IMG/VR virus record: IMGVR_UViG_3300024336_000001
Coordinates: 1-64,000 of that record
Source: a virus
Reading direction: 5' to 3' (one strand)
Length of the DNA: 64,000 nt
In this document: one piece after another, positions 1-64,000 of the stretch
Layout of the letters: the number at the start of each line of letters is the position of its first letter
Numbering within the stretch: the first letter of the stretch is position 1
The notes under the pieces: model-generated
What the model was told of the DNA's origin: nothing
Database searches by the model: none
What the model saw: only the letters and a program-made list of their open reading frames with translations
Made by a program: the position numbers and the translations under genes

Positions 1-711
1 CGCTTTTAGGACACTTCCGGTTTCTGGATCTTTTAACTCAACTATGGTCGCCAAGTAATTTGTCTCGTCCAACTCTCCAGAGTCCGCCACAGGGACACCG
101 GTTTTATCTATCGCATCTGCATATTGAGTAGCATCCGCAATGGTAACTTCGGTATCAGTAACAGATACAGACTCACCTTCTACCTCTTTGTCATAAAGCT
201 GTAAAATCGCATCGGTTGTATTCCCTGCGATGTTTGTAAGGTCTGCTCTCTTTGGCACGTTGGTTGCTTTAGGGTTTGTGTAGGTTGGGATGTCGCCAAA
301 CCAATCTGAAATACCAGACCCCAATACTTCTTTTCGACAGGTCCTTAAATAGTTTAAGTCATCCTCTAAGTTTTGCTCCTGCCTTACCTCATAGTCTATG
401 CTGGATTCATCAGCAAAGGTCGCTGATGCACAGATAGCATTTGAAGCGTCTGTGTAACCAGTAATCCTATAGGTTCCTTGGTTTGCACCGGACAAAATCC
501 TTATAAAATCTCCTATAGACTGTAAAGAAAATGGACTATTAACTGAGTCCGTAAAAACTGTTGGCGAAGCTGTTAAAACACTCCCGTCACTTTCGCTTTG
601 CTTGAGCTTACCGTGGGTTTCAGCTTGCGCTAACGGATAATCCGCCACCAAGTCATCATAAGTCAACGACCCTTTGACCTGGCTTATTTGTTCCATAATA
701 CTTCTAGGCAT
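1..711 (-). CDS. Putative virion structural protein, 3' end outside window
   Basis: An open frame of exactly 237 codons starts with ATG at 711-709 behind a strong AAGGAGGA ribosome site and runs off the left edge without a stop. I do not recognise a family. The product is rich in Thr, Ser, Asp and Gly with short beta-prone stretches and no membrane segment or signal peptide. It lies downstream of terminase, portal and two small genes on the same strand, so a head, decoration or connector role is a reasonable inference from position only. It is partial: the C-terminus is missing. Confidence 0.75.
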   Translation of the reverse strand, partial: MPRSIMEQISQVKGSLTYDDLVADYPLAQAETHGKLKQSESDGSVLTASPTVFTDSVNSPFSLQSIGDFIRILSGANQGTYRITGYTDASNAICASATFADESSIDYEVRQEQNLEDDLNYLRTCRKEVLGSGISDWFGDIPTYTNPKATNVPKRADLTNIAGNTTDAILQLYDKEVEGESVSVTDTEVTIADATQYADAIDKTGVPVADSGELDETNYLATIVELKDPETGSVLKA

Positions 712-745
712 AATAGTTCCTCCTTATTATTTTTTTTGTTTTTCT

Positions 746-766
746 ATGGATATCTAAAAAAAGCTA
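746..766 (-). promoter_or_regulatory. Shared ATGG-TATCT-AGCTA element in late intergenic gap
   Basis: The block ATGGaTATCTaaaaaaAGCTA in the gap before the gene starting at 711 closely matches 52816-52835 (ATGGcTATCTgaaaaAGCTA), which lies between the tail-fibre stop and the next minus-strand gene. Both sit upstream of a strong ribosome site. It may be a late promoter or processing element; only the similarity is seen. Confidence 0.3.
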
Positions 767-791
767 GAAGTGTCTGTTTTTAAAGCTTGGT

Positions 792-1256
792 CTAATTAAA
801 AAAGATATAATTAACCAATGTCTCTGCGCCAATATCAAAAGTAAACGTTATTTGTGTTTCGTTTGTCTCTTGATAGTCTCTGTCCATTGCTGTGTCTGAG
901 CTATGCGGCGTTAAAAATTGACCGGCCACATAAACATGTAAATTTCTGCCGTGATGACTTGGATCCAACCTATACTTCAAGCCGTTCGGCAACGTATGGG
1001 GTAGCCCTTTAAAAATATCTGAGGCTGTTAATTCAACAACCCTTAGTGGCGAGGTGTGAGTGTGATCTGGAATTCCAATAACAACTTCATCAACTTTTCC
1101 AGGCGCATACTCTTTTTCTAAGACAATCTCTGGCTGAACATCAATTACTATATTTGCTGATTGTTGCTGCTCAACTACAATCGTTTCGCAATCTGTCTCT
1201 ATTAGCTCATATGTCTTTTCTTGCTCAACTATAACTTCACAACAATTTACGCTCAT
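792..1256 (-). CDS. Small phage structural or fibre-associated protein
   Basis: A 154-residue protein. The first 60 residues are acidic and valine/glutamate rich (MSVNCCEVIVEQEKTY), followed by a His-Thr-His motif and a beta-rich C-terminal half ending in VNYIFFN. The start overlaps the preceding stop as ATGA (1256-1253), so it is translationally coupled to the gene ending at 1253. The C-terminal part resembles short beta-sandwich modules seen in virion accessory proteins, but I cannot assign a family. Function is inferred from its place between portal and the structural gene at the left edge. Confidence 0.65.
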   Translation of the reverse strand: MSVNCCEVIVEQEKTYELIETDCETIVVEQQQSANIVIDVQPEIVLEKEYAPGKVDEVVIGIPDHTHTSPLRVVELTASDIFKGLPHTLPNGLKYRLDPSHHGRNLHVYVAGQFLTPHSSDTAMDRDYQETNETQITFTFDIGAETLVNYIFFN

Positions 1257-1603
1257 CGTGTCACCGCATTTGCCGCCTTAACCCCTCCCGCAAATAACTT
1301 GTCTACCTTGCTAGACGGGCTGGTTAAGAAAAAGTCATAAACTGCATCATTCCAGGTAAAATCTTTTGTGACTGTTGCTAAAATACTTATCTTTACTTGT
1401 CCGGGCGAGGCATTCAATATAACGCCTCCGTTAGTTGTCGTTAGCTCTACCAAAATATCAGTCGAGTCTATAACGCTTCTAATGTGCATTGCTGCTGTAT
1501 AGCCAGACAAATCCTTTTCGTTTCCGTCTGTGTCCTTTAAGATAAAAATTTTCTCAAAGGTGGCTCCTTTTTCTATTGTCAGATCTCTCTTAATGGCAGG
1601 CAT
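1253..1603 (-). CDS. Phage BppU-N-like / neck-associated small protein
   Basis: A 116-residue protein opening with a pattern common in phage baseplate or neck accessory domains: IEKGATFEKIFILKD, a DLSGYTAAMHIRS segment, then a VKISILA strand and a W-x-x-A-VYDFFLT motif. This resembles the beta-sandwich N-terminal domain of BppU-type upper baseplate proteins and podovirus small proteins. A GGAGG ribosome site stands before ATG 1603. It is coupled by a 4-bp ATGA overlap to the next gene. The family call is from memory of the motif and is tentative. Confidence 0.6.
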   Translation of the reverse strand: MPAIKRDLTIEKGATFEKIFILKDTDGNEKDLSGYTAAMHIRSVIDSTDILVELTTTNGGVILNASPGQVKISILATVTKDFTWNDAVYDFFLTSPSSKVDKLFAGGVKAANAVTR

Positions 1604-1681
1604 TCGTCATACCTCCATTTTTCGTTGCTGATCTTATAAAAATTATACTAGCACTAATTTTTCGTTTTGATATTTTCATTT

Positions 1682-3442
1682 TTAGCCAACCTTTTCAATC
1701 CAACGTCCTTTTGATCGTTTGTAAGTTTGTCTAACTGAGGCCCAGGAATGTCTTGCTGATTCTAAATGGTTGCTATTTTTAATGCTCTCTCTATAATTAC
1801 CGACCCAAATATTTAGAGCTTTAAATGGCAATTTTATTAAACTTGCCAACTCTTTTTCGGCATCATCTGACCGCTCCAAAATTGCACTAAATACATCTTT
1901 TGGGAAAACAATGGCATCTTCAGAAGCCGTTGTAGATGGCTTTGGATTTTGGGGCGCATTCATGGTGTCACCTCCACGAGTCGGCACTTCATTGCCTGGC
2001 CTTCCAGGATCTTGCTTTTCTTTTACTTTATTTACAGCTTCCTCTATAGGCATCATTGATGTTAGCGTTGGAAGGTATAAATCGCCTTTCTCAAGCTCTT
2101 CTTCTTTGTTTTGCTCTTCAATATCAGGATCATAGCCCGCTTTTATAAGGGCTGTTTGTTTGCTAAGTGCGCCACGATCTAACAAGAATGTTTTTTCTTT
2201 AAGATCAATACCAGCTTCTTTCAGTAGCGAGTCATCATAAATTAATTTCGGCATATTGCTTTTTGCAATATCGCCCTTGATAGTGGTGTGAAGAAAAAAC
2301 TCGTCCCATACCCTAGAGATTCCTTCTCTGTATTTTTTAACCTTTGCAATAAGCCTTTTCAAATTAATAAAGCCTGCCGCAAAATTAGAACCATCCCCTA
2401 ACATTAGGATCTTACCAACTCCACCCCAGGTCATAATTCTTGCGTCCGGGGATTGATATTTTATGGGATCAAAAATCTTTGTGTCCGGGAAATGCGAATC
2501 GATTTCTACGGTATGATTGGTAAACAACCAAATTGCTTTTCCAAGCGCATTAAATTCTTTTTTTAGCCCGTCCAAATCTACTTTCTTTGCCCAATTTTGT
2601 GTACTTCCGGCTTTTGGCCCGGATGTTATGCTTTCTCCGGCTTTTACCTGCATAATAAAGTTCTTTATCATAAAGGCTACGGAGTAGTCACCATCGATTA
2701 ACATATCCCTGTTTTCAACCGAATCAAATATTTGCCTCATTCTCGGCGGTGTCATCCTATCCGAAAACCCATCCAAGTTTGCAATTAACCAATATTCGTT
2801 ATCATCATTATTCAATAAAACCATTCCGGCTTTTTTAGAAAGCACAGATAATGTGGTTCTACTCCGAGCAGCATCAATGTATTTTTTTGGGAAACTGTTT
2901 AATAATTTTCTTTCTTCTGTATTTAAGGTTCCGGCATTAGCCAGCTTTTTTAAAAACTCCGGGACTCTTAAATAGACAACGGATTTATTGTTTATTGTCG
3001 GAATAATTTCAAGATCGTAAGGATTCAGCACATTAACATAATCGACTGTAACATCAGTCTTCATCTTCCAATGTAGAACTATGTTTGAGTAGGTACACAT
3101 GCTATTCCACATCTGCTCGTTTAAACCCAACAAATTAAATTTTTCGATTATAGGAGTGAATTTTTGCCTGGCACGTTTGTTTTTCATATAAAACTGTGTG
3201 CCACGATTACCAAACTCAAGCTGGGTGTCTATTATGGATCCAACCAAATCATCATTCTCTCGTAATTTTTTCGCCTTTTTAAATTGGGCTTCAAGATCTG
3301 AAGGAATCGCCTTGTTTCGAAGGTTGCGTACAGACGTAAAAAGATCCTGGACCTTCCCATCTCTAAAAGATGAAATTTCCTGTTTTGTTACATAGCTCCC
3401 GCTCTTAGAGCGTGGAGACACAGAACTTGCTTTCTTTGGCAA
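1682..3442 (-). CDS. Phage portal protein
   Basis: A 586-residue protein directly downstream of the large terminase, overlapping it by 38 bp, as usual for portal genes. The long alpha/beta body with an NPYDLEIIPT segment near residues 140-150, the YDDSLLKEAG region and a C-terminal helix (LLDRGALSKQTALIKAGYD) followed by an acidic low-complexity tail fit the HK97/SPP1-like portal fold, in which the residue pattern 'L..G.lS..T.l...G.D' precedes the crown. About 120 extra C-terminal residues follow. It would form the dodecameric ring at the packaging vertex. Assignment rests on position and overall pattern. Confidence 0.75.
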   Translation of the reverse strand: MPKKASSVSPRSKSGSYVTKQEISSFRDGKVQDLFTSVRNLRNKAIPSDLEAQFKKAKKLRENDDLVGSIIDTQLEFGNRGTQFYMKNKRARQKFTPIIEKFNLLGLNEQMWNSMCTYSNIVLHWKMKTDVTVDYVNVLNPYDLEIIPTINNKSVVYLRVPEFLKKLANAGTLNTEERKLLNSFPKKYIDAARSRTTLSVLSKKAGMVLLNNDDNEYWLIANLDGFSDRMTPPRMRQIFDSVENRDMLIDGDYSVAFMIKNFIMQVKAGESITSGPKAGSTQNWAKKVDLDGLKKEFNALGKAIWLFTNHTVEIDSHFPDTKIFDPIKYQSPDARIMTWGGVGKILMLGDGSNFAAGFINLKRLIAKVKKYREGISRVWDEFFLHTTIKGDIAKSNMPKLIYDDSLLKEAGIDLKEKTFLLDRGALSKQTALIKAGYDPDIEEQNKEEELEKGDLYLPTLTSMMPIEEAVNKVKEKQDPGRPGNEVPTRGGDTMNAPQNPKPSTTASEDAIVFPKDVFSAILERSDDAEKELASLIKLPFKALNIWVGNYRESIKNSNHLESARHSWASVRQTYKRSKGRWIEKVG

Positions 3443-5270
3443 ATTTTTCCCTCTCTAGTTTTTTTCCCGTAATAAATTTAGGCTGATTCGACATATCAAT
3501 GGCCTGTGATCCAATAGATATTATTGGCTCATCTCTTTCAAGACCTTCTGCCTTGGTCATTTCCTCATAAAGATATGTTCCGAAAATGGCATATAGTAGA
3601 GAATACGCACTGTCTTTTTTCCTGGTTGATAGAAAAGTAAACTGCCCTCTTGATGTTATAGACGGCTTCCCGGTCTGCTTATCAACTTTTTGTTTTATCC
3701 CTTGCAACTGCATCATTGTCAGCTCAAGGTTGTAATAAGCTATTTCCTCTTCAGTTAATTTAGATAAAAGATGGTTTCTGCTCTTCATGTCCTTATCCAT
3801 AATCCGATGAAACAACACACTTATTTCTTCGCTATACGGGACAATAAATTTTTCCTTTTCAATGAAATTTTTAAGAAGGTTGTGTGCGTTATTAACCAGG
3901 ACATCATCTCCGGCCATCGAACCTATAATTTCTTTGACTGCTAAAGTCCCACGGCTAAACCAATACAAAATGTTTTTTCCGCCAGCTTCAATACTATCAA
4001 CATCAAAAATAGGGATTACATTCTTTACACCACCCGGAAGCATTATTTTGTTTTTAGATAATGGCCCTGTTAAAAATTGGCCGCCACCGCCAGGATCAAC
4101 AACAATCATTGGCCCAGGGAATTTGTCCTCTACCTCGTGTATCTCGCAAGCCATTTGGTCTGCATCAAGATTGTTCTTTGTGACTTGATATATAAATTGG
4201 TGAGCAAACTTGGCTTTTGGAGAGAACTTAATAACTGAAATAGCAAAATCATCTCCCTTACCTTTGATGGATCTGGCTACGTCACAACCTTTTATGTAGA
4301 TGTCTCCATCAACGCCTTTTAACATCGGTTTGATATTAATTGTCCTTATTTTTTTTATCATTTCATATTCGTAATAACCAAGGCTACCTGCAACCCATTT
4401 CCCTTTATAATCTCGCTCAAATAGTTCTGTAGGTAACATTGCTTTGGATTCTTCAATAGCTTCTAAGTCTGTAAGGTCTTCTCTTCCATCTTTTATTAGG
4501 TCTTCATAACTATAGGACTCGTACCCGTAATTAGGGCTTTTTTCCCTAAAAGTTTTTGTAATAAAATATTTTGCTCTTTTATAGGACTCGTGAAACATAT
4601 AATTAGGTGTACTAAAAAACGCTTTGTGGTTACTAAGAGCATTTTTGATAAGCTGATCCTCTTTGTTTTCTGCCCTGATTTTATGAAACGGGTTGATTCG
4701 TGTAGCACGAGATTTTATAACTGTGTCTATCTCTTCCTGGGAATGATAATGGGCAAACTCATCCAAATAGATATCGTTACATCGTTCCGATCTCAACCGA
4801 GTAGATCCTGTCATGATAGCTGGCGGGACACCTCTAATTTCGTTGCCATTAGCAAGCTTTACAGAATATAAATCTGAGGTTTTGGATACCGGCGATTTTA
4901 TGTCATCTGCAAAATGCGCCCTATATCCTGGGATCTCATGAAACCACGGCTCCAGGTAAGTATCAAAAACAAGCTTTACGCCACCATAGGTGTGAGAAAT
5001 AATCATTTGGACTCTGTTTGGTAACAAAATAGCCCTTAAAGCCATAAGTAACGCTATGCGGAAGGTTTTCCCGGTCCCGTACCCGCTGCAATCCATGAAT
5101 GAGGATTTAAACCAGCTCTCATTAAGACAGGTGATTTGAAAATAGGCTAACTCAAAACCAAATATCGCCTCTACTGCCAAAAGCGGGTTTTTAATATAAT
5201 CTATTCTTTGCTCCAAAGGAATCTTGTGCGTTACCCTATCTTGTACAAATATTGAATTACTCATTGTCAC
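3405..5270 (-). CDS. terL: Terminase large subunit (TerL)
   Basis: The ATP-driven DNA-packaging motor and nuclease, 621 residues. The N-terminal ATPase shows a Walker A (GYGTGKT, about 63-69), a Walker B with catalytic Glu (IYLDEFAHY, about 167-175) and a coupling motif (FFSTPNY, about 218-224). The C-terminal RNase H-like nuclease shows a first Asp in KGCDVARS (about 330) and a second in IVVDPGGGG (about 392). It overlaps the preceding gene by 14 bp and the portal gene by 38 bp, giving a compact packaging operon. Confidence 0.93.
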   Translation of the reverse strand: MTMSNSIFVQDRVTHKIPLEQRIDYIKNPLLAVEAIFGFELAYFQITCLNESWFKSSFMDCSGYGTGKTFRIALLMALRAILLPNRVQMIISHTYGGVKLVFDTYLEPWFHEIPGYRAHFADDIKSPVSKTSDLYSVKLANGNEIRGVPPAIMTGSTRLRSERCNDIYLDEFAHYHSQEEIDTVIKSRATRINPFHKIRAENKEDQLIKNALSNHKAFFSTPNYMFHESYKRAKYFITKTFREKSPNYGYESYSYEDLIKDGREDLTDLEAIEESKAMLPTELFERDYKGKWVAGSLGYYEYEMIKKIRTINIKPMLKGVDGDIYIKGCDVARSIKGKGDDFAISVIKFSPKAKFAHQFIYQVTKNNLDADQMACEIHEVEDKFPGPMIVVDPGGGGQFLTGPLSKNKIMLPGGVKNVIPIFDVDSIEAGGKNILYWFSRGTLAVKEIIGSMAGDDVLVNNAHNLLKNFIEKEKFIVPYSEEISVLFHRIMDKDMKSRNHLLSKLTEEEIAYYNLELTMMQLQGIKQKVDKQTGKPSITSRGQFTFLSTRKKDSAYSLLYAIFGTYLYEEMTKAEGLERDEPIISIGSQAIDMSNQPKFITGKKLEREKFAKESKFCVSTL

Positions 5271-5979
5271 CCTCTATCATTTCCAAATACTCAGCCTCTT
5301 TAGCTTTCTGCGCTTTCTTGGCTTTGATTAGTCCTGGGTGGTTCTCGGCCTTTTTTTTAAACATTGCAAAATCAAGCCCGCTTTTCTTTTCAAATTCTTT
5401 TTTCTCCTTATCGCTTTCTTCCCGCTTGCTCTTCTCCTCTCTCCATTGCTGTAAATATTTAGTAAAATCAAAAATTGTCTTGGTTAGCTTTGTTATAGAA
5501 TCAATATGTCTTTTTTGAATATCGTCTCTATCAGCCAAATTTTTTACGTCTAGTTTAGCGGTCTCTATCTCTTGCCATAAGCTTTCTATCTGAAGCTCTG
5601 CCTTGATTATTTGCTTAAGAATAAACATCATTCCCGGATCTTCTTTGTTGACTTGATAGTGCTTTATGTACTCTGCTTCCCGCTCTGAGAAAATAATACG
5701 TGCCTCTTGTTCGCTTATTGCCCCAGCCTTTTCGCTAAATTCAACAAACTCTTCATCCGTAGCTTGGTTTGATTCCTTTATACGCAAATGATGTCGGCGA
5801 CTTCTCCTTAAATCATCTAGTGACATCTCTGCAAATGCCTTGACCATCTTGTACCTGTTTTGATCGATAGGCTCCCCTTCTTCAGTTTTGCGCTCATATT
5901 CCTCTAGCTGTGCTTGATTCTTTTCTTTGAAATCTTGCGCCCAATTTGTAAGGTCATCTATAATGTTTTCATTAGTCAT
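5257..5979 (-). CDS. Putative terminase small subunit
   Basis: A 240-residue, highly charged, almost wholly helical protein, first gene of the packaging operon and overlapping terL by 14 bp. A central segment (about 110-175) with AELQIESLWQEIE and DDIQKRHIDSITKLTKTIFDF has the coiled-coil character seen in TerS oligomerisation regions. A Lys/Glu-rich C-terminal tail follows. No clear helix-turn-helix can be read. The call depends on position directly upstream of terL; a scaffold or other packaging accessory protein is the alternative. Confidence 0.6.
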   Translation of the reverse strand: MTNENIIDDLTNWAQDFKEKNQAQLEEYERKTEEGEPIDQNRYKMVKAFAEMSLDDLRRSRRHHLRIKESNQATDEEFVEFSEKAGAISEQEARIIFSEREAEYIKHYQVNKEDPGMMFILKQIIKAELQIESLWQEIETAKLDVKNLADRDDIQKRHIDSITKLTKTIFDFTKYLQQWREEKSKREESDKEKKEFEKKSGLDFAMFKKKAENHPGLIKAKKAQKAKEAEYLEMIEGDNE

Positions 5980-6014
5980 ATTGTGATAATAACTATGTTT
6001 GGCAAAAAAAATAA

Positions 6015-6032
6015 TTTAGTTTTTGGTATAGG
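6015..6032 (+). promoter_or_regulatory. 18-bp motif shared with 18086-18103, candidate promoter
   Basis: The exact 18-mer TTTAGTTTTTGGTATAGG lies 11 bp before the gene at 6044 and recurs at 18086-18103, about 43 bp before a small open frame at 18147. Both copies are on the plus strand. The GGTATAGG part could serve as a -10-like element, but no canonical -35 accompanies it. It may instead be a protein-binding site. Confidence 0.4.
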
Positions 6033-6043
6033 ATAATTAGAAA

Positions 6044-6625
6044 ATGGAAGAAAAGGCTCGGAAAGATAAAGATTTTAAAAGAAAAGCTGAGATGCTTACT
6101 TTTTTGATGCGTATTTTACGGATTAAAGATCTAAGCGCAGAAGAAATTAAGGTTATAAATCTGATTTATGCTCTTAGTAACGAGAGTAATTGTGCCAGGA
6201 TTTCTTTTGAAAATCTACGTGCCGCCGGGCTGCATAGCACAGGCGTTAAAGAGCAGATATTATCTGACCTTAGAGAGAAAAATATAATTTTACCGCTCAC
6301 GAAAAATACAAAAAACACAATCAAAGAAAAAATCTGCTCTAACTGCTTGTTAAGATATGGTTCTAAAGAATGCAATAAGCGATATCCCACGTTTTATATA
6401 AACAAAAATCACAAGTCCTGGGTTTTAAAAAAGAAACCATCTTTTAACGATCATTTGATATCTGAACTTCTTAAAGACAACGGTATCGAAATGCCTGTTA
6501 TAGAAGACATCCCTTTAAATAAACAAATTGAGTTTAAGAAAAAATTAGATTTTAAGACCGATGCAGAAAGAAATGCTTATTTTTTTGAAGAATTCGATAA
6601 AGAGCGGGCTAAAAAATCTGAATAA
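6044..6625 (+). CDS. Winged-helix-like protein with Cys cluster, unknown function
   Basis: A 193-residue basic protein, divergent from the packaging operon. Residues about 25-85 read as a winged-helix region (AEEIKVINLIYALSN, then FENLRAAGLHSTGVKEQIL and a basic wing). A Cys cluster (CSNCLLRYGSKEC) follows and could bind zinc. No ribosome site of normal strength precedes ATG 6044. I do not recognise the family. The divergent position and DNA-binding features make a regulator of late genes one possibility. Confidence 0.6.
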   Translation: MEEKARKDKDFKRKAEMLTFLMRILRIKDLSAEEIKVINLIYALSNESNCARISFENLRAAGLHSTGVKEQILSDLREKNIILPLTKNTKNTIKEKICSNCLLRYGSKECNKRYPTFYINKNHKSWVLKKKPSFNDHLISELLKDNGIEMPVIEDIPLNKQIEFKKKLDFKTDAERNAYFFEEFDKERAKKSE

Positions 6626-6848
6626 AAATCACAACCACATTGATTACCGTTAGTATTGTTATGGCTATTGTTAAGTTTTTCATTTGTTGGGTCATTTTAA
6701 GCATTCTTTGGTTTTGTTCTTCAGCCTCACGCCTAGCCAGCTCCTCCCTATAAAAGCTTAACCCAGCCGTAGTATTTTTTGCCACCTGATCGTATTTTGC
6801 CTCTAGCTCTTCTTTTGTTAATTTATGAAGGTCTTTATAAGTTTCCAT
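6609..6848 (-). CDS. Small C-tail-anchored membrane protein
   Basis: A 79-residue protein with a charged helical N-terminal part (about 1-55, probably coiled coil: FYREELARREAEEQNQ) and one C-terminal membrane helix (ITILTVINVVVIFIQIF). It converges on the gene ending at 6625 with a 17-bp overlap. The function is unknown; the layout resembles small phage holin-like or anchor proteins, which is inference only. Confidence 0.6.
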   Translation of the reverse strand: METYKDLHKLTKEELEAKYDQVAKNTTAGLSFYREELARREAEEQNQRMLKMTQQMKNLTIAITILTVINVVVIFIQIF

Positions 6849-6851
6849 TAT

Positions 6852-7277
6852 TTATTCCAATTCATAAGGAAAAACGTCTCCATCCCACCACTTTACAAGC
6901 TCCTTATTGTCTAGCATCTGCTGGTAATTATATTTTATTCCGTTTTCTATTTCTTCACAAACCTCAATAGATTTCGGTCCTGAAGGCGTTAGCTTATGGC
7001 CTGTTCTTTTTATTTCATCTATTATTTCAATGGCTTTTTTCATAAACCAGCAAGCTTTTTTTCTCTCTCCCATAAAGTAATATGTATAAGCTATGCCTTC
7101 ATGTCCAAAATAATGATAAGGTATCTTTAAAATTAATTTTTTATATTCTATCTCAGCCTCTACTAGCTTTCCTTTATACAGTAACTTGTCTGCTTTTTCA
7201 TGATGCTGCTCGTCTCCCATTTCAGAAAGCGGTTTTATATCAGGAAATTCTTGTTGAAACGGTTCAATATAATCCAT
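6852..7277 (-). CDS. TPR-like hypothetical protein
   Basis: A 141-residue protein that reads as two to three tetratricopeptide-like helix pairs: KADKLLYKGKLVEAEIEYKK, then HEGIAYTYYFMGERKKACWF. The spacing of Ala, Gly and Tyr fits TPR repeats at about residues 28-95. TPR domains bind other proteins; the partner is unknown. It lies 3 bp from the membrane protein gene downstream and 6 bp from the gene upstream, so the three form an operon. Confidence 0.6.
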   Translation of the reverse strand: MDYIEPFQQEFPDIKPLSEMGDEQHHEKADKLLYKGKLVEAEIEYKKLILKIPYHYFGHEGIAYTYYFMGERKKACWFMKKAIEIIDEIKRTGHKLTPSGPKSIEVCEEIENGIKYNYQQMLDNKELVKWWDGDVFPYELE

Positions 7278-7283
7278 TTTAGT

Positions 7284-8201
7284 TTATATGTTTTGCTGAA
7301 GCCCTTTATCAAAAATATCTAATTGTTTGGGGGACGGCCTATGTTCTTTTACTTCTATAACCTCATATTCTGTTTTTAACCCTGTTTCTGTTTGCCATTG
7401 TGTTTTTTTTACTCGGCACATTAATATATCGCCTTTTGAGAAGGAAATTCTGCTTTTATCTACTTTAGATAAAAATACTTCATCTTTAATTAAAACGCTT
7501 ATACTGCTATTTCCATCATGAAGCCGCCACTTATTATCATCTTTAAAAGCTAAAGATACTATAGAATAAGCTGCCTCATGTTCGCTCTCTACTAATAACT
7601 CATCTTCTGCTTGTGGAGCCTTAAAAATATCAAGCTCTTCTTTATTGATTGATTGTACAGTTTTTTTCTTTTGCTTAACTTCAAACTTTTCTATGCCAGG
7701 ATCTTGAAGAGGGGCCAATGTATCTTCAACAGACTTTCTGATATTTCTTTCCTGATACATTCTCATTAAATATATAGGTATTTCAAATTTTTCATTATCA
7801 ATTTCTATTCTTATTTGTCCGTTCTTAAGATCTTCTATTTTCTCTGGCTGCTTTCCCTTTAGTTTTCTAATAAGCCAATATAAACAAATCCCGGCGGTTA
7901 CTGTCTCTCCACCAAAGATCAAGTTTCTTATTTCGGTAGCAGTTTTTATGTTTTCGCTTGAAAATAATTTAGTGAGTTGAGAAGTTAGGCTTTGTGTTAG
8001 CTCTAGGACTATTTCAAAAGAACCTGGTTCGTGGGCTTTTACCTGAACCTTTATTGATGTTTCCGCTCCATTAACAAGCCTATTTGTCTCATCAAGCAAT
8101 TTCCCCATAGATAAAAGAGCTGGAGCTAATTCCTTTACATCCATAGAGTGATTTTTTAAAGATTCTCCATCATACGAAATGGTTAATTCAGTACCGTTCA
8201 T
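7284..8201 (-). CDS. Conserved hypothetical protein of genomic-island type
   Basis: A 305-residue protein with an N-terminal alpha/beta region (LTISYDGESLKNHSMDVKEL, then APALLSMGKLLDETNRLVNG) that resembles a family of unknown function I associate with islands and phages in many bacteria. A hydrophobic stretch (TVTAGICLYWLIRKL) near residue 105 may be one membrane-associated helix. The C-terminal 90 residues are beta-rich. Start ATG 8201 lacks a strong ribosome site. It heads the operon 8201-6609 next to the tRNA. No function can be given. Confidence 0.65.
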   Translation of the reverse strand: MNGTELTISYDGESLKNHSMDVKELAPALLSMGKLLDETNRLVNGAETSIKVQVKAHEPGSFEIVLELTQSLTSQLTKLFSSENIKTATEIRNLIFGGETVTAGICLYWLIRKLKGKQPEKIEDLKNGQIRIEIDNEKFEIPIYLMRMYQERNIRKSVEDTLAPLQDPGIEKFEVKQKKKTVQSINKEELDIFKAPQAEDELLVESEHEAAYSIVSLAFKDDNKWRLHDGNSSISVLIKDEVFLSKVDKSRISFSKGDILMCRVKKTQWQTETGLKTEYEVIEVKEHRPSPKQLDIFDKGLQQNI

Positions 8202-8244
8202 ATAAATATGTTATCACATAACAAAATTTACATCTTCTGAATTT

Positions 8245-8319
8245 TGGTAGCCCCGCCCGGAATTGAACCGGAGTTACTAGGATGAAAACCTAGTGTCCTA
8301 ACCACTAGACGACAGGGCC
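8245..8319 (-). tRNA. tRNA-Glu (anticodon TTC) with encoded CCA
   Basis: On the minus strand a full cloverleaf can be folded from 8319 to 8245. The acceptor stem starts GGCCCTG and pairs with CGGGGCT with two G-U pairs. The anticodon stem CTAGG/CCTAG encloses the loop TTTTCAT, giving anticodon TTC for Glu. The T arm contains GGTTCAATTCC. The discriminator A is at 8248 and CCA is encoded at 8247-8245. Phage tRNAs often supplement codon use; a tRNA can also mark an integration site. Confidence 0.93.
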
Positions 8320-8327
8320 TTAGTTAA

Positions 8328-8750
8328 TCACTTTTGAGAATCACAAATCTCAAACCTTCTACACTCACAGGGAGAATCAGAAGAATCCATTTTTTTTATA
8401 ATATTATAGTAATAATTTTTTACCTTAAAATACGTGAGTATCGTTATGGCCTCCCCTCTATTGATACCTTTTTCTTCTAAATCTCTTTCTATGTCTCTAT
8501 ATCCTTTAAACTCCGTTAAACCCTCATCCTTTGTTTCTATTTGCCTCAATATACTATCCATATCTTTTATTTTTTGATTACTAATATATTCTGTGTTGGG
8601 TATTTCTTTATCAACAACTTCTTCGATCCCATTTAACAAACCAAAAATTTCAGCATCCCCCACAGGTAAAACCACCCCTTCCATATGTTTTTGTGTTCTG
8701 TAAATCTCACCTAAAACCTTACCTAAAAATAATTTCGTATCTAAATCCAT
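8328..8750 (-). CDS. Hypothetical helical protein
   Basis: A 140-residue acidic, mainly helical protein with a strong ribosome site (TTAGGAGGACAAA before ATG 8750). It ends in a Cys-containing tail (PCECRRFEIC). No family is recognised. It is the last gene before the tRNA in a run of small minus-strand genes beginning near 10686. Confidence 0.6.
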   Translation of the reverse strand: MDLDTKLFLGKVLGEIYRTQKHMEGVVLPVGDAEIFGLLNGIEEVVDKEIPNTEYISNQKIKDMDSILRQIETKDEGLTEFKGYRDIERDLEEKGINRGEAITILTYFKVKNYYYNIIKKMDSSDSPCECRRFEICDSQK

Positions 8751-8759
8751 TTTGTCCTC

Positions 8760-8906
8760 CTAATTTTTATTTTTTATCAATCTAAATAAATTTGTGTTGC
8801 ATTTTCTACAAGTGCCCTTCACTGCCTTTTTCCCGCCTTTTGCAACAATTTCTTTAAGATCTCGTATCTCACGCTTTTCTTTGCACTTTGTACAATAGGC
8901 TTCCAT
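8760..8906 (-). CDS. Small zinc-ribbon protein, DUF5679-like
   Basis: A 48-residue protein with two CxxC pairs (MEAYCTKCKEKREI and GTCRKCNTNLFRL) separated by a Lys-rich loop with KAVKGTC. This matches the short DUF5679 zinc-ribbon family common in actinobacteria, archaea and phages. The Cys residues would bind one zinc ion. It starts at ATG 8906, one base after the upstream small gene's stop, behind AAAGGGAAG. Confidence 0.75.
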   Translation of the reverse strand: MEAYCTKCKEKREIRDLKEIVAKGGKKAVKGTCRKCNTNLFRLIKNKN

Positions 8907-8907
8907 T

Positions 8908-9072
8908 TTACTTCCCTTTATTGTTCCTAAAGTTTGACCTATTATATACAGATCTATAAGAAGATCGTTTCTTAAACAAGCCTTTAACCCAACTAAACAA
9001 CAAAAGACCTATTATTAACCTTACTAGTTGTCTCCTTCGTCTCTGTTTATGTTTTTCAAGTAATCGTATCAT
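8908..9072 (-). CDS. Small basic membrane-type protein
   Basis: A 54-residue open frame starting at ATG 9072 inside the end of the upstream gene, behind AAAAGGAAAAG. It has a very basic N-terminus (KHKQRRRRQ), one hydrophobic helix (LVRLIIGLLLFSWVKGLF) and a basic tail. Its stop is one base before the zinc-ribbon start, so the tight packing supports it being real. Function unknown. Confidence 0.5.
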   Translation of the reverse strand: MIRLLEKHKQRRRRQLVRLIIGLLLFSWVKGLFKKRSSYRSVYNRSNFRNNKGK

Positions 9073-9268
9073 TCTTTTCCTTTTGCTCTTTTAAATATTC
9101 CTTCATAGTCTTTGGTTTGGGTATATCTATCTTTAGTTTTTTTGCCTGCTCTATAATTTCTTCAACTCTTTTTAAGTCTGGACATATTATAGGCTTTCTC
9201 GTCTCTTTGCTGCTTTTTATTGCTTCAGAAACTTTGCCCCCTCTATACGAACTTAAATATATTTCCAT
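9056..9268 (-). CDS. Hypothetical small protein
   Basis: A 70-residue Lys-rich protein with a good ribosome site (GGAGGG) before ATG 9268. The middle is a charged helix (VEEIIEQAKKLKIDIPKPKT). No family is recognised. It sits in the operon of small genes behind the putative replication protein. Confidence 0.55.
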   Translation of the reverse strand: MEIYLSSYRGGKVSEAIKSSKETRKPIICPDLKRVEEIIEQAKKLKIDIPKPKTMKEYLKEQKEKNDTIT

Positions 9269-9280
9269 TAAACCCTCCAG

Positions 9281-9541
9281 TTAATACCGATATAGCTTCA
9301 TAGCTTCGTCATCACAAGGGACAAGATCTCTGATGACCTCTTTGGTTTTACACTTATCTCCATTCGTCATTACAAAAGAATACAGTTTTGTTGCAAGGTG
9401 ATAATAAATAGCCCAATCGTGCTTAATTCCCCTCACAGCAACCCACCTTACCGGATCTTTGTGTAATACTGGGTTTTGGGTGACACCTTTGGCAAAATCT
9501 AATTCAGGTTCCATAGCGTTTAATTTTTCAACCGTTAGCAT
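9281..9541 (-). CDS. Hypothetical small phage protein
   Basis: An 86-residue protein with several aromatic positions (DPVRWVAVRGIKHDWAIYYH) and a KLYSFVMTNGDKC segment. It resembles short alpha/beta phage proteins of unknown function. Its start lies inside the end of the upstream gene (7-bp overlap), showing translational coupling to it. Confidence 0.55.
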   Translation of the reverse strand: MLTVEKLNAMEPELDFAKGVTQNPVLHKDPVRWVAVRGIKHDWAIYYHLATKLYSFVMTNGDKCKTKEVIRDLVPCDDEAMKLYRY

Positions 9542-10686
9542 AATACTGGCTCCCTTTCAGCTTCAACCGGGATCATTTTCTTTTCCAGTTGAGCATAAAT
9601 AAGGCTGTGGATTTCAGCTCTTATTGCTTTCTCAAAAATCCCCCTCGACTTATCCTCTCCATTTTTCCCACGCCTTTCAAATTCGCAAATAAAATTATTT
9701 TTCGAAACCGCTTGCACAGCAACACTCCTTAGCCTCGTATATTCTTCGTCAAATTCATCAAAAGCGTCTAATTTTTTTGATGCTAAATCTCGTATTTTTT
9801 GTTTCAACCCAACCTGTTTTTTCAGCGTTGCTTCCCGTGCCGTCTTTTCTCCTTGTGCTTTAGCTTTGTTTTCCATTTCCCGGATTTCTTCCTCGAGATA
9901 TTCCCAAGTATCGGCTTGTTCGTTATTGTGATAAATAAACTGAATCCAAGCTCCTTTCGACTTCTTTGGCTTTTGTCCTTCTACAGTCATCTTAAGCTCT
10001 ACATAGCGTTTTGATAATTTAGTTTTTAGATGGTCATTTTTCTTAATAATTTTTTTACTAAAAGACCCCACCCCTTTTTTTTCTGTTGGAGGTGTTTTTA
10101 ATGTTAAATTGGGTTTATTATACGTGCGCGCATGATCCCTGCTGTTTTCGCTACTTGATATTCGACAGGGGGTATGCTGATTTCCCTGTGTAATTTCGAC
10201 AGGGGGTATGCTGACGGTTATGCCTGGGGCCGACTGGGTGTCTTGGGTTTGATCTTCCTCGGCACTCTGCGGATAGGCTAGAGTCTGTCCATTAAATTCA
10301 ATTTTTGGACCTTCTGATTTTGGAGGATCTTTGGGGTATTCTTTGTCATCACGGTAGCCTTTAAAAATTGCTACGTTAAAAGTGTAGATGTTTTCCCCTC
10401 CCACCTCTCGCTCAATAGTTAAAAACCCTTTTTTCTCAAGCTCTTTTATAAACCTGTCTTTTTTGTATCTTGTAAGCCCGAATTCTTCCTTAATCTCACT
10501 GTTTTTAACTTTTAATTGGTTTCCATCTTGTTTTGTCAAAGCTATTTTTGAGCCTAACGCAACATAGAAATAGGCGATTTCCCAAGATAGTTTAGACTCT
10601 TTAACAAAAGAATGGATATCTTCCAGTTTGACGTAGTTGTTTTGTTTGCACTTTTGAACCATAATAAATACGGTTTTTAGAGACAA
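9535..10686 (-). CDS. Winged-helix protein, candidate replication initiator
   Basis: A 383-residue protein. Residues about 1-115 read as a winged helix of the kind found at the front of phage and plasmid replication proteins (IKEEFGLTRYKKDRFIKELE, then KKGFLTIERE). A proline-rich linker (about 118-190) and a basic C-terminal region with a coiled coil follow. The reading starts with TTG at 10686 behind GGGGGTGA; ATG 10662 has no ribosome site. A 20-bp direct repeat lies in the linker-coding part, which fits an internal origin as in lambda O. The role as initiator is inference. Confidence 0.55.
   Translation of the reverse strand: MSLKTVFIMVQKCKQNNYVKLEDIHSFVKESKLSWEIAYFYVALGSKIALTKQDGNQLKVKNSEIKEEFGLTRYKKDRFIKELEKKGFLTIEREVGGENIYTFNVAIFKGYRDDKEYPKDPPKSEGPKIEFNGQTLAYPQSAEEDQTQDTQSAPGITVSIPPVEITQGNQHTPCRISSSENSRDHARTYNKPNLTLKTPPTEKKGVGSFSKKIIKKNDHLKTKLSKRYVELKMTVEGQKPKKSKGAWIQFIYHNNEQADTWEYLEEEIREMENKAKAQGEKTAREATLKKQVGLKQKIRDLASKKLDAFDEFDEEYTRLRSVAVQAVSKNNFICEFERRGKNGEDKSRGIFEKAIRAEIHSLIYAQLEKKMIPVEAEREPVLC
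10161..10214. repeat. Two 20-bp direct repeats inside the candidate rep gene
   Basis: TTCGACAGGGGGTATGCTGA occurs at 10161-10180 and again, identical, at 10195-10214. The 34-bp offset is not a multiple of three, so the copies are read in different frames and do not encode a repeated peptide. The selection is therefore at DNA level, as for initiator binding sites. Confidence 0.75.
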
Positions 10687-10791
10687 TTCACCCCCGTTAC
10701 TATTGACAAAATTAAGAAATTCAATTAATCTTGAATATAGTAAATCGTTTTAAGCTTATAAAAGAGGACCAACTCAAAGCTTAGTAAAAAG

Positions 10792-10826
10792 ACTCTATTA
10801 ATTACCAGTTAATAGAGTTTTTTTTA
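10792..10826. terminator. Intrinsic terminator, bidirectional type
   Basis: A perfect 10-bp stem (ACTCTATTAA at 10792-10801 with TTAATAGAGT at 10809-10818), 7-nt loop and a run of eight T from 10819 on the plus strand. An A-rich run precedes it, so it could also work leftward. It separates parB from the gene starting at 10686. Confidence 0.8.
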
Positions 10827-10880
10827 TATATAAACACATGTCTCTCTCAAACCTGCCTCCTTTCAATTTTTATTTAGCCA

Positions 10881-10931
10881 TTAATATGGCTCTTATATTC
10901 TCATATCTTGAAGATATAAGGCCCATATTAA
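10881..10931. repeat. Nested dyad behind parB, candidate centromere or hairpin
   Basis: The outer arms (TTAATATGG...CTTATAT from 10881, and its complement ending at 10931) match over 16 of 18 positions. Inside is a second dyad, ATATCTT-g-AAGATAT at about 10902-10916. It directly follows the parAB operon. Such a nested dyad can be a ParB binding site or a structured transcript end; the sequence alone does not decide. Confidence 0.55.
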
Positions 10932-10933
10932 GC

Positions 10934-10957
10934 AAAAACCCCGCTTTAGCGGGGCTT
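10934..10957 (-). terminator. Intrinsic terminator of parAB operon
   Basis: On the minus strand the stem CCCCGC/GCGGGG (10939-10944 and 10949-10954) with a TAAA loop is followed by TTTTT. The parB stop codon (10948-10946) lies in the loop, so the hairpin overlaps the end of the gene. Confidence 0.8.
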
Positions 10958-11794
10958 CCGTTCTTTCAGTTGTTTTCTAGCTCTAATTATAAAGTTCTCA
11001 CAGATTCCTATTTTACGCAAAACTTCATCTTCTGGTTCTTTATTATGTATCTTTAACTTTAAACCTACAGCGTTAGCCATTTCTTTTATGCCCTCACGGG
11101 TTTCATATTGTCTTTTTTTAGCAGAAACATCGTTGTTGTTTTCAGACGCTAATAAACCAGCAACATCTGTTTCTGGCATATCAATAAAACTCATAGTTTC
11201 TTTAAAGGTATATTCTTGTTCCCGTAAAAAAGCCTTTTTATCAAGGCTTAGGTTATTAATTTGACTTAGTTTTTTTATCCAAGATAAAGACCTGTGTATT
11301 TTCTTTGCCATTTTTTCTAAAGTAAGGCCGAGGTCTTTTTTTACTAATAAAACTGCTTCCGCAGTATCAATAGGGTGTAAATCTATTCTTTGAAGATTTT
11401 CATCAAGCTGTGCTAGAGATATTTCAACAGGATCTTCTGTATATTCAGTGACCCGGCCTTTAATTGTAGCGGCCCCAATCAACTTGTGTGCCCTATATCT
11501 ATTCTCTCCAAATTTTATAATATAACGATCTCTATCTGTAGGGTGTTTCATGACAGATATTGGTTGAGACAACCCTCTATCTTTTATAGATTCAGACATC
11601 TCCGATATTTTCTCTTCATTGAAGCTTGTGCGAACCTGTTTTCGAATTTCTATATTATCTAAAGGAATATCCAGCACAATAGAGTCTTTGTAGGTTAATA
11701 TCTTATACTCTCTGTCTTCAGCATCACTAGGAGAAGGAGATATTTTTTGCAAAGTCTTATCCATGTTTTTTGAAATTCTTTCTTTATTCTTCAT
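10946..11794 (-). CDS. parB: ParB-family partition protein
   Basis: A 282-residue CTP/DNA-binding partition protein that would load on the centromere and be moved by ParA. The ParB/Srx nuclease-like domain (about 40-140) has the signature GENRYRA (96-102) and a DENLQR segment (131-136). A helix-turn-helix follows at about 157-180 (LTLEKMAKKIHRSLSWIKK). The C-terminal part would dimerise. It overlaps parA by 4 bp (ATGA) and ends in an intrinsic terminator. Confidence 0.92.
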   Translation of the reverse strand: MKNKERISKNMDKTLQKISPSPSDAEDREYKILTYKDSIVLDIPLDNIEIRKQVRTSFNEEKISEMSESIKDRGLSQPISVMKHPTDRDRYIIKFGENRYRAHKLIGAATIKGRVTEYTEDPVEISLAQLDENLQRIDLHPIDTAEAVLLVKKDLGLTLEKMAKKIHRSLSWIKKLSQINNLSLDKKAFLREQEYTFKETMSFIDMPETDVAGLLASENNNDVSAKKRQYETREGIKEMANAVGLKLKIHNKEPEDEVLRKIGICENFIIRARKQLKERKPR

Positions 11795-12645
11795 TTATTT
11801 GTTAACTCCAGAACCTTGTTGGCCAATTTAATATAATCTTTTGAGCCTTGGCAATTTGGTTTATAGTCAATAATTGCTTGTGCCTCACCATGTGCCTCGT
11901 CAAGAGATATGTTTTTTCTAATGGCGATGTCATCCCAAAATATATTTGGACAATTTAGCATCATTGACTCCCTGGCAGCGTTAGACGTGTTAACGTTGGT
12001 TTCAAAAAAAGTTAAGAAAACCCCTAAAACATCGGCTTCTGCGTTATAAAGTTTTTTACACTTACTCAAAGTCTTTAAAAGACTCTTAAGTCCGAGGAGG
12101 GCAAGTTTCTTTGCTTGTAAGGGCACAAGTAAATGCTGCGCCGCTATTAAGGAGTTGAAAAAAATAAGGCTCATAGAGGGCGGTGTGTCTAAAATAATAT
12201 ACCTGAATCTACTTAAATAATCGCTTTCACGGTCAAATATTTTTTTTAAAACAGATACTCTATGGCGATATGAGGCTAATTCTAAATTAACTTCTTCTAA
12301 AACTAAACCTGTGGGGATGATCTTTAATCGCTTTCTCGCTGTTGGCAAGACAAGTTCCTCTAACTTTTGCTTTTGCATAAAATCCATATCCACCAAGTTT
12401 TCGTTTACGGCTTGAATGAATTGATAAAACATAGTTTCTTTTCTATCTATCTCATCAGGGTCTTTGTCTGAAAAAACAGCAGTTGCATTACCTGAAGGAT
12501 CTAGGTCGCATAATAAGATATCTCCATCGACATCAGCAGAATAAATAGGATCTGAGAGGATGGCCGCTAAATTAATAGCCGTTGTGGATTTGCCCACACC
12601 GCCCTTTTGATTTGTAACTGCAATAATATCTGTTTTTCGAGCCAT
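11791..12645 (-). CDS. parA: ParA-family partition ATPase
   Basis: A 284-residue Walker-type ATPase that segregates low-copy replicons. The deviant Walker A KGGVGKST lies at residues 14-21 with the signature Lys14. DLDPSGNAT follows the first strand and the Walker B region reads RYIILDTPPS. No N-terminal DNA-binding domain is fused, so it is the short ParA type; a separate MerR-like protein is encoded just upstream and may supply DNA binding. The presence of parAB argues for an extrachromosomal, low-copy state. Confidence 0.95.
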   Translation of the reverse strand: MARKTDIIAVTNQKGGVGKSTTAINLAAILSDPIYSADVDGDILLCDLDPSGNATAVFSDKDPDEIDRKETMFYQFIQAVNENLVDMDFMQKQKLEELVLPTARKRLKIIPTGLVLEEVNLELASYRHRVSVLKKIFDRESDYLSRFRYIILDTPPSMSLIFFNSLIAAQHLLVPLQAKKLALLGLKSLLKTLSKCKKLYNAEADVLGVFLTFFETNVNTSNAARESMMLNCPNIFWDDIAIRKNISLDEAHGEAQAIIDYKPNCQGSKDYIKLANKVLELTNK

Positions 12646-12652
12646 GTCTTAT

Positions 12653-12847
12653 TTATACCTTTTTCTTGCTTTTATTTATGACCGCAAAATCTTTTATGTG
12701 TTTAACATCTTTTTCAGTATAATATCTATAACCGTTATCTTCTCTTTTGGGCGCAGGTAAAAGCTTATGTTTTTCCCAGCGATTCAAAGTTGCTATAGAG
12801 ATGCCTGACATCATTGCTGCTATTTCTGCTTTAAATTTCTTAGCCAT
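12653..12847 (-). CDS. MerR-like regulator of the par operon
   Basis: A 64-residue protein beginning MAKKFKAEIAAMMSG, with the MerR winged-helix pattern: GISIATLNRWEKHKLLPAP, then a wing (NGYRYYTEKDV). The sensor region of full MerR proteins is absent. ATG 12847 is chosen because a promoter places the transcript start at the ATG; an in-frame ATG at 12871 lies between the -35 and -10 boxes. The gene is 7 bp upstream of parA, so it probably controls the operon and may help partition. Confidence 0.8.
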   Translation of the reverse strand: MAKKFKAEIAAMMSGISIATLNRWEKHKLLPAPKREDNGYRYYTEKDVKHIKDFAVINKSKKKV

Positions 12848-12854
12848 AATAAAT

Positions 12855-12883
12855 AGAGTATCATAGGGCAAAACCTATGTCAA
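12855..12883 (-). promoter_or_regulatory. Dyad promoter of merR-parA-parB, leaderless
   Basis: TTGACA (12883-12878) and TACTCT (12860-12855) are 17 bp apart. Between them sits the dyad CATAGG-6-CCTATG, the usual place for a MerR operator. The expected start of transcription falls at or beside ATG 12847, and no ribosome site exists, so the mRNA would be leaderless. Confidence 0.7.
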
Positions 12884-12939
12884 CATCTTGGTGATGATAT
12901 AGGTCTTTGGTGTTGATAGTGGTTTATTTAATTTAAGGG

Positions 12940-13011
12940 AAAAGTACATCCGATGTACTTTTCCGATGGCGGCCAACGGGCTAAGACCAAAAGTACATCG
13001 GATGTACTTTT
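12940..13011. repeat. Twin 23-bp palindromes with arm AAAAGTACATC
   Basis: Two perfect palindromes, 12940-12962 and 12989-13011, each have 11-bp arms (AAAAGTACATC / GATGTACTTTT) around one central base (C in one, G in the other). Their centres are 49 bp apart. They lie between the par operon promoter and the end of the next gene, so they may be operators or ParB sites; their T/A tracts also allow a terminator role. A related palindrome lies at 16734-16759. Confidence 0.7.
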
Positions 13012-13670
13012 TAAATTAACAGCTTTTTTATGGCGGGGTTGCTTGGCCCCATTAATGATAAGTCTGTTTCGACCGCAAACAGCAACCTAACCGCAGCATG
13101 GCTTAAGTGCTTATCTTGTTTGTCTCCTGCCAAATATGCCCAGATGTGGGTTTGGGCGTGGTTGATGTGATCGTTTGCAGAAATCAGCCTCCAGTTTTCT
13201 TCCGGGCCGTGTGACTTTGCACCTTTTTCTAAAACTTTAGCGCACTCAAGCATAGTCCTTGCCGGGTAATCGGACAGTGTGCCTCTTCGGGATATTTCTC
13301 TTTTTGTAAGATCGGACTTTGTGGTGAATTCTATATTAAGAACCCTGTCGGATAAACTTGCCTCTAAAGCAAATAAAATATACCCAGCCGCACAGTATAA
13401 AGAATATTCAGCCTCGTTACTGTCGCAGCCTTGCTGAATTATTAACAAAGCCGCTAAAGACTTATTTAAAAATGTATTTACAATCTCTTTTGATTTGTCT
13501 TCTATGTATTCCGATGGACAGGCCAGGACACGTATGTAGCTTTGTAGCGAGAGTAATGCTTTGGCTGGAAGCAGATCGCACCTATAAGGGATTGCGCTTT
13601 GAACCCCACCTTTTTTATTTGCATACAATTTTGTTTTGGGACTAAGCCCATCTAGTGCCTCTTTTATCAT
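13011..13670 (-). CDS. Tandem DUF5664-like nucleotide diphosphohydrolase protein
   Basis: A 219-residue protein. The C-terminal half (about 128-210) matches the DUF5664 family described as the N-terminal domain of phage dATP/dGTP diphosphohydrolases: DYPARTMLECAKVLEKGA, HGPEENWR, and a HAQTHIWAYLAGD then HLSHAAVRLLFA stretch. The N-terminal half (KGGVQSAIPYRCDLLPAKAL, later AAGYILFALEASL) looks like a degenerate copy that has lost the GPENW core. Such enzymes adjust the dNTP pool, for example in 2-aminoadenine phages, but no purZ is visible here. GAGGA precedes ATG 13670. Confidence 0.65.
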   Translation of the reverse strand: MIKEALDGLSPKTKLYANKKGGVQSAIPYRCDLLPAKALLSLQSYIRVLACPSEYIEDKSKEIVNTFLNKSLAALLIIQQGCDSNEAEYSLYCAAGYILFALEASLSDRVLNIEFTTKSDLTKREISRRGTLSDYPARTMLECAKVLEKGAKSHGPEENWRLISANDHINHAQTHIWAYLAGDKQDKHLSHAAVRLLFAVETDLSLMGPSNPAIKKLLI

Positions 13671-13828
13671 TTTACGTCCTCGCTTTTTGTTTTTATTTCT
13701 TTGTTATAAATTCTTACGATTCCCATAAGGCTCGTTTTTATTAAGTCGTTATTCGAAAAATGCTGATTGTCTTTGAGCCATTTTTCTATGCAGACATAAA
13801 AAAGCTGCTCGTCAATTTTTTCTGGCAT
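13667..13828 (-). CDS. Hypothetical small protein
   Basis: A 53-residue open frame starting at ATG 13828, inside the end of the upstream gene, and ending with an ATGA overlap into the DUF5664-like gene. It reads MPEKIDEQLFYVCIEKWL and is amphipathic and helical. Coupling on both sides supports expression. Function unknown. Confidence 0.6.
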   Translation of the reverse strand: MPEKIDEQLFYVCIEKWLKDNQHFSNNDLIKTSLMGIVRIYNKEIKTKSEDVK

Positions 13829-14126
13829 TATCAAATCTCGTTGGTTTTAACTTAAGTCGCCGGGCATATCTTTTGTGTGTTTCATCGTTGCTCTCTATTA
13901 GTTTGTCGTATACGTGTGCCCGTATCCATCTTTTTTCAAGAAAACCATAGTTTTTTTTAGATACCCACTCTCTATAAAGTTTCAGGGCATCAATTCCGTT
14001 ATTGGGCTTGCTTTTTCTAACCTTTTCTAGGTGATCTAAAAACAATTTTGCCCCATTGCGAAAAAAATCACTGATATATGAATCATGTGGGTTTTTGTTT
14101 GGTTGCCTTGGTTTTGCCTGCTCCAT
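13812..14126 (-). CDS. Hypothetical basic protein
   Basis: A 104-residue protein, basic and helical, with KLYREWVSKKNYGFLEKRW in the middle and a basic end (RYARRLKLKPTRFD). No family is recognised. A weak promoter-like TTGACA at about 14209-14204 lies upstream of it on the minus strand. Confidence 0.55.
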   Translation of the reverse strand: MEQAKPRQPNKNPHDSYISDFFRNGAKLFLDHLEKVRKSKPNNGIDALKLYREWVSKKNYGFLEKRWIRAHVYDKLIESNDETHKRYARRLKLKPTRFDNARKN

Positions 14127-14296
14127 TCATCTTGCCCTCACAAAATTAATGTAACAAATCTTATTTCGAGTTGATTTTGAGCGCAAAGTTCTAGCATAAA
14201 GCCACTTTGTCAATAATCTAATGTGACTTAAAAGTGACGTAATGACACCTTTTTTTTGATTCCCTTGAATGTAAATGAAGCTGTATGGCATAAAAT

Positions 14297-14473
14297 TCAC
14301 TCCGAATAAAATATACGCTCTAAAATTATTAAGGCGACTTCGTTTCTTTTTTCTTCCGGGGTATCAAGCTCATCCATCAAAATACAGGCAATGTTGTCAA
14401 CATAACTTTGCTTAAAATCCGGGGCTGCATCAAAGGCATCCTTCATCATTTTTCTGATTTTATTTATATTCAT
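14297..14473 (-). CDS. Hypothetical small helical protein
   Basis: A 58-residue acidic helical protein. ATG 14473 is chosen because GGAGG stands 5 bp before it; the ATG at 14488 has no site of its own. It contains SYVDNIACILMDELDTPEE. Function unknown. Confidence 0.55.
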   Translation of the reverse strand: MNINKIRKMMKDAFDAAPDFKQSYVDNIACILMDELDTPEEKRNEVALIILERIFYSE

Positions 14474-14484
14474 ACCTTCCTCCA

Positions 14485-14634
14485 TCACATTAAAATAGTT
14501 GAGAATGTTATTAGCCCGGCACTAAACCAATATAGGGCCTTTGGTAAAATACCCTGCGTTAGAAAAACTAATGCGGCCAATAAGTCTATTACCACCAGGG
14601 CCACAGGTAAAATATTCTCAATAGGAAATTTCAT
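14485..14634 (-). CDS. Small two-helix membrane protein
   Basis: A 49-residue protein with two hydrophobic helices (LPVALVVIDLLAALVFL and ALYWFSAGLITFSTILM). Its ATG directly follows the stop codon of the basic protein gene upstream, and its stop overlaps the start region of the next gene. The packing supports translation. It could be a holin-like or inner-membrane peptide; no family is recognised. Confidence 0.55.
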   Translation of the reverse strand: MKFPIENILPVALVVIDLLAALVFLTQGILPKALYWFSAGLITFSTILM

Positions 14635-14832
14635 CTATATTCCAGGTCCCCTTCGCTTGGCTTTTCTTTTTTCTCTCAACTCACGCTCTTTTTTCCTTTT
14701 TTCTTTTTCAAGAAGGCGTGTCTTTTTTTTGTAAATAGCATGTGCCCTTGCAGTTTGACTGCGCCTCTGTTCTTTCTCATTCCTGCGCCGCTGCTCTCGA
14801 TTAGGGCCTGCGTGTACCGTTGTTGTTGTCAT
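14635..14832 (-). CDS. Small Arg/Lys-rich protein
   Basis: A 65-residue protein with nearly half basic residues (NREQRRRNEKEQRRS, then LLEKEKRKKERELREK). It forms a charged helix and would bind nucleic acid or remain disordered. Its start overlaps the upstream stop by one base (TAATG). Function unknown. Confidence 0.55.
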   Translation of the reverse strand: MTTTTVHAGPNREQRRRNEKEQRRSQTARAHAIYKKKTRLLEKEKRKKERELREKRKAKRRGPGI

Positions 14833-15332
14833 TAATTAACCTCCATTTTTTGAGTACAAATAAATAAACCGTTTTCGGTTTGCACTGTATGTGTATACGA
14901 AATGGTGTCTTGTCCAGTTGGCCTCAGCTCGTGAAGCCTTGATTGTTCGACAACCAGGGGTTTTCCGTTTGAAAGAATGTGATGAAAAACAAAATGTCCA
15001 TTAGAGCATTTCTTTGACTTTTGCGGCTTTGGTTCTGGAGAATTAACATGACAAGCCGGAGGTTTTTGTTTTTTTGGTGTTTCCGAAGTGACTAAATCAA
15101 CCTCTTTTCGAACATCGTCTATCATATTGCAAAGCTTTATGGCTTCCTGGAATTCTTCGTGTGAAACTCCGGCAAGCTTAAGAAGCACACCAATAAAAGC
15201 GTCTGGCACACTTGCAATAAGTTTAGCCAGCACTGTTATCCCCCACGTTGGAAACCTGACGGCATTGTTTCCGGTCCGAATTTGACTAATAACCTCTTTT
15301 TTTAATTCACTAAGATTTATATTTTTTGCCAC
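14832..15332 (-). CDS. Hypothetical protein
   Basis: A 166-residue protein with a helical N-terminal half (LSELKKEVISQIRTGNNAV, then ITVLAKLIASVPDAFIG), a Lys/Pro-rich linker at about 85-105 and a beta-rich C-terminal part with two Cys. No family is recognised. It lies in a tight run of minus-strand genes from 16246 to 14635. Confidence 0.55.
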   Translation of the reverse strand: MAKNINLSELKKEVISQIRTGNNAVRFPTWGITVLAKLIASVPDAFIGVLLKLAGVSHEEFQEAIKLCNMIDDVRKEVDLVTSETPKKQKPPACHVNSPEPKPQKSKKCSNGHFVFHHILSNGKPLVVEQSRLHELRPTGQDTISYTHTVQTENGLFICTQKMEVN

Positions 15333-15335
15333 TAA

Positions 15336-15572
15336 TCAAAAACTCCTGATTGCAGGATGAAACCCCGGCACTTGATTAACAAGCGGCAGGGCTTTGTCCT
15401 TTTTTAAATACCAACTACGGATAACCTGTATTGCCTTGAAAAAATCGAGAGGGACCAACTCTTTTGTTTTTTCGTAGTAATCTCGAATATCGGGATCGAG
15501 ATCCTTCAAGGTGATTTTTTTTGAGCAAATACAGGCCATTTCCCATTTGCTGATATTTTTGTTTTTAGTCAT
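15336..15572 (-). CDS. Hypothetical small protein
   Basis: A 78-residue protein, overlapping the upstream gene by 8 bp. It contains MACICSKKITLKDLDPDIRD and FKAIQVIRSWYLKKD. No family is recognised. Confidence 0.5.
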   Translation of the reverse strand: MTKNKNISKWEMACICSKKITLKDLDPDIRDYYEKTKELVPLDFFKAIQVIRSWYLKKDKALPLVNQVPGFHPAIRSF

Positions 15573-15882
15573 AAATAGCTTCCTCGATCAATGTTTTATG
15601 CTTTGGCCCACAAAGCAATCTTTTTTTAAAATCTCCACAAAGCAACCCATCAAAAGTTTCACGAATGAAATGGGCAACGGGAATTCCGTGGCTTTTTGCT
15701 ATTTCTTCAGCTTTTTTGTAGGACCGTGAAGTAAACCTGATATCTTTACGTATAGTTTTTGACCGAGATCTCCGTTTAGAGTTTGTTTTCTCCCGCTTAT
15801 AATTGGCTTCAATTTCTTTTGTTATAGGAGAAAGTGTGATGTTTATAGGGCTTCTTGCACAAGTTAAACTACTAGCCTGCAT
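15565..15882 (-). CDS. Ribbon-helix-helix-like protein
   Basis: A 105-residue basic protein. The segment RKDIRFTSRSYKKAEEIAK followed by SHGIPVAHFIRETFDGLL (about 45-82) has the strand-helix-helix pattern of ribbon-helix-helix DNA-binding proteins, like plasmid MobC-type or antitoxin regulators. The start lies inside the ArsR gene (11-bp overlap). It may be a co-repressor or relaxosome-like DNA binder; no relaxase is visible in the window. Confidence 0.6.
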   Translation of the reverse strand: MQASSLTCARSPINITLSPITKEIEANYKREKTNSKRRSRSKTIRKDIRFTSRSYKKAEEIAKSHGIPVAHFIRETFDGLLCGDFKKRLLCGPKHKTLIEEAIYD

Positions 15883-16246
15883 AACTAACCCCTTCTTTTT
15901 TTGTAAGTTGAGTTGCCTTTAAGCCGATGTAACTAAAGAAATCTTCAACAAAACCGCCTAAGAAATTCTGGTTAATGCGGTAATAAATACAGCGACCAGT
16001 TCTACCCTCGTTTATAACCAAGCCAGTTTTTCTTAGGATATTTAAGTGATGCGTAACGGTGCAGTTTTCCAAAAAGAAATTTGCTTTAAGCTCTTTTGGA
16101 GTTATGGCCCCTTTGCGATTAATGTATTTTAAAAATCTAATTCTATCCGGGTTGCTAAGTGCCAAAAAAATCTCTCTGAAGATAAACTCCAGATCTTCAA
16201 TTATCTCATCAGTAATATAATCATAAGCGTGTTCCGCTTGGTTCAT
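15872..16246 (-). CDS. ArsR-family transcriptional regulator
   Basis: A 124-residue winged-helix regulator. The ArsR pattern runs from about 25 to 100: FREIFLALSNPDRIRFLKYI, GAITPKELK, the recognition helix NCTVTHHLNILRKTGLV and the wing INEGRTGRCIYYRIN. No Cys-rich metal site of the classic ELCVCDL type is present. Strong ribosome site (AAGGAGGGC) before ATG 16246. It is followed by the ribbon-helix-helix gene, giving a two-regulator unit. Confidence 0.85.
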   Translation of the reverse strand: MNQAEHAYDYITDEIIEDLEFIFREIFLALSNPDRIRFLKYINRKGAITPKELKANFFLENCTVTHHLNILRKTGLVINEGRTGRCIYYRINQNFLGGFVEDFFSYIGLKATQLTKKEGVSYAG

Positions 16247-16265
16247 AACTTGCCCTCCTTACTTG

Positions 16266-16481
16266 CTACTTAAATAAATGTGTCGATGCCTCCAGGAAAA
16301 GTGAAATAAAAATAATCCCAATTAAATAACCGCTTAAAATAAGCGTGACCAACAAAACAACCACTAGCCCGTAACCTAAAAACAGGGGCCAGGTTAAAAT
16401 CCTTTTAAATAGCTTTCCAAAATTAATGAAGCGGGGTAGGGCAGGGGATGAAATATTGGTAGTCATTATGCTGGCATCCAT
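16266..16481 (-). CDS. Small membrane protein
   Basis: A 71-residue protein with one long or two short hydrophobic segments (WPLFLGYGLVVVLLVTLILS, then YLIGIIFISLFL). AAGGGA stands before ATG 16481; ATG 16466 is an alternative. No family is recognised. It precedes arsR by 19 bp and may share its transcript. Confidence 0.55.
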   Translation of the reverse strand: MDASIMTTNISSPALPRFINFGKLFKRILTWPLFLGYGLVVVLLVTLILSGYLIGIIFISLFLEASTHLFK

Positions 16482-16782
16482 AGCGGGTCCCTTTTAAATT
16501 CAACCATAAATATAATAAACATAATTTTGCAGCCCCTTTTCATATGCAAAAATAAATCCCAATAAAATAAACAAAATTCAATTTCTCTATATTTCCAAAA
16601 AACCATAAAAAAACAAAAAGGTCAATAGGTTTTACAATAATAATAAACAAGATATTTCAATGTTTATTAATTTTCATAAGTGGGAATATTATAGTATGAA
16701 GGTCGGTACGCCGATCAAGTTGACGCATGGGGGAAAAGTACGCTGTTTAGCGTACTTTTAATACTAAATTGAGGCTGAGTTA
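16482..16782. promoter_or_regulatory. Divergent control region with two dyads
   Basis: This 301-bp gap between divergent genes is very AT-rich. It holds an inverted repeat AATAAACA-11-TGTTTATT (16642-16668) and, at 16734-16759, an 11-bp-arm palindrome (AAAAGTACGCT, loop GTTT, AGCGTACTTTT) that shares AAAAGTAC with the twin palindromes at 12940-13011. These could be operators for the HTH protein at 16783. I see no gene. Confidence 0.55.
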
Positions 16783-17271
16783 ATGTGGTATAAAATACTT
16801 AAGGAATATATTAAAACGTCAAAAATGAGCCTTGTTCAATTTGCCGGGATACTTGGCATTTCTAAGCAATACCTAAGTGACATTCTCTCTGGTAGAAAAC
16901 CGCCACCAAATGCAGACACCATTATAAAAATCCTAGAATATTTTGAAAATAAGTTAGCATTATCACACGAAGAGGTTTATGTTTTTTTAGTAGCGGCCAT
17001 AAAAGAAAAAGCCCCGGAGAATATTAGGCGTTTGCTAAATGAGCTTGGAGCCAGGCTCCACCAAGAGATTGTTGTAAATGAGCAACTAACGAACGAGATA
17101 CAAAAAAGAGAATTGCACGAAGTTATTATTGGGCAATATACACATAGAATCTTGCAGGGAATATCTTTTATTGATGAGTCTGACAAGGCTTTGGTACTCA
17201 GGTTTATGGACTCACTTTTAAATCAACCGACAGATAGAATCGTTAAATTTCTGGAGTTGATAGAGCCATAA
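16783..17271 (+). CDS. XRE-family regulator
   Basis: A 162-residue protein with an N-terminal helix-turn-helix (SLVQFAGILGISKQYLSDIL, then SGRKPPPNADTI at about 16-47) and a helical C-terminal region of about 100 residues likely to dimerise. Length and layout are like the regulator at 27594-28133, so both could be repressors of the same general type, though the sequences are far apart. It has a weak GAGG ribosome site, and it sits beside the iteron region, so a role in copy control is possible. Confidence 0.75.
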   Translation: MWYKILKEYIKTSKMSLVQFAGILGISKQYLSDILSGRKPPPNADTIIKILEYFENKLALSHEEVYVFLVAAIKEKAPENIRRLLNELGARLHQEIVVNEQLTNEIQKRELHEVIIGQYTHRILQGISFIDESDKALVLRFMDSLLNQPTDRIVKFLELIEP

Positions 17272-17470
17272 CATAGGGTTTTAAACGATTTGTTTAGGCA
17301 TAAAAAATAGCAAATTAGGCACGGAGTGACTGGCGACAGCTAACTGGCTTTTTGGGGCCTTATATATACATATACATATAAACCTATAAAAACAAAAAAT
17401 AATATAAAACAAAAAAATAGTTAAAAAAGCTAATATAAGGAATTAGCGGAGTGAAAACGCATAGTTTTTA

Positions 17471-17482
17471 CATAATCTCGCA
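17471..17482 (+). other. Half-site CATAATCTCGCA, recombinase-type
   Basis: CATAATCTCGCA is identical to 36936-36947 before the recombinase gene and shares AATCTCGCA with the perfect palindrome at 18489-18518. It may be an isolated binding site for the recombinase next to the iterons. Confidence 0.45.
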
Positions 17483-17519
17483 ATAACAAACCCCCACACA
17501 AAAGGATTGAGCCTAAACC

Positions 17520-17636
17520 GGACATAATCCGTTTCACTTTGGACATAATCCGTAAAAAAGTGGACATTTTCCGTTAATAAGTGGCTATAATCCGTAGTGC
17601 TAAAAATAGCTAGGCACGAAATTGGACATAATCCGT
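17520..17636 (+). repeat. Iteron array, five forward copies
   Basis: Consensus GGACATAATCCGT. Copies begin at 17520, 17541, 17562 (GGACATTTTCCGT), 17583 (GGCTATAATCCGT) and 17624. The first four are exactly 21 bp apart and the fifth 41 bp on, so all face the same side of the helix. Such phased direct repeats are typical of iteron plasmid origins or of centromeres. No gene covers them. Confidence 0.85.
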
Positions 17637-17769
17637 AAATATAGCAAAAAACACCAAAAATAAATTTCAAACGAAAAAAATTTTGAAAAAATAAGACGCT
17701 GGAAAAACTTCACCATTATTATAAAGAAGCGAATACGCCAGAGATCATTATAGGAAAACAGCCAGAAAA

Positions 17770-17896
17770 ACGGATTATGTCCGATTTACGCACGAAGTCT
17801 AAAGAAAACTACGCCTTATGCTCAGTTTTTAACGGATAATGTCCAGTAAAATGCGGAAAATGTCCAAAAAACAGCACCTAGATACGGAAAATGTCC
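17770..17896 (-). repeat. Iteron array, four reverse copies
   Basis: The complement of the same 13-mer occurs at 17770-17782, 17832-17844, 17853-17865 and 17884-17896 with small changes (A/T centre). Together with the forward set it flanks a 133-bp AT-rich stretch (17637-17769) that could be the melting region of an origin. Orientation change around an AT-rich core is the notable feature. Confidence 0.8.
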
Positions 17897-17924
17897 AAAT
17901 TAAATAATGAGGGAAAAATAGAAA

Positions 17925-18020
17925 GCCCGGCCAAGCATTGTGTTTTATGGCGATAGCAAAAAGCTTTGAAACCTTAGTGTTAAGGAGGGCAACCTTAACT
18001 ACCACAAATGCTTGGCGGGC
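17925..18020. repeat. Large hairpin region, candidate structured RNA or origin element
   Basis: Arms GCCCGGCCAAGCATTGTG (17925-17942) and CACAAATGCTTGGCGGGC (18003-18020) pair over about 16 bp with two single-base bulges. The 60-nt interior contains further dyads, including CCTTA/TAAGG and GTTAAGG/CCTTAAC. It follows the reverse iterons. On the minus strand it is followed by TTTCTATTTTT, so it could be a terminator or the end of an antisense RNA. Confidence 0.55.
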
Positions 18021-18085
18021 CATTAGGGGGTAAAGGGACTCTACCCAACAATTCAAGCATACAGCAGGGCCAAGGAAAATGTCAT

Positions 18086-18103
18086 TTTAGTTTTTGGTAT
18101 AGG
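18086..18103 (+). promoter_or_regulatory. Second copy of the 18-bp TTTAGTTTTTGGTATAGG motif
   Basis: Identical to 6015-6032. It is followed by an inverted repeat GGTTA-CAGAA-TAACC and then by the open frame at 18147. Confidence 0.4.
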
Positions 18104-18146
18104 TTACAGAATAACCTTACGCACAAAGATAGCGAATAAAGGCAAT

Positions 18147-18428
18147 ATGCAAAAGCACTCAAGCAATAACATTAAACAACTAAAGAAAATGCGCTGTGCG
18201 GCAAAATACAGGGGTGGTTTTTTGGCAAAAAAGACAGCAATTAGAAAATCAAAGAAAAGCCAAGGAAGATCTCCGGGGGAGGTCATTTTATTCCTGGAGG
18301 CTTTTAAAAGCAAGACGCCAGTTAAAAAATTGAAGTTCTGCGTGTGGTGTGGAGGCCCTGCCTTCCCTATGGGTTTGGTTTTTTTCGCTCGTGTAAACAC
18401 CCCACCCCCTTTATATATAATGATTTGA
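18147..18428 (+). CDS. Doubtful small basic protein
   Basis: A 93-residue open frame in the control region, highly basic (KKTAIRKSKKSQGRSPGE) with a CVWC pair near residue 66. It has only a weak AAAGG site. The one argument for it is the shared 18-bp motif upstream. The end of the protein is not convincing. It may be non-coding DNA. Confidence 0.25.
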   Translation: MQKHSSNNIKQLKKMRCAAKYRGGFLAKKTAIRKSKKSQGRSPGEVILFLEAFKSKTPVKKLKFCVWCGGPAFPMGLVFFARVNTPPPLYIMI

Positions 18429-18488
18429 GCCTAAGCAACACAAAAACAAGTCGTTTTTACTTGCATAATTACCCCTAAAATCGTGCGT

Positions 18489-18518
18489 AATCTCGCATAA
18501 AGTATATTATGCGAGATT
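18489..18518. other. Perfect 12-6-12 dyad, candidate recombinase crossover site
   Basis: AATCTCGCATAA, a 6-bp centre (AGTATA) and TTATGCGAGATT form a perfect palindrome of 30 bp except for the centre. This is the layout of tyrosine-recombinase core sites such as loxP, dif or cer. The 12-bp arm recurs exactly at 36939-36950 before the tyrosine recombinase gene, and 10 bp of the other arm at 36992-37001. A multimer-resolution or integration site is the likely role. Confidence 0.7.
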
Positions 18519-18559
18519 GTAACGCCACTCATTAGGCACAATAAAAGGGTTATTATATC

Positions 18560-18811
18560 AATGAAAATAAATTGTATTATAGGGGCTGAACAAGCGCAAC
18601 CGCTCCACAAGCTCCCCGAGCCCCTGCCCACCAACCCCCAACACCAAGCAATATGTATAATAAAACCTATTATCTATACACAACACGCACAATATATATA
18701 CAAAACAGCCTTATTCTATACATATTCAGCTTATCGGGATTGCCGATAAGTTGCTGATAGTAGTTGTATGGTATTTCCATATAACTGGTAGTAAATTAGG
18801 TAATCCCGAAT
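18560..18811. other. AT-rich intergenic stretch with hairpin
   Basis: No gene is seen. A C-rich strip (about 18600-18645) is followed by AT-rich sequence and a hairpin CTTATCGG-GATTG-CCGATAAG at 18730-18750, whose loop side could also pair with AATCCCGA near 18800. A further small dyad TATGG-TATTT-CCATA lies at about 18767. Confidence 0.5.
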
Positions 18812-19183
18812 TTATTTATCTTTAGTGTGTTTGTCTATGCCAAGCAACAAGTAAGAAGTTTCAATATTATTATGGTATATATCACAATGGGCACAAAAAA
18901 GGTGCTTTACATCATTGCTATTATGGCTAGTCCTCCCACACACAAAGCACGTTATAGTTGAGTTATTATCATTAACAATATAGGTAGGTTGTTCACTATT
19001 GTATAGGTGGAATAGCATTTGTTTAATAGCCTCAATGTAGGCTTTTAGTTGCGCCATATCTAGCAATAAACGCCTAATAATGGCATATAATTCAGGTTGA
19101 CTTTCAGTTGACTTGAGCTTATCTACAGTCTCATGTAGTTGTGTTTCAAGCTCTTTGAGTTTACCGATATGCGACTGAATCAA
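18812..19183 (-). CDS. Coiled-coil protein with C-terminal zinc ribbon
   Basis: A 123-residue protein. The first 60 residues form a coiled coil (KLKELETQLHETVDKLKS) and the C-terminal half carries CFVCGRTSHN and FCAHCDIYHNN, two CxxC pairs that should bind zinc. It overlaps the ORF6N gene by 4 bp (ATGA), so the two are coupled and may work together. Function unknown. Confidence 0.65.
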   Translation of the reverse strand: MIQSHIGKLKELETQLHETVDKLKSTESQPELYAIIRRLLLDMAQLKAYIEAIKQMLFHLYNSEQPTYIVNDNNSTITCFVCGRTSHNSNDVKHLFCAHCDIYHNNIETSYLLLGIDKHTKDK

Positions 19184-19779
19184 TTAAGTTCTTTCATATT
19201 ATTATCAAGCATATCTGATTTTTTTAATACCGTATGTGTGTCTTGAAAGTCATCTAATATTTTAGAAAATCTGTGTACTTCTCTACTTAATTGAAGCGTT
19301 TTATCATTTGATAACTTGCTTTCTACTTTTTGGTTTGCGTCTATAGCTTCAACTTTAGATTCAATATATTTTAGCTTTTGTTTTAGTAATTCGTATTGAG
19401 GCTGCATATATATTTGTTTTCTTAGAGCCACGAATATTTTTATAATCTTGTGGTTAATTTCAATAGCAATTTTGCTGTTTAGCACACTTGATAAAGTCAG
19501 TATGCCGTATTCATTATATACATAAGGAAGGTATTTAATGTTTTTGCCTTGTTTCAAGATTCCATTTTGGCATCTTGAAAGTTGCTCAACTTCGGATGAG
19601 GTTAATTGAAAAACAAAGTCCCCTGGAAATCGGTCAATATTTCTTTTCATTGCCTTGTTTAAATTCCCTGTTTTTACGCCATATAATTGCGCTAAATCAG
19701 AGTCTAGCATGGTTTTAATGCCTCTAAACTCGTAAATTTTTGAAGCAATATTTTCGTGTTCTACTATTGTTAAATCCAT
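19180..19779 (-). CDS. ORF6N-domain protein
   Basis: A 199-residue phage regulator-type protein. Residues about 10-110 match the ORF6N domain found in phage antirepressors: YEFRGIKTMLDSDLAQLYGV, NIDRFPGDFVFQL and KYLPYVYNEYGILTLSSVLN. A helical C-terminal tail follows. AAGGA lies before ATG 19779. A 31-bp palindrome stands upstream and a close relative lies within the gene, which may be its own operators. Confidence 0.85.
   Translation of the reverse strand: MDLTIVEHENIASKIYEFRGIKTMLDSDLAQLYGVKTGNLNKAMKRNIDRFPGDFVFQLTSSEVEQLSRCQNGILKQGKNIKYLPYVYNEYGILTLSSVLNSKIAIEINHKIIKIFVALRKQIYMQPQYELLKQKLKYIESKVEAIDANQKVESKLSNDKTLQLSREVHRFSKILDDFQDTHTVLKKSDMLDNNMKELN
19552..19580. promoter_or_regulatory. 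Internal copy of the ORF6N palindrome
   Basis: TTTCAAGATTCCA (19552-19564) and TGGCATCTTGAAA (19568-19580) pair at 12 of 13 positions. It lies inside the ORF6N coding sequence and shares its arm with the palindrome at 19796-19826. Confidence 0.6.
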
Positions 19780-19795
19780 TGTTTTATATCCTTAT

Positions 19796-19826
19796 ATTTC
19801 AAGATTCCAAATTGGAATCTTGAAAT
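19796..19826. promoter_or_regulatory. 31-bp palindrome before ORF6N gene
   Basis: Perfect 15-bp arms (ATTTCAAGATTCCAA and its complement) around a central A at 19811. It sits between the stop of the gene ending at 19826 and the ORF6N start. There is no T-run behind it on the coding strand, so an operator or RNA processing site is more likely than a terminator. Confidence 0.75.
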
Positions 19827-20026
19827 TAGCTTCCACGCTTTTTTACTATTTTTAACTCGTGCCCGAATTTATCTAAAATATTTTGTAGCTCGCTTACTTT
19901 TAAAGTGTTTTCCCTTAGCTTTGTTCCAAGGGTGTTTTTACTAAAGCCCATATCAAGGGAAATATCTTGCACCTTTTTACCGTGTTTATATATAAGCCCT
20001 ATTAGCTCATCCTTTGTATTTAACAT
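19826..20026 (-). CDS. Small HTH-type regulator, leaderless
   Basis: A 66-residue protein with a helix-turn-helix pattern (VQDISLDMGFSKNTLGTKLR) resembling short phage regulators. A promoter TTGTGA (20061-20056), 17 bp, TATACT (20038-20033) puts the transcript start at or next to ATG 20026 and there is no ribosome site, so translation is probably leaderless. It is the first gene of the unit with ORF6N. Confidence 0.65.
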   Translation of the reverse strand: MLNTKDELIGLIYKHGKKVQDISLDMGFSKNTLGTKLRENTLKVSELQNILDKFGHELKIVKKRGS

Positions 20027-20032
20027 ACTAAA

Positions 20033-20061
20033 AGTATATCAGTTATTAGAGAAAATCACAA
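20033..20061 (-). promoter_or_regulatory. Promoter of the ORF6N unit
   Basis: TTGTGA and TATACT separated by 17 bp, with the -10 box 6 bp before ATG 20026. Confidence 0.55.
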
Positions 20062-20120
20062 TAATTGAGTTGCCAGCACATATAAATAGATAGACAACAC
20101 AAGATACCGATGATTAACAC

Positions 20121-20149
20121 TTGACACAGAAGATGAAACGCTGTAAACT
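20121..20149 (+). promoter_or_regulatory. Promoter of the accessory operon
   Basis: TTGACA (20121-20126), 17 bp, TAAACT (20144-20149). It is the only strong sigma70-type promoter seen ahead of the genes 20558-27234. Confidence 0.65.
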
Positions 20150-20155
20150 GTGGTT

Positions 20156-20557
20156 ATAGCGTTGAGAAAGCGCAGGGATGGCCAGCCCTCAGCACTATAG
20201 AAAAAGTAAAAAATTAATTGATCTTTGAAAATTTGGAAAAATAAAAGCGGTGTGGGAATGACACCTATTAAATAGAAGGTTTAGCACACTGGAAATTTAA
20301 GACACGAAACGGCTTTTTTCTATTGAATGATAATCAATAGTTTATTAACAGAGAGCAGAAAAAGCGGATAAGGATTAGGCACAAGTAAGGTTTAATCAAT
20401 CGGGCTTATTAAGATGCTGAGGCATAAAAAACACTGGCAATCTTGATGCTTAATCCTTAGACGATACCGAACAAAAATCATTAACAAACAGTTTAAAAAC
20501 TAAATTGTTTTTTAATGGTTTTTAGCCATTAATTAAATAACAAATGGAGGGCATTAA
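20156..20557 (+). ncRNA. Long structured 5' leader of the accessory operon
   Basis: About 400 nt without a gene between the promoter and ATG 20558. Hairpins are visible: AACGCT/AGCGTT at the start, CTATTGA-7-TCAATAG (20320-20340), and a 9-bp closing stem TAAGGATTA/TAATCCTTA (20369-20377 with 20451-20459) that encloses 73 nt with inner pairing. AATGG/CCATT lies close to the end. It may be a regulatory leader, an antitermination element or a separate small RNA. Confidence 0.45.
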
Positions 20558-20929
20558 ATGAATAAAGAATTTTTAAATGATATAGAGGGGAGCTTTAAAA
20601 AACAATTTCCCAACTCATATATTGAAACTTGGCATAGCAAAAGATTTAGCGAAACATACAATATACATTTTTCATTAGGTAAGGACAAAACGGAATATTC
20701 ACACGGAATATTTGAAAACGATCCAATGGCACATAAATTACTTGTGTTTTTTCAGGACAACGAAAACAAACCGCTTTCTTTAGAGTCTGGCGGTGGGCTT
20801 TCTGATAAAAATTACAAAACGCTAACAAGAATCAGAAAAAAACAAGGCACGGAAGAGCAGATTTTAAAACACCTTGATAAATATTTTATTGAATTAAAAA
20901 GGTTGGTTATTGAGAACAATATTAAATAA
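20558..20929 (+). CDS. Hypothetical protein, first gene of accessory operon
   Basis: A 123-residue protein with a good GGAGGG ribosome site. It reads ETWHSKRFSETYNIHFSLGK and has mixed alpha/beta character. No family is recognised. Confidence 0.6.
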   Translation: MNKEFLNDIEGSFKKQFPNSYIETWHSKRFSETYNIHFSLGKDKTEYSHGIFENDPMAHKLLVFFQDNENKPLSLESGGGLSDKNYKTLTRIRKKQGTEEQILKHLDKYFIELKRLVIENNIK

Positions 20930-20945
20930 ATAAGGACGGTGCTAA

Positions 20946-21740
20946 ATGAATACATACGAACAAAAAAAACAACGAAAAATAGAAAGATACACGGATTTAG
21001 CAGAGAAGGCCAAAAACAAAAGTGCAGATTTATATAGAACTGCAAAGAGTAAAGCAAGTGTAATTCCTTTTGGGCAGCCAATTTTAGTTGGTCATCATTC
21101 AGAAAGCCGAGACAGAAATTACAGAAAAAATATTCACAATACGTTTTCACAAAGCTACAAAGAACAGGACAAAGCAGAATATTATGAAAACAAAGCCAAG
21201 GCAGTAGAAAACAACAAGGCGATAAGCTCAGATGATCCCGAAGCAATTGCAAAGCTAAAAAGTAAGATTGAAAAGATGGAAAAGCAAAGGGCGCAAATGA
21301 CGGCCATAAATAAAGCTTGGCGAGCTTATGCAAAAAAGCAAGATAAAAAGCCCTTGAATGAATTGAATTATAGCGATGAGGATATTTTAAAGTTAGAAAA
21401 AACTATTGAAAATAGTTATTCCATGGATAAAATCCCCTTTCCAACATACATGTCATCAAATCTTGGCCAAAACATAAGGGCAGCAAAGCAAAGGCTAGAA
21501 AAGCTTGAAACCAGAAAAAACCACACGACACAAGAAAAAATCATTAAAGGCATAAAAATTGTTGATAACGTGGAAGAAAACAGACTGCAAATGTTTTTTG
21601 CTGGTAAGCCTGAGCAAAGCATTAGGACAGAATTAAAACGAAATGGCTTTAGGTGGTCGCCTAGAAATGGGTGCTGGCAAGCGTTTATAAATAATAGGGC
21701 AAGGTATGGAGCGGAAAGGGTTTTAAATTTAATTGACTAA
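20946..21740 (+). CDS. DUF3560-domain protein
   Basis: A 264-residue protein matching the DUF3560 family of plasmids and phages. Signature parts are RYTDLAEKAKNKSADLY, IPFGQPILVGHHSE, DKAEYYENKAKAVEN and AISSDDPEAIAKLK. The C-terminal end has ELKRNGFRWSPRNGCWQAF, a module often found with it. The family is frequent next to antirestriction and conjugation-entry genes; the biochemical role is unknown. Confidence 0.85.
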   Translation: MNTYEQKKQRKIERYTDLAEKAKNKSADLYRTAKSKASVIPFGQPILVGHHSESRDRNYRKNIHNTFSQSYKEQDKAEYYENKAKAVENNKAISSDDPEAIAKLKSKIEKMEKQRAQMTAINKAWRAYAKKQDKKPLNELNYSDEDILKLEKTIENSYSMDKIPFPTYMSSNLGQNIRAAKQRLEKLETRKNHTTQEKIIKGIKIVDNVEENRLQMFFAGKPEQSIRTELKRNGFRWSPRNGCWQAFINNRARYGAERVLNLID

Positions 21741-21768
21741 GTTAAACACCGGCGAAAGGCAATAAATT

Positions 21769-22002
21769 ATGAACAAAACACTTGTTAAAAAGGTAAAGAA
21801 ATGGGCTATTTACTATTACAGGAACGCCAACACAAACAAAATAAATCTACTCCTAGAGGGTATTAAGTGCGGAAAAATAGATTATCCTTTGCAGTATCCT
21901 AGCGGATTTGTGGTTTATAACAATCCTTATATTTTACCAAAATATTTAAAAGACTATGTAAGCGCAAACTATAAAAAGTTAATCGAGGAGGCTTTAAGAT
22001 GA
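21769..22002 (+). CDS. Hypothetical small protein
   Basis: A 77-residue protein with many Tyr and Lys (KWAIYYYRNANTNKIN; FVVYNNPYILPKYLKDYV). It overlaps the next gene by 4 bp (ATGA). No family is recognised. Confidence 0.6.
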   Translation: MNKTLVKKVKKWAIYYYRNANTNKINLLLEGIKCGKIDYPLQYPSGFVVYNNPYILPKYLKDYVSANYKKLIEEALR

Positions 22003-22379
22003 AATATTTAAGTAATTATACAGAGGCAGCACAAACAGAGCTTTTTAATGAAACAGGGGCTTTCTTTGCTTTTTCTACAAAGCAATTTAACGAAGCTAAA
22101 AAAGAGGGTGTCACATATGTTGATTTAGGGGCAGGCTTAATAGCCCCAAAGGAACAATCAAAAAAGTTAATGGATGGTTTAGCCGAAATACAGCAAAAAG
22201 GTATTGAGCTAGATTTAAAAGAAAATGGCAAAAAAAATATTATATTGCGTGAGTTGGGCAATTATGAATGTTTTTATAGCTATGATATTGATCCTTGTTG
22301 TGATGCTTTAGAGCAATACGGAATAACTAGAGAGGAAATAGCAACGGTGTTTAATGAAAATAAACATATAGACGAATAA
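21999..22379 (+). CDS. DUF7659-like plasmid/phage accessory protein
   Basis: A 126-residue protein with AAQTELFNETGAFFAFSTKQ, VTYVDLGAGLIAPKE and an acidic C-terminal half (ECFYSYDIDPCCDAL). I recall similar proteins in plasmid accessory operons (DUF7659 type), but the match is tentative. GAGGAGG before the start. Function unknown. Confidence 0.6.
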   Translation: MKYLSNYTEAAQTELFNETGAFFAFSTKQFNEAKKEGVTYVDLGAGLIAPKEQSKKLMDGLAEIQQKGIELDLKENGKKNIILRELGNYECFYSYDIDPCCDALEQYGITREEIATVFNENKHIDE

Positions 22380-22391
22380 AAGGGGCAAGCT

Positions 22392-22673
22392 ATGAATAAA
22401 AAAAAATATGAACAGGAATTGAAGCGAATTAGATCGGGCAATGTAGATACTCAAAAAGTCATTTTACACATAGTACAAAGCGAAGCAGACAAAGAAGGGC
22501 ATTATATCCCTGCTATGGTTCATGAGGGTGTAAAAGGCTATAGCAAAACCTTAATTGATTGGAAAATTAAAGACTATAGCGAGGCTTTAAAAATAGCGCA
22601 GGAAGGCAATTTAGCTTCTGGTTTTTCAATAGAAACACAACAGGCAATTATCACATATTCAATGTTTGGATAG
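22392..22673 (+). CDS. Hypothetical small protein
   Basis: A 93-residue protein (KVILHIVQSEADKEGHYIP; DWKIKDYSEALKIAQEGN), helical, no family recognised. AGGGGC precedes ATG 22392. Confidence 0.55.
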   Translation: MNKKKYEQELKRIRSGNVDTQKVILHIVQSEADKEGHYIPAMVHEGVKGYSKTLIDWKIKDYSEALKIAQEGNLASGFSIETQQAIITYSMFG

Positions 22674-22687
22674 AAAGGCGGTGAAAA

Positions 22688-22843
22688 ATGAAATTTTACG
22701 CACAGAGTGAAAAACTTAAAACAAAGCACTATTTTTATGCAAAAAACTTTGTTGAGGCAAGGCATTGGGTAGTAAATCACCTAGATTTAAGCGGTGATTG
22801 GTTTATAAATAAAGCAAAAAAACAAAGGAGTGAAAGGCGGTGA
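22688..22843 (+). CDS. Hypothetical small protein
   Basis: A 51-residue protein with the ribosome site GAAAGGCGGTGA used repeatedly in this block. It reads HYFYAKNFVEARHWVVNHLD. It overlaps the next gene's start region. No family is recognised, though the pattern of a short strand then EAR.WV helix is common in small accessory proteins. Confidence 0.55.
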   Translation: MKFYAQSEKLKTKHYFYAKNFVEARHWVVNHLDLSGDWFINKAKKQRSERR

Positions 22844-22847
22844 ACAG

Positions 22848-23051
22848 GTGGACAAAGTTTACACCAGTAAGCACGAAAGCAGAGTTTATTTTGACGACCA
22901 CACAGTAGCCCGACTAACTATAGAGTACGCAAACGAGAACAGACCATTTGAAGCGGTTTTTTGTCCTGTAGGCGATATTTTAACGGTAATCCGACAACGC
23001 AGTATTTTAAAATTTAAAACGAAAGGCGGTGAAAAAGTTAATGGTAATTGA
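22848..23051 (+). CDS. Hypothetical small protein
   Basis: A 67-residue protein if read from GTG 22848, which follows AAAGGCGGTGA; an in-frame GTG at 22830 is possible with a closer AAAGGA. It reads HESRVYFDDHTVARLTIEYA, a beta-hairpin type small protein. It overlaps the next gene by 11 bp. Confidence 0.5.
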   Translation: MDKVYTSKHESRVYFDDHTVARLTIEYANENRPFEAVFCPVGDILTVIRQRSILKFKTKGGEKVNGN

Positions 23052-23160
23052 AATGGTACAAGTAAGCCCTGGGGTGTTCGCACCAGCAAGCACAGACACC
23101 CAAGGGCAGAAAGCCAAGCACCTTAATGAATGGCTCTATAGAATACAAAGTATAAAATAG
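23041..23160 (+). CDS. Hypothetical 39-residue protein
   Basis: A short frame starting at ATG 23041 behind GAAAGGCGGTGA, ending just before a terminator. It reads MVIEMVQVSPGVFAPASTDT. Support is the ribosome site and position; function unknown. Confidence 0.45.
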   Translation: MVIEMVQVSPGVFAPASTDTQGQKAKHLNEWLYRIQSIK

Positions 23161-23179
23161 CCGTTCCAAAGAATCAAAT

Positions 23180-23211
23180 AAAAATGTGGGGCTTTATCTC
23201 CCCACATTTTT
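23180..23211. terminator. Intrinsic terminator or attenuator within the accessory operon
   Basis: A perfect 12-bp stem (AAAAATGTGGGG / CCCCACATTTTT) with an 8-nt loop and T-run. It lies inside the operon and would reduce expression of the distal genes. It also shows that ATG 23186, inside the hairpin, is not a start. Confidence 0.85.
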
Positions 23212-23230
23212 AAGCGAAAGGAAAGAAATC

Positions 23231-23803
23231 ATGAGCAAATACCAAGATATTAAAGACAAATTAAGCAAGTTAATTGATAACAAGATTACAATTTATATAA
23301 TGAATGACTTTGGTTTTCCGTGCATTATTCATACAGTTTTAAACAAGGTTGAAATGGGGAGCTATGCACAATACAGGGAAGCATTAACGATTATACATAA
23401 ACCCAAGGGTAAGCGTAATTTAAGAGGGTTTAGAATGTACGGAAGTCATAAGGTATTTTTAATATGGGAGGGCTGGAAAGACATTGACCCGCAAGCCTTT
23501 GTTAAGGGTGAATCAAAAAATCCAGAGGTAACTATAACAAAGTCAAAATACACTTGCTTTAATAGTGGATATACAACAGATATTTTGAACTCTACCGAAA
23601 AGCCATATCTAGCAATTAACACACCAGAAGAAGTAGAGCGGTTATATGATTTATCACCGGAACAGAAAAAAGAAGTTGAAGAGCTGATTAAAACACACGG
23701 AAATATCATCCCTGAATTATATACGAACAGATTAGGCTTAACACCAAGACACGTCACGCAGAATTTTGAAGGCGTAAAAGTTTTGTTAGGGGGGTGTGTT
23801 TAA
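23231..23803 (+). CDS. Hypothetical protein
   Basis: A 190-residue protein from ATG 23231 with AAAGGAAAG before it. It has a beta-rich N-terminal half (KITIYIMNDFGFPCIIHTVL) and an acidic helical part (TPEEVERLYDLSPEQKKEVE). No family is recognised. The stop overlaps the next start (TAATG). Confidence 0.6.
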   Translation: MSKYQDIKDKLSKLIDNKITIYIMNDFGFPCIIHTVLNKVEMGSYAQYREALTIIHKPKGKRNLRGFRMYGSHKVFLIWEGWKDIDPQAFVKGESKNPEVTITKSKYTCFNSGYTTDILNSTEKPYLAINTPEEVERLYDLSPEQKKEVEELIKTHGNIIPELYTNRLGLTPRHVTQNFEGVKVLLGGCV

Positions 23804-24294
23804 TGGCTTTCATAGATTATGAAACGGAATACGGAACAGTAAGCAGAGACACAAATGTTTATGGAGCAAATGTATACATAGAAAACGGTCAAGGCTGTGG
23901 CACTATTTGGTTTAATACAGTAGCTCAGGCAAAGAAAGCGTTAAAAGCCGATGGAATTAAAAGAGGCAGCGATCTTGCAGACTGTACGAAATGCTCTTGT
24001 CATTATTCTTACGGAACTAAAGAGCATAAAAAATATCCTGAATATCTTTGTCGTGATGCGAAATTGAAGTATGCAAAACAATTTACATACAAGAAAACTA
24101 AGAAACAAGCAGCCATAGACAAAGAAATAAAGAGGTATTTCAAGGAAATTGTTAAAAGTAATAAGGTGGTCTTTGAATCCGAAGTAAGCCCAAAAGATTT
24201 GATGTCATTAGAGGTTCAGATCAGAACAGGCTTAAAAATTCGGATGAGAGCAAAAACAAACTTTACTGTATATGAAGTATTAGAAGCTAATTAG
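23803..24294 (+). CDS. Hypothetical protein with Cys/His cluster
   Basis: A 163-residue protein from ATG 23803; GTG 23794 is an alternative upstream start. A CTKCSCHYSYG cluster with a later Cys may bind zinc. The C-terminal part is basic. It overlaps the previous stop by one base, showing coupling. No family is recognised. Confidence 0.6.
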   Translation: MAFIDYETEYGTVSRDTNVYGANVYIENGQGCGTIWFNTVAQAKKALKADGIKRGSDLADCTKCSCHYSYGTKEHKKYPEYLCRDAKLKYAKQFTYKKTKKQAAIDKEIKRYFKEIVKSNKVVFESEVSPKDLMSLEVQIRTGLKIRMRAKTNFTVYEVLEAN

Positions 24295-24313
24295 AAAAAG
24301 GGGAGCAAGAAAG

Positions 24314-24508
24314 ATGAATACAAAGACAATTTTAGAACAAGCCAAAAAAGGCAAGACATTAGTATTTAAAATGAAATGTATTTGTAAAAGTGATTATGCT
24401 AGTAAAGCACCGATAACAGGAGTCAAAGAAAATGGGTGTGTATATGTAACTTTTATGGGGATTAAGAGGTTTGTTGTAGATCCCACGGAAATTGAAGAAA
24501 TTATATAA
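24314..24508 (+). CDS. Hypothetical small beta-barrel-type protein
   Basis: A 64-residue protein reading KGKTLVFKMKCICKSDY, GCVYVTFMG, KRFVVDPTEIEEII. It has the strand pattern of a small beta barrel. Function unknown. Confidence 0.5.
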   Translation: MNTKTILEQAKKGKTLVFKMKCICKSDYASKAPITGVKENGCVYVTFMGIKRFVVDPTEIEEII

Positions 24509-24522
24509 AGGGAGGTAAGGCA

Positions 24523-24861
24523 GTGGATAAAAAGCATACTCAAGGGAAATGGGAGGTAATTACGCAAGGTGAAGAGGTTGTTATTGTTTGTAAAAAACAA
24601 GGGGGTGACAACCTGAACAGAATAGCAACTTGTAACACTGATTGGCCGAGCAGGTATAGGCACTATGAAAAGACCAGAGAGCTAACACAGGCCGAAGTTA
24701 TGGCAAACGCACAATTAATAGCAATGGCTCCGCAGATGCTTGAGTGCTTAACGCAATTATTAAAACGAATAAAGCAGGGCGAAAAAATAACGTGGGGTGA
24801 TGAGTGCTTTGAAGCTTCAAAAGTTGTTAATGAAGCCTTGGGTAATCCTTGTCCATTTTAA
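24523..24861 (+). CDS. Phage HTPGxW-type small protein
   Basis: A 112-residue protein with GTG start behind GGGAGG. It opens KHTQGKWEVITQGEEVVIV and carries ANAQLIAMAPQMLECL, which match a very common small phage family with HTPGPW at the front and ANAxLIAAAPxLLEAL in the middle. The function of that family is unknown. Confidence 0.75.
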   Translation: MDKKHTQGKWEVITQGEEVVIVCKKQGGDNLNRIATCNTDWPSRYRHYEKTRELTQAEVMANAQLIAMAPQMLECLTQLLKRIKQGEKITWGDECFEASKVVNEALGNPCPF

Positions 24862-24882
24862 AATAAGAAGGGAGCTGAAATT

Positions 24883-25059
24883 ATGAGTTTAATAGCGACA
24901 ATAACAGAAGAAATATTGTCAGATGATACAGACCAATCAAATAGGTTACAGTCTCTTTATGAGAACGGAACAGAGCAGGACAGGAAGGCTATTGATGAAG
25001 CTATGATGTGCGTTTGTGGGTGGACACTAGAGACATTAATTCAAAGGGCAGGTGGGTAG
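24883..25059 (+). CDS. Hypothetical small protein
   Basis: A 58-residue acidic helical protein, ATG 24883 behind AAGGGAGC. It reads SLIATITEEILSDDTDQS. The tight spacing to the next start supports it. Function unknown. Confidence 0.5.
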   Translation: MSLIATITEEILSDDTDQSNRLQSLYENGTEQDRKAIDEAMMCVCGWTLETLIQRAGG

Positions 25060-25061
25060 TT

Positions 25062-25301
25062 ATGGACAAAGAAAGACTAGAAAGAATCAGAAAAGGGGAA
25101 TCGATCGCTATTTTTTGGGGTTTTGAAGATATTTTAGGAGAAGCAAAAGAAATGGGCATCAAACTAACAAAGGAACAGGCCAAGGAAATCTTACAGGAAA
25201 TCGACATGCGACATGATGCAACAATAGGTGTTAATTGGGATGTTTTGAGAGTCTATATTGAGAATTATTCTAGTGAAAGGGGGCTTGAGTCGAATGAATA
25301 A
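25062..25301 (+). CDS. Hypothetical small protein with IGxxWD motif
   Basis: A 79-residue protein from ATG 25062. Its C-terminal half (AKEILQEIDMRHDATIGVNW, then DVLRVYIE) is similar to the end of the protein at 25521-25949 (DVSIGIGWDTVEFAIEE). The two may be related domains. Function unknown. Confidence 0.55.
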   Translation: MDKERLERIRKGESIAIFWGFEDILGEAKEMGIKLTKEQAKEILQEIDMRHDATIGVNWDVLRVYIENYSSERGLESNE

Positions 25302-25515
25302 ATGTAACGATAAAGTTAGTGGCTTGATTTTTGACGATTGGACACCACAAGAACAGGGGCAAAATTACGATACGGATACGTGGACGCAGGTATGTACCAA
25401 ATGCGCTAATAAACACAAATTAAAAAACTTAGATGATGCAGGGCAAGGGATTTGTGGGGTTGAAGGCTGTGAAAACGAGTCAGATTATTATTATGATTTT
25501 AATAGAGAGGAGTAA
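25294..25515 (+). CDS. Small zinc-ribbon-like protein
   Basis: A 73-residue acidic protein with CTKCANKHK and CGVEGCEN, two Cys pairs likely to bind zinc. The start ATG 25294 overlaps the preceding stop. Function unknown. Confidence 0.55.
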   Translation: MNKCNDKVSGLIFDDWTPQEQGQNYDTDTWTQVCTKCANKHKLKNLDDAGQGICGVEGCENESDYYYDFNREE

Positions 25516-25520
25516 AGCAA

Positions 25521-25949
25521 ATGATTGAAGCAACAGTAAGAAAGGATTTAAGAGAGCAAGGCGACCGGCCAGCAACAAACGCCGGAGCTTTGCCGGCAGA
25601 GTTAATGAATAGCACCTTTGAGGCAATACAGCCGGACGAATTGGGTGAGTTTGGGGATTTTTATAACATGGCAATTAAAGTAAAGGGCGATACGGATCAA
25701 ATGTATTTGGTTAATAGCATTGATTTTGATTTTGACCAATCAACAAGAATCAGAACAAAAGCCTTTGGATTTAATCACGATGATGTACGACAAAAGCACG
25801 AAGAAATGAGAGAGGACGACAAAGATTTGCCAGAAACCCTGACAGATAAGCAGTGTAGCGATGTGCTGGATTATATGCTAAATAAGGGCGATGTGAGCAT
25901 AGGCATAGGTTGGGATACGGTTGAGTTCGCTATTGAGGAGGTGATTTAA
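25521..25949 (+). CDS. Hypothetical acidic protein
   Basis: A 142-residue acidic protein with a GAGAGGAG ribosome site. A beta-rich middle (MYLVNSIDFDFDQSTRIRTK) is followed by the IGIGWDTVEFAIEEV end shared with the protein at 25062. Charge and size recall small phage-encoded inhibitors of nucleic-acid-binding proteins, which is speculation. Confidence 0.55.
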   Translation: MIEATVRKDLREQGDRPATNAGALPAELMNSTFEAIQPDELGEFGDFYNMAIKVKGDTDQMYLVNSIDFDFDQSTRIRTKAFGFNHDDVRQKHEEMREDDKDLPETLTDKQCSDVLDYMLNKGDVSIGIGWDTVEFAIEEVI

Positions 25950-26140
25950 TGCAAAAAATGACAGAGAAAACAATCAAGGGCGAGCCAAGATGTAAGCACG
26001 TACTAATTGATGGGGCTGGTACTTATTGCGAAAAAAAACCGACACCCGAACACAAATGGCATAAATACCATAGAACAGATTGCTATGGGCTAAAGGGTAG
26101 CTGTCGGTTTTTAGAAAATTATGAGCAAGGAGAGAATTAA
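25949..26140 (+). CDS. Hypothetical small Cys-containing protein
   Basis: A 63-residue protein with four Cys (RCKHVLIDGAGTYCEKK and DCYGLKGSCRFL) plus His, a likely small metal-binding fold. Coupled by a one-base overlap to the preceding gene. Confidence 0.5.
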   Translation: MQKMTEKTIKGEPRCKHVLIDGAGTYCEKKPTPEHKWHKYHRTDCYGLKGSCRFLENYEQGEN

Positions 26141-26141
26141 C

Positions 26142-26297
26142 ATGGCAACCAAAGAATTAGTTGAAACACCAATTGAGGCATTGGAAGAAATAGTTAGGCT
26201 GCGAGAGCGAGGCAACACAAGGGGAATTCTTGATAATGACGAAGGGGTTAGAACGGTTTGGGACAAATATACCATTGAATCATTTGATAATAATTAG
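26142..26297 (+). CDS. Hypothetical small protein
   Basis: A 51-residue protein, AAGGAGAG before ATG 26142. It reads TPIEALEEIVRLRERGNTRG. Function unknown. Confidence 0.5.
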   Translation: MATKELVETPIEALEEIVRLRERGNTRGILDNDEGVRTVWDKYTIESFDNN

Positions 26298-26308
26298 GAG
26301 GAAATATT

Positions 26309-26488
26309 ATGTCAGAACAACAAACATTTTCAGTAACTTATGCCGAAACAAGATATTACACTAAGCAATTTGAGGCTAAAACAAAAGAAGAGGCTCTTGA
26401 TAAGGCATCCGAGGATTGGTGCGAAGTTGGCGATTGGAACGATACCCAAAGCCCCGATGTAGGGATGCATGATGTTGCCCAATTATAA
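26309..26488 (+). CDS. Hypothetical small protein
   Basis: A 59-residue acidic protein, TAGGAGGAAAT before ATG 26309. It has the pattern of a short strand (TFSVTYAETRYYTKQFEAKT) followed by EEALDKASEDWCE, common in small plasmid and phage proteins. Function unknown. Confidence 0.55.
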   Translation: MSEQQTFSVTYAETRYYTKQFEAKTKEEALDKASEDWCEVGDWNDTQSPDVGMHDVAQL

Positions 26489-26511
26489 AAATAAAGAAGG
26501 GAGCAAAAACA

Positions 26512-27009
26512 GTGAGTAAGCAAAAAGAATTAGCAAATAAATATCATACTTGTAAGTGTAATGATAGGTTGATGGCGATTGATTGGGAATCCACAGCGTT
26601 GGTTGAAGTAGACTTTGAAAAAGCGAATAACATTAAGCCGTCAGGAAGACTTATTTGGTTTGTATCTTCGTGCAGAACTTGTGACGGACGTATTTTGCAT
26701 GGCTGTTCGTTTTGTGATTATAGGGTTGTTGGGGAAGAATTAATCAACAAGGCCCTCAAAGAAGCCAAGCGAAAAGTAAATAATTCATATGGCTTAATGG
26801 ATACATTAAAAAAGTTGTGGCAAAAAAAGAACTTAGAGGTATTATGGGAAAAATTAGGAGATGTTCCGGTAAATGATGATGGAAAAATTGAAGAATCTTT
26901 TTTAGATTTTGAGGTTGGAACAGATAGAGAGGATATTTGGCATTGGTTTGAAGAACAGAACCCCGATATTTCGGTGGCAAAATTAATGTACAGTGGAAAG
27001 GGGCAATAA
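26512..27009 (+). CDS. Hypothetical protein with two Cys clusters
   Basis: A 165-residue protein with GTG start behind AAGGGAG. CKCN near the front and SSCRTCDGRILHGCSFCDY in the middle suggest a zinc-binding core. The C-terminal half is helical and acidic. No family is recognised. Confidence 0.55.
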   Translation: MSKQKELANKYHTCKCNDRLMAIDWESTALVEVDFEKANNIKPSGRLIWFVSSCRTCDGRILHGCSFCDYRVVGEELINKALKEAKRKVNNSYGLMDTLKKLWQKKNLEVLWEKLGDVPVNDDGKIEESFLDFEVGTDREDIWHWFEEQNPDISVAKLMYSGKGQ

Positions 27010-27012
27010 ACT

Positions 27013-27234
27013 ATGAACAAACTACACATTATATTTTCAGGTGATAGAGAGTTTAGGGTTTTAAGAACAGTCAGAACAACTCACGAGGAAGCTTGGGAAA
27101 TAGCAAACAGACTAGCCCAACATCCAAACAAAGATTTTGACCACTACGATGTCTTGGGTGGCTATGATACAGAACAGGAAATGGACGAGGATATTAGGCA
27201 GCATTACGCACAATCGAAGCTAGGGTATAGATAA
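27013..27234 (+). CDS. Hypothetical small protein
   Basis: A 73-residue protein, GGAAAGGGGC before ATG 27013. It reads FRVLRTVRTTHEEAWEIANR and is the last gene of the accessory operon. Function unknown. Confidence 0.55.
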   Translation: MNKLHIIFSGDREFRVLRTVRTTHEEAWEIANRLAQHPNKDFDHYDVLGGYDTEQEMDEDIRQHYAQSKLGYR

Positions 27235-27373
27235 ACAGGAAAAAATGGTGTATAATGTCTGACCCTATAAGCAGCACAATAGGTAAAAAAGCAGTAAAAA
27301 TGTAAAAAAATGAAATTTATTGGGTTGTTTATACGATAACTATATATGAAGTAGATTTTAACGGGGGTGGAGA

Positions 27374-27607
27374 ATGTTAACCGCTTGTAAGGAAGTCATA
27401 AATACAATCGAAGCAGCTACAGTTACAAGTTTTCTTGTATTTGGCACTTCCTATATTTCCGAAACCGATCTTTTACAAGGCATTGAAGGCAAGAGGGACA
27501 GAACTATTGTAAAAGAAGCTATCAATGAATTGTTTTTTGTTTTCTATACAAAGGTGAAAAAAGAAGCTGTCCGTTACCCTACTAGACCAGAATTTATAGT
27601 AAATTAA
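27374..27607 (+). CDS. Hypothetical small protein beside the switch
   Basis: A 77-residue protein with a GGGGTGGAG ribosome site. It reads EVINTIEAATVTSFLVFGTS. The 139-bp gap before it contains a TATAAT at 27251 without a clear -35. It converges on the repressor gene with a 14-bp overlap. Confidence 0.5.
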   Translation: MLTACKEVINTIEAATVTSFLVFGTSYISETDLLQGIEGKRDRTIVKEAINELFFVFYTKVKKEAVRYPTRPEFIVN

Positions 27608-28133
27608 ACACCAGGTTTAAAACGCCCTCGATTTTTTCGGGCTTATCTTTAAGTTTATCAATGATTTTGTACATAGCTACTTTCTCTCGCTCTTCTAGCT
27701 GCGTAAGACTTATATTGGCCTGAATTGCAGCAGGCGTAACCAAGTGATCTCTTAAATCAAGAGTTATAAACCCTTTTAGCTCGTTTTCAAAAAAGCTATC
27801 CAAAATTTCATCTTTTGCTGTAGATGTTAAAAAGTGGTATTTCCAGTAATTTTTATTTAAGTGCGCAGATATTTCTTCTATGTACTTAAGTAGCCCAGGC
27901 TCTTTGTTTCTTTCTTCGAAAGCAGCCAGAGCAAAATCATAGGCTTCTTCATCTGTTAAATTAAGAAGTTTAGCCAACGTCCGAACTTTATCTACTGGTG
28001 GAGCGATATGTTTGCCTGTTTCTATGTTTGAGATATAGCAGCGAGCAGAAATGTTCCCCAGCCCATCTAGCAAGCTTTGTTGGGTCATTTTCTTTTCTTT
28101 TCTATGTTTAGCGAGTAATTCAGCAAAGCTCAT
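27594..28133 (-). CDS. XRE-family repressor of the switch region
   Basis: A 179-residue protein with an N-terminal helix-turn-helix (MTQQSLLDGLGNISARCYIS, then NIETGKHIAPP) and a helical C-terminal dimer region. The promoter TTGTGC (28172-28167), 17 bp, TATTAT (28149-28144) leaves at most a few bases before ATG 28133 and there is no ribosome site, as for lambda cI from PRM. An array of operators lies directly upstream. It is the best candidate for the lysogeny repressor; its layout resembles the regulator at 16783. Confidence 0.8.
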   Translation of the reverse strand: MSFAELLAKHRKEKKMTQQSLLDGLGNISARCYISNIETGKHIAPPVDKVRTLAKLLNLTDEEAYDFALAAFEERNKEPGLLKYIEEISAHLNKNYWKYHFLTSTAKDEILDSFFENELKGFITLDLRDHLVTPAAIQANISLTQLEEREKVAMYKIIDKLKDKPEKIEGVLNLVFNLL

Positions 28134-28143
28134 TATATTACTA

Positions 28144-28172
28144 ATAATAACTATATTTTGATTTCAGCACAA
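28144..28172 (-). promoter_or_regulatory. Promoter of the XRE repressor, near-leaderless
   Basis: TTGTGC and TATTAT with 17-bp spacing. The -10 ends 10 bp before ATG 28133. Confidence 0.55.
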
Positions 28173-28178
28173 GTTATA

Positions 28179-28326
28179 TATACTCAGTATACCCATATCT
28201 ATATACTAGCGCAGTAGACAAAAGTATACAGCGGCAGTATACTTGAATATAGAGCAAGGAAAGAGAACGCCTAATTATGGAGCTAATAAGCAAGGTGATA
28301 ACGGTTACATATACTAGCTCAGTATA
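28179..28326. promoter_or_regulatory. Operator array, consensus TATACTAGCKCAGTATA
   Basis: Copies: 28179-28191 (short form TATACTCAGTATA), 28202-28218 (TATACTAGCGCAGTAGA), 28225-28241 (TATACAGCGGCAGTATA) and 28310-28326 (TATACTAGCTCAGTATA). Each is a dyad of TATACT and AGTATA. The first lies just upstream of the repressor -35 box, the position of an activating or autoregulatory site. The array between two regulator genes resembles a lambda OR-type switch. Confidence 0.75.
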
Positions 28327-28363
28327 TATGACAGCTTAGTAGAACACTGGGCTAATCTTTATC

Positions 28364-28552
28364 TTATGAAAGGAGGTCGGTAAAAGGAACATTTAGTTTT
28401 TCGGCGACACGATCAAGCCAGTTGATACTTGGTACTCTTGCGCCGGATTCGATTTTTTTATAATAGCTTAAGGAGATGTGGAACTTTTGGGCAAATTCTT
28501 CTTGAGTCAAACCTAATTTGAGGCGAACCTCTTTAACTTTTATCTTATACAT
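28364..28552 (-). CDS. Small XRE-family regulator (Cro-like)
   Basis: A 62-residue helix-turn-helix protein (LKLGLTQEEFAQKFHISLSY, then KKIESGARVPSI). ATG 28552 is preferred to an upstream in-frame TTG at 28597: a TACAAT box at 28566-28561 lies 8 bp before the ATG, so the mRNA would again be leaderless. It lies upstream of the operator array on the same strand as the repressor. Confidence 0.7.
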   Translation of the reverse strand: MYKIKVKEVRLKLGLTQEEFAQKFHISLSYYKKIESGARVPSINWLDRVAEKLNVPFTDLLS

Positions 28553-28626
28553 AATTAAAGATTGTAGTACGATAATGAGCTTAAGTAAGGGACACAAATA
28601 GGGAACTTTTTAAAAGGAGTAATGGG

Positions 28627-29019
28627 ATGAAAAACTACAAAGTAACGATTGCTGAACAGCATCATTATAGTATTGCTGTAAAAGCTGCTGGGGAATTTGA
28701 GGCCGGAGAAATAGTAGAAAAGAAGTGGGATAACGGCAAGGGGCGTAATGCATTTTCTGTAGAGGAAGTTAGTGGTTGTGATGTTGTGAGCACTGAACAG
28801 GTGTCAGATAAAAATGAAAAAATAGCGACTGTCCAAGATTTTAAAGATTACAACAATAAAATGGAAAGGGCATTGAGAGACGTTTACCTATTTCTAAGGG
28901 CTAAAAATAAAGAAAACACATATAAATACCCAGAAGAAAATTTAGGGGATATAAACCAACTCTTACAAGAGGTTTCAATTATATTTGAGCGAAAAATTCA
29001 TCAGGAAGCACCAAGATAA
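28627..29019 (+). CDS. Hypothetical protein
   Basis: A 130-residue protein, AAAAGGAG before ATG 28627, divergent from the Cro-like gene. The N-terminal part is beta-rich (KVTIAEQHHYSIAVKAAGEF), then helical (NNKMERALRDVYLFLRAKN). No family is recognised. Confidence 0.55.
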   Translation: MKNYKVTIAEQHHYSIAVKAAGEFEAGEIVEKKWDNGKGRNAFSVEEVSGCDVVSTEQVSDKNEKIATVQDFKDYNNKMERALRDVYLFLRAKNKENTYKYPEENLGDINQLLQEVSIIFERKIHQEAPR

Positions 29020-29116
29020 AAATATTATTTGATGTATAATATAAAAAATGAGCTTTTAGGGAAATTGCAGAAGATAAACGAGAAATAAAATCACTTTTTT
29101 GATATACTAATATAAT

Positions 29117-29132
29117 GTTTGATGCGTCAAAC
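29117..29132. promoter_or_regulatory. Operator GTTTGATGCGTCAAAC (copy 1)
   Basis: A near-perfect 16-bp palindrome placed directly after a TATAAT (29111-29116) and before the gene at 29165. It matches 35928-35943 (GTTTGATGCATCAAAC, perfect) and 42624-42639 (GTTTGATACACCAAAC). All three are followed by AAA. Its position at the expected transcript start fits a repressor site. Confidence 0.7.
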
Positions 29133-29164
29133 AAACAAGGGTAATTTAGGGCAGTAAGGGACGT

Positions 29165-29674
29165 ATGAAAGAAATAAAAACAGACAACATACAAATTATT
29201 CAATATAAGAACGGGAAGCAACATAGTTTAAAAGATGAAATGGTGCGGATGTTCCATTTTGAAAAACGAGATTTTAAAAATGCCCTCCGTTATTCCCATG
29301 AATACATTGTGGCTTGTCTTGAGATATCAAACAACCCTGAATATGCTGTAGGTATAAACACCTGGTATTTTCGTGATAATAAGAACGAGCGATTATTTCC
29401 AACCTGGAAAAGAGCCTTAATTTCTCAGCCAGTGATACCAGCCTCAATAATTCAAAGACGCAGGCTTAACAAATACCTTCAGAACAGAATAAAGGAGCTG
29501 AAAGACACCAGTTCTTTAGACACTTTTTATGTCTTTGCTCCTTATAAAATTGATATAATGAAAAGAGTCCTTAACACAATTTATTCGGAATATGTTTATT
29601 ATCGGGATAAAGTGGGTAATACATCTATATTGAGTAGAGATGAGAGGAGATATATATGCCACAAAAGAAAATGA
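29165..29674 (+). CDS. Hypothetical basic protein upstream of the signalling genes
   Basis: A 169-residue basic protein under the copy-1 operator. It reads MVRMFHFEKRDFKNALRYSH, later TWYFRDNKNERLFPTWKRAL. No family is recognised. It overlaps the next gene by 19 bp. Confidence 0.55.
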   Translation: MKEIKTDNIQIIQYKNGKQHSLKDEMVRMFHFEKRDFKNALRYSHEYIVACLEISNNPEYAVGINTWYFRDNKNERLFPTWKRALISQPVIPASIIQRRRLNKYLQNRIKELKDTSSLDTFYVFAPYKIDIMKRVLNTIYSEYVYYRDKVGNTSILSRDERRYICHKRK

Positions 29675-29898
29675 TAGCAACCCCTTTTGAAAAGCTTGCG
29701 GAAAAGTTAAGTCAGCGACTGGGCAAAAAAGTAGATTTAAACAAAGGCTGGGGAATATTTTTGCCCATAGCACTAAAAGCATCCTTGGGGAATTTACCTA
29801 AGAATGTTTTTTATTCAGCTACAGAACAAAAACCGTTTGCAGCTCCATTGCCTCCGAGATATTTAACCACAGCTTTTTCGACCATTTCCGTAAATTAG
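29656..29898 (+). CDS. Hypothetical small protein
   Basis: An 80-residue protein with AGGAGAT before ATG 29656. It reads FEKLAEKLSQRLGKKVDLNK and has a proline-rich end. It is the last gene before the synthase promoter. Function unknown. Confidence 0.5.
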   Translation: MPQKKMIATPFEKLAEKLSQRLGKKVDLNKGWGIFLPIALKASLGNLPKNVFYSATEQKPFAAPLPPRYLTTAFSTISVN

Positions 29899-29968
29899 TC
29901 AAACCTAAACACGTCTTTAATCTTTTGAATTCAAAAATTCTTTTAAAAATGGTACAGTATAAAGTATA

Positions 29969-29997
29969 TTGACCGTATTGTTTGTATGCTTTATAGG
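29969..29997 (+). promoter_or_regulatory. Promoter of synthase-kinase operon
   Basis: TTGACC (29969-29974), 17 bp, TATAGG (29992-29997), about 113 bp before ATG 30110. The leader contains a weak hairpin (ACCTTAT / ATAAGGGGT at about 30065-30090). Confidence 0.6.
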
Positions 29998-30109
29998 ATG
30001 CGTCACCAGTATGATTTAATAGCAGTTGAATAATGTGGGAGGGGAGCTTATATAAGTCAGTAAATACCTTATACCCGAAATAAGGGGTAGCAAAATAGGG
30101 AGCCAGAAG

Positions 30110-31816
30110 ATGAATAAATTAAAAAAGAAAACAAAAGAAAAAGAAACGCTTCTCTCTGCTAATTTTATCACAAAAGATGGTTTAGAACACAAAGAACTAG
30201 ACCTTCCTGAAAGTCACCCTGGAAAACTATCCCTCGGAAGAAATGTAACCGATACAAATATTATCCCGCATGAAGACAGATTAGATCTTGATGGCGAAGA
30301 TGTTGCTGGTTTATTCCCAGAGGTAAAAAAAGAAGTATTTGAACCAACGACCGGTATTCAAGATAAAGATAAAAATTATATTCTTGAAAACGAAATCACA
30401 AATCTAGTTGAGGATGTCCAAAAAACAAAAGAAACCCCACAAATTATCAATGCTAACGACCTTGTTTTTACTGTTACCAAAAAAGAACCAGGAGATAGGG
30501 TTGAGATTATCCAGGATTACCCGGCTAAAGTTTTTCCAGAGCCTAAAAATAAAGCTTTTATTGAAAAAATAGACGAAATATGGAGCGAGACATCTTCAGG
30601 GATGTCTTTTCATCATCTCTACACAGAAGACTTTGCGCTAGATGGCCGAGAAATACACATTAAAGGGCAAAAGGTTCTCAATTTTGGGTCTTGTAGTTAT
30701 TTGGGCTTAGAGCACCACCCAAAGCTAAAAGAAGGAGCGATAGAGGCAATACAGAGATACGGCACTCAATACTCTTCGTCCATTACTTATCTGTCATTAG
30801 GTTTATATAAAGAACTGAAAGAAAAATACACAAAAATATTTGGAAGTAACGTTGTGTTAGCCCCAACGACAACCTTGGCTCATGCATCTAGCATTCCATT
30901 GATAGCTGATGAACACGACGTTTTTTTGTTAGACCAACAAGTTCACAACTCTGTACAAATGGGCACTCAATTAGCCGCAGCGCAGGGGACACCTTTTTTT
31001 ATAATGCCTCACAACAATATCGAGGCTCTTGAAGATAAAATCCAGAAATTGAAAAATGAACATAGAAAAATTTGGTATTTTCTTGATGGGGTTTACTCAA
31101 TGTATGGAGATCTAGCCCCTATTGCCGAGCTAGAAAAGTTGCGAGATAAATATGACAATTTATATCTTTATATAGATGATGCTCACGGAACAAGCTGGCG
31201 AGGAAAAAATGGGAAAGGTCATGCGTTAAGCTGCCTGAAAAGCTTAAGGAAGACCATAGTCGCTGTTTCTAACAACAAGGCGTTTGCTGGGGCCGGAGGA
31301 TCCTTGGTTATAGAAGATCCAGAACTTTATAATGTTATAAGCAATTTTGGTCAGACAATGATTTTTGGGGGACCAATTCAACCGGCCAACTTAGGAGCAT
31401 GTTTGGCTTCTGCCGATATTCATTTATCAAAAGAAATTTATGTGCTTCAAGATAAGCTTAGATCAAAGATTGATCTAAGAAATAGATTGTTTGATAAATA
31501 TGATATTCCGGTTTTTGGAGATCGCCAAACCCCCATATCCTTTATTTGTGTGGGATCCCCAAAATCCCTTGGGATCCTTTTTCATAAATTGTTTGAAGAT
31601 GGCATTTACACTAATTGTGCAGTATATCCGGCTGTATCCAAACAAAAAAGTGGTCTTAGGACAACAATGACTAATCATCTTACAGATGCGGACATTGAAA
31701 AATTTGTTGAGCGAGTTGCCTATCATTTGCCCAAAATTCTTCAAGAAGAAGGGTCCTCGATAGAAAAAATTAAAAAGAGGTTTAAAATAAAAGAGAGAAA
31801 CCTTGTAAAGGTTTAA
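30110..31816 (+). CDS. Alpha-oxoamine synthase, CqsA/LqsA-like autoinducer synthase
   Basis: A PLP enzyme expected to condense an acyl-thioester with an amino acid or amine, as CqsA and LqsA do to make alpha-hydroxyketone-type signals. The core spans about 150-545. Visible are NFGSCSYLGLE (191-201), the PLP-stacking His in LLDQQVHNS (His279), DGVYSMYGDLAP (326-337), the PLP-binding DDAHGT (356-361) and Lys390 in SNNKAFAGAGG, the Schiff-base lysine. An unusual 150-residue charged N-terminal extension precedes the core; CqsA has about 390 residues in all. The sensor kinase begins 2 bp after its stop. KBL, BioF, ALA synthase and serine palmitoyltransferase are relatives; kinase linkage favours signalling. 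Confidence 0.88.
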   Translation: MNKLKKKTKEKETLLSANFITKDGLEHKELDLPESHPGKLSLGRNVTDTNIIPHEDRLDLDGEDVAGLFPEVKKEVFEPTTGIQDKDKNYILENEITNLVEDVQKTKETPQIINANDLVFTVTKKEPGDRVEIIQDYPAKVFPEPKNKAFIEKIDEIWSETSSGMSFHHLYTEDFALDGREIHIKGQKVLNFGSCSYLGLEHHPKLKEGAIEAIQRYGTQYSSSITYLSLGLYKELKEKYTKIFGSNVVLAPTTTLAHASSIPLIADEHDVFLLDQQVHNSVQMGTQLAAAQGTPFFIMPHNNIEALEDKIQKLKNEHRKIWYFLDGVYSMYGDLAPIAELEKLRDKYDNLYLYIDDAHGTSWRGKNGKGHALSCLKSLRKTIVAVSNNKAFAGAGGSLVIEDPELYNVISNFGQTMIFGGPIQPANLGACLASADIHLSKEIYVLQDKLRSKIDLRNRLFDKYDIPVFGDRQTPISFICVGSPKSLGILFHKLFEDGIYTNCAVYPAVSKQKSGLRTTMTNHLTDADIEKFVERVAYHLPKILQEEGSSIEKIKKRFKIKERNLVKV

Positions 31817-31818
31817 CC

Positions 31819-34686
31819 TTGGATATATTTTACTGGTCTTCGATAGCTGCTTTTTTTCTCACATTATTTTTGGCCGTCTTTGTGTATTTTGAGGACAAGC
31901 AACGAAGCACCCACAAAGTATTAGGCTTGTTTGTTTTAATCTTGGCCGTAGGCATCTTTGGTGATTTTTATTACAGAATTCCAATAATTAACTCTTCTTT
32001 TATACCCAATATATTGCGGGGCATTTTCGCCATTGTGCCGTTTTCTCCGGCTTTATGGGTACATTTTATTTTCTTGTTTACAAAAATTAAACCAAAAAAA
32101 CACGTACTCTCGACTATATATTTAAGTTCATTGGTGTTATCGGTGTTAAATGTGCTATTTCCTAAATTTATTTTTAGTGAAGTTTCTTTAACGGCGACAC
32201 ATCTTCTTAAGACAACCCCGTCCATAGGATTTTATTTATTTGCTATATATATCTTCGGGGGGGCAACTCTAAGTCTGTATTTTGTTATTAAAGCAAGAAA
32301 GCGCAGCGCAGGGCATTTTAGAGAGCAACTAAACTATTATTTGTTTGCAAACGTTATTATTTTTATAGCTGTAATATTGTATGCAATAGCGGTTGGTTTC
32401 TTTCCGGGCTTTCCTCGCCTGGATAATGTGTTTTTAAGTATATATGTTTTAATTATTGTTTATAGTATTACTAGAAGAGAGCTATTAAACATAAAACTCC
32501 TTGTTGGCCGTCTGCTCACATATGGGCTATTAGTAGCGGGGGTCGGCTTTGTGATGTATATGTCTCGTTTTTCCGTAGACAGTTTCTATTTATCTTCGCT
32601 CGTGGCTTTCGTTATCTCTACTTGGCTGGCATCATTTATTTTTATCAAGGGCAAAAGAAGCTTAATTAATAGAGTATTTGCAGGGTTTTTATTAACGCTA
32701 TCTGCCGGAATATTTGGCGATTACTTTTATTATACGCCAGTGGTTAACAATATTGCTCCAAGAGAATTGTTAAGAGCAGCGTATGTAATAACACCTTTTT
32801 CTGCATCTACGTTATTACATTTTATATTCTTATTCACAAAGACTAAGCCTCCCAAGGGTATAGTCCCATTATTATATACTGGATCTATATTATTGATGGT
32901 ATTGAACTTAGCGATACCAGCGTTTTATTTTCAATCAGCCACAGTTAAAACGTTAGGGGAGTTGAGCACGACAACGACACTGGCTTATCACGTCTTTAGT
33001 AGTTATAACCTGATGGCAGTATTGCTTAGTTTTGTGTTTGTAATACGCCGAAGAAGAAAAAGCAGAGGGAAATTAAGGGCGCAGATGAATTATTATCTTT
33101 TTGCTGCGGTTAGTATTATATGTGCAGCACTTTTATATTCTATTGCAATGGGAATTTCTCCAAATACTCCAAGATTAGATAATATATTCTTGGTTCTTTA
33201 TGTTTGTACCATTGCATATAGCATTACTAAAAGTGAACTATTTCAAATTCAGATTGTTATTAGTCGAACGCTTGCTTATGGGTTAACCTATGCCTCTGTA
33301 ATATTTATTTTTTTGCTAATGAACCTACATATTAAAGAGCCGAATATAAAAGTATGGTTTAATCTGTTTTATTGTTTACTGTGTGCATTGGTAGCTCCTA
33401 GAGTAAGAGGAAAGCTTCAGACTGGATTAGAAGAGAAATTTGTGTCAGACGATTATGAGCCTAATAAGGTTATAGATGAAATAACAAAAGATATTACCGG
33501 TGTTTATGAAAGAGAAGGTATTTTTAAAATTTTAATCAAAGCCATAGAAGCAATTATCAAAACCAAAGATAGTCATTTATTAGTTTTGGAAAAAGGGACT
33601 GAAAGAACCAACAATATTTTTCATTTATATGACAAGGATATGATAGAAGTTGCAAGTATGGACCCAGATAATCCGGTTATCAAATATTTTCATAATAAAT
33701 ATAAGCCAATAAAATTCAGTAAGCTAGATAAGGAAGCGCAGGGCGAACTAAAAAAATATTATATTAATAGATTTAGCATTCTAATTCCCTTATACTCTCC
33801 TCCCAATTTATTTGACGGGCTGCTTATTGTTGGACAAAAAGTATCAGAGGCCGCTTACACGAATAAAGATATAGGTTTGTTTCAAACCATTATAAATTTT
33901 ACAAAAGTGATTTTAGATAGACTCCGGCCATATGAGGAAATCAAGCAGGAGTACGCAGAAGATAGAGAGCGAGTATATGAAGCTAAAATGATGGAAATTC
34001 AAGCCAAAAAAAATGAGGACTTCGCTTATACTATTCAAGAGTATAACCACGAGATCAGAACCCCTTTAACTATGCTAATTGGAGCTATTCACACCTTACT
34101 TTATAAAATTAAAGGACAAAAGCCTATTTCGAACTTAAAAGAAGAGTTAGATGATATGCTAAAAAATGGAGAGAGGATGAACGATATAGTTGGCACAACA
34201 TTAAGGCTTACTCCAGGCAGCATTAGTGAAAGAAAGCGGAAAAGAGATCCCCAAGGAATAAATGAAATTATCCAGCAAGCACTTGATCTATATACGTTTG
34301 TACACGAGGTTAAGGTGATTAAGAATTTTAATGAAGAAGAGATATATGTATTCGGTGTTAATAATGATATTGAACGCATTTTCATAAATCTAATTCGTAA
34401 TGCCGATGAAGCAATGCCTAAAGGAGGAAAGCTTCAAATTAAAACCTCCCTGCAAAATCAAGAAGCTTGCATTGAGATAAAAGACACCGGAATAGGAATC
34501 CCGGAAGAAGATCAACAAAAAGTATGGGAAATACATCGCTCAAGACATGTAACAAAAGGCAGAGGCTTAGGTTTGTCGATAGTTCATAGATTAGTGACTG
34601 AGCACCAAGCCAGGATCACTTTAAATAGTATAGAAGGGGAAGGCACAACTTTTACTGTGCTTTTTCCGACAGTGGAGGCTATTTAG
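31819..34686 (+). CDS. Sensor histidine kinase with duplicated 7TM sensor
   Basis: A 955-residue membrane kinase. Start TTG 31819 lies 2 bp after the synthase stop with AAAGG before it. Residues about 1-245 and 255-500 are two copies of one seven-helix sensor: compare GIFGDFYYRIPIINSS (45-60) with GIFGDYFYYTPVVNN (297-311), and PRLDNVFLSIYV with PRLDNIFLVLYV. The repeats resemble the 7TM N-terminal region of histidine kinases. A GAF-like segment (about 560-700), a coiled coil, the H-box EYNHEIRTPL (His744), N-box (IFINLIRNADEA), DTGIGI and GRGLGLS follow. It has no receiver domain, so the regulator at 34964 may take the phosphate. It is the likely receptor for the product of 30110. Confidence 0.92.
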   Translation: MDIFYWSSIAAFFLTLFLAVFVYFEDKQRSTHKVLGLFVLILAVGIFGDFYYRIPIINSSFIPNILRGIFAIVPFSPALWVHFIFLFTKIKPKKHVLSTIYLSSLVLSVLNVLFPKFIFSEVSLTATHLLKTTPSIGFYLFAIYIFGGATLSLYFVIKARKRSAGHFREQLNYYLFANVIIFIAVILYAIAVGFFPGFPRLDNVFLSIYVLIIVYSITRRELLNIKLLVGRLLTYGLLVAGVGFVMYMSRFSVDSFYLSSLVAFVISTWLASFIFIKGKRSLINRVFAGFLLTLSAGIFGDYFYYTPVVNNIAPRELLRAAYVITPFSASTLLHFIFLFTKTKPPKGIVPLLYTGSILLMVLNLAIPAFYFQSATVKTLGELSTTTTLAYHVFSSYNLMAVLLSFVFVIRRRRKSRGKLRAQMNYYLFAAVSIICAALLYSIAMGISPNTPRLDNIFLVLYVCTIAYSITKSELFQIQIVISRTLAYGLTYASVIFIFLLMNLHIKEPNIKVWFNLFYCLLCALVAPRVRGKLQTGLEEKFVSDDYEPNKVIDEITKDITGVYEREGIFKILIKAIEAIIKTKDSHLLVLEKGTERTNNIFHLYDKDMIEVASMDPDNPVIKYFHNKYKPIKFSKLDKEAQGELKKYYINRFSILIPLYSPPNLFDGLLIVGQKVSEAAYTNKDIGLFQTIINFTKVILDRLRPYEEIKQEYAEDRERVYEAKMMEIQAKKNEDFAYTIQEYNHEIRTPLTMLIGAIHTLLYKIKGQKPISNLKEELDDMLKNGERMNDIVGTTLRLTPGSISERKRKRDPQGINEIIQQALDLYTFVHEVKVIKNFNEEEIYVFGVNNDIERIFINLIRNADEAMPKGGKLQIKTSLQNQEACIEIKDTGIGIPEEDQQKVWEIHRSRHVTKGRGLGLSIVHRLVTEHQARITLNSIEGEGTTFTVLFPTVEAI

Positions 34687-34921
34687 CCTCTGTAAGCGTC
34701 TGGGGTTTATTGATATATATAGACACTGGTTTATTTGAAGTAGGTCCAAATAAAGCTTGCTTGCTTGATATCATGCTTTGAAAATTATCATCAGTATATT
34801 TGTGGCTATAGGGCACATATTTTTTTGCTAAATCGACAAATAGTTCCCCAGCCCTTTCAAAATTATCAACTATAATATTTTCAGCTAGACTAAAGTTTTC
34901 AATTACAATAAGGTTCCACAT
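34679..34921 (-). CDS. Hypothetical small protein beside the response regulator
   Basis: An 80-residue protein with GGGGAAT before ATG 34921, downstream of the response regulator and convergent to the kinase (8-bp overlap). It reads IIVDNFERAGELFVDLAKKY. No family is recognised. Its place suggests a role with the signalling genes, which is inference. Confidence 0.55.
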   Translation of the reverse strand: MWNLIVIENFSLAENIIVDNFERAGELFVDLAKKYVPYSHKYTDDNFQSMISSKQALFGPTSNKPVSIYINKPQTLTEAK

Positions 34922-34963
34922 AGATATTCCCCAGGGCAGTTAAGATTAGCTGCTATCTCTTGA

Positions 34964-35461
34964 TTATTTAGATTCGTCTTCTAGTTCTTTGCGTCTGACA
35001 TAAGATTTTTCTCTTAGATCATCTTTCATGTATTCACCATGCTTTTTGATGACAACCTTTTCTAAAACATCTACTAATTCGTCTGGGTTAAATGGTTTTT
35101 TAAGATACCCTACTGCACCCCCCACAATGGGGCTAGTAGCTTTAGCCCATTTTTTTTGATCTTCGTAAGCACTTAGTATAATAACACTCATTTCTTCATA
35201 AAAGCCTTCAGATTTGCGCCACTCCCTGAGCATATCAAGCCCATCCAGGTCAGGCATTTTTATGTCTAAAATTACACAATCAATTTTATTTGGTCCTATA
35301 CCAACCCAGGTTTTATGTTTTTTTAATGTTTTCAAGCCTTCTTTTCCGCCGTTAGCGGTAATGATATTCCATCCTAAACGATCCTCAACAGTATTTTTTA
35401 TCAAGTTTGTAACGCCCACCTCATCATCAATAGCTAAAATTAAAGGTTTACCTTTTTTCAT
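34964..35461 (-). CDS. Single-domain response regulator
   Basis: A 165-residue receiver protein. Acid pocket Asp12-Asp13, phosphoacceptor Asp66 in DCVILDIKMPDLDG, Ser97 in IILSAYE and Lys122 in LKKPFNP are all present. Only a 30-residue charged tail follows, so there is no DNA-binding output domain. It would act by protein contact, or through a regulator elsewhere. AAAAAGGAGG precedes ATG 35461. It is the probable partner of the kinase at 31819, whose gene converges on it. Confidence 0.9.
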   Translation of the reverse strand: MKKGKPLILAIDDEVGVTNLIKNTVEDRLGWNIITANGGKEGLKTLKKHKTWVGIGPNKIDCVILDIKMPDLDGLDMLREWRKSEGFYEEMSVIILSAYEDQKKWAKATSPIVGGAVGYLKKPFNPDELVDVLEKVVIKKHGEYMKDDLREKSYVRRKELEDESK

Positions 35462-35873
35462 TTATGCCTCCTTTTTCAAATTTATTGTCCCAATAATCAA
35501 GACAATGCCCAAGAACATGATAAGGGCCTAAAAAGAAACCTTTAATTGGAAAATACACAATTAAAGGAAGATAGATAGCGAAAACAGTAAAAGCCTCTAC
35601 AAACGGATGAGAGGGCTTTCTTTGACCGGCTTTATACTCTTTTTCAACCCGTGTTTTTTCGTATTCATTGCCAATGGCGTTTAGATAATAAGCCATATGT
35701 TTGTGGAAACTAGCTTGAGGATATGATTTTCTGTTCATAAGAGAATCACGTATACAGCGAGCCATGTTTTTGTACCAAGAAACAAAGCCACCTAAAAAAC
35801 CAATTATCGCTCCGTAAACTATTGACCATAACAATACGATTAAAAAGTAAATGTAAAATAAGATTTTTTTCAT
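35448..35873 (-). CDS. Small membrane protein upstream of response regulator
   Basis: A 141-residue protein from ATG 35873, which has GGAAGG before it (ATG 35888 has none). An N-terminal hydrophobic helix (LFYIYFLIVLLWSIVYGAII) and a second near residue 100 (FAIYLPLIVYFPIKGFFLG) flank a basic loop. It overlaps the response regulator start by 14 bp, so both are co-translated. Function unknown; it could take part in signal export or sensing. Confidence 0.65.
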   Translation of the reverse strand: MKKILFYIYFLIVLLWSIVYGAIIGFLGGFVSWYKNMARCIRDSLMNRKSYPQASFHKHMAYYLNAIGNEYEKTRVEKEYKAGQRKPSHPFVEAFTVFAIYLPLIVYFPIKGFFLGPYHVLGHCLDYWDNKFEKGGINEKR

Positions 35874-35927
35874 ATAATAGCCTTCCATAATGACATCATT
35901 ATATCACTATTTTAGCATTGTATCACT

Positions 35928-35943
35928 GTTTGATGCATCAAAC
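35928..35943. promoter_or_regulatory. Operator GTTTGATGCATCAAAC (copy 2)
   Basis: A perfect 16-bp palindrome in the divergent gap between the response regulator unit and the gene at 36063. Another dyad, TACATT-13-AATGTA, lies nearer to the rightward gene (about 36012-36036). Confidence 0.75.
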
Positions 35944-36062
35944 AAATAAACAATATGTTGTATAATGTAGAAATGTAAAATAACCATATGGCATAAGGCT
36001 ATAAGTAACATTACATTCGGCTTATAATGCAATGTATTCTATAATAATGAGGGAGAATAAAA

Positions 36063-36329
36063 ATGAATAATGAATTTGGAATCAGCGATCTTCAAATAAA
36101 ACTAATGGCAAATAAGCTGGGGTATCCAGGAGGGCTATCTGAGCAGGAATTAGCGGATATTAAGGTGGGGCTTATTGGAGAAATATTCAAAAAAAGGGAA
36201 GAGCTAGTATACCCTGTTATTAAATATGCCCTTGAGCTAAGGCTTAAGAAAAATAAAGGTGTAGTTCGTACAAGATGTTGTGAAAAAGATGCTGCGAAAA
36301 TAAGGTGCTGTGATAAGAATGAAGACTAA
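36063..36329 (+). CDS. Hypothetical small protein with Cys pairs
   Basis: An 88-residue protein, GAGGGAG before ATG 36063. It is helical (GGLSEQELADIKVGLIGEIF) and ends with two CC pairs (RTRCCEKDAAKIRCC). Overlaps the HU-like gene by 20 bp. Function unknown. Confidence 0.55.
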   Translation: MNNEFGISDLQIKLMANKLGYPGGLSEQELADIKVGLIGEIFKKREELVYPVIKYALELRLKKNKGVVRTRCCEKDAAKIRCCDKNED

Positions 36330-36636
36330 GTATCTTAAAGATATCCTCACAAGGATGTGCAGGCATCCTAAAAAATATCCATTAACAAACAGGTCTTCGG
36401 TTACAAATGCCCAAAGACTAGAAATAATTAAGGGGGTTTTCGATGAAATGATAGAATGTTTATTAGAGGGGTGTAATTTTGAAATAAAGAATTTTGGGAC
36501 AATAAAACGGAAAGAAAGACCAGGGAGAACTTATAGGAACCCCAAAACAGGTGATAAAATTAAAAAGGATCCGGCAACAACATTGAAGTTTAATATAGCA
36601 AAAAAGATGAGAGACAGGCTAAATGAGCAATCCTGA
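36310..36636 (+). CDS. HU/IHF-like DNA-binding protein
   Basis: A 108-residue member of the bacterial histone-like family. The C-terminal half has the family signature: FEIKNFGTIKRKERPGRTYR, NPKTGDKI and TLKFNIAKKMRDRL, which form the DNA-bending arms. GTG 36310 with AAGG is used as start; ATG 36319 is possible. It may help the neighbouring recombinase as IHF does for integrases, or compact the origin. Confidence 0.85.
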   Translation: MIRMKTKYLKDILTRMCRHPKKYPLTNRSSVTNAQRLEIIKGVFDEMIECLLEGCNFEIKNFGTIKRKERPGRTYRNPKTGDKIKKDPATTLKFNIAKKMRDRLNEQS

Positions 36637-36677
36637 ATATAATGAGCCAAAGCAAGGAAATAAGTTCAAAGAGGGAA

Positions 36678-36911
36678 ATGATGGGAGAAATGGATCAAAA
36701 AAGGATTATGAAAAAACTCGGAAGTAAAATTACTACTTTAAAGAAAAAGGAAGGGTTAGTTACTGAGGAATTAGCAAAGAAAATAGACGTAGCAAGAAGT
36801 ACCTTATGGTGTATTGAGACGGGAAAAGTAGACCCTAAAATGAGCACAGTAGTAAAGATAGCAAAGTTTTTTGGTATGAGCATTTCGGAATTATTAGATT
36901 TTAATAAATAG
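36678..36911 (+). CDS. Small XRE-family regulator
   Basis: About 77 residues. The helix-turn-helix reads EGLVTEELAKKIDVARSTLW, then CIETGKVDPKMSTV. Start codons at 36642, 36678, 36681 and 36690 are in frame; 36678/36681 follow GAGGG. It lies between the HU-like and recombinase genes and probably controls one of them. Confidence 0.8.
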   Translation: MMGEMDQKRIMKKLGSKITTLKKKEGLVTEELAKKIDVARSTLWCIETGKVDPKMSTVVKIAKFFGMSISELLDFNK

Positions 36912-36938
36912 AATCAGCCATATATTTTTTAAACTCAT

Positions 36939-37001
36939 AATCTCGCATAAATAAATATATATACATTGACAAATACACTAATTATGCATTATTATGCGAG
37001 A
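36939..37001 (+). promoter_or_regulatory. Recombinase promoter with two half-sites
   Basis: TTGACA (36966-36971), 18 bp, TATTAT (36990-36995). The half-site AATCTCGCATAA (36939-36950) lies upstream and TTATGCGAGA (36992-37001) covers the -10 end. Both match the palindrome at 18489-18518. The recombinase may repress its own gene by binding here. Confidence 0.65.
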
Positions 37002-37017
37002 AACAAGGAGGTTTAAA

Positions 37018-38088
37018 TTGAATACTGAATTAAAATTACATAATGATATAGAAACAAGGATTGAAAAGTTACCTGAACACTATAAAAAGTTTTTTATATG
37101 GAAGCAGCCAAACAAATCTACAAGACGACATACGATCAAATCATATTTATTGCATTTGAATAAAGTAGAAGATCTATTAGGGAAAAAGTTGATGGAGAAA
37201 AAGGGGGCAGCATATGTTTCTGTAACCAAAGATGAGTTGGTTCAACTAAAAGACACTCTATCACATAAGCTTAACCATAAACCTTCAAGCGTGAATGCTT
37301 ATTTAGCTTCAATAAAATCTATTTTCAAATATTGGACACAAGAGTTGGAGATTGTAGAAAAATCCCCTATCCCGCTGGACTTTCAAGAAGAAGAACCATA
37401 CGCAGAGAAGGAAATGTATATTACTGAAGAACATTTAAGGGAAATAAATAATATATTAGATGAGCTGGTTAAGACAGTTACAACTAAAATACCGGCCAGC
37501 ATGAATGTCACAAGCCTTTTCTTCCATGCTTTACAACGCAAGGCAATTATTAGGTTAATGATTGATACAGGGGCTAGAGTTGGGGAAATTGCTGGAATTA
37601 CTGCAAATGATTTTGACAGATACGAAATTATGATAGACAAGAGAAAGCACAAACAATGGCAAGTGAAAATATATAATTCTAAAAAACGAGATGGATCTCC
37701 CTTAGCTCGCTGGCTACCTATATCAAAAGAAACAAAAAAAGCAGTGGATGAAATGCTTTATCATGCTCAATTAAAAATAAAAAACGGGGAACTGCCTTTA
37801 TCAACTGCAAACTTTAGTAAAGCCTTTCATAGAAAAAATAGATCTAGGGCAATTCAAACTTGGATTAACGAGATACAAAAAGACCTTAATAAAATGGGGT
37901 ACAATATCCCGAAGCTGACACCCCATCATTTTAGACATCTGTTTGCTACCAGACTAATTCTGGCAGGCGAAAACGATGCAACCGTACAGAAAATGTTAGG
38001 GCAAAAAAACATTCAAAGTATAATCAGGTATGTTAAAGCCAGCAACCAAATGGCTGGAGCTGCCAGCTATAGAACCTTTGGTTTTTAA
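37018..38088 (+). CDS. Tyrosine site-specific recombinase
   Basis: A 356-residue phage-type or Cre/Xer-type recombinase. An N-terminal SAM-like domain (about 15-115) precedes the catalytic domain with Arg187 (DTGARVGE), His303 and Arg306 (TPHHFRH) and Tyr338 (IRYVKA); the usual second His before the Tyr is Gln329 (MLGQKN). Start TTG 37018 has an ideal AAGGAGG 6 bp upstream; the in-frame ATG 36994 lies in the -10 box and cannot be used. It probably resolves multimers or integrates at the site 18489-18518. Confidence 0.9.
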   Translation: MNTELKLHNDIETRIEKLPEHYKKFFIWKQPNKSTRRHTIKSYLLHLNKVEDLLGKKLMEKKGAAYVSVTKDELVQLKDTLSHKLNHKPSSVNAYLASIKSIFKYWTQELEIVEKSPIPLDFQEEEPYAEKEMYITEEHLREINNILDELVKTVTTKIPASMNVTSLFFHALQRKAIIRLMIDTGARVGEIAGITANDFDRYEIMIDKRKHKQWQVKIYNSKKRDGSPLARWLPISKETKKAVDEMLYHAQLKIKNGELPLSTANFSKAFHRKNRSRAIQTWINEIQKDLNKMGYNIPKLTPHHFRHLFATRLILAGENDATVQKMLGQKNIQSIIRYVKASNQMAGAASYRTFGF

Positions 38089-38089
38089 C

Positions 38090-38332
38090 TTATATATCTT
38101 CAAAGATTAATGAGACGTGATCCCCGTCTTTAACAGCTAACAAATTTTTGTTTAGTTCGGGCCTATACCTAGTTAACCAGCCACCTACGTTTGCTAAAAT
38201 GTTTTTTATGTAAGTTCCTTGATTTTCAGGATTTAATACTTGAGGATCCTTTATTACAAATTTCCCATCTGTCTCAATTATAGAGATGATTTTTTCTATA
38301 GTTGCCTCAGTTTTTTGTACCTTATCTGACAA
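38090..38332 (-). CDS. Hypothetical small protein
   Basis: An 80-residue protein, helical at the front (KTEATIEKIISIIET), with NVGGWLTRYRPELNKN in the middle. It is convergent with the recombinase, one base after its stop. Function unknown. Confidence 0.55.
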   Translation of the reverse strand: MSDKVQKTEATIEKIISIIETDGKFVIKDPQVLNPENQGTYIKNILANVGGWLTRYRPELNKNLLAVKDGDHVSLIFEDI

Positions 38333-38341
38333 AATTAACGC

Positions 38342-38608
38342 CTAATAAGAGTACGAAGGGTAGCTGTAATAATCGCTTGATTTCTTTGTTTTATATTTAT
38401 TGGTTCCGGTTTTCCCTGTGTAAGTATTATAGTTCCCAGAATAGCTGAAATTATCTTTTACGGTGTTGTTTGATTTAGTTCTATAGTATCCGTTTACATA
38501 TGTGCCATTTTTGCGAGTATAGCCTTTTACATAGGTCGAGCCTACACAAAACACAGTGGTAGTAAACATAAAAAGCATTAATAATGCTGAGATAAAATAT
38601 TTTTTCAT
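38342..38608 (-). CDS. Secreted small Tyr-rich protein
   Basis: An 88-residue protein from ATG 38608 (GAAGGGAG upstream). A signal peptide (MKKYFISALLMLFMFTTTVF) is followed by a Gly/Tyr/Lys-rich mature part with the repeated pattern VKGYTRKNGTYVNGYYR, a motif (YxRKDGTYV) known from small secreted proteins of many bacteria. The role is unknown. It stands alone among replication genes. Confidence 0.65.
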   Translation of the reverse strand: MKKYFISALLMLFMFTTTVFCVGSTYVKGYTRKNGTYVNGYYRTKSNNTVKDNFSYSGNYNTYTGKTGTNKYKTKKSSDYYSYPSYSY

Positions 38609-38742
38609 TGAAAAAACTCCCTTCATTTAACTTAAGATAATGGTAGCACAGCACCAACTTTTTTTTAAACCTTTTCCGGGGTTTTGTGCCTAATTTTGAT
38701 GTGCCAAAAACTAAAATGTAGTAATTAGGCTATTACGCCATA

Positions 38743-38943
38743 ATGTTGGCTATGCCTAAAAACAAGATAAATAATTTTCCTCATTCAACAAAACTCAGAT
38801 TTACAAAAAACAACTTCAATAAGTTAAGAAAAATCAAATACGACAATAACTCTTCATTCAATAAAATCATAAACGCTTTAATTTCACAAATTGACGAAAA
38901 ATCTATTTCAAGCACTATCAAAAGCTGGAAGGCGAGTCTATGA
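38743..38943 (+). CDS. Small basic protein, RHH-like
   Basis: A 66-residue basic protein. STKLRFTKNNFNKLRKIKYD and SSFNKIINALISQI have a strand-helix-helix pattern reminiscent of ribbon-helix-helix proteins. ATG 38752 is a second possible start; neither has a strong ribosome site. Overlaps the helicase start by 4 bp, so it may regulate the replication operon. Confidence 0.5.
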   Translation: MLAMPKNKINNFPHSTKLRFTKNNFNKLRKIKYDNNSSFNKIINALISQIDEKSISSTIKSWKASL

Positions 38944-40757
38944 ATAAGCCTGGCCGACCTTTTGAAGAGTCTCTTTTAACAATGGAGCAAAACCGACTTG
39001 TATATTGTGGAACGGCTGCTCAATTAAGGAATTGCTCTAAATCAATACCTATAAAGTATAACGACAAAACAAGATATTTTGAATTTCCAATTTTCCCAAC
39101 TATCGCAAAACACCTTGAAAAAATTGTCCCCCATATGCAGATAGATGTGAGGCTGAAAAAGCACCTAACCAGTAAGTCCAAACAGTTAAGCAACTTCTGG
39201 GATCTTAAGCTATCAAAGGACATAAAAGAAGATGCTCCATTAAAAGATGTTGGGCTTATTGATATTAAACTTTTTCCTCATCAAAAAGTTTCTTCCCGTA
39301 TTAACGAGTTATTTACAAGGGTACTTTGTTTGGATGAAATGGGACTAGGTAAAACCATAGTAGCTCTTCGGTCGGCCTTGTACCGTAAAATTTTCAATAA
39401 AAACAAACGCTGCCTAATTATCTGCCCAAATTCTATCAGGGTTACTGTATGGGCAAATGAAATAAAAAGCCGGACAGGGCTGGGGATTTGTGTGCCAGAC
39501 GGCACGAAGATCAAGCGAGAAAAGCTAATCAAGCAATTTATGGATCTTAATGCTTCTAATGAAGCTTATCATTTTATGGTTATCAACTATGAGATGACCT
39601 ACAAATACCTGGATCTCATAAAGCAATTCGCTGATGACCAGATGCTTATTATCGATGAATCTCACTACATGAAAAACAGATTATCTCAAAGAACTAAAGC
39701 GATTTTCAAAATTAATCCTAAGTATCTAATAAGTATGACCGGAACTCCATTCGACAATAAAATCGAAGATATTTTTGCTTTAGCTGAATATGTCTGCCCT
39801 TTAATTTTTTCCGGGAGCTACACTAAATTTAAAGACCAGTATTGTATAGAGCGCACTATCCCTCTTAAATCAAAAGGCAGGGTAATCCAGCGCAATGTAA
39901 TTGCAGGCTATAAAAATCTTGCTCAACTTAGAGCCACATTAGGGCTTATTTCTTATAGGCGCACAAAAAAAGAAGTTCTTGATTTGCCACCTAAACTTTA
40001 TGAAAACCGACAAATTCAAATGACTGTAGAGCAATGGAAATGTTACGAAAAAATGCGTCTGGAATGTTATGTAATGGTTGCCAAACTAGACGAAAGCCAA
40101 ATAGAAGCAACGGCCAAGGGCATTTTGGCAAAAATGTTGCGACTTTCACAGATTACAGATGGCTATTTAACTGATTTTGCTGATAAAAGCAAAACTTATT
40201 GGATTAAAAATAGTGGAAAAGTAGCCGAGCTTGATGATCTTCTGGAGCAAATAATAAATAGCGGACACAAGGCGGTTGTATGGTCCCGGTTTGTTGAAGT
40301 AGTAACCCACTTAACCAAAAGATATAAAGAAAAATACGGAGCTGTTTATATTAATGGGCAAGTCCCTACAAGTATGCGGCCAGAAATTATTGACCGCTTC
40401 CAAACAGACGAAAACACAAAAGTTTTTGTCGGCCAAATTCAAAGTTGCGGAGTTGGCATGACTCTTCATGCTGCCAGTTATGAGATTTTTTTTGATAAGT
40501 GCTTCATTTCCTCTTCAGGTATCACACAGGCGGAAGATCGTTGCCACAGAATAGGAATGAAAGATCGACTGACGATAATACATCTTATTGCAAAAAGTAC
40601 AATCGATGAATATTGGGAAAAGAATCTTAAAAATAAGCTTCAGGCTGTCAATGAAGTTACTCAAGATAATCAAGAGCAAGAATACACAGTTATCCCCGGA
40701 AAAGTTACTAAAGGAGATTTACTAGATTTATTAAAAATAGGAAAGAAGGGGGCCTAA
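38940..40757 (+). CDS. SNF2-family DNA helicase
   Basis: A 605-residue SF2 ATPase. Motif I is LDEMGLGKT (131-139), motif II DESH (239-242), motif III SMTGTPFDN (about 265-273) and motif VI QAEDRCHRIG (about 535). An N-terminal region of 105 residues of unknown function precedes it. Phage SNF2-type helicases take part in replication initiation, strand exchange or fork remodelling. First large gene of the plus-strand replication operon. Confidence 0.9.
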   Translation: MNKPGRPFEESLLTMEQNRLVYCGTAAQLRNCSKSIPIKYNDKTRYFEFPIFPTIAKHLEKIVPHMQIDVRLKKHLTSKSKQLSNFWDLKLSKDIKEDAPLKDVGLIDIKLFPHQKVSSRINELFTRVLCLDEMGLGKTIVALRSALYRKIFNKNKRCLIICPNSIRVTVWANEIKSRTGLGICVPDGTKIKREKLIKQFMDLNASNEAYHFMVINYEMTYKYLDLIKQFADDQMLIIDESHYMKNRLSQRTKAIFKINPKYLISMTGTPFDNKIEDIFALAEYVCPLIFSGSYTKFKDQYCIERTIPLKSKGRVIQRNVIAGYKNLAQLRATLGLISYRRTKKEVLDLPPKLYENRQIQMTVEQWKCYEKMRLECYVMVAKLDESQIEATAKGILAKMLRLSQITDGYLTDFADKSKTYWIKNSGKVAELDDLLEQIINSGHKAVVWSRFVEVVTHLTKRYKEKYGAVYINGQVPTSMRPEIIDRFQTDENTKVFVGQIQSCGVGMTLHAASYEIFFDKCFISSSGITQAEDRCHRIGMKDRLTIIHLIAKSTIDEYWEKNLKNKLQAVNEVTQDNQEQEYTVIPGKVTKGDLLDLLKIGKKGA

Positions 40758-40759
40758 AA

Positions 40760-40987
40760 ATGAAGCTGTCTAAATACCAAGAAAAGAGATTAGAAAAGCT
40801 GAAACAAAACAAAGGAACCCCTGTGTTTCTTGCAGGTACAGAAGGCTCCACCAAAGTTTCCGGGACAATAGTTTCTTTTAAGGTGGTTAAACCAAGAAAA
40901 AACCTAAAAATTCTTTATGGCTTGTTGTTTGAAGGCCAAAACAGTCCTATTTACGGCTCTAAAAAAGCCTTTGTTTTCGCATCTTAA
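40760..40987 (+). CDS. Hypothetical small beta-rich protein
   Basis: A 75-residue basic protein, 2 bp after the helicase. It reads GTPVFLAGTEGSTKVSGTIV and is likely a small barrel. Function unknown. Confidence 0.5.
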   Translation: MKLSKYQEKRLEKLKQNKGTPVFLAGTEGSTKVSGTIVSFKVVKPRKNLKILYGLLFEGQNSPIYGSKKAFVFAS

Positions 40988-41005
40988 ATTAAAAGGAGAA
41001 AAACC

Positions 41006-41581
41006 ATGACATCTATAAACGAAACTTTAGAAAGTGAAATTGATAAAGAATTAAATGAGCTTCAAGAAAATAAACCTGAGATGGTTCCCATTGAAGCTCT
41101 TGATGAAGCAGTTCAGGGAGCTTTTGATAAACAGTTTAAAGAATATGCAGAAAGATATTTAAGCTCGTATAACAAATATGTGCAGGCTAAGGCTGTTATG
41201 GATGATTTAAAAAACAAATCTGATGCTGCGGAGGTAGCAATGATTTCTTTTGCAAGGGATATTGGGGTTTTAACCAGTGAAGTAGCTCTTACTTATGACG
41301 GAATGGGAACGTTCAAGATTAAAGAGGCATATTTCGGTAATGTGACAAAGGCAAATCGGGCGAAAGTGTTTGCATTCTTTCGAAACCAGAAACGAGAAAA
41401 CGAATTTTTTGAATTGTCAGTACGGAAAGCTGAGGTCAATAAATTTGTTCGAGAGAAGGTCGATAAATGCAAGAAAAATAGTAAAGGAGGTGAGATCGAG
41501 CCTGATTTACCAGATGGCGTTTCTTTTGGAAAGAAACACAGCGTTTCATTATCAAACCGAAACTCTAGTTTTGGTGTATAA
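41006..41581 (+). CDS. Hypothetical replication-operon protein
   Basis: A 191-residue protein with AAAAGGAG before ATG 41006. A helical front part is followed by MGTFKIKEAYFGNVTKANRA, FFRNQKRENEFFELSVRKAE and LPDGVSFGKKHSVSLSNR. This C-terminal layout recalls small phage proteins placed before recombination or ssDNA-binding genes. No family can be named. Confidence 0.55.
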   Translation: MTSINETLESEIDKELNELQENKPEMVPIEALDEAVQGAFDKQFKEYAERYLSSYNKYVQAKAVMDDLKNKSDAAEVAMISFARDIGVLTSEVALTYDGMGTFKIKEAYFGNVTKANRAKVFAFFRNQKRENEFFELSVRKAEVNKFVREKVDKCKKNSKGGEIEPDLPDGVSFGKKHSVSLSNRNSSFGV

Positions 41582-41607
41582 AAAATATTTTTAAGGAGGA
41601 AGTTATT

Positions 41608-42621
41608 ATGGATTGGCCAAACGAAGAAGTTGAAGAGGCAAAACAAAATACCGGGATAGTAGAACCGGCAAAAAAAGAAACAAAACAAGAAGACGCTCCA
41701 AGCGAGGAAGAAGCTTTCGAGCAGTTAGGAGAAGATATGATGCAAGATGCACCACAAGAAAAAACTGAGACACCATCCCCTGCCCCTGAACCAGAAAAAA
41801 AAGAAGAAAAGAAAGAGGATAAGTCACCAGAAACTCAAACAACGGCTGTTGAAGCAAAGCCAGAGCAAGCATTATCTACAGAAATTAATATGGAGGAGCA
41901 CTTTATTGACGGAAAACCTAGAGGCTCTGTAGACATGGATGCTGGGGCATTGAATACGCCGAGATGGGCGATTGTCCAAGGTATATCTGATATTGCAAAA
42001 ACTCACCCAGACGCTCCAGGAAAAATTTATTTTTCAATGAACGATACTTTGCACAAAAAAGTAGAATTTTTGGTTATAGATTTTAAGCTTAACAGAAGGA
42101 TGTTTGAACCTTTCAAGGATGAAAAGGGCAATAAGATAAAGGACCGATCAACACACCCCCTGTGTTACTCAGATACCGGACAGCTTAATGACGGTGGCGT
42201 TTTACACCCAGCCCTGCAATCTGTTCGATGTTCAGAATGCCCACATTCAAAATGGAAAGAAAGTGAGCAACCTGCCTGTACGATATTTCATAACTACCTT
42301 GTTATCTCGGTAGAGCAATTAATAGCTAAAGAAAGCTTGCCTTCCATTCTTGCTTGCTCAAAATCTCAAACCAGAGAAACAAAAAAATTCAATACAGAGC
42401 TTAATTCCAAAATGGTTAGCTACAAAGGAGCTTCTGTTCGAGCACCATATTATTTTAATGTTTATTCATTAGAATCAATCGTGTCTCCAAACAATCCTGA
42501 TGTCGGCTATATTCCAGTTTTCAATTTAGTTCGATCAGCGACAGCAGAAGAAATTAATGCGTGTCTGCAAATATCCAAGCAATTTGAATCTATTGAATGG
42601 GCAAGTTTAAGAGAAGGATAA
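41608..42621 (+). CDS. Putative phage ssDNA-binding protein
   Basis: A 337-residue protein. The first 100 residues are a disordered Glu/Pro/Lys-rich tail. The rest has an OB-like beta pattern with a Cys cluster (VRCSECPHSKWKESEQPAC), as in phage proteins of the ssDNA-binding type with 'P.wkivQg.s' and 'C..Cp...W' signatures (NTPRWAIVQGISDIAK here). Strong AAGGAGG upstream. The acidic tail is at the N-terminus, opposite to common SSBs. Assignment is tentative. Confidence 0.55.
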   Translation: MDWPNEEVEEAKQNTGIVEPAKKETKQEDAPSEEEAFEQLGEDMMQDAPQEKTETPSPAPEPEKKEEKKEDKSPETQTTAVEAKPEQALSTEINMEEHFIDGKPRGSVDMDAGALNTPRWAIVQGISDIAKTHPDAPGKIYFSMNDTLHKKVEFLVIDFKLNRRMFEPFKDEKGNKIKDRSTHPLCYSDTGQLNDGGVLHPALQSVRCSECPHSKWKESEQPACTIFHNYLVISVEQLIAKESLPSILACSKSQTRETKKFNTELNSKMVSYKGASVRAPYYFNVYSLESIVSPNNPDVGYIPVFNLVRSATAEEINACLQISKQFESIEWASLREG

Positions 42622-42623
42622 TC

Positions 42624-42639
42624 GTTTGATACACCAAAC
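42624..42639. promoter_or_regulatory. Operator GTTTGATACACCAAAC (copy 3)
   Basis: Third and least perfect copy of the palindrome at 29117 and 35928, placed just before the gene at 42667, in a short gap of the replication operon. Confidence 0.6.
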
Positions 42640-42666
42640 AAAAACAACTACAAGGAGGTATAATGT

Positions 42667-43131
42667 ATGTATAAATTAAAAGGAATAACACATTTTGAGG
42701 GGCGACAAATCTTGGACTGCCTGGGAGCGCAAAACGAGGGCAAGGCTTCTATTAGCGAAATCCGAAAGATGTTGGGATTAATTGACAAAATAGAGGAGGT
42801 TGGCAAAGGGGTTCCTAGCGAAAGTGTAAACGATATGAATAAAATCATCGACACTTTCTCTGATGAGGCTAAAAAAACTTTAACAAAAGCTGATGTTGAG
42901 AAAAAGCAAGATGTGATTTGGGATACAATTTATATTGCTGAATTGGTATTAGAAAACAAAGAATTCGAAACTATCAAAAAAGCTTTTGACGATATTAGCG
43001 ATAAGCGGGCATTACCAAGAGATCTTCGGTATGCAAGACGATTTGATAGGTTTTACAAAGCCCTTGAGAAAACAGAGTCATTTGATGTGAACCAGAAAAA
43101 AGATGACCAAGTTGCTAAAGAGGACAAATAG
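42667..43131 (+). CDS. Hypothetical protein before the primase-helicase
   Basis: A 154-residue helical protein. ATG 42667 lies 8 bp after AAGGAGG; an overlapping ATG at 42663 opens only a 3-codon frame (M-Y-V-stop) with better spacing, which may damp translation. It reads KASISEIRKMLGLIDKIEEV. No family is recognised. Confidence 0.6.
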   Translation: MYKLKGITHFEGRQILDCLGAQNEGKASISEIRKMLGLIDKIEEVGKGVPSESVNDMNKIIDTFSDEAKKTLTKADVEKKQDVIWDTIYIAELVLENKEFETIKKAFDDISDKRALPRDLRYARRFDRFYKALEKTESFDVNQKKDDQVAKEDK

Positions 43132-43157
43132 GGGGATCCCTTGTAAAGCAAAATTTT

Positions 43158-46100
43158 ATGGATTTAGAACGGGTAAAGGGACAAGTAAAAGAGAGGTTTG
43201 ATTATGAAAGTTATTATCATAACTTAGGTCTTCAAACCTCAAATCCACCAAAGCATACTCAAGATAGGCTAAGATTCTGCTGCCCATTTCACACCGATAA
43301 AACACCCTCTTTTTATGCCTATGTAAGCGGGCCAAAAAAAGGAAGATGGGAGTGTTATGGGGGAAGCTGTGGAAAATCCGGTGATATTTTCGACTTCATA
43401 CAAGAGTATGAAAAGTGCGATTTTATGACCGCCCTTAAGAAAGCGGCTGAAATATGTGGCGTGGATACTGACGAAACACGTACCTACGAACCAAAAGGCA
43501 GACCACTTTTAAAAGAAAAGCTTGTAGACGATTACCATAAGAATTTAATTGAAAACGAAGAATATAAACCACAGTTACAATGGCTAAAAGATATCCGTGG
43601 ATTAACAGAGAAAACTATCCGAAAGTGGAAAATTGGATGGCGGCCACCATATATAAAAGGGCAGCTTGGTCGATATTCTATTCCTATCTATGGCCCAGAT
43701 AAACAGCTTTGGAATATTAAATACTATAACAGGGACGAAGAAGCAAAATATATTTTTCATACCTATAAGCCGAAAGGCGGTGAAAAATATAGTTACCATG
43801 AGCCACATCACGCCTTTGCTAATTGGCATCACAAACAAGCCTCTGGGCATGTTTTAATTTGCGAAGGGGAAATGGACGGGCTAACTTTAGATCAATATAA
43901 TTTTCCTTTCATTTGTGAATTAACCGGAGCTGGTAGCTGGAGTGGACACAACAATGAATATTTAAGAGGTAAAACCGTACTAATTGCCTATGATAATGAT
44001 GATGCGGGCAAAGAGGGGGCCGATAAGCTTCTTAAAAAAATAAGTGGCTATCCAAAAGACATAGGGATATTAGATCTTTCTATAGCGGGGAAAGGTGCTG
44101 ACATCACAGATTATTTTAATTTTCCGAAAACAAGAGAAGATTTTACTACATTAATTCAAGAAACAGAGCCAGTGGTAATTAACGAACCCAAAGAAGAAGA
44201 AAAAGTCAGCGAAAACATAGTTTCTTTAAACGATGTTTTGAAAAAAGCATCTCTTTTTAATACTCATAACCGTTTTAAGATCAGGGTGGTTGGCGTATCG
44301 GAGCAACCAGGAACCATACCTACTAAAGCTTGCCTAACTTGTAATATGGATGTGAAATGCACTTCTAAACGATGGTGTCCTGTTATAAGAAACCACAGTG
44401 CTAACCTAGAATTTGACCTTAAAAAAGACAAGAAATCCTTTATTACTTACTTAACTTCGTCTCAAAGCGAAGCTGAGGGGGCTTTTAAGCGGTTAGCGGA
44501 AATCCCTAAAAGATGTTTTCAATCGGTACGCTTTTTAGACCAAGAAGTTTTGTCTTTTGTTGAAGCAAAAGTTGTTCAGAAAGTAGCTCTTGGTAATTTG
44601 AGTAATAAAATAGAAAGCACAGCTACCGTTTTTTATCTTGGTGAGGAAGAGATTAAGGCTAATTCTTGCTATGAAATGATCGGGAAAAGGGTTGAGCACC
44701 CCAAGAATCACGGAACCTTTATTATAGCAGACAAAGCTATCCCTGAAATCGATGACCTCGATGCGTTTAAGATCACAGAAAAAGAATACGAGTTGTTAAA
44801 TATATTTAGAAAACCATCCAACGTTAACGCCTATGATTGGATTCACCAACAAAATAAAGATGTTTCTCAAAACGTATTAAAATTAGTTGGAACAACTATT
44901 ATGGCAGATTCTATTTTAACCACTACTTTTTCACCGCTTAATTTTACTTTTATGAATGAGTTTATACCAAGAGGTCATCCTAATACATTAGTGGTTGGGG
45001 ATACTGGCACGGGCAAATCTTCTGCTATCAGAAAATGGAATGAGTTTTGCCCATCTTTTGACATGGTATCCGGGGAACATTGTTCAGTGGCAGGTATGGT
45101 GGGCGGTCAAAAAAAGGGCGAAAAACAAGACATTCTGACACCCGGAGCCTTGCCACGAAATACCAGAAGAGCCATAGCAATAGATGAATTTAAAAAAATG
45201 CCAAAAGAGGTAAGACATGCTTTGACCCAGGTGCGCTCTGAAGGACGAGTTGATTATACAAAAATACAAAATATTACCTGGGAGGCCAGAACTAGGATTT
45301 TATTCTTTTCTTCTCCGGTTGGCCGAAACAATTCCTTGTCTTCCTATAACCCACCGGTTAAAGCTGTTGCTGCAATGTTTGATTCCAGCAATGAAGATGT
45401 GCGGCGAACCGATCATATATATTTAATGCACAAAGATGAAGTTCCTATTGAAGCAATAAACAGAGTAATTCTTGATAATGAGAAGGTTGAGCATAAGTTT
45501 AAGTCGGATAATTTTAAATGCCTTCTAACTTATGCTTGGACAAGTAACGCAAACAATATTTGCATCACTGAAGAAGCAGAAGAGCTAATTTTAAGCGAAA
45601 CTGTCCGTCTTTCAAAAAAATATGTGGATAAAATTACCATTGTAGACGGTAAGTCCCACCGCTATAAGCTTTGTATTGGCGCAATGAACCACGCTGTCAG
45701 ATGTTTTTCAACCAATGAAGAGGCTGTTAGTAAAAAAATTAACGGAGAAATCAGGACATTTGAAAAAGGGCGATTGTTAATCGTTTTACCAGAGCATGTT
45801 GAAAGCTATATCGAAATGTTTGAAGAGCATATGGATAGTGAAAAAGTTGGTTTCCTTGAGTTCAGTAGACAAATGCAAAGAAAAGATCGCTTAGTAGATG
45901 AGCACCTGGATCTTGGAAGTCTATTTAACCACGTCCTTCCAACGTTACAACTAAAATACATCAAATTCAAAGAGATTATTTTCTCCCGTAATGTCAAAAA
46001 TTTGGCTACATTAAAAATGCAGTTATGCCCAACAGACTCATTAAGGGGCGCAGATCTATTAATTGATTGGCTCTTAGGCTATGACTTCATAAAAATATCT

Positions 46101-46364
46101 GATGGCAAATATGTTGTTTATAATGCAAATCAGATAAAAAAATTACGAGTTAAGTGTGAAAAATATTATAGCCTTGGCATTACCAGCATCAGAAAAAAAG
46201 AAGCGGAATATACCGATAAAGTAAGCCGGGTAAGCTTAGATGATGTTGATAAGAAAAAACAAAGTCTTGAAGAAGATGAAGAAGATCAAGAGGGGCAGTT
46301 TGATTTTAATACAAACCAATGGAAGGAGGGTCTTGATGAAGAGAATCAAGCTGACCTCACTTAA
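43158..46364 (+). CDS. Primase-helicase: CHC2/TOPRIM primase fused to MCM-like AAA+
   Basis: A 1068-residue replication enzyme. A CHC2-type zinc finger (CCPFHTDKTPSFY, 41-53, with Cys66 and Cys71) is followed by a TOPRIM domain with Glu236 in LICEGEMDG and the acidic DNDDAG (279-284). A Cys-rich segment (ACLTCNMDVKCTSKRWC, 391-407) follows, then an AAA+ domain with Walker A GDTGTGKSS (614-622), Walker B AIDEFKKM (674-681), VRSEGRVDYTKI and RRTDHIYL with an arginine-finger-like pair. The Walker B and following hairpin follow the MCM pattern (CIDEFDKM, ...ARTSVLAAANP), not DnaB/RecA. The fusion of DnaG-type primase to MCM-like helicase is unusual. Confidence 0.88.
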   Translation: MDLERVKGQVKERFDYESYYHNLGLQTSNPPKHTQDRLRFCCPFHTDKTPSFYAYVSGPKKGRWECYGGSCGKSGDIFDFIQEYEKCDFMTALKKAAEICGVDTDETRTYEPKGRPLLKEKLVDDYHKNLIENEEYKPQLQWLKDIRGLTEKTIRKWKIGWRPPYIKGQLGRYSIPIYGPDKQLWNIKYYNRDEEAKYIFHTYKPKGGEKYSYHEPHHAFANWHHKQASGHVLICEGEMDGLTLDQYNFPFICELTGAGSWSGHNNEYLRGKTVLIAYDNDDAGKEGADKLLKKISGYPKDIGILDLSIAGKGADITDYFNFPKTREDFTTLIQETEPVVINEPKEEEKVSENIVSLNDVLKKASLFNTHNRFKIRVVGVSEQPGTIPTKACLTCNMDVKCTSKRWCPVIRNHSANLEFDLKKDKKSFITYLTSSQSEAEGAFKRLAEIPKRCFQSVRFLDQEVLSFVEAKVVQKVALGNLSNKIESTATVFYLGEEEIKANSCYEMIGKRVEHPKNHGTFIIADKAIPEIDDLDAFKITEKEYELLNIFRKPSNVNAYDWIHQQNKDVSQNVLKLVGTTIMADSILTTTFSPLNFTFMNEFIPRGHPNTLVVGDTGTGKSSAIRKWNEFCPSFDMVSGEHCSVAGMVGGQKKGEKQDILTPGALPRNTRRAIAIDEFKKMPKEVRHALTQVRSEGRVDYTKIQNITWEARTRILFFSSPVGRNNSLSSYNPPVKAVAAMFDSSNEDVRRTDHIYLMHKDEVPIEAINRVILDNEKVEHKFKSDNFKCLLTYAWTSNANNICITEEAEELILSETVRLSKKYVDKITIVDGKSHRYKLCIGAMNHAVRCFSTNEEAVSKKINGEIRTFEKGRLLIVLPEHVESYIEMFEEHMDSEKVGFLEFSRQMQRKDRLVDEHLDLGSLFNHVLPTLQLKYIKFKEIIFSRNVKNLATLKMQLCPTDSLRGADLLIDWLLGYDFIKISDGKYVVYNANQIKKLRVKCEKYYSLGITSIRKKEAEYTDKVSRVSLDDVDKKKQSLEEDEEDQEGQFDFNTNQWKEGLDEENQADLT

Positions 46365-46752
46365 AATTAGAAACTTTGACCGCATGAACGATGATGTGTT
46401 TGTTCGTTATAAATACAGCAATAAAAATGAACTTGATGTTATTTGTTATGAGATCCACAAACTCCAAAGAGGTTTATATAAAGGTGAATTTACTGGCGAA
46501 CTAAAAGAAATGTATCACCACTTAACAAGTCAGTTGGCTAAGTATTATAAAAACCCAGATCATTGGCTCACTAAGGTTGAGGCAGCAAAGCTACTTAACT
46601 GCCATCCAAGAAAAATAGATGCTTATTATCAACGTGGCTGTATCAGAGCCGAGGCTGTAGATACCTCCCGTGGAGAAGCCTTAAGACTTAGATATTGCAA
46701 AAATGATATTGAGGACCTAAAGGAAGAAATAGATGCCAAGACCAAAAATTAA
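46336..46752 (+). CDS. HTH (excisionase/MerR-like) protein
   Basis: A 138-residue basic protein from ATG 46336, behind AAGGAGGG, overlapping the end of the primase gene by 29 bp. Its C-terminal half has a winged-helix pattern (LTKVEAAKLLNCHPRKIDAY, then YQRGCIRAEAV). It may load or regulate the helicase, or act as an excisionase. Confidence 0.65.
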   Translation: MKRIKLTSLKIRNFDRMNDDVFVRYKYSNKNELDVICYEIHKLQRGLYKGEFTGELKEMYHHLTSQLAKYYKNPDHWLTKVEAAKLLNCHPRKIDAYYQRGCIRAEAVDTSRGEALRLRYCKNDIEDLKEEIDAKTKN

Positions 46753-47338
46753 ATTCATAGCTTACCAACCAGAGGGTTTTAAAAAGTCTTTAGCAGAAGG
46801 AGCGTACACGAAGTTCTTTTTTAAACCAGTTGATGAGTTTGTTTATGTTATAAAGGACAAGTTAGACAAAGATCTGTTTCCCTTTAAGGACCACGCTGTT
46901 TATTACCAAGAAGAAATCTTGTTTTGCAAGGAAATGCTAGAAGCTGTAAAGGCAGGCAAAATCCCTGAAGATATGGCAATAAAAAACGTAAGATCCATTC
47001 ATTATTTGGTTAAAATGTTTGAAGGCACAATACAAAGAGGTCGTCATATAGACCCAGATCCAACTATAGGGAAAACCCCGGACGTTCGGTATTGGAAGCG
47101 ATTGAATGATTATGCTTTTACTGTGATAAAGGATGCCGAATTTGACGAGGCTATCAAAGCGTTAAGAATGAAACACTTTAAAATTTGGCCTAACAGTACC
47201 GGCGCACTGGGCTTGTTTCCACCTAATAAAATGGGAAAAGAAGAAAAGCAGGCCGTATCTTACAAATATATCATTCCGAACAAAGAACATATTAAAGAAG
47301 CCTTGAGCTGCATTTCAGACGTTACACCCAGGAATTAA
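46733..47338 (+). CDS. Hypothetical protein of the replication operon
   Basis: A 201-residue protein overlapping the HTH gene by 20 bp. It has aromatic and basic stretches (SLAEGAYTKFFFKPVDEFVY) and a helical middle. No family is recognised. Confidence 0.55.
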   Translation: MPRPKIKFIAYQPEGFKKSLAEGAYTKFFFKPVDEFVYVIKDKLDKDLFPFKDHAVYYQEEILFCKEMLEAVKAGKIPEDMAIKNVRSIHYLVKMFEGTIQRGRHIDPDPTIGKTPDVRYWKRLNDYAFTVIKDAEFDEAIKALRMKHFKIWPNSTGALGLFPPNKMGKEEKQAVSYKYIIPNKEHIKEALSCISDVTPRN

Positions 47339-47340
47339 AT

Positions 47341-47571
47341 ATGCCATTAATAGTGAAAGTGTTTGTAAATAAACGGCAGATTGATGAAATAAAAATAGAA
47401 CGCCTGGAGAGTTTTAATAAGAGGGATCAAGACTATCGATACGAAATTATTAAGCCAAAAAATAAGGGGGGTGCTTTAAGACATCGGTATTCAAAGGGCT
47501 GGAAGCCTTTACTTATTAAAGCTTTGAAAAAACTAATTACGGAGGAAACAAATGAGCGAAACTCAAGTTGA
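47341..47571 (+). CDS. Hypothetical small protein
   Basis: A 76-residue basic protein (IVKVFVNKRQIDEIKIERLE), 2 bp after the preceding stop and overlapping the next gene by 20 bp. Function unknown. Confidence 0.55.
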   Translation: MPLIVKVFVNKRQIDEIKIERLESFNKRDQDYRYEIIKPKNKGGALRHRYSKGWKPLLIKALKKLITEETNERNSS

Positions 47572-47914
47572 ATCAAAAATAAAAACAATTACCTTTGAAG
47601 AACTTTTAAAGCAAGGAGAGACGCTGTACGGAAAAGATAAAAAGCTATGGAGGTTTAAATGTCCCATGTGCAACACTGTTCAATCTTTTTATGATTTTGT
47701 TGAAGCTGGCGTTGAAAAAAAACAAATAGAAAACTATCTGGGGTTTTCTTGTATAGGTAGATATAACGGCAACGGTAAATCAGCATTATTCGGAAAACCA
47801 ACAAAAAAAACCGGTTGTGATTGGTCATTGGGCGGTTTGTTTACCTTGCATAAAAAAGTAATTATCAAGGACGGCAAAGAATATCCTCGGTTTGAATTTG
47901 CAGACGAAGACTAA
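47552..47914 (+). CDS. VVA0879-like zinc protein
   Basis: A 120-residue protein with FKCPMCNTVQSFYDFVEAG, then a GFSCIGRY and GCDWSLGGLFTLHKK pattern. This matches the VVA0879-type family of phage and island proteins, which carry four conserved Cys. AACGGAGGAA before ATG 47552. The function of the family is unknown. Confidence 0.75.
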   Translation: MSETQVESKIKTITFEELLKQGETLYGKDKKLWRFKCPMCNTVQSFYDFVEAGVEKKQIENYLGFSCIGRYNGNGKSALFGKPTKKTGCDWSLGGLFTLHKKVIIKDGKEYPRFEFADED

Positions 47915-47915
47915 A

Positions 47916-48335
47916 ATGGCAGAAGGCACTAAACGCAAAAAGTGGGAAGAGCAGATACTAAAACTAGGTTTTAGAACTTGGAAATCTATCAAAATTCCTG
48001 ATGCCCCAATGACCGGAAACAAAATATGCGACTCTATATTAGATAATGGCCAAACGTTTTATCTTGAATGGAAGGACCTGGATGTAAGTAAAACTGTAAA
48101 TTATTTCAATCCTAAAAGCATCTTCCGGCCACATCAAATTAGAGAGCTTAACGAAATTGAGGATATGTCTTTGCGGAATTATAAATGCGCTTTTGGTATG
48201 TGCGGGAAAAAAATAAGCAACCGGATCCACATATACATAATTCCTGCTAAAGCCCTTAAACAAGATCGGATTTACTTGAAAGATTATGAGGCATATTCAT
48301 TAGAAGGGGCGGTGAAGTTTTTTTGTCCAAGATAA
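47916..48335 (+). CDS. RecU-like Holliday junction resolvase
   Basis: A 139-residue protein from ATG 47916. It has the nuclease pattern D-x(n)-ExK with SILDNGQTFYLEWKDLD, followed by FRPHQIRELNEIE and an RIHIYIIPAKAL strand, like RecU resolvases (EAK, HQ, IP). Ser/Thr-rich RecU front parts are short here. It would resolve recombination intermediates. Assignment is by motif. Confidence 0.7.
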   Translation: MAEGTKRKKWEEQILKLGFRTWKSIKIPDAPMTGNKICDSILDNGQTFYLEWKDLDVSKTVNYFNPKSIFRPHQIRELNEIEDMSLRNYKCAFGMCGKKISNRIHIYIIPAKALKQDRIYLKDYEAYSLEGAVKFFCPR

Positions 48336-48883
48336 ATTGTACAAACTGCAACCAGGATAAATTTTTAAAGATACCTCTTGTATCACTGGCAAACGAGGAT
48401 ACCGAAAAACTTTGTCTTGATAACTTAAAAGACATTCCTAGCGGTTTTTACTATGTATGTGCCGGATGCAACAAGCCTTTAACCGAAGGCCCTCTTAACA
48501 AGCCAATTCTGCGCTTAATTAAAGTCGGGTGTTATACACACAAGATAAAGGAAGCTGGAAAGGCGCACAGCGAATATAAAGACGCTGTGTGTTTTTTAAT
48601 GAGTCATAAAAAAGACACCGATTATCTCCAGGAGATTATCGGAGATCCGGGAGCCATTGGTGAACGCCCTCAGTGGCAACTAATACGAGACTTGGTAGAT
48701 GTTGAATCAATAAAAGAAAAATATATTTTTGTTACTAAATTTGATGAGAAATTATTTTTAAACCATCCTCGCAACTATATTGTCTGTCTTACCCACAAAG
48801 AATACGACCAGCTAGAGTTAGATGCTTTTGTTTTGGATGCTAAATTTAGCGGAGTCTATAATTTCCAGGAATTTGAATCATGA
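48323..48883 (+). CDS. Hypothetical zinc-ribbon protein
   Basis: A 186-residue protein starting with TTG 48323 and overlapping the RecU-like gene. CTNCNQDK at the front and VCAGCNKPL near residue 46 form a likely zinc ribbon. The rest is alpha/beta with VCFLMSHKKDTDYLQE and a FVTKFDEKLFLNHP stretch. No family is recognised. Confidence 0.6.
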   Translation: MSKINCTNCNQDKFLKIPLVSLANEDTEKLCLDNLKDIPSGFYYVCAGCNKPLTEGPLNKPILRLIKVGCYTHKIKEAGKAHSEYKDAVCFLMSHKKDTDYLQEIIGDPGAIGERPQWQLIRDLVDVESIKEKYIFVTKFDEKLFLNHPRNYIVCLTHKEYDQLELDAFVLDAKFSGVYNFQEFES

Positions 48884-50163
48884 TAAAAATAGAAATCAAC
48901 GATGAATTTAAAGAAGCCTTGATGCTGATGGAAGATACAAAAGAAAACCTTTTTATCACCGGAAAAGCCGGTACTGGTAAATCTACTTTGCTGTCTTATT
49001 TCATAGAAAACACGGGAAAGGACGTTGTTGTTTTAGCCCCCACCGGAACGGCAGCCTTGAATATCAAAGGATCAACAATCCATTCATTTTTTCGTTTCAA
49101 GCCAGGAATTACCGTTGATAATGCAGAAGAAACGGCTTCTAAACTAACCGACCCTTCTCTTTATCGAAAAATCGACACTATCGTTATTGATGAAATATCA
49201 ATGGTTAGGGCCGACCTTTTGGACTGTATAGACGTTTTTTTAAGAAAAGCCCGGAAGGAATACTTTCCCTTCGGAGGTGTACAGATGGTTTTTTTAGGGG
49301 ATTTTTACCAGCTATCTCCGGTATTAAGCGGTTATGAAAAAGATGCTTTTTTGCAAATCTACAAAACTCCTTATATTTTTTCTTCAGAAGTTATGCAGGG
49401 TGAAGACTTTGATTTGCATTATATAGAGCTTAAGAAAATTTACCGTCAAAAAGATTCTCGTTTTATAGAGATCTTAAATGCGGTTCGCAAAAACTCTATT
49501 ACAAACGAGCACCTGAGTATTTTAAATAGCAGATACTCCCCTTTCGCCAGAAAAAAAGATGCCGGTTTTATTTGCTTAACATCTACTAATAGCGGGGCTG
49601 ACCACATTAACGCCATAGAACTAGAGGAGATTAAATCTAAAATGTCCGTTTTTAATGCAAGCGTAAGAGGGGATTTTGGTTTAAAGATGGATCCTACAGA
49701 GCGTAACTTAAAATTAAAAGTTGGCGCACAGGTGATGTGTTTAGCAAATCATTCTGAAGGAGCTTATGTCAACGGCAGCATAGGAAATATATTAAACATA
49801 GAAGACGAAGTAATTACCGTAAAGTTGTTAAATGGAAACACTGTATTTATCCAGCATTTTAAGTGGCAAATTTATGGGTACGAGCTTAATAGCAAAACCA
49901 GGCGATTGCAACAGATTATTATGGGATCATTTCAGCAATTTCCTTTAAAGCTTGCTTGGGCTATGACCATACATAAAAGCCAAGGGAAAACTTTTAATAA
50001 GATTATAATAGACTTAGGGAAAAGGGCTTTTGCTCACGGGCAAGTATATGTTGCTTTAAGCCGTTGCACATCCTTAGAGGGACTTGCCTTTAAAAGACCT
50101 TTGCGAAGACAAGATGTCCTCGTAGATAGTTGCTTAGAATATTTTCTAGCGCAAATGGAGTAA
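48880..50163 (+). CDS. Pif1/RecD-like SF1B helicase
   Basis: A 427-residue 5'-3' DNA helicase. Walker A is TGKAGTGKST (27-36), motif Ia VLAPTGTAAL, Walker B VIDEISMV (102-109), motif III LGDFYQLSPV and the C-terminal MTIHKSQGKTF with VALSRC. The Pif1 signature (KGSTIHSFF) is seen. It overlaps the preceding gene by 4 bp. It is likely the second helicase of the replication module. Confidence 0.92.
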   Translation: MIKIEINDEFKEALMLMEDTKENLFITGKAGTGKSTLLSYFIENTGKDVVVLAPTGTAALNIKGSTIHSFFRFKPGITVDNAEETASKLTDPSLYRKIDTIVIDEISMVRADLLDCIDVFLRKARKEYFPFGGVQMVFLGDFYQLSPVLSGYEKDAFLQIYKTPYIFSSEVMQGEDFDLHYIELKKIYRQKDSRFIEILNAVRKNSITNEHLSILNSRYSPFARKKDAGFICLTSTNSGADHINAIELEEIKSKMSVFNASVRGDFGLKMDPTERNLKLKVGAQVMCLANHSEGAYVNGSIGNILNIEDEVITVKLLNGNTVFIQHFKWQIYGYELNSKTRRLQQIIMGSFQQFPLKLAWAMTIHKSQGKTFNKIIIDLGKRAFAHGQVYVALSRCTSLEGLAFKRPLRRQDVLVDSCLEYFLAQME

Positions 50164-50255
50164 AAAGTTTTAGTCCCTTAAAAAATATGCTACCTTAAAA
50201 AGGGGGACAAATAGCAGCGAAACAATGATGCTTTTATATTATTTCGGAGGTTAAA

Positions 50256-50801
50256 ATGAGATTATTTAAACAAGTCTTTATAATAATATTGCTTTTATCA
50301 ATGCCTCTATTGGCGGAGGAAATATTAACCCTAAGCAATGGAAAAAAAATTACAATTAAAGATAATTATACCTGGAAGTATGTTACGTCTAACAAACCAT
50401 CAACCATTAAATATGCAGAAGAGGCCGTCACAATTTGGGACAAATCTTTACTAAGAAAAGATAAAGATTATAGCAAAGCCTTGGGCCTATTTTTACACTA
50501 TCAAAATCATACAAACAAAAAAATAATTGGTGTTGTTACGCAGGTGTCTATCATCAATCCTTTTGGCAAACAAATCTTTAAAACAACATATGAAGATGAG
50601 GTTGTTTTAAAGCCAAGTCAAAGGATAAAGAATAATCAATATTGGGTGTATAAAGACAATCAGTTTGTCTCTGATGAACCCTATGATCGTATGTGGCAAA
50701 TGGCCGATAACGGTACAGCTAAAATAAAAACAAAGATAACAAAAGTAATATTTGAAGATGGCACTATACTAAAAGCAAAGCCCTCGAAACCAAGGAAATA
50801 G
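50256..50801 (+). CDS. Secreted DUF3157-like protein
   Basis: A 181-residue protein with a signal peptide (FKQVFIIILLLSMPLLAEE) followed by LTLSNGKKITIKDNYTWKYV, a pattern like DUF3157-type periplasmic proteins (DDGR..LKDDFTWEYV). CGGAGG before ATG 50256. A possible weak hairpin (GTCCC/GGGAC) lies upstream at about 50173-50207. The role is unknown; it may alter the host envelope. Confidence 0.65.
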   Translation: MRLFKQVFIIILLLSMPLLAEEILTLSNGKKITIKDNYTWKYVTSNKPSTIKYAEEAVTIWDKSLLRKDKDYSKALGLFLHYQNHTNKKIIGVVTQVSIINPFGKQIFKTTYEDEVVLKPSQRIKNNQYWVYKDNQFVSDEPYDRMWQMADNGTAKIKTKITKVIFEDGTILKAKPSKPRK

Positions 50802-50812
50802 GATCTAAGTTC

Positions 50813-51490
50813 GTGAATAATTACTCTTTTTCTGATAATTCCCCCGTATATAAAATGAATGATATCTCTGAGAGAGAGTATAAGGAACTCGACAATATTT
50901 TACTCGACAAAAACGGGAAGCTAAAGCTTATTAAGGCGGCTGCGTTAAAAAATATTCCTCAGCAAAATATCGCTTGCTGGTGTAGAAAAAACTCAATATA
51001 TTCTATCGTCACAACCGAATTAATTGATTGGCTTAAAGATCAAATAAAGGACAAAGTTGCCATTGAAATAGGCGCAGGCAAAAACATCTTAGGTAAAGAG
51101 CTTGGCATTGTTCAAACAGACTCGTATATCCAAAACACGCCTGAAGTAGTTGAAAAGTTCATACAGATGAGACAGCCTATAATTGAATATCCTGAGCGAG
51201 TCCAAAAATATGAAGCACGAGAAGCGTGTACTCGCTATCGCCCTCAAGTTGTTATTGGAACGTGGATAACACAATTAGGCGGGTCAACTGTCCCTCAAAG
51301 CAGCCCTTATGGAGTTAATGAAACCAAGGTAGTTAATTGGGTTGAAAAATACATACTTATTGGACACGAGGATTCCCATAATATGAAAAAAATAATGGAT
51401 ATCCCTCACAAAACATATGAATTCCCCTGGCTATACTCAAGAGCTATGAATGTAAATGGCAATAAAATCTGGGTCTGGGAAACTACTTAA
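50813..51490 (+). CDS. SAM-methyltransferase-like protein
   Basis: A 225-residue protein with GTG start. KDKVAIEIGAGKNILGKELG (about 80-100) followed by IVQTDSYIQ is the SAM-binding loop and acidic strand end of class I methyltransferases. CTRYRPQVVIGTWITQ follows. The N-terminal 60 residues have a helix-turn-helix-like feel. It resembles a proteobacterial family of unknown substrate. It converges with the next gene by 8 bp. Confidence 0.65.
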   Translation: MNNYSFSDNSPVYKMNDISEREYKELDNILLDKNGKLKLIKAAALKNIPQQNIACWCRKNSIYSIVTTELIDWLKDQIKDKVAIEIGAGKNILGKELGIVQTDSYIQNTPEVVEKFIQMRQPIIEYPERVQKYEAREACTRYRPQVVIGTWITQLGGSTVPQSSPYGVNETKVVNWVEKYILIGHEDSHNMKKIMDIPHKTYEFPWLYSRAMNVNGNKIWVWETT

Positions 51491-51917
51491 CTAAAGCCAA
51501 AATAGCTGATAGCACCCCAGTTACAACGCTAACCAAGGTGAAAAAAGTTACAACTAACCACTTTAGCCTTGATTCTGTCCAAGCCCTAAGCTTTCCTATT
51601 TCTTCTTCAATGTTTTTTTTATGTTCCCCAACATCTTCTTTTATACCACCTATTTCTTTCCATTGGCTCTTATGGGACTGCTGCAACAAACTTAGTGTTT
51701 TTGTTACCTCTTGCTGCTGATTTTTTATATCTTCTGTGTTTTTCAGTATCTTATATTGATCTTCGTGGCTTGATTTTATAGCTTGTTCAGTTAAAGCGAT
51801 CCTCACCTCGTAATTAACGAGTTTTTCTTGTTTGGATTTGAGATCTTCTACATTATTTTGGAGGACCGCAATTTCTGTATCCGTACTTTTTTTTGTGCTT
51901 TTTTTACTGGCAACCAT
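51483..51917 (-). CDS. Coiled-coil protein with C-terminal anchor
   Basis: A 144-residue protein with a long coiled coil (about 15-115) and one membrane helix at the C-terminus (WLVVTFFTLVSVVTGVLSAI). It overlaps the upstream barrel gene by one base. Layout recalls phage lysis or hemolysin-XhlA type proteins (coiled coil plus C-terminal anchor), so a lysis role is possible. Confidence 0.65.
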   Translation of the reverse strand: MVASKKSTKKSTDTEIAVLQNNVEDLKSKQEKLVNYEVRIALTEQAIKSSHEDQYKILKNTEDIKNQQQEVTKTLSLLQQSHKSQWKEIGGIKEDVGEHKKNIEEEIGKLRAWTESRLKWLVVTFFTLVSVVTGVLSAILALVK

Positions 51918-52372
51918 TAAAACACAAACTCTTTTACAACCGGAAATGTAATACCAAAACTTTGATAATTTAATACACCTAGCATATCTAAATTAGTTTT
52001 TGCTCCCGGAGCTTTTGCGCCAATATTAATTCCATAAAAGAAACGAGCTGCCCAATTAAATGGGGACCATTCCAGACGACCAGAAAATCTGTAGCCGTAG
52101 TGATTTAATGTGCCAAATGGCTTGTTGTGTCTTTCTTGTTCAAATACATATCCAGCACTCCATTTCATAGCAATTTCAGGAATTACCTGCCATTCCATTT
52201 GAAACGGAACGAGATTAACAAAAGCTGGGCCATTGTCTATACCCCCGAATTCTAAAGTTGGACTAATAGCAAGTCTTGGCCGACCGGCTGCGTTTCCTTT
52301 ATTGAAAGCTGACTTAGCAATAATGTTTGAAGATAAAGCTAAAATTAAAAGTAAAAATATTATTCGTCTCAT
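51917..52372 (-). CDS. Predicted outer-membrane beta-barrel protein
   Basis: A 151-residue protein with a signal peptide (MRRIIFLLLILALSSNIIAK). The mature part alternates strands (MKWSAGYVFEQ, GYRFSGRLEWSP, AARFFYGINIGAK) and ends in Phe (KEFVF), the usual outer-membrane insertion signal. About 8 strands fit a small barrel. AAGGAGAG before ATG 52372. In a phage, such proteins can block the receptor or serve in lysis; the role is not shown. Confidence 0.7.
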   Translation of the reverse strand: MRRIIFLLLILALSSNIIAKSAFNKGNAAGRPRLAISPTLEFGGIDNGPAFVNLVPFQMEWQVIPEIAMKWSAGYVFEQERHNKPFGTLNHYGYRFSGRLEWSPFNWAARFFYGINIGAKAPGAKTNLDMLGVLNYQSFGITFPVVKEFVF

Positions 52373-52383
52373 TTGATCTCTCC

Positions 52384-52746
52384 TTATTTTTTATTAACAT
52401 TTGTTCCAATACCCGGAGTATTGTGTAGAAGATCGCCCAAAAAGCCGATTGGTCCTTCTAATAATATTGTTGCAACATCCGGGATTGATTTATTTATTAT
52501 CGGGATTTTAGTATTTACAACCGGCACATAATTAAGAAGTTTAATTACTTTTGTAATAGGCTTCACAACCTCACTGGCCGCAGAGTTCTTGGCCTCCCAT
52601 TTACCAATCAGCCCTTTTTGTTTTTTTTGCTCCGCTATAAACTGCTTTTTCGTAATCCTTCCCGTAAGGTATAAGATTGAAGAAAGGCAGCCTAATAGCC
52701 ACATTACAACCTCTGGTTCTGACAATTTTGATATAATTTCTTGCAT
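52384..52746 (-). CDS. Small membrane protein, holin-like
   Basis: A 120-residue protein with a hydrophobic helix near the N-terminus (VVMWLLGCLSSILYLTG), a basic stretch and a C-terminal amphipathic part (LLEGPIGFLGDLLHNTPG). Strong AGGAGG upstream. It sits between the tail fibre and the barrel gene, in a lysis-like cluster; holin is one option. Confidence 0.55.
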   Translation of the reverse strand: MQEIISKLSEPEVVMWLLGCLSSILYLTGRITKKQFIAEQKKQKGLIGKWEAKNSAASEVVKPITKVIKLLNYVPVVNTKIPIINKSIPDVATILLEGPIGFLGDLLHNTPGIGTNVNKK

Positions 52747-52832
52747 AGAAAATCCTCCTGTTTTTTATTTTATTTATGTCTAAAAATGTCTAACTATTTC
52801 TATGGATTTCTATTTATGGCTATCTGAAAAAG

Positions 52833-55800
52833 CTAAATACTCCCTGAAACTACGGTGACGGACAAAACATCGGTTGCTCCTGATGTTTGCCTTATGTCCA
52901 GATAATTGCCACTATATTGAAGGTCAAAAGGACTACTGCCCGTGCTACTCAAAACAGCTTCATTCCAATATATACCCTTTCCTGAATAAGAATAGGCAAT
53001 AATCGCTGAATGCCCATTTGTGCTTAAATTAGCAAAAACAAGCCCTGATTCTCTTGAACCATTAAAAGCCTTCAGTGTATACCAAACATTGTTTGATGCG
53101 CTTTCAATTCTCTTAGTTGTAAAGTTCCCTCTCCCATATAAAGATAATCGGCTATCATTTTGATATAAATCTAAAAAACCTTCTTGCGTTAAACACATTT
53201 TCTCAGAAATGGCATCTGAGGATCTGGTATAAAATGAAAGATCTCCTGATACACCAGAATCTCGCCGCTTCCCTTTAATCATTGCCGACAAATGGTCATC
53301 GTCAGACTCGTAATTGCTGGTTGTTGTATGAAATCTTAGCTCTGGCCCTGCACCATCCGATGTAGATGAATGTGAAAGTACCAGCAAATTAGCACTAGAG
53401 TCTTTAATAATACATTTTGTATCAATAACTGTAGTGCCTATCCCTACTTGACCATCTCCCGTAAACCTTATTGCCTCTGCCCCACCGGGCTTGAAAATTA
53501 TATGGCCAGTTGAATTCCAGCCTGCTGTAATTGTTAGCTCGTTTGATTGTCCCACTCTTAAAACATCTATTCCGCTGTGATTAATTCCAAACCTATTCCC
53601 AGAGTTGTAATTATTTTCTATTGTTGTTTTATAGGCACTTTCTTCTGTTCCTAAGACTATTTGGGTTGTTGCATGATATTTACTTATTTCAAGGCCGTTA
53701 GTCGCTGCCGGAGCCGTAGTACCAATACCAACTTTCCCATCATTTTTAATTACAAATTTTGTTGAGTGGCTGTCACCTGGTGTATAAAACTGGAAGTCGT
53801 ATGTATTAGAATATGTGTTTGGAATCGCTTTAATCCCCGCCGTAACTGTTCCTGCCATATTTGACTGAAACTTAATCTCACAAGGATAAACATCCAAATT
53901 AGTAGTATTCATATTATGTAACAACAACACAGTTCCAGCCGTGCTATTTGATTTGTATAGTTCTAATAATTGGCTTGGGGAAGATGTGCCAATCCCAACT
54001 CGTCCGCTCGAATTTTCACTCAGTATTTTTCGGCCATCGGTATCACTTGTAGGCGCACTTCCTTTTAGCCTAAGATCCGCATTGTCATCTAACCAAATTC
54101 TATGATTAGCTGTATGGGTGGCTAATCCTAAAGACACTCTCTCTGCATCAGAACCTAACTCAAGATTTATGAAACCACCACCGTTACCTGTCCCGTGCGC
54201 CCAAATGATTCGCTTATCGTCCCCTGTATCCTTTACGTCTAATTTATAAAGAGGGTCCCCATCATCAAGCCCTATGCCAGTATTCCCACTGCTATTGATA
54301 GTTAATCGATGCTCTCCCGCATCACTGTCATAAAAACTTAAAAAACCTCCGCCTATTGTCCAAGAACTATCAGTTGAAATCATGTTGTATTTTCTGCCGC
54401 CGGTCCCGCTCGACCAAACGCCAACCCAGGGAGAAGCTGTCTGGCTAAGAATTGCTCCAGCCACTTCTAATTTTTGACCTGGGTTAGTTGCTCCTATCCC
54501 AACGTTTCCGTCACTTGCTATTCTTATGCGCTCCGCACTATTAACATGAAACACCATATAATCCACAGGTGTGCCACCTGTAAAATGGTAATAGCCTATC
54601 ATTCCTGGAGATCCATCTTTATCGCTAAAATGTATTCTATTTCCAATGCTTGTAGGTGAAGTGGCTGAAGCAAATAAGTTTATTTGCGATGCGTTATATG
54701 CCTCAGCGTGTGTACCTTCTATTGTTAGTGTGGATGTATCTCCATAAGAGCCATATATATGAAGTCTTGTAGAGGGGCTGCTAGTCCCAATCCCAACCTC
54801 TCCCGTAGGAGTAACCGCAAGTTTGCTTACCCCGCCTGTTGTTAAATTTCTTATTTCAAAATTATCACCACTCGCCCCATTAATTCGCATTCCCCAATTA
54901 ATCGCATCATTTCCTATTCCTATGCCTATGATTCCATTAGCTGTGGTCCCATTATGTACATAGAGTGGGTACTGATTATCTGTGGCTACTTCAACATGCA
55001 GCAACTCCGTTGGCTGATCTGTACCTATTCCAACTCGCCCAGTAGCGTTTTTTATTGTAACGGCCCGACTCCAAGCTGTTGAATCGTGTCTCCATAAAGC
55101 TAAATCTGAGTTTGCTTGTAATTGCCATGCCATTTTTTTATTTGAATCAGAGTTATAAAACTCTACCCCTGATACGCCTGTCGAAGAGTTTGTGTTTTCT
55201 AATGTGAGATAAGAATAATCAGCGTGTTTTATATGAAATATTGTACTAGGACTAGATATGCCAATCCCCCATTTCCCATCACTAGTTATCCTTGCCGCTT
55301 CATTGCTCGTAAGTAACCCATTAAGAGAAAAAATAATAGGGATCGCACTTTCTGTTGCCAGCACTAAGCCTGATGTTGACGCTTGCGCTGATACAAAACA
55401 TCGTCCCGTTAAAATTGTGTGTGTAGAGTGCGCTGTTCCTGCCACACCAATGTTACAACCGCCTCCGGTATCATTTAATGTTCCCCAATAAACTAATCCA
55501 GCACTGTTTATGTTTTCAGCCCTTGCTCTCAAGGAGCTTGCTGTTGATTTATAGACGTGAAGCTCATAGTCTGGGTTTGTTGTGCCAAGACCGACATTGC
55601 CACCATTGTAATAGATTTCACTCCCATTAGCAGACCAGTAGGTATCACTTGAGGTTCCCACAGGCACTCCATTAATCGTGATGCTATCAGCCTCGATATT
55701 TCCAACAACTTCAAGCGGGTGTCCTGGTGAAGTTGTACCAATGCCAACATTTCCATTATTTCTTATATATACTTTAGGCGTTGCAGATGATGCGCTATTT

Positions 55801-58800
55801 CCTGGGGCATAAAGTGCAAGGAAATCGTAGTTATTTTCCCACCCTGTTTTAATAACTTTGTTGTAAGCAGCGGTTGGGTTAATGATTGCACTACCATAGT
55901 TGAATCCTATGTCACCCCTAACATCAAGCTTAACAACAGGTGATGCTGTGCCAATACCAACGCTGCCCTCCTCATCTATGGTCATTCTCTTTAAAAGGCC
56001 AGCCGAGTGGTTATATGTCCAAAAATCTAAGGCCGTATGGTTATTGGTCGATGGGTTCAATCTGTATGCGTTTATCCTGGCATAGCCTCCAGCCCAAGTG
56101 ATTCCCCCCATGCTGCTGGGGTTAGATGTTGTCCCCCCTGACCAGCTATAATCGATATTAATCGTGTCATGAACGGCTTCCCCATATTCAAAATAATCTT
56201 TTATATGTAATCGAGTAGACGGAGAACCTGTTCCTATACCAACATCACCTGAAAAATCAATCATAAAGGGAATTTCTGATTTAGATTCGTTTTTTAAATA
56301 AAAATTATCATTGCCTGCGTCCATCCCCAATGTATAAGCGCATTGACCATTTTGGATCAATAAGATTCGACAAGCTTCCCCGTCTTCAGTAGCTATACGA
56401 AGTGGCCCTTGGTTATACCCAACATTAACGGCACTTCCAATATGTAACAAAGCTTCGGGTGTCGTGTTTCCTATGCCTATATTTCCATCACCATCAACAA
56501 CAAAATCAAATCTGGCATCATCATTGTTATAAAGAATAAAGCCCAATCCATCCACACCCAATTTAAAAGAATCTCTGCCCCCGTCCGTAGACTCTATAAA
56601 AAGATAGGTGCTTGAAGAGGAACTTAAGTGTAAAAGACTTTGTGGGTCTGAGACTCCTATTCCAACGTCTCCGGCATTGTAATAAGCTTTTGGTCCATTA
56701 ACTGACCAAACATTAGAGGCTGTTGTTAAATTAGTTTCTGCCCCTGCTGAACTCTTGTAGTATAAAAAACCATCCGAAGCTTTTACATACAGCTTCCCAT
56801 ATCCTGCCGAAACCCCCGGCGGCGTTACCATCTCATCAAATGAAACAGCTCCCTCTACAGTAAGTTTTTCGTTAATGCTGCTTGTACCAACTCCAAAATT
56901 ACCGCTCTTAACATAGCTATCTCCACCTGGATTAAAAGCTATTCGAGCAGTCGCCCCGTCATAAAGATAAAGCTTTATAGCTGAAACGCCATCATACAAT
57001 GAAACAGCTCCGGCATTGGGAGCAAGATGTAAGTTGCCAGCCACGGTTTTTATGGTTGGCGTACCCCCGCCAGACAAAGCAATATTTCCCTCAACACCCA
57101 ATGCTTCACTTGGGATGCTTGTGCCTATCCCGACTCTCCCCTCCCCAGTTATTCTCATTTTTTCGGTTCCCGTGCGTACACTACGATCATCACTGGTGTA
57201 AAAGCGAATATACTTTGTTGTATTATAACTATTCAAACCCCCGCCAATAAATAAATGGTTTTCGACAGAATTAGAGTCAAAAAACAACCCCAGGTAGCCT
57301 TCGGATTCTGCTGCTGAATTATACTGAGAACCAATGATAGCTCCAAATTTTTGAGTATCATTGTCTTCGTTAGAAGATAATCTTAGCTCATAGTTAACAT
57401 GAAAAGTGTCCAGTGGGTTTTCTATTCCTATACCCACCTTGCCATCAGTTCTAAACGTTGCCCAGGTTGAAGCTTTATCGGTAGACCCTATTTTCAATAC
57501 CGAGTCGGTTCTTCCCCAAATAGCACCTGCACTATGAAATATAATCGTAGCCGCATTTGCATCAGACCCGACTCCTGCTGCGGTAATGCGTAAAGTAGCT
57601 CCTCCTGAAACGACTGGGTTTTGTGTTAGCTTCACGGTTTTGTCATCACCGAAAACTTCCAATATTTCATCTGGGCTGGTAGTTCCTATCCCAATTTTTC
57701 CAGTTGGATCTACAGTTAAAGCTCGAATTGGAGCTAAGTTAACTCCTGAGCTTTGGGTTAGAATATTAAAGCGGCTCTCACTTGCCTCAAACCCAAAAAC
57801 ATTTGCATAAGAAGACGTTACAGTTTGAGTTGCGTAGGTAGTTGCATCTCCTAATGTTCCGTTAAGAAATATAAATTGTTTTGCCCCGGAACCAGAGTAA
57901 ACCTGAGCAATATTTACCTGCCTGTTTGTTGCGCCGGTTGGTGAATAACCCCCAATAAACATATAGTGAACTTGATCGTATCCTTCATTTTTAACCATTA
58001 TTCGGCCAGTTTTACACAAGATATTCCCGGATACATCAAGCTTTTCTGTCGGGTTGCTTTCAGCGATACCAACTTTCCCGGTATTAAATCGAAAACCCGT
58101 ATCCGCAGTAAAATCCAAATACCCATCGTTTAAAGATCCGATATGAATAGCTGAATCTCTGAATTTAATCGTATTATTACTTGTTATCGTTCCGCCAGCT
58201 AAAGGAAGAAACCCTGAAATTTGGTGGGTATGGCTTGTCGCTGTCAAAGCATTTGTTGATCCTGTATCACAAGTGCTTGGGGTTCCCATAGTTATAGATC
58301 CTGAGCTTGTGATAGTAGAAAAATCCATCCCGTTTCCGGCAGAAACACTCAAAACTCCATCATCCGGGCTTAAAAGAGACTGCCAATCGGACATAGCCGT
58401 ATTATTGCCAGTTGAATTTATATAGGTTTGGTCTTCGTCTGTCCTTACACAGACATCACCTTTTTGTACTGTTAATGCCAGTTGCGCCGTTTCGTTGGCT
58501 GCTACATACGTTTCCGTAATAGCCAAAGCCGGTAATACAGAATTTTCAAGCTTTCCGCTTCCATTAAGGACAGGGATATTTCCTGATCCGGTTCCTGTGT
58601 CTTTTATGGCCGCTGTGCCTAATCCCAAAGTGCCTCTAGCTGTGCTAACGTTTGCATCATCTAGCAATGTCCTGGCAAAAGAAGATAAGCTCGTTACTGC
58701 ATAGGTATCATACGCCGTTGTATAAATCATTTTATCTGTATCAGTAACCAGATCTGCTATAGAAGCTAGTCCTACATCATAACTTTGGATATCAACATCG

Positions 58801-61800
58801 ATCTCCAAGCCCAAATTATTTCTGGCCGCCTCTGCGCTACTTGCGCCTGTGCCACCATTAACAATTTCAAGGTCTGCTCCACTCCAGTTATTATTGTTAA
58901 TTGTATTTAATGTAGACAGGCTTCCAAAGCCCGCCTCAGTTCTTGTTTGATTAATCCATTTACTAGAGCCAAAATCATATGCAAGCAATTCATTGTCTGC
59001 CGGGGAAGAAATGACCGTATCATCTAAACCGGCTAAGGTTCCTGCTGGCAAGTCACCCCAAGCAACAACACCCAAGCCGTTCGTTTTTAAAACCTGTTCA
59101 TCAGAGCCATCAACTGAAGGTAAAACATATGCCCCTATTTTCACGGATCCATTTACGTGTAATTTTTCTGTTGGGGTATCTATTCCAATTCCTAGTCCGG
59201 TGCTGGTCAATTTCATTCTGGTGCTTGTAAGGCTCTGGTCAGTAAAATAAATATTGATTCCGCCTAAATAGATGTTGTTCGTGTCTGAATAAACAACCGC
59301 ACCTTTTCCGCTTGCAATTCCTAGCCGCACCTTATTTGCTCCTGAGCCAGCCATAACCCTAACAAAAGAATCCGCTGCGCTTGTATCGATATCTAATTTT
59401 TCACTTGGACCTGTTGTCCCAATCCCAACGTTCCCATCCCAGCTTACAGTTAATTGTTTTTGATTAGATGTCATTAAACTTAGATTCGTGGCATTTGCAT
59501 AAGCCGAAGCAGAATAAGCAACCATTCCTCCCATTTTGCTAGACTCTCCTGCGGATCCCTCTGTTGCTAGTTTCAATAAGAAACCAAGCTCTCTTGTGCC
59601 AGAACTACTGCTTGCGCCCCTGTGTCCGATTACAACTGCTTCTGAATATGCGCCTGTACTTGTCCCGGTTGATACCTCCATTTTTGGAGTAACCCCAGCA
59701 AACATACCCGCACTTCCGTTCATTGTCATTGGGTTACTTACACCAATCCCAACCTCTCCTGAACTTAATATTGTCATTCGCTCAACTAAATCAGCATAAA
59801 GATACGTGCCTGCGTTTTGTACCAAAAAGGCAAGGCGAGGGTTTAAAGGACTTGGATTGCTTGCCATTGTAATAAGCCTAAGTTCAGCCGAATACTCTGA
59901 TATTGAAGCTCCTGTGGTATTACTAATATTTATAGATGTGTATTCATTTTGAAGTATTGATTGGCTTTTTACCCGTAACCCAATAGTGTCTTTGTCTGTT
60001 GAAACATCAAGTTTATAATTTGGATTAGTGTCCATAATCCCGACATTGCCACCGCTTAATATTCTCATTGCCTCCAACGCAGTAGCCACATCATTCACAT
60101 AAAACCTTAAAGCATGACTCCCCTTTAACATCTCATTTGCCGGATTAAATATCATATACCTTGAGTTTGTTGTAGCCTCTATCTTTAGGTTAGGGTCGTT
60201 GGCTTTGATATGCAGTAAAGAATCTGGTGTCGATGTTCCAATGCCCATCTCTCCTGAGCTTAATATTGTCATCCGTTCTACAATGTCCGCATATTCGTGT
60301 GTATATTTATTTTGCAGCAAAAAAGCCAAGCGAGGATTAAAAAAATTAGGGCTAGACTCTGTGGTAATCAGCCTTAGCTCGCCTGAATATGACGAAGGGT
60401 TAGAGCTTGAATTGCTTATATTAATCGCCGTGTAATTTCCCGCTATTCCGCAGTTGTTTCTTATTCTAAACGCAATGGTGCTAGGCTCTGACATAATATC
60501 AAATAAATAATAAGGATCAGCCTTTATCCCAAATTTATTATCGACTCTCGTTTGATCGTAATTATGCTTAAGCCTATAGACAAAAGCTCCGCCGGAATTG
60601 GGCGTTGAGCCAATCTGAAACTCGGCTTTATTACTATCAATAGTCTCACTTTTTAATATAAGATTAGGGTTCCCGGTAGCCTGCATTTTAAAATCAATGA
60701 ATGGCGAACTTCCCCTTAATCTTAAGTTTCCCTCAACATCTACTTTTTGTTCTGGTGAAGTAACACCAACACCTAAAGTCCCATCTACAGTAAAACCGCT
60801 ACTATTAAGTTTTGCTCTTTTAATACCTCCTGTCCCAAAAACAATATTTTGGTTCATATCAGCATCAGTGCTATAACCAGACACATCTATATAAGATTGA
60901 TATACAGTATCCAACCCTCCGCCAGCAGAAAGACGTAAAAACCCATCATTTTGTGCTAATGAATTTTCTCTGTAGCCTCTAACTTCGCCATCAATAACGG
61001 TTGTACTTAAAGATGGCCGAGCCATTGCTTCTCCTGTAGAACCTGGTAAAGCAAGTGAATTTGTATAAATCTGTGGTATGGGCTGTGTTTCTTCTCCAAT
61101 TAAATTTCTAAAAAAGGGATCATCTTTTGCATTAAGAAATGATCTTTTGTCCGCAACATTCGTAATATTTGTTGCATCTGTTGTTGCCACACAAATAGGA
61201 TAACAACGGGTCAAAAAGCCAGTAGTGTTTGAAGCTAAGACCCCTGAACCATTGATAAAAACATATGAGGTGGACAACGCAGGCAAGGTTATCGTCTGGT
61301 CATTATGTGAATAAAAGTTGGAACCATAAATAACCCTGCCGTTGTTGACTGTAAGATTTAAAGTTGGCGGTGCAACTACTGATGGTCTGTAATCCTGCGA
61401 AGTAGTAAACGGCTCCGATGTAAAAGAAGCCCGCTCATATTCAATTTTGTATTCGTGTTCAGATACAAAAAAATTCTGTTTATTTTGTTGAGAAGAGGCA
61501 CTGTTAATGTGCTTAATTCCTTCTCCTTGAGGAATGCCCGTATTTTTAATGGTTATATATAAATATCCATTGTAGTAAATCCAAGCCCACTGCTCATTTA
61601 AAATTTCTGCCGAAGTTAATGAAAGCATATTAACCACCGAAGTTAGTGGTTGTATAAAATACAATCTAGGTGAAATTGTTGGAGCTACAGTTGTTTTGAT
61701 TCGAAGCCAATATTTTGTAACAATATTTACTGTGTCAGTTGTAAAATCGCCCGGCAATGTAAATCTAATGCGCCCGGAACGTGTAAAATTTTCAGTGTCA

Positions 61801-62396
61801 TCAACAAGCCCGGAAACGACTTCCCAGGTATCCCCGCCTTTAGAATATTCAATGCTAATATTTAACCCTAAACCAAGTGTTTCAAATTCAAGATCAAGCC
61901 CATTAAAAACAGCATCGCTTCCAATATAAAGAACATCATCTGTCTCGTCTCGCAAAACATCAAAAGGAGTTCCGAATTCACTGGCTGCCTCTGCTGTTTG
62001 ATCGTTATAAGTTGTCCCGTCATAATCTAAAATAGAGTCAAAAGATGTGGCCGCTTCACTTGTAGCTTCACCCCGGTTATCAAGTTCTTTATCGTCAAAA
62101 TAAAGATTATTAACAGTATTAACTTTAAAATCAGAAATCGGATATTTCCATATAGAATATCCGGCCTCTGCCTTCAGATGTGCCCAATTAGTAAACGTAG
62201 ACACATCATTGCCAAGCTTAATGTCACGTTTCCATTGCCGATCCAAACCCAGGTCCACAAAGATCTGATCCATTTCATTTTGATTGAATTTGGCCTCTTT
62301 GATCTTGCCGTCAAGCTTAAGGTCGTTATCAACCAAAGCTTTCACGGCCTGTTCTTGAGGTATCCTAGTATTAATTATTTGTATGTCTGAACTCAT
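52833..62396 (-). CDS. Giant tail-fibre protein with about 25 GIGTxxP repeats
   Basis: A 3187-residue receptor-binding or tail-fibre protein. The first 60 residues are a charged helical attachment region; beta-rich parts follow. About 25 units of the VGIGTTSPxxxLHV type repeat along the length, the usual trimeric-fibre pattern. Near the middle, the ATSHTHQISGFLPLAGGTI segment is a common fibre motif. The C-terminus (ending SGATDVLSVTVVSGSI) shows no peptidase S74 chaperone, so its trimerisation must use something else. GAGGGA before ATG 62396. Confidence 0.9.
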   Translation of the reverse strand: MSSDIQIINTRIPQEQAVKALVDNDLKLDGKIKEAKFNQNEMDQIFVDLGLDRQWKRDIKLGNDVSTFTNWAHLKAEAGYSIWKYPISDFKVNTVNNLYFDDKELDNRGEATSEAATSFDSILDYDGTTYNDQTAEAASEFGTPFDVLRDETDDVLYIGSDAVFNGLDLEFETLGLGLNISIEYSKGGDTWEVVSGLVDDTENFTRSGRIRFTLPGDFTTDTVNIVTKYWLRIKTTVAPTISPRLYFIQPLTSVVNMLSLTSAEILNEQWAWIYYNGYLYITIKNTGIPQGEGIKHINSASSQQNKQNFFVSEHEYKIEYERASFTSEPFTTSQDYRPSVVAPPTLNLTVNNGRVIYGSNFYSHNDQTITLPALSTSYVFINGSGVLASNTTGFLTRCYPICVATTDATNITNVADKRSFLNAKDDPFFRNLIGEETQPIPQIYTNSLALPGSTGEAMARPSLSTTVIDGEVRGYRENSLAQNDGFLRLSAGGGLDTVYQSYIDVSGYSTDADMNQNIVFGTGGIKRAKLNSSGFTVDGTLGVGVTSPEQKVDVEGNLRLRGSSPFIDFKMQATGNPNLILKSETIDSNKAEFQIGSTPNSGGAFVYRLKHNYDQTRVDNKFGIKADPYYLFDIMSEPSTIAFRIRNNCGIAGNYTAINISNSSSNPSSYSGELRLITTESSPNFFNPRLAFLLQNKYTHEYADIVERMTILSSGEMGIGTSTPDSLLHIKANDPNLKIEATTNSRYMIFNPANEMLKGSHALRFYVNDVATALEAMRILSGGNVGIMDTNPNYKLDVSTDKDTIGLRVKSQSILQNEYTSINISNTTGASISEYSAELRLITMASNPSPLNPRLAFLVQNAGTYLYADLVERMTILSSGEVGIGVSNPMTMNGSAGMFAGVTPKMEVSTGTSTGAYSEAVVIGHRGASSSSGTRELGFLLKLATEGSAGESSKMGGMVAYSASAYANATNLSLMTSNQKQLTVSWDGNVGIGTTGPSEKLDIDTSAADSFVRVMAGSGANKVRLGIASGKGAVVYSDTNNIYLGGINIYFTDQSLTSTRMKLTSTGLGIGIDTPTEKLHVNGSVKIGAYVLPSVDGSDEQVLKTNGLGVVAWGDLPAGTLAGLDDTVISSPADNELLAYDFGSSKWINQTRTEAGFGSLSTLNTINNNNWSGADLEIVNGGTGASSAEAARNNLGLEIDVDIQSYDVGLASIADLVTDTDKMIYTTAYDTYAVTSLSSFARTLLDDANVSTARGTLGLGTAAIKDTGTGSGNIPVLNGSGKLENSVLPALAITETYVAANETAQLALTVQKGDVCVRTDEDQTYINSTGNNTAMSDWQSLLSPDDGVLSVSAGNGMDFSTITSSGSITMGTPSTCDTGSTNALTATSHTHQISGFLPLAGGTITSNNTIKFRDSAIHIGSLNDGYLDFTADTGFRFNTGKVGIAESNPTEKLDVSGNILCKTGRIMVKNEGYDQVHYMFIGGYSPTGATNRQVNIAQVYSGSGAKQFIFLNGTLGDATTYATQTVTSSYANVFGFEASESRFNILTQSSGVNLAPIRALTVDPTGKIGIGTTSPDEILEVFGDDKTVKLTQNPVVSGGATLRITAAGVGSDANAATIIFHSAGAIWGRTDSVLKIGSTDKASTWATFRTDGKVGIGIENPLDTFHVNYELRLSSNEDNDTQKFGAIIGSQYNSAAESEGYLGLFFDSNSVENHLFIGGGLNSYNTTKYIRFYTSDDRSVRTGTEKMRITGEGRVGIGTSIPSEALGVEGNIALSGGGTPTIKTVAGNLHLAPNAGAVSLYDGVSAIKLYLYDGATARIAFNPGGDSYVKSGNFGVGTSSINEKLTVEGAVSFDEMVTPPGVSAGYGKLYVKASDGFLYYKSSAGAETNLTTASNVWSVNGPKAYYNAGDVGIGVSDPQSLLHLSSSSSTYLFIESTDGGRDSFKLGVDGLGFILYNNDDARFDFVVDGDGNIGIGNTTPEALLHIGSAVNVGYNQGPLRIATEDGEACRILLIQNGQCAYTLGMDAGNDNFYLKNESKSEIPFMIDFSGDVGIGTGSPSTRLHIKDYFEYGEAVHDTINIDYSWSGGTTSNPSSMGGITWAGGYARINAYRLNPSTNNHTALDFWTYNHSAGLLKRMTIDEEGSVGIGTASPVVKLDVRGDIGFNYGSAIINPTAAYNKVIKTGWENNYDFLALYAPGNSASSATPKVYIRNNGNVGIGTTSPGHPLEVVGNIEADSITINGVPVGTSSDTYWSANGSEIYYNGGNVGLGTTNPDYELHVYKSTASSLRARAENINSAGLVYWGTLNDTGGGCNIGVAGTAHSTHTILTGRCFVSAQASTSGLVLATESAIPIIFSLNGLLTSNEAARITSDGKWGIGISSPSTIFHIKHADYSYLTLENTNSSTGVSGVEFYNSDSNKKMAWQLQANSDLALWRHDSTAWSRAVTIKNATGRVGIGTDQPTELLHVEVATDNQYPLYVHNGTTANGIIGIGIGNDAINWGMRINGASGDNFEIRNLTTGGVSKLAVTPTGEVGIGTSSPSTRLHIYGSYGDTSTLTIEGTHAEAYNASQINLFASATSPTSIGNRIHFSDKDGSPGMIGYYHFTGGTPVDYMVFHVNSAERIRIASDGNVGIGATNPGQKLEVAGAILSQTASPWVGVWSSGTGGRKYNMISTDSSWTIGGGFLSFYDSDAGEHRLTINSSGNTGIGLDDGDPLYKLDVKDTGDDKRIIWAHGTGNGGGFINLELGSDAERVSLGLATHTANHRIWLDDNADLRLKGSAPTSDTDGRKILSENSSGRVGIGTSSPSQLLELYKSNSTAGTVLLLHNMNTTNLDVYPCEIKFQSNMAGTVTAGIKAIPNTYSNTYDFQFYTPGDSHSTKFVIKNDGKVGIGTTAPAATNGLEISKYHATTQIVLGTEESAYKTTIENNYNSGNRFGINHSGIDVLRVGQSNELTITAGWNSTGHIIFKPGGAEAIRFTGDGQVGIGTTVIDTKCIIKDSSANLLVLSHSSTSDGAGPELRFHTTTSNYESDDDHLSAMIKGKRRDSGVSGDLSFYTRSSDAISEKMCLTQEGFLDLYQNDSRLSLYGRGNFTTKRIESASNNVWYTLKAFNGSRESGLVFANLSTNGHSAIIAYSYSGKGIYWNEAVLSSTGSSPFDLQYSGNYLDIRQTSGATDVLSVTVVSGSI

Positions 62397-62472
62397 ATTA
62401 ATCCCTCTTTACATAATCTTAGGTTAGTTTATTAAAAAAAACATTTTAGTATCTGCTAAAGAAAAACTAAGA
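62397..62472 (-). promoter_or_regulatory. Gap before the tail-fibre gene, with dyad
   Basis: Holds an imperfect inverted repeat (ATCTTAGGTTAGT near 62418 with ACTAAGATTAACT near 62467). It may be a late promoter or terminator. Confidence 0.3.
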
Positions 62473-62931
62473 TTAACTAAAGGTTTTATCCTTGATTTCT
62501 ATGTATCGTATCTTTTTTTCTTCTATCGCTTTTGCGATTTCCGGGTAGACTCTTTTGTACGCTCCGGTAGAACTTGAAATAAATCCATTTTGGACCGTAT
62601 TGTTGTTTGCTGAATCACCAAGAAGCAAGCACCCATCCGTGTTTCCTTTGTGGTTTCCTATGTGAATTAATATGTATTTAAAATTGGGAACTTTTTTTAT
62701 GTGCAACATCCCTTTATGAAAATCAGGAAACTTTTTTTTGTATCTATTATGAAGTTTTCCTGCTTTTCTAAGCCCTAACTGGTATTTGCCTTCCGGGATC
62801 CTGGTTTTCCCGGCCACCTTTTCCTTTCTAAAAGTATCTTCTAGTGTGTAACACATAAATTCCTCATTAAGAAAAAGCAACCCTAGTGTGCTTTCCCCAT
62901 TATCTGAATACCTAATTAATTTTAATGACAT
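62473..62931 (-). CDS. DUF5675 lysis-type protein
   Basis: A 152-residue protein with the DUF5675 pattern: FMCYTLEDTFR, TRIPEGKYQLGLRK, MLHIKKVPNFKYILIHIGNH, and TDGCLLLGDS with the Cys that would act as the nucleophile of the related L,D-transpeptidase fold. AAGGAGGA-like site before ATG 62931. Predicted to act on cell-wall peptides at entry or lysis; activity unproven. Confidence 0.8.
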   Translation of the reverse strand: MSLKLIRYSDNGESTLGLLFLNEEFMCYTLEDTFRKEKVAGKTRIPEGKYQLGLRKAGKLHNRYKKKFPDFHKGMLHIKKVPNFKYILIHIGNHKGNTDGCLLLGDSANNNTVQNGFISSSTGAYKRVYPEIAKAIEEKKIRYIEIKDKTFS

Positions 62932-62943
62932 TTGTTTTCCTCC

Positions 62944-64000
62944 TTATATATCGTTTAATCCTGTTGTTCCGGCACTTATCGTTCCTAAAGAATCCGAGCC
63001 ATAACAGGAATTACATAAAACAGTCCCGTTAGTAACATTAACGCCTATTGCGTACCCTGTTCCTGATCCGGGATTTGTGACCTTTATTCGATTGCTGTTT
63101 ACACAAAGTCCTTTTGAGCTTGTAACCCAGTTTTCGTTATAAATCCCATAAGAATTTGAAGAGCTACTTACATTAATCTGAATTGTGTTGCCGACTATTG
63201 CGTTATTTCCGTAGTTATCAATCCCCCAGTTAGAGGTTGATCCCCTTAGCTCTCTAATGACATTGCCTGTAATTGTCGCTTCATCAGTTCTCGCATCAAT
63301 CCCGATTACCGACCCCGACCTTGCTAAATCCGTAATAAGATTCCCCTGAACCACTGCTCCATCATCCAAAATACTAATCCCCACGCCACCAGTATTGTTA
63401 TGGATGTTATTGTTTGAAATTACTGCGCCTTCTTCATAGTAGTCATAGCTGTTTGTGACCATATTGCAATGGATTCCAGTACCAACAGTACAATCAGTAA
63501 TTACGTTACTGGAAATAATGACTGAATTTGTATATGAGTCTCCGCCACCATCGATGTATATACCAATACTCAAAGAGCAACCTTTTATAATATTTCCAGT
63601 AATAGACCCTCCTCTCGAATCTTCAATATAGATTCCGTAATCACCGCTTCCATCCCAAATATGATTGTTAGAAATAACATAATTACCCTGAGCATTTTTC
63701 AAATGAATAGCGGAAGAATTTGAAGATCGTAGTTTGTTATTAACAATCGTTGTTCTATATGATGATGTATTGCAGTAGACCCCATAATCACAGTTTTCAA
63801 AATTATTGCCGTCAATAACAGCATGCACGTCATAACCTTCGGTTTGAACCCCTACATCTAGGTTCTCAAAACGACAATCTTTTATGCTTGAAAACTGATA
63901 AACCCCTGTCCCTGCCCCACCTGTTCTCGCAAAGAAAACACAGTCCCGTACAATCCCGTTGTCCTGGATAAACCCACCGTCTCCCTGAAGCCCAACAGAT
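62944..64000 (-). CDS. Right-handed beta-helix tail protein, N-terminus outside window
   Basis: The frame is open to the right edge (351 codons seen) and begins outside the window; the internal GTG at 63828 is not the start. Repeated N-x-I turns (NNKLRSSNSSAIHLKNAQGN, VISNNHIW, GSITGNIIKG, TITGNVI) give the parallel beta-helix ladder of tail spikes and polysaccharide lyases. No catalytic residues can be assigned. Probably a tail-spike or fibre-associated protein. Confidence 0.85.
   Translation of the reverse strand, partial: SVGLQGDGGFIQDNGIVRDCVFFARTGGAGTGVYQFSSIKDCRFENLDVGVQTEGYDVHAVIDGNNFENCDYGVYCNTSSYRTTIVNNKLRSSNSSAIHLKNAQGNYVISNNHIWDGSGDYGIYIEDSRGGSITGNIIKGCSLSIGIYIDGGGDSYTNSVIISSNVITDCTVGTGIHCNMVTNSYDYYEEGAVISNNNIHNNTGGVGISILDDGAVVQGNLITDLARSGSVIGIDARTDEATITGNVIRELRGSTSNWGIDNYGNNAIVGNTIQINVSSSSNSYGIYNENWVTSSKGLCVNSNRIKVTNPGSGTGYAIGVNVTNGTVLCNSCYGSDSLGTISAGTTGLNDI

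Follow-up and report, generated by a model that had tools for sequence, protein, structure and literature searches.

The inverted repeat at positions 18489-18518 is, with reasonable likelihood, the core site recognised by the tyrosine recombinase that the element itself encodes, used for multimer resolution, while the same enzyme would repress its own gene through half-sites at its promoter. The repeat was found in a stretch of viral DNA of 64,000 nucleotides (hereafter the window), which comprises positions 1 to 64,000 of the IMG/VR record IMGVR_UViG_3300024336_000001. It reads AATCTCGCATAA-AGTATA-TTATGCGAGATT, a perfect 12-6-12 arrangement whose sequence and coordinates agree exactly with those of a preliminary description of this DNA, and its 30 bp occur as a single copy in the full virus record of 88,849 b. 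The features discussed below are listed in Table 1.

Table 1. Positions of the core site, the recombinase locus and the replication and partition features in the window
Feature	Position	Strand	Remarks
Replication-initiator-like protein	9535-10662	-	Weak O-like match: phrog_391 2e-5, phrog_428 3e-5
ParB partition protein	10946-11794	-	
ParA partition ATPase	11791-12645	-	
Degenerate half-site AATCTCGCAATAA	17474-17486	+	One-base insertion
Iterons, GGACATAATCCGT type	17515-17636	+	
Opposed array of GGACATAATCCGT-type iterons	17768-17899	-	
Degenerate half-site AATCGTGCGTAA	18479-18490	+	9/12 match, 10 bp beyond the left arm
Proposed recombination core site	18489-18518	.	Perfect 12-6-12 repeat
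Core-site arms	18489-18500, 18507-18518	+, -	Centre AGTATA 18501-18506
HU/IHF-type DNA-binding protein	36319-36636	+	PF00216, 1e-18
XRE/RstR-like HTH gene	36678-36911	+	Immediately precedes the recombinase promoter; its product is a rival regulator
Upstream half-site AATCTCGCATAA	36939-36950	+	15 bp before the -35 box
Recombinase promoter TTGACA-18-TATTAT	36966-36995	+	Score 11/12; boxes 36966-36971 and 36990-36995
Downstream half-site	36992-37003	-	10/12, TTATGCGAGA exact; over most of the -10 box
Tyrosine recombinase	37018-38088	+	356 aa, TTG start, SD AAGGAGG

The proposed core site and its arms at the recombinase promoter

Perfect repeats are not rare in the window, where other long examples occur at 19796-19826 and 23179-23212, so a perfect inverted repeat is in itself weak evidence. 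At the level of sequence, the strength of the observation lies in the arms that the core site has in common with the recombinase promoter. The arm 12-mer AATCTCGCATAA is present exactly three times in the record, as both arms of the site and as the half-site at 36939-36950, where an identical arm had already been described, against a Markov expectation of 0.017. Likewise, TTATGCGAGA is present exactly four times in the whole record (0.16 expected under the Markov model), in both arms and at 36941-36950(-) and 36992-37001(+). The last of these belongs to the partial reverse arm previously noted over the -10 box, which indeed matches 10 of 12 positions and covers most of the hexamer. Only 0.13% of all 106-bp stretches contain a pair of matches to the arm at 10/12 or better.

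At each of the two loci, a degenerate copy of the arm (18479-18490 and 36982-36993(-)) accompanies a true arm at a distance of 10 bp. The related half-site formerly placed at 17471 really lies at 17474-17486 and carries a one-base insertion (AATCTCGCA-A-TAA). It is probably a chance match, AATCTCGCA being expected 0.63 times per record, and its sole distinction is its place in the origin region.

The two half-sites at the promoter stand singly, 41 bp apart, and the downstream one is probably an autorepression operator. The putative self-regulation of the recombinase through these half-sites is supported by their position and by the eight comparison loci described below. Promoter-like matches are frequent by chance in the AT-rich DNA found here, and the 600-b stretch around the recombinase promoter contains three of them, with three expected by chance.

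The HTH gene directly upstream of this promoter suggests another reading, in which a transcription factor, most likely the XRE/RstR-like product of 36678-36911, uses the arms as operators and the recombinase acts elsewhere. Other long palindromes of the window also precede regulator-type genes (16734-16759 and 19796-19826). Yet the 12-bp arm is asymmetric and stands singly at the promoter, 41 bp from its partner, whereas XRE dimers normally bind short palindromes. Moreover, the core site occurs in the iteron region with no convincing gene after it, and the same layout is seen at recombinase genes of other phages. We therefore regard the operator reading as improbable, and recognition of the arms by the recombinase as the better account.

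The dimensions of the core site fall within the usual geometry of tyrosine-recombinase sites (arms of 10-14 bp, centre of 6-8 bp), and they fit Xer-type sites, which have an 11-6-11 arrangement (PMC5357621, PMC2731167). The inner region, CGCATAA-N6-TTATG, corresponds to a dif-like centre, and we propose that the asymmetric AGTATA gives the site a direction. Together with the arms shared with the promoter and the comparison across viral contigs, this geometry gives good support to the tyrosine-recombinase core layout put forward in the preliminary description.

The dif-like centre raises the question of whether host XerC/XerD use the site, as they do at cer or with Xer-exploiting integrating elements, the more so as TCGCATAA appears frequently among the XerC arms of a published dif table (PMC2731167). 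However, each of the two arms is of XerC type, with the XerD-type arm (TTATGTTAA or TTATGGAA) missing, and the arms are repeated at the promoter of the element's own recombinase. Use by the host enzymes thus appears very unlikely.

The tyrosine recombinase

TTG 37018, behind the SD AAGGAGG, is the most likely start of the recombinase, which places the right half-site upstream of the gene; the automatically assigned ORF start at 36994 is probably incorrect. The protein is of the two-domain Xer/Cre type and consists of a SAM-like N-domain (20.3 bits, just under the Pfam cut-off of 22.3) and a catalytic domain (PF00589, 9e-18), which is the single PF00589 match in the record. PF00239, the serine recombinase catalytic domain, has no match in the record. 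No arm-binding domain is seen in the recombinase, which favours a simple core-site enzyme. The HU/IHF-type protein encoded nearby is a possible architectural helper.

When the protein is aligned with nine recombinases whose loci contain related sites, R187, K219/K222, H303, R306 and Y338 prove to be conserved. The R-K-H-x-x-R-H/W-Y active site is thus present except at the H/W position, which is occupied by Q329. The nearest structures by sequence in PDB searches are Xer and Tn1549 Int, with Cre absent, whereas the nearest by fold are XerA, XerH, Cre and Tn1549 Int, using a model of moderate confidence (pLDDT 69). The XerC and XerD equivalog scores reach 71 and 68 bits, against cut-offs of 335 and 330.

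No relatives of the recombinase were found in IMG/VR or in GTDB genomes. Its plasmid matches are mostly enterobacterial site-specific integrases/resolvases, one of them beside sopAB, which we take to be of the ResD type. Identity to the plasmid site-specific integrases is about 26-28% over 56-64% of the length, in the C-terminal part. Matches in a Bacteroides finegoldii plasmid and in an Acinetobacter phage record, both among chromosomal-type genes, were set aside.

Likely origin region and proposed multimer resolution

A direct terminal repeat of 127 b closes the record to an 88,722-bp circle. A usual assembly k-mer length is likewise 127, as would fit either a circular molecule or DNA that is circularly permuted. 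Besides this repeat, we find the genes expected of a phage-plasmid, namely the terminase large subunit (TerL), ParA and ParB, and the initiator-like protein, which makes the element a probable phage-plasmid. No close relatives of its TerL or primase-helicase were found in IMG/VR.

The core site had been described as lying beside iterons, and two opposed iteron arrays are indeed present at 17.5-17.9 kb. The circular GC-skew has its minimum plateau at 15.8-20.3 kb and its maximum at 51.75 kb. Given the iterons and the minimum plateau, the core site likely adjoins the replication origin.

This location would also suit a replication hairpin at the origin that serves for priming or as an initiator site and has nothing to do with recombination. 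The region shows strong single-strand DNA folding (z -4.9) and the site adjoins the iterons, but a hairpin leaves the presence of the same arms at the recombinase promoter unexplained, and we give this interpretation hardly any weight.

Multimer resolution, by contrast, is favoured by the plasmid context, i.e. ParAB, the initiator-like gene, the iterons and the origin indicated by GC-skew. We infer binding, recombination, repression and the purpose of resolution as follows. One recombinase molecule would bind each 12-bp arm of 18489-18518, and two sites on a dimer or multimer would synapse as a tetramer, with strand exchange over the central 6 bp, AGTATA. Between copies in direct repeat, such recombination would lead to deletion and restore monomers, which would then be partitioned by ParAB. 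Recombinase bound to the promoter half-sites would block its own -10 box, keeping the enzyme level low.

Several findings, here and in the comparison below, speak against this mechanism. The core site is 18.5 kb from the proposed recombinase gene, whereas on large plasmids the recombinase and its site are usually adjacent (PMC5357621). In addition, the active-site His/Trp is replaced by Gln (Q329), the structure model is of only moderate quality (pLDDT 69), and no close relative of the phage was found that might show the site to be conserved.

Related sites across viral contigs

We searched IMG/VR for TCGCATAA-N-TTATGCGA and counted the distinct sites by spacing, which gave 6 sites for N5, 22 for N6 and 16 for N7, against 17 for N9-13 together. 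The enrichment over the N9-13 controls corresponds to a Poisson p of about 2e-11 for N6 and 6e-7 for N7. A tyrosine recombinase is encoded within 3 kb, a cut-off of our own choice, of 16 of the 38 N6 and N7 sites and of none of the 17 controls (Fisher p=0.001). The N9-13 control was added after the comparison of N5 with N6, which showed no significant difference in recombinase proximity (1/6 vs 7/22, p=0.64).

The same 12-bp arms, with centre TACCTA, are present in two phage contigs (L005 and L006) unrelated to this phage. These contigs are related to each other and have an identical 30-bp site, and the L005 palindrome is not shared by the TerL relatives of L005. Eight loci representing four distinct core sites (L032/L066, L038/L041/L058/L059, L065 and L077) have a half-site 22 bp past the core and another 61-93 bp further, these extra half-sites lying between the core and the recombinase start. 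At L029, L080, L035 and L048, an extra half-site is located at 71-72 bp. In addition, a Pigmentibacter ruber plasmid, itself among the plasmid matches of the recombinase, contains TCGCATAA-TGTATA-TTATGCGA about 150 bp before a xerD-like gene. This recurrence near phage recombinase genes identifies the core layout as a recurrent recombinase site, and the upstream half-sites are recurrent too. The core site studied here has no accessory half-sites at the 22-bp or 72-bp places used in other phages, nor any exact accessory half-site beside it.

Most of the comparison cases look like ordinary phages, and ParA has no match in any of the 11 comparison records searched, some of which are fragments. 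The comparison thus supports a recombinase site more than it supports resolution. The nearby recombinases in the comparison set are probably mostly phage integrases, and this arm type may occur in attP sites too. No palindrome of this arm type was found near the genes of other recombinase homologs with known context, and hence the family as a whole does not conserve the sequence of the arm.

We put forward, with considerable doubt, a broader hypothesis in which a widespread, undescribed group of Xer-like recombinases of phages and plasmids uses symmetric dif-like TCGCATAA-N6/7-TTATGCGA sites, to which further half-sites are added at set distances (22 bp, or 71-72 bp) and, at several of the recombinase genes, around the promoter. 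Such a geometry would couple recombination to autorepression, and this phage would represent a form with the core at the origin and half-sites only at the promoter.

Integration is the main rival to resolution. In that case the core site would be an attP, the recombinase would insert the phage at an attB of the host, and the plasmid genes would be secondary or alternative. Phage tyrosine recombinases are most often integrases, other phages have sites of this arm type in the vicinity of integrase-type genes, and an HU/IHF-like gene lies two genes upstream of the recombinase. An attP, however, normally lies beside int, and the present site is at the origin, 18.5 kb from the gene. Life as a plasmid is indicated by ParA, ParB, the iterons and the circular record, and the recombinase is without a visible arm-binding domain.

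The preliminary description had proposed a search of host genomes for both arms around the 6-bp centre as an attB. No TCTCGCATAA-N6-TTATGCGAGA was found in 84,980 GTDB species genomes, a result to be read with the proviso that attB arms can be imperfect. The two GTDB matches have centres of 9 and 3 bp. Taken together, we judge integration to be unlikely and retain resolution as the preferred reading.

Relation to known recombination systems

Cre/loxP of P1 and the VCre, SCre, Vika, Nigri, Panto and Dre systems likewise comprise one tyrosine recombinase of a phage or phage-plasmid and an inverted-repeat site with an asymmetric centre, for which multimer resolution is proposed. Indeed, single-recombinase systems with symmetric sites are known on phage-plasmids (Cre, VCre, SCre and others; PMC4957104). 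The Cre/loxP site is 13-8-13 (PMC4957104), whereas the site here is 12-6-12. By sequence, the present recombinase matches Xer and Tn1549 Int structures and not Cre, to which the likeness is at the level of the fold only. Furthermore, 18.5 kb separate gene and site here, the latter being at the origin, and half-sites are present at the promoter. The Cre/lox-like label given earlier suits the proposed way of working and not the family, while the cer-like label is a poor one, as cer has an 8-bp centre instead of 6 bp and uses host XerC/XerD (PMC5357621).

ResD (D protein)/rfsF of the F plasmid is likewise a system with a plasmid-borne tyrosine resolvase that also represses transcription. Our recombinase is about 26-28% identical to presumed ResD-type proteins in the C-terminal part only. 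A precedent for a resolvase that also represses is the miniF D protein, given as having both roles in the passage of PMC5587640 that cites Lane 1986.

The chromosomal Xer/dif systems (XerCD, XerH, XerS, XerA) also have dif-like inner arms and an Xer-like protein, with a 6-bp centre in XerCD and XerA. Here, by contrast, symmetric arms would serve one recombinase, which is element-borne and far under the XerC/XerD equivalog cut-offs; XerCD/dif has distinct XerC and XerD arms, whereas both arms are identical here.

TnpI of Tn4430 and Tn5401 binds the core inverted repeat of irs and modulates its own promoter from there (PMC7157771), which provides a precedent for the proposed autoregulation. The irs lies beside tnpI and includes the DR1/DR2 subsites, whereas the core and the promoter half-sites are separate here, and L041 and L077 resemble irs more closely than our core site does.

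In the features compared, the predicted pair falls outside both the Cre/loxP and XerCD/dif families, though it would work like Cre/lox. What would be new with respect to the known systems is the 12-6-12 dif-like core, the Xer-like protein and the 18.5-kb separation of site and gene.

The recombinase and its putative site form a testable pair from a phage without a close relative in the collections searched. If active without host factors, as Cre-like enzymes are, the enzyme could be added to the existing orthogonal tools for recombination, with a site as compact as 30 bp. Seeking arms again at the recombinase promoter may also offer a route to the cognate sites of other phage recombinases. The element adds a case of a phage-plasmid in which the resolution site seems to be placed at the origin and not near the recombinase gene.

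Other repeats and genes in the window

Two perfect 10-1-10 palindromes AAAGTACATCSGATGTACTTT are located at 12941-12961 and 12990-13010, upstream of a MerR-like gene and parAB, with a chance expectation of 0. They are candidates for parS sites or for operators of par. No copy of the canonical ParB site GTTTCACGTGAAAC is present. A perfect 10-6-10 repeat, AAAAGTACGC-TGTTTA-GCGTACTTTT, occurs at 16734-16759, just before an HTH gene (16783-17271), and has the ends AAAGTAC/GTACTTT in common with the candidate parS sites. A 13-5-13 repeat, ATTTCAAGATTCC..GGAATCTTGAAAT, precedes an ORF6N gene at 19796-19826, and a second, imperfect copy lies inside that gene at 19552-19580. The repeat at 23179-23212 is a perfect 13-8-13 one, TAAAAATGTGGGG..CCCCACATTTTTA.

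We also observe a tRNA-Glu (TTC) gene at 8245-8319. The regions 30110-34686 and 34964-35461 carry cargo unusual for a phage, comprising an aminotransferase, a 7TM histidine kinase and a response-regulator-like gene, and a gene of 3187 aa extends from 52833 to 62396.

Follow-up and report, generated by a model that had tools for sequence, protein, structure and literature searches.

Genes of three related families of mobile-DNA regulators, ORF6N, a Bro-N subtype and RhuM (PF10543, PF02498 and PF13310), contain a palindrome within the codons of their own DNA-binding domain, and the sequence of this palindrome co-varies with the recognition helix encoded 15–34 codons upstream in all three families. 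These may well be self-addressed genes, in which the codons of the recognition loop are the target of the protein that they encode. An earlier note on a single viral locus had described a pair of palindromes, one of them inside an ORF6N gene. That observation is correct and bigger than its reader supposed: the internal palindrome is not peculiar to one gene but family-wide in ORF6N and present in two related families.

Two matching palindromes at a viral ORF6N locus

The window is a 64,000-nucleotide stretch of viral DNA, positions 1 to 64,000 of IMG/VR record IMGVR_UViG_3300024336_000001 (Table 1). By profile, its ORF6N gene is an ordinary member of the family, with PF10543 spanning residues 13–99 of the protein (97.2 bits, against a curated cut-off of 27.8) and the anti-repressor family phrog_4792 as the top PHROG match (E 2.5e-27). 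The upstream palindrome is as perfect as had been claimed, with two 15-nt arms (19796–19810 and 19812–19826) around one base; it sits in the gap that separates the stop of a 66-aa ORF from the ORF6N start codon, just 5′ of the start region. The second copy is real and absent from shuffles, and the minus-strand reading of its coordinates gives residues ~67–76 (SRCQNGILK) of the ORF6N protein. The placement of one copy in the gap and one in the gene is borne out by the coordinates, and the separation, previously put at 244 bp, is 245 nt centre to centre. The two palindromes are identical at 25 of 27 positions in the better orientation, and a 35-nt repeat (19552–19586 versus 19797–19831) has 86% identity. 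With up to 3 mismatches allowed, the 29-nt palindrome occurs at 2 places in the window versus 0.00 expected (100 dinucleotide shuffles), and at just the same 2 places in the whole 88,849-base virus record. Among viral contigs, the exact 29-nt pattern had zero matches and a single-protein search with the window gene found no close relatives. A promoter and terminator scan of 19400–20560 returned 7 promoter-like sites, about equal to the shuffle mean of 5.0 (sd 2.0).

Table 1 Features of the ORF6N locus in the window
Feature	Position	Strand	Remarks
ORF6N-domain gene, 199 aa	19180–19779	-	PF10543, E 7e-28
Internal palindrome, centre 19566, 11/13 arm pairs	19552–19580		Within the ORF6N gene
Upstream palindrome, centre 19811, 13/13 pairs, perfect 15-nt arms	19796–19826
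Recognition-helix codons (predicted), residues 37–46, TGNLNKAMKR	19642–19671	-	AlphaFold2 helix
Loop/wing codons, residues 67–80	19540–19581	-	Low-confidence loop (AlphaFold2); overlap the internal palindrome
66-aa ORF directly upstream (the HTH protein of the earlier note)	19826–20026	-	Stop abuts the upstream palindrome
123-aa ORF	18812–19183	-	TTG start overlapping the ORF6N gene end; Pfam match sub-cut-off only

Elsewhere in the window, a cluster of GGACATAATCCGT-type repeats (17511–17904) within a stretch poor in genes, in both direct and inverted orientation and with arms of up to 61 nt, looks like iterons or an origin or partition region. One 3187-aa ORF occupies 52833–62396 on the minus strand.

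The palindrome in ORF6N, Bro-N and RhuM genes

At 64 bacterial loci found with the window protein, nearly all ORF6N genes have their palindrome at a shared codon position directly downstream of the helix-turn-helix (HTH), with varying sequence. Across 125 unique genes (from 176 domain rows, 153 of them with an aligned Q column), the best 13-pair palindrome within 150 nt has its centre exactly at a single codon position in 107; a further 8 have it at +1 or +4. Genes of the +1 group have the same palindromic core in a different reading frame; in L122, which encodes an intact 170-aa ORF6N protein, the palindrome is read as EVVTNCDHL in place of RSQIVT, and the alignment with the window protein (37% identity) is continuous through the palindrome site. 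The earlier note had named conservation of the internal copy in relatives as the point on which its observation would stand or fall, and the copy is conserved: in the set that includes viral and plasmid loci, restricted to unique genes with 330 nt of upstream sequence, at least 10 of the 13 pairs are present in 119 of 125 genes, and at least 11 in 105. Among viral genes alone the figure is 33 of 38 with 10 or more pairs (42 loci, reduced to 38 unique genes that align at this position; 2 hits do not). The ORF6N palindromes share a near-fixed core. In 100 genomes from the phylum of a Treponema record, the core pattern GGTNNCAAWTTGNNACC is present in 16. ORF6N was found in 20 of the 100 genomes, and 14 of the 16 belong to these; a further one, G251, has the Bro-N relative. 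Palindrome presence thus tracks the gene. A Parabacteroides distasonis plasmid record (L192:1913–3646) carries three tandem ORF6N genes 588 nt apart, the first two with 12/13-pair palindromes of differing cores.

A RhuM gene identified by PF13310 (E 4.6e-109) also showed a palindrome. When the best-scoring centre no more than 24 nt from the aligned codon is used, a choice that raises the scores somewhat, 10 or more of 13 pairs were found in 25 of 29 unique RhuM genes (31 loci; L236 repeats L273, and L272 is without an aligned position) and, at one common codon, in all 21 unique genes of a Bro-N subtype (PF02498, E 1.3e-11). We take the C-terminus of this subtype to be DinD-like; plain DinD-type Bro-N genes have no loop palindrome. 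A PF02498 search covering 30 loci yielded 15 Bro-N genes with 10 or more pairs at the loop, 14 without, and 1 (L236) that is RhuM. Gene sets came from sequence or profile searches, except that the first Bro-N examples were met through the palindrome pattern, as solo sites. Palindrome sequences differ strongly among the three families, and all lie at the corresponding place, between the recognition helix and the wing strand and close behind the helix. KilA-N (PF04383) is a further family of the same network; its 21 loci had zero core-type palindromes, and any palindrome of 11 or more pairs in the examined stretch was found in 2 of them.

RhuM genes adjoin restriction-modification genes at three loci (L261, L263 and L264), and a Bro-N gene of Arcobacter (L199) is flanked by cas4 and cas1; these would be stand-alone regulators within defence operons. 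In E. coli M-17, a lone rhuM (L334:1322–2506) lies directly after tRNA-Sec, between yicJ and yicL, and thousands of E. coli genomes have short rhuM-like matches, perhaps as remnants at a single site. The C-terminal part of one Bro-N subtype protein (L141, P0001 residues 138–251) weakly matches the Deinococcus DNA-damage protein DdrC in sequence (E 0.011); fold comparison of the ORF6N model also brought up DdrC.

The palindrome is not explained by the peptide, because recoding 107 main-frame ORF6N genes (score 8 or more, no stops nearby) with their own codon usage gave 6.7 of 13 pairs versus 12.1 observed; the excess over the recoded peptide had p<0.05 in 105 of the 107. In 57 diverse ORF6N sequences (of 74 listed windows; the 17 omitted mostly had another reading frame or a shifted centre), 89.5% of cells pair, versus 30–46% when slid. 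Double-change cells numbered 154 versus 46.8 shuffled in these sequences and 99 versus 32.8 in RhuM (24 of 29 windows), and at standard pairs in ORF6N the 154 both-sided changes compare with 12 one-sided ones. The palindrome is maintained by both-arm changes and across reading frames. If it is the target of the protein encoded by its own gene, the peptide motifs RSQ.VT, VTNCDHL and VTNCNQL would be by-products of DNA symmetry and not of protein function.

A second palindrome, 17–124 nt before the domain start in a promoter or ribosome-site position, accompanies about one ORF6N gene in six. Palindromes of 11 or more pairs between −150 and +10 of the domain start were found in 21 of 125 genes versus 4 of 125 in the preceding interval (viral subset, 11/32 versus 1/32), and a separate Hamming search of an overlapping set found an upstream copy in 10 of 88 genes versus 2/88 and 0/87 in controls. 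Thirteen of the 21 match their own internal copy at 20 or more of 27 positions and 8 do not; the matches (L085, 27/27; L080 and L204, 25 each, as in the window) include unusual cores, the spacing between upstream and internal copies is 222–331 bp, and the upstream palindromes are closer to the internal copy of their own gene than to internal copies from the rest of the set (permutation p 1e-4). Binding of both copies by one regulator, as proposed for the window, would fit these patterns well. A promoter operator is not general, because 104 of the 125 ORF6N genes are without a clear upstream palindrome and the other two families are without an own copy there (RhuM, 1/29 versus 2/29 in the control interval; Bro-N subtype, none found).

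Palindrome sequence and recognition helix

The weightiest sequence evidence on what reads the palindrome is co-variation: with the other segments controlled, palindrome distance was associated with recognition-helix distance in Bro-N (partial r 0.555, p 0.001), RhuM (0.275, p 0.001; 31/32 genes) and ORF6N (0.213, p 0.001), with p-values that are approximate in that the sequences are related and relatedness was removed only in part. The middle and C-terminal segments of ORF6N showed no association with palindrome distance (‘mid’ segment, r 0.03), nor did the RhuM segment before the HTH (−0.14). Counter-signals were also present, however: the segment before the helix in ORF6N (partial r 0.175, p 0.001), the C-terminal segment in Bro-N (0.28, p 0.009) and the segment after the wing in RhuM (0.36, p 0.001) were likewise associated. 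Column by column (29 RhuM, 20 Bro-N and 89 ORF6N genes), the best positions outside the palindrome codons were adjacent wing residues and helix positions 15–34 codons away, including V75, R79 and K74 in Bro-N, E54 and D48 in RhuM, and K42, G38 and N39 in ORF6N; the last three are residues of the window helix. Pairings in Bro-N can be picked out by eye: YWSDLK or YWNDLK with CGA or CGC cores, YW.VLK with TACAA, YWNKLK with GACAA and YWKYLK with TAG.

For the window protein, AlphaFold2 (mean pLDDT 73.9) gives a winged-HTH model whose recognition helix spans residues 37–46, and the palindrome-coded residues form a low-confidence loop ahead of the strand at 79–82. Fold comparison matched the model to 4ux5 (PCG2–DNA, Z 4.6) and 1bm8 (Mbp1, Z 4.5), both weak (Z under 7); Foldseek gave no match against the PDB at E 0.001, and the ORF6N alignment found no relative among solved structures. 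The likeness to the APSES winged helix of MBP1/PCG2 is of a similar fold, through a weak and fold-only match. In PCG2, according to the accessible part of its description, helix B and the wing read DNA, with the wing as a main recognition element (PMC4333399); its target is MCB DNA, and that part contains no report of a target inside the PCG2 gene.

A comparison of two E. coli rhuM alleles, L332 and L333 (1035 nt), shows 2 differing sites ahead of nt 128, 87 within 128–329 and 39 beyond. The dense block holds both the recognition helix and the palindrome, which differ between the alleles, and the pair does look like the product of an exchanged segment containing the two. The M-17 rhuM, overall far more diverged, has the helix and palindrome of L332 and of a Vibrio gene.

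Alternative readings and probable autogenous regulation

An exchanged segment of this kind could point to a site of recombination or conversion that diversifies or shuffles these genes, and the earlier note had suggested recombination between the two copies that swaps the segment between them. Individual genes are consistent with such a process: L043 and L005 have two different palindromes each and are chimeras, L159 has a duplicated piece between palindromes, and four truncated ORF6N genes (L109, L112, L131 and L108) retain the palindrome, with homology ending there or shortly beyond. Integrases lie near some plasmid loci. Yet 82 ORF6N proteins show no general mosaicism at the palindrome: distance correlations across it (0.35–0.59) are not below those within the two sides (0.32 and 0.45); left and right distances agree as well across the palindrome as within sides, so exchange there is no general force, and the proposed swapping is unsupported as a general process. 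Shufflon-like breakpoints at the site were not found, single chimeras apart. The exchanged rhuM segment is not flanked by two palindromes, and recombination does not predict a separate helix signal that skips the intervening residues, as it does in the ORF6N middle segment. We regard this explanation as decidedly unlikely. An RNA hairpin in the mRNA, acting on translation or stability either alone or bound by a protein, is unlikely too, despite the good folding of the window copies as RNA (−12.1 kcal/mol, z −3.4, and −17.2 kcal/mol, z −7.9) and the position of the upstream copy just before the start codon. Sense-strand mismatches of G-U versus A-C type number 11 versus 16 in the 57 ORF6N sequences and 6 versus 4 in the 24 RhuM sequences, and G-T mismatches no commoner than A-C argue against mRNA structure. 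In most genes the symmetry reaches to 1–3 bases from the centre, although an RNA loop would not require it there; Rfam had zero matches up to E 1 over 18800–20560, and a hairpin does not predict co-variation with a DNA recognition helix.

The same co-variation bears on whether self-complementarity alone matters, as cruciform or hairpin DNA or through template-switch correction of quasi-palindromes, with no sequence-specific binder. The great excess of both-sided over one-sided changes and the wide variation of palindrome sequences among genes are what this would produce, and template-switch correction may be a source of the double changes; but helix co-variation, the near-fixed ORF6N core and the matched upstream copies require a reader of sequence, and self-complementarity by itself is very unlikely to suffice. 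That this reader is another protein, such as the 66-aa HTH product of the window, is highly improbable: its ORF adjoins the upstream site, but Pfam and PHROG searches gave it no match, and the helix that co-varies with a palindrome is the one encoded by the palindrome’s own gene.

We favour a different reading on the combined sequence patterns: the palindrome is quite probably a duplex DNA site for the protein of its own gene, and a subset of genes has in addition a promoter-proximal copy for autoregulation. The palindromes, their maintenance by paired changes, their shifts of reading frame, the helix co-variation and the likeness of upstream to internal copies are observed; binding by the encoded protein, autoregulation and looping are the steps that we infer. 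ORF6N, the Bro-N subtype and RhuM are winged-HTH proteins of mobile DNA whose genes have a 27–31-nt palindrome in the codons of an exposed loop (the wing); the palindrome would be read by the protein’s own recognition helix, presumably as a dimer. When specificity shifts, helix and palindrome would alter jointly, and gene and target would co-evolve. Two features of intragenic-operator autoregulators were found here, a palindromic site conserved as DNA within coding sequence and a second, matching site close to the promoter. Because this pair resembles that of a repressor with promoter and intragenic operators, the foremost interpretation is autogenous repression, possibly through looping: occupancy of the upstream and internal copies, 222–331 bp apart, would most likely repress the gene. 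In genes without an upstream copy, internal binding might serve as a roadblock, as gene marking or in self-recognition on mobile DNA. A caveat to the own-target reading is that the internal copy of the window is imperfect, at 11 of 13 pairs.

Classical intragenic operators, such as lac O2 in lacZ and gal OI in galE, combine a promoter-proximal site with one in coding sequence, and looping between them is possible. The window locus likewise has a promoter-proximal and a coding-region site. In lac and gal, however, the internal site is a local trait of a regulated gene, whereas the palindrome described here is part of the codons for the regulator’s own DNA-binding domain, in three families, and its upstream partner is optional. 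Autoregulatory toxin-antitoxin and restriction-modification controllers are small DNA-binding proteins of mobile DNA with palindromic sites at their own promoters; their operators stand at promoters, unlike the ORF6N-type palindrome in the codons of the recogniser. PHROG matches are called anti-repressors, and the embedded palindrome is a feature added here. The literature matches listed, from outside the subscription journals, contain no description of an embedded palindrome in ORF6N, Bro-N, RhuM or KilA-N genes; in the accessible parts of ORF6N literature that also mentions palindromes, the term belongs to CRISPR wording and a gene table only, and those of PMC8263062 and PMC10111431 contain nothing on a gene-embedded palindrome.

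One short DNA segment would hold both recogniser and site, and specificity could thus evolve or transfer horizontally in one step. If the own-target reading is true, these genes represent a new way for a protein and its DNA target to remain linked through horizontal transfer. They would also constitute a large natural table pairing winged-helix recognition helices with cognate sites, from which the targets of poorly characterised regulators (‘antirepressors’, RhuM and Bro-N) could be read gene by gene. The specificity of such regulators would be immediately testable, and a recognition code for a winged-helix fold would come within reach.
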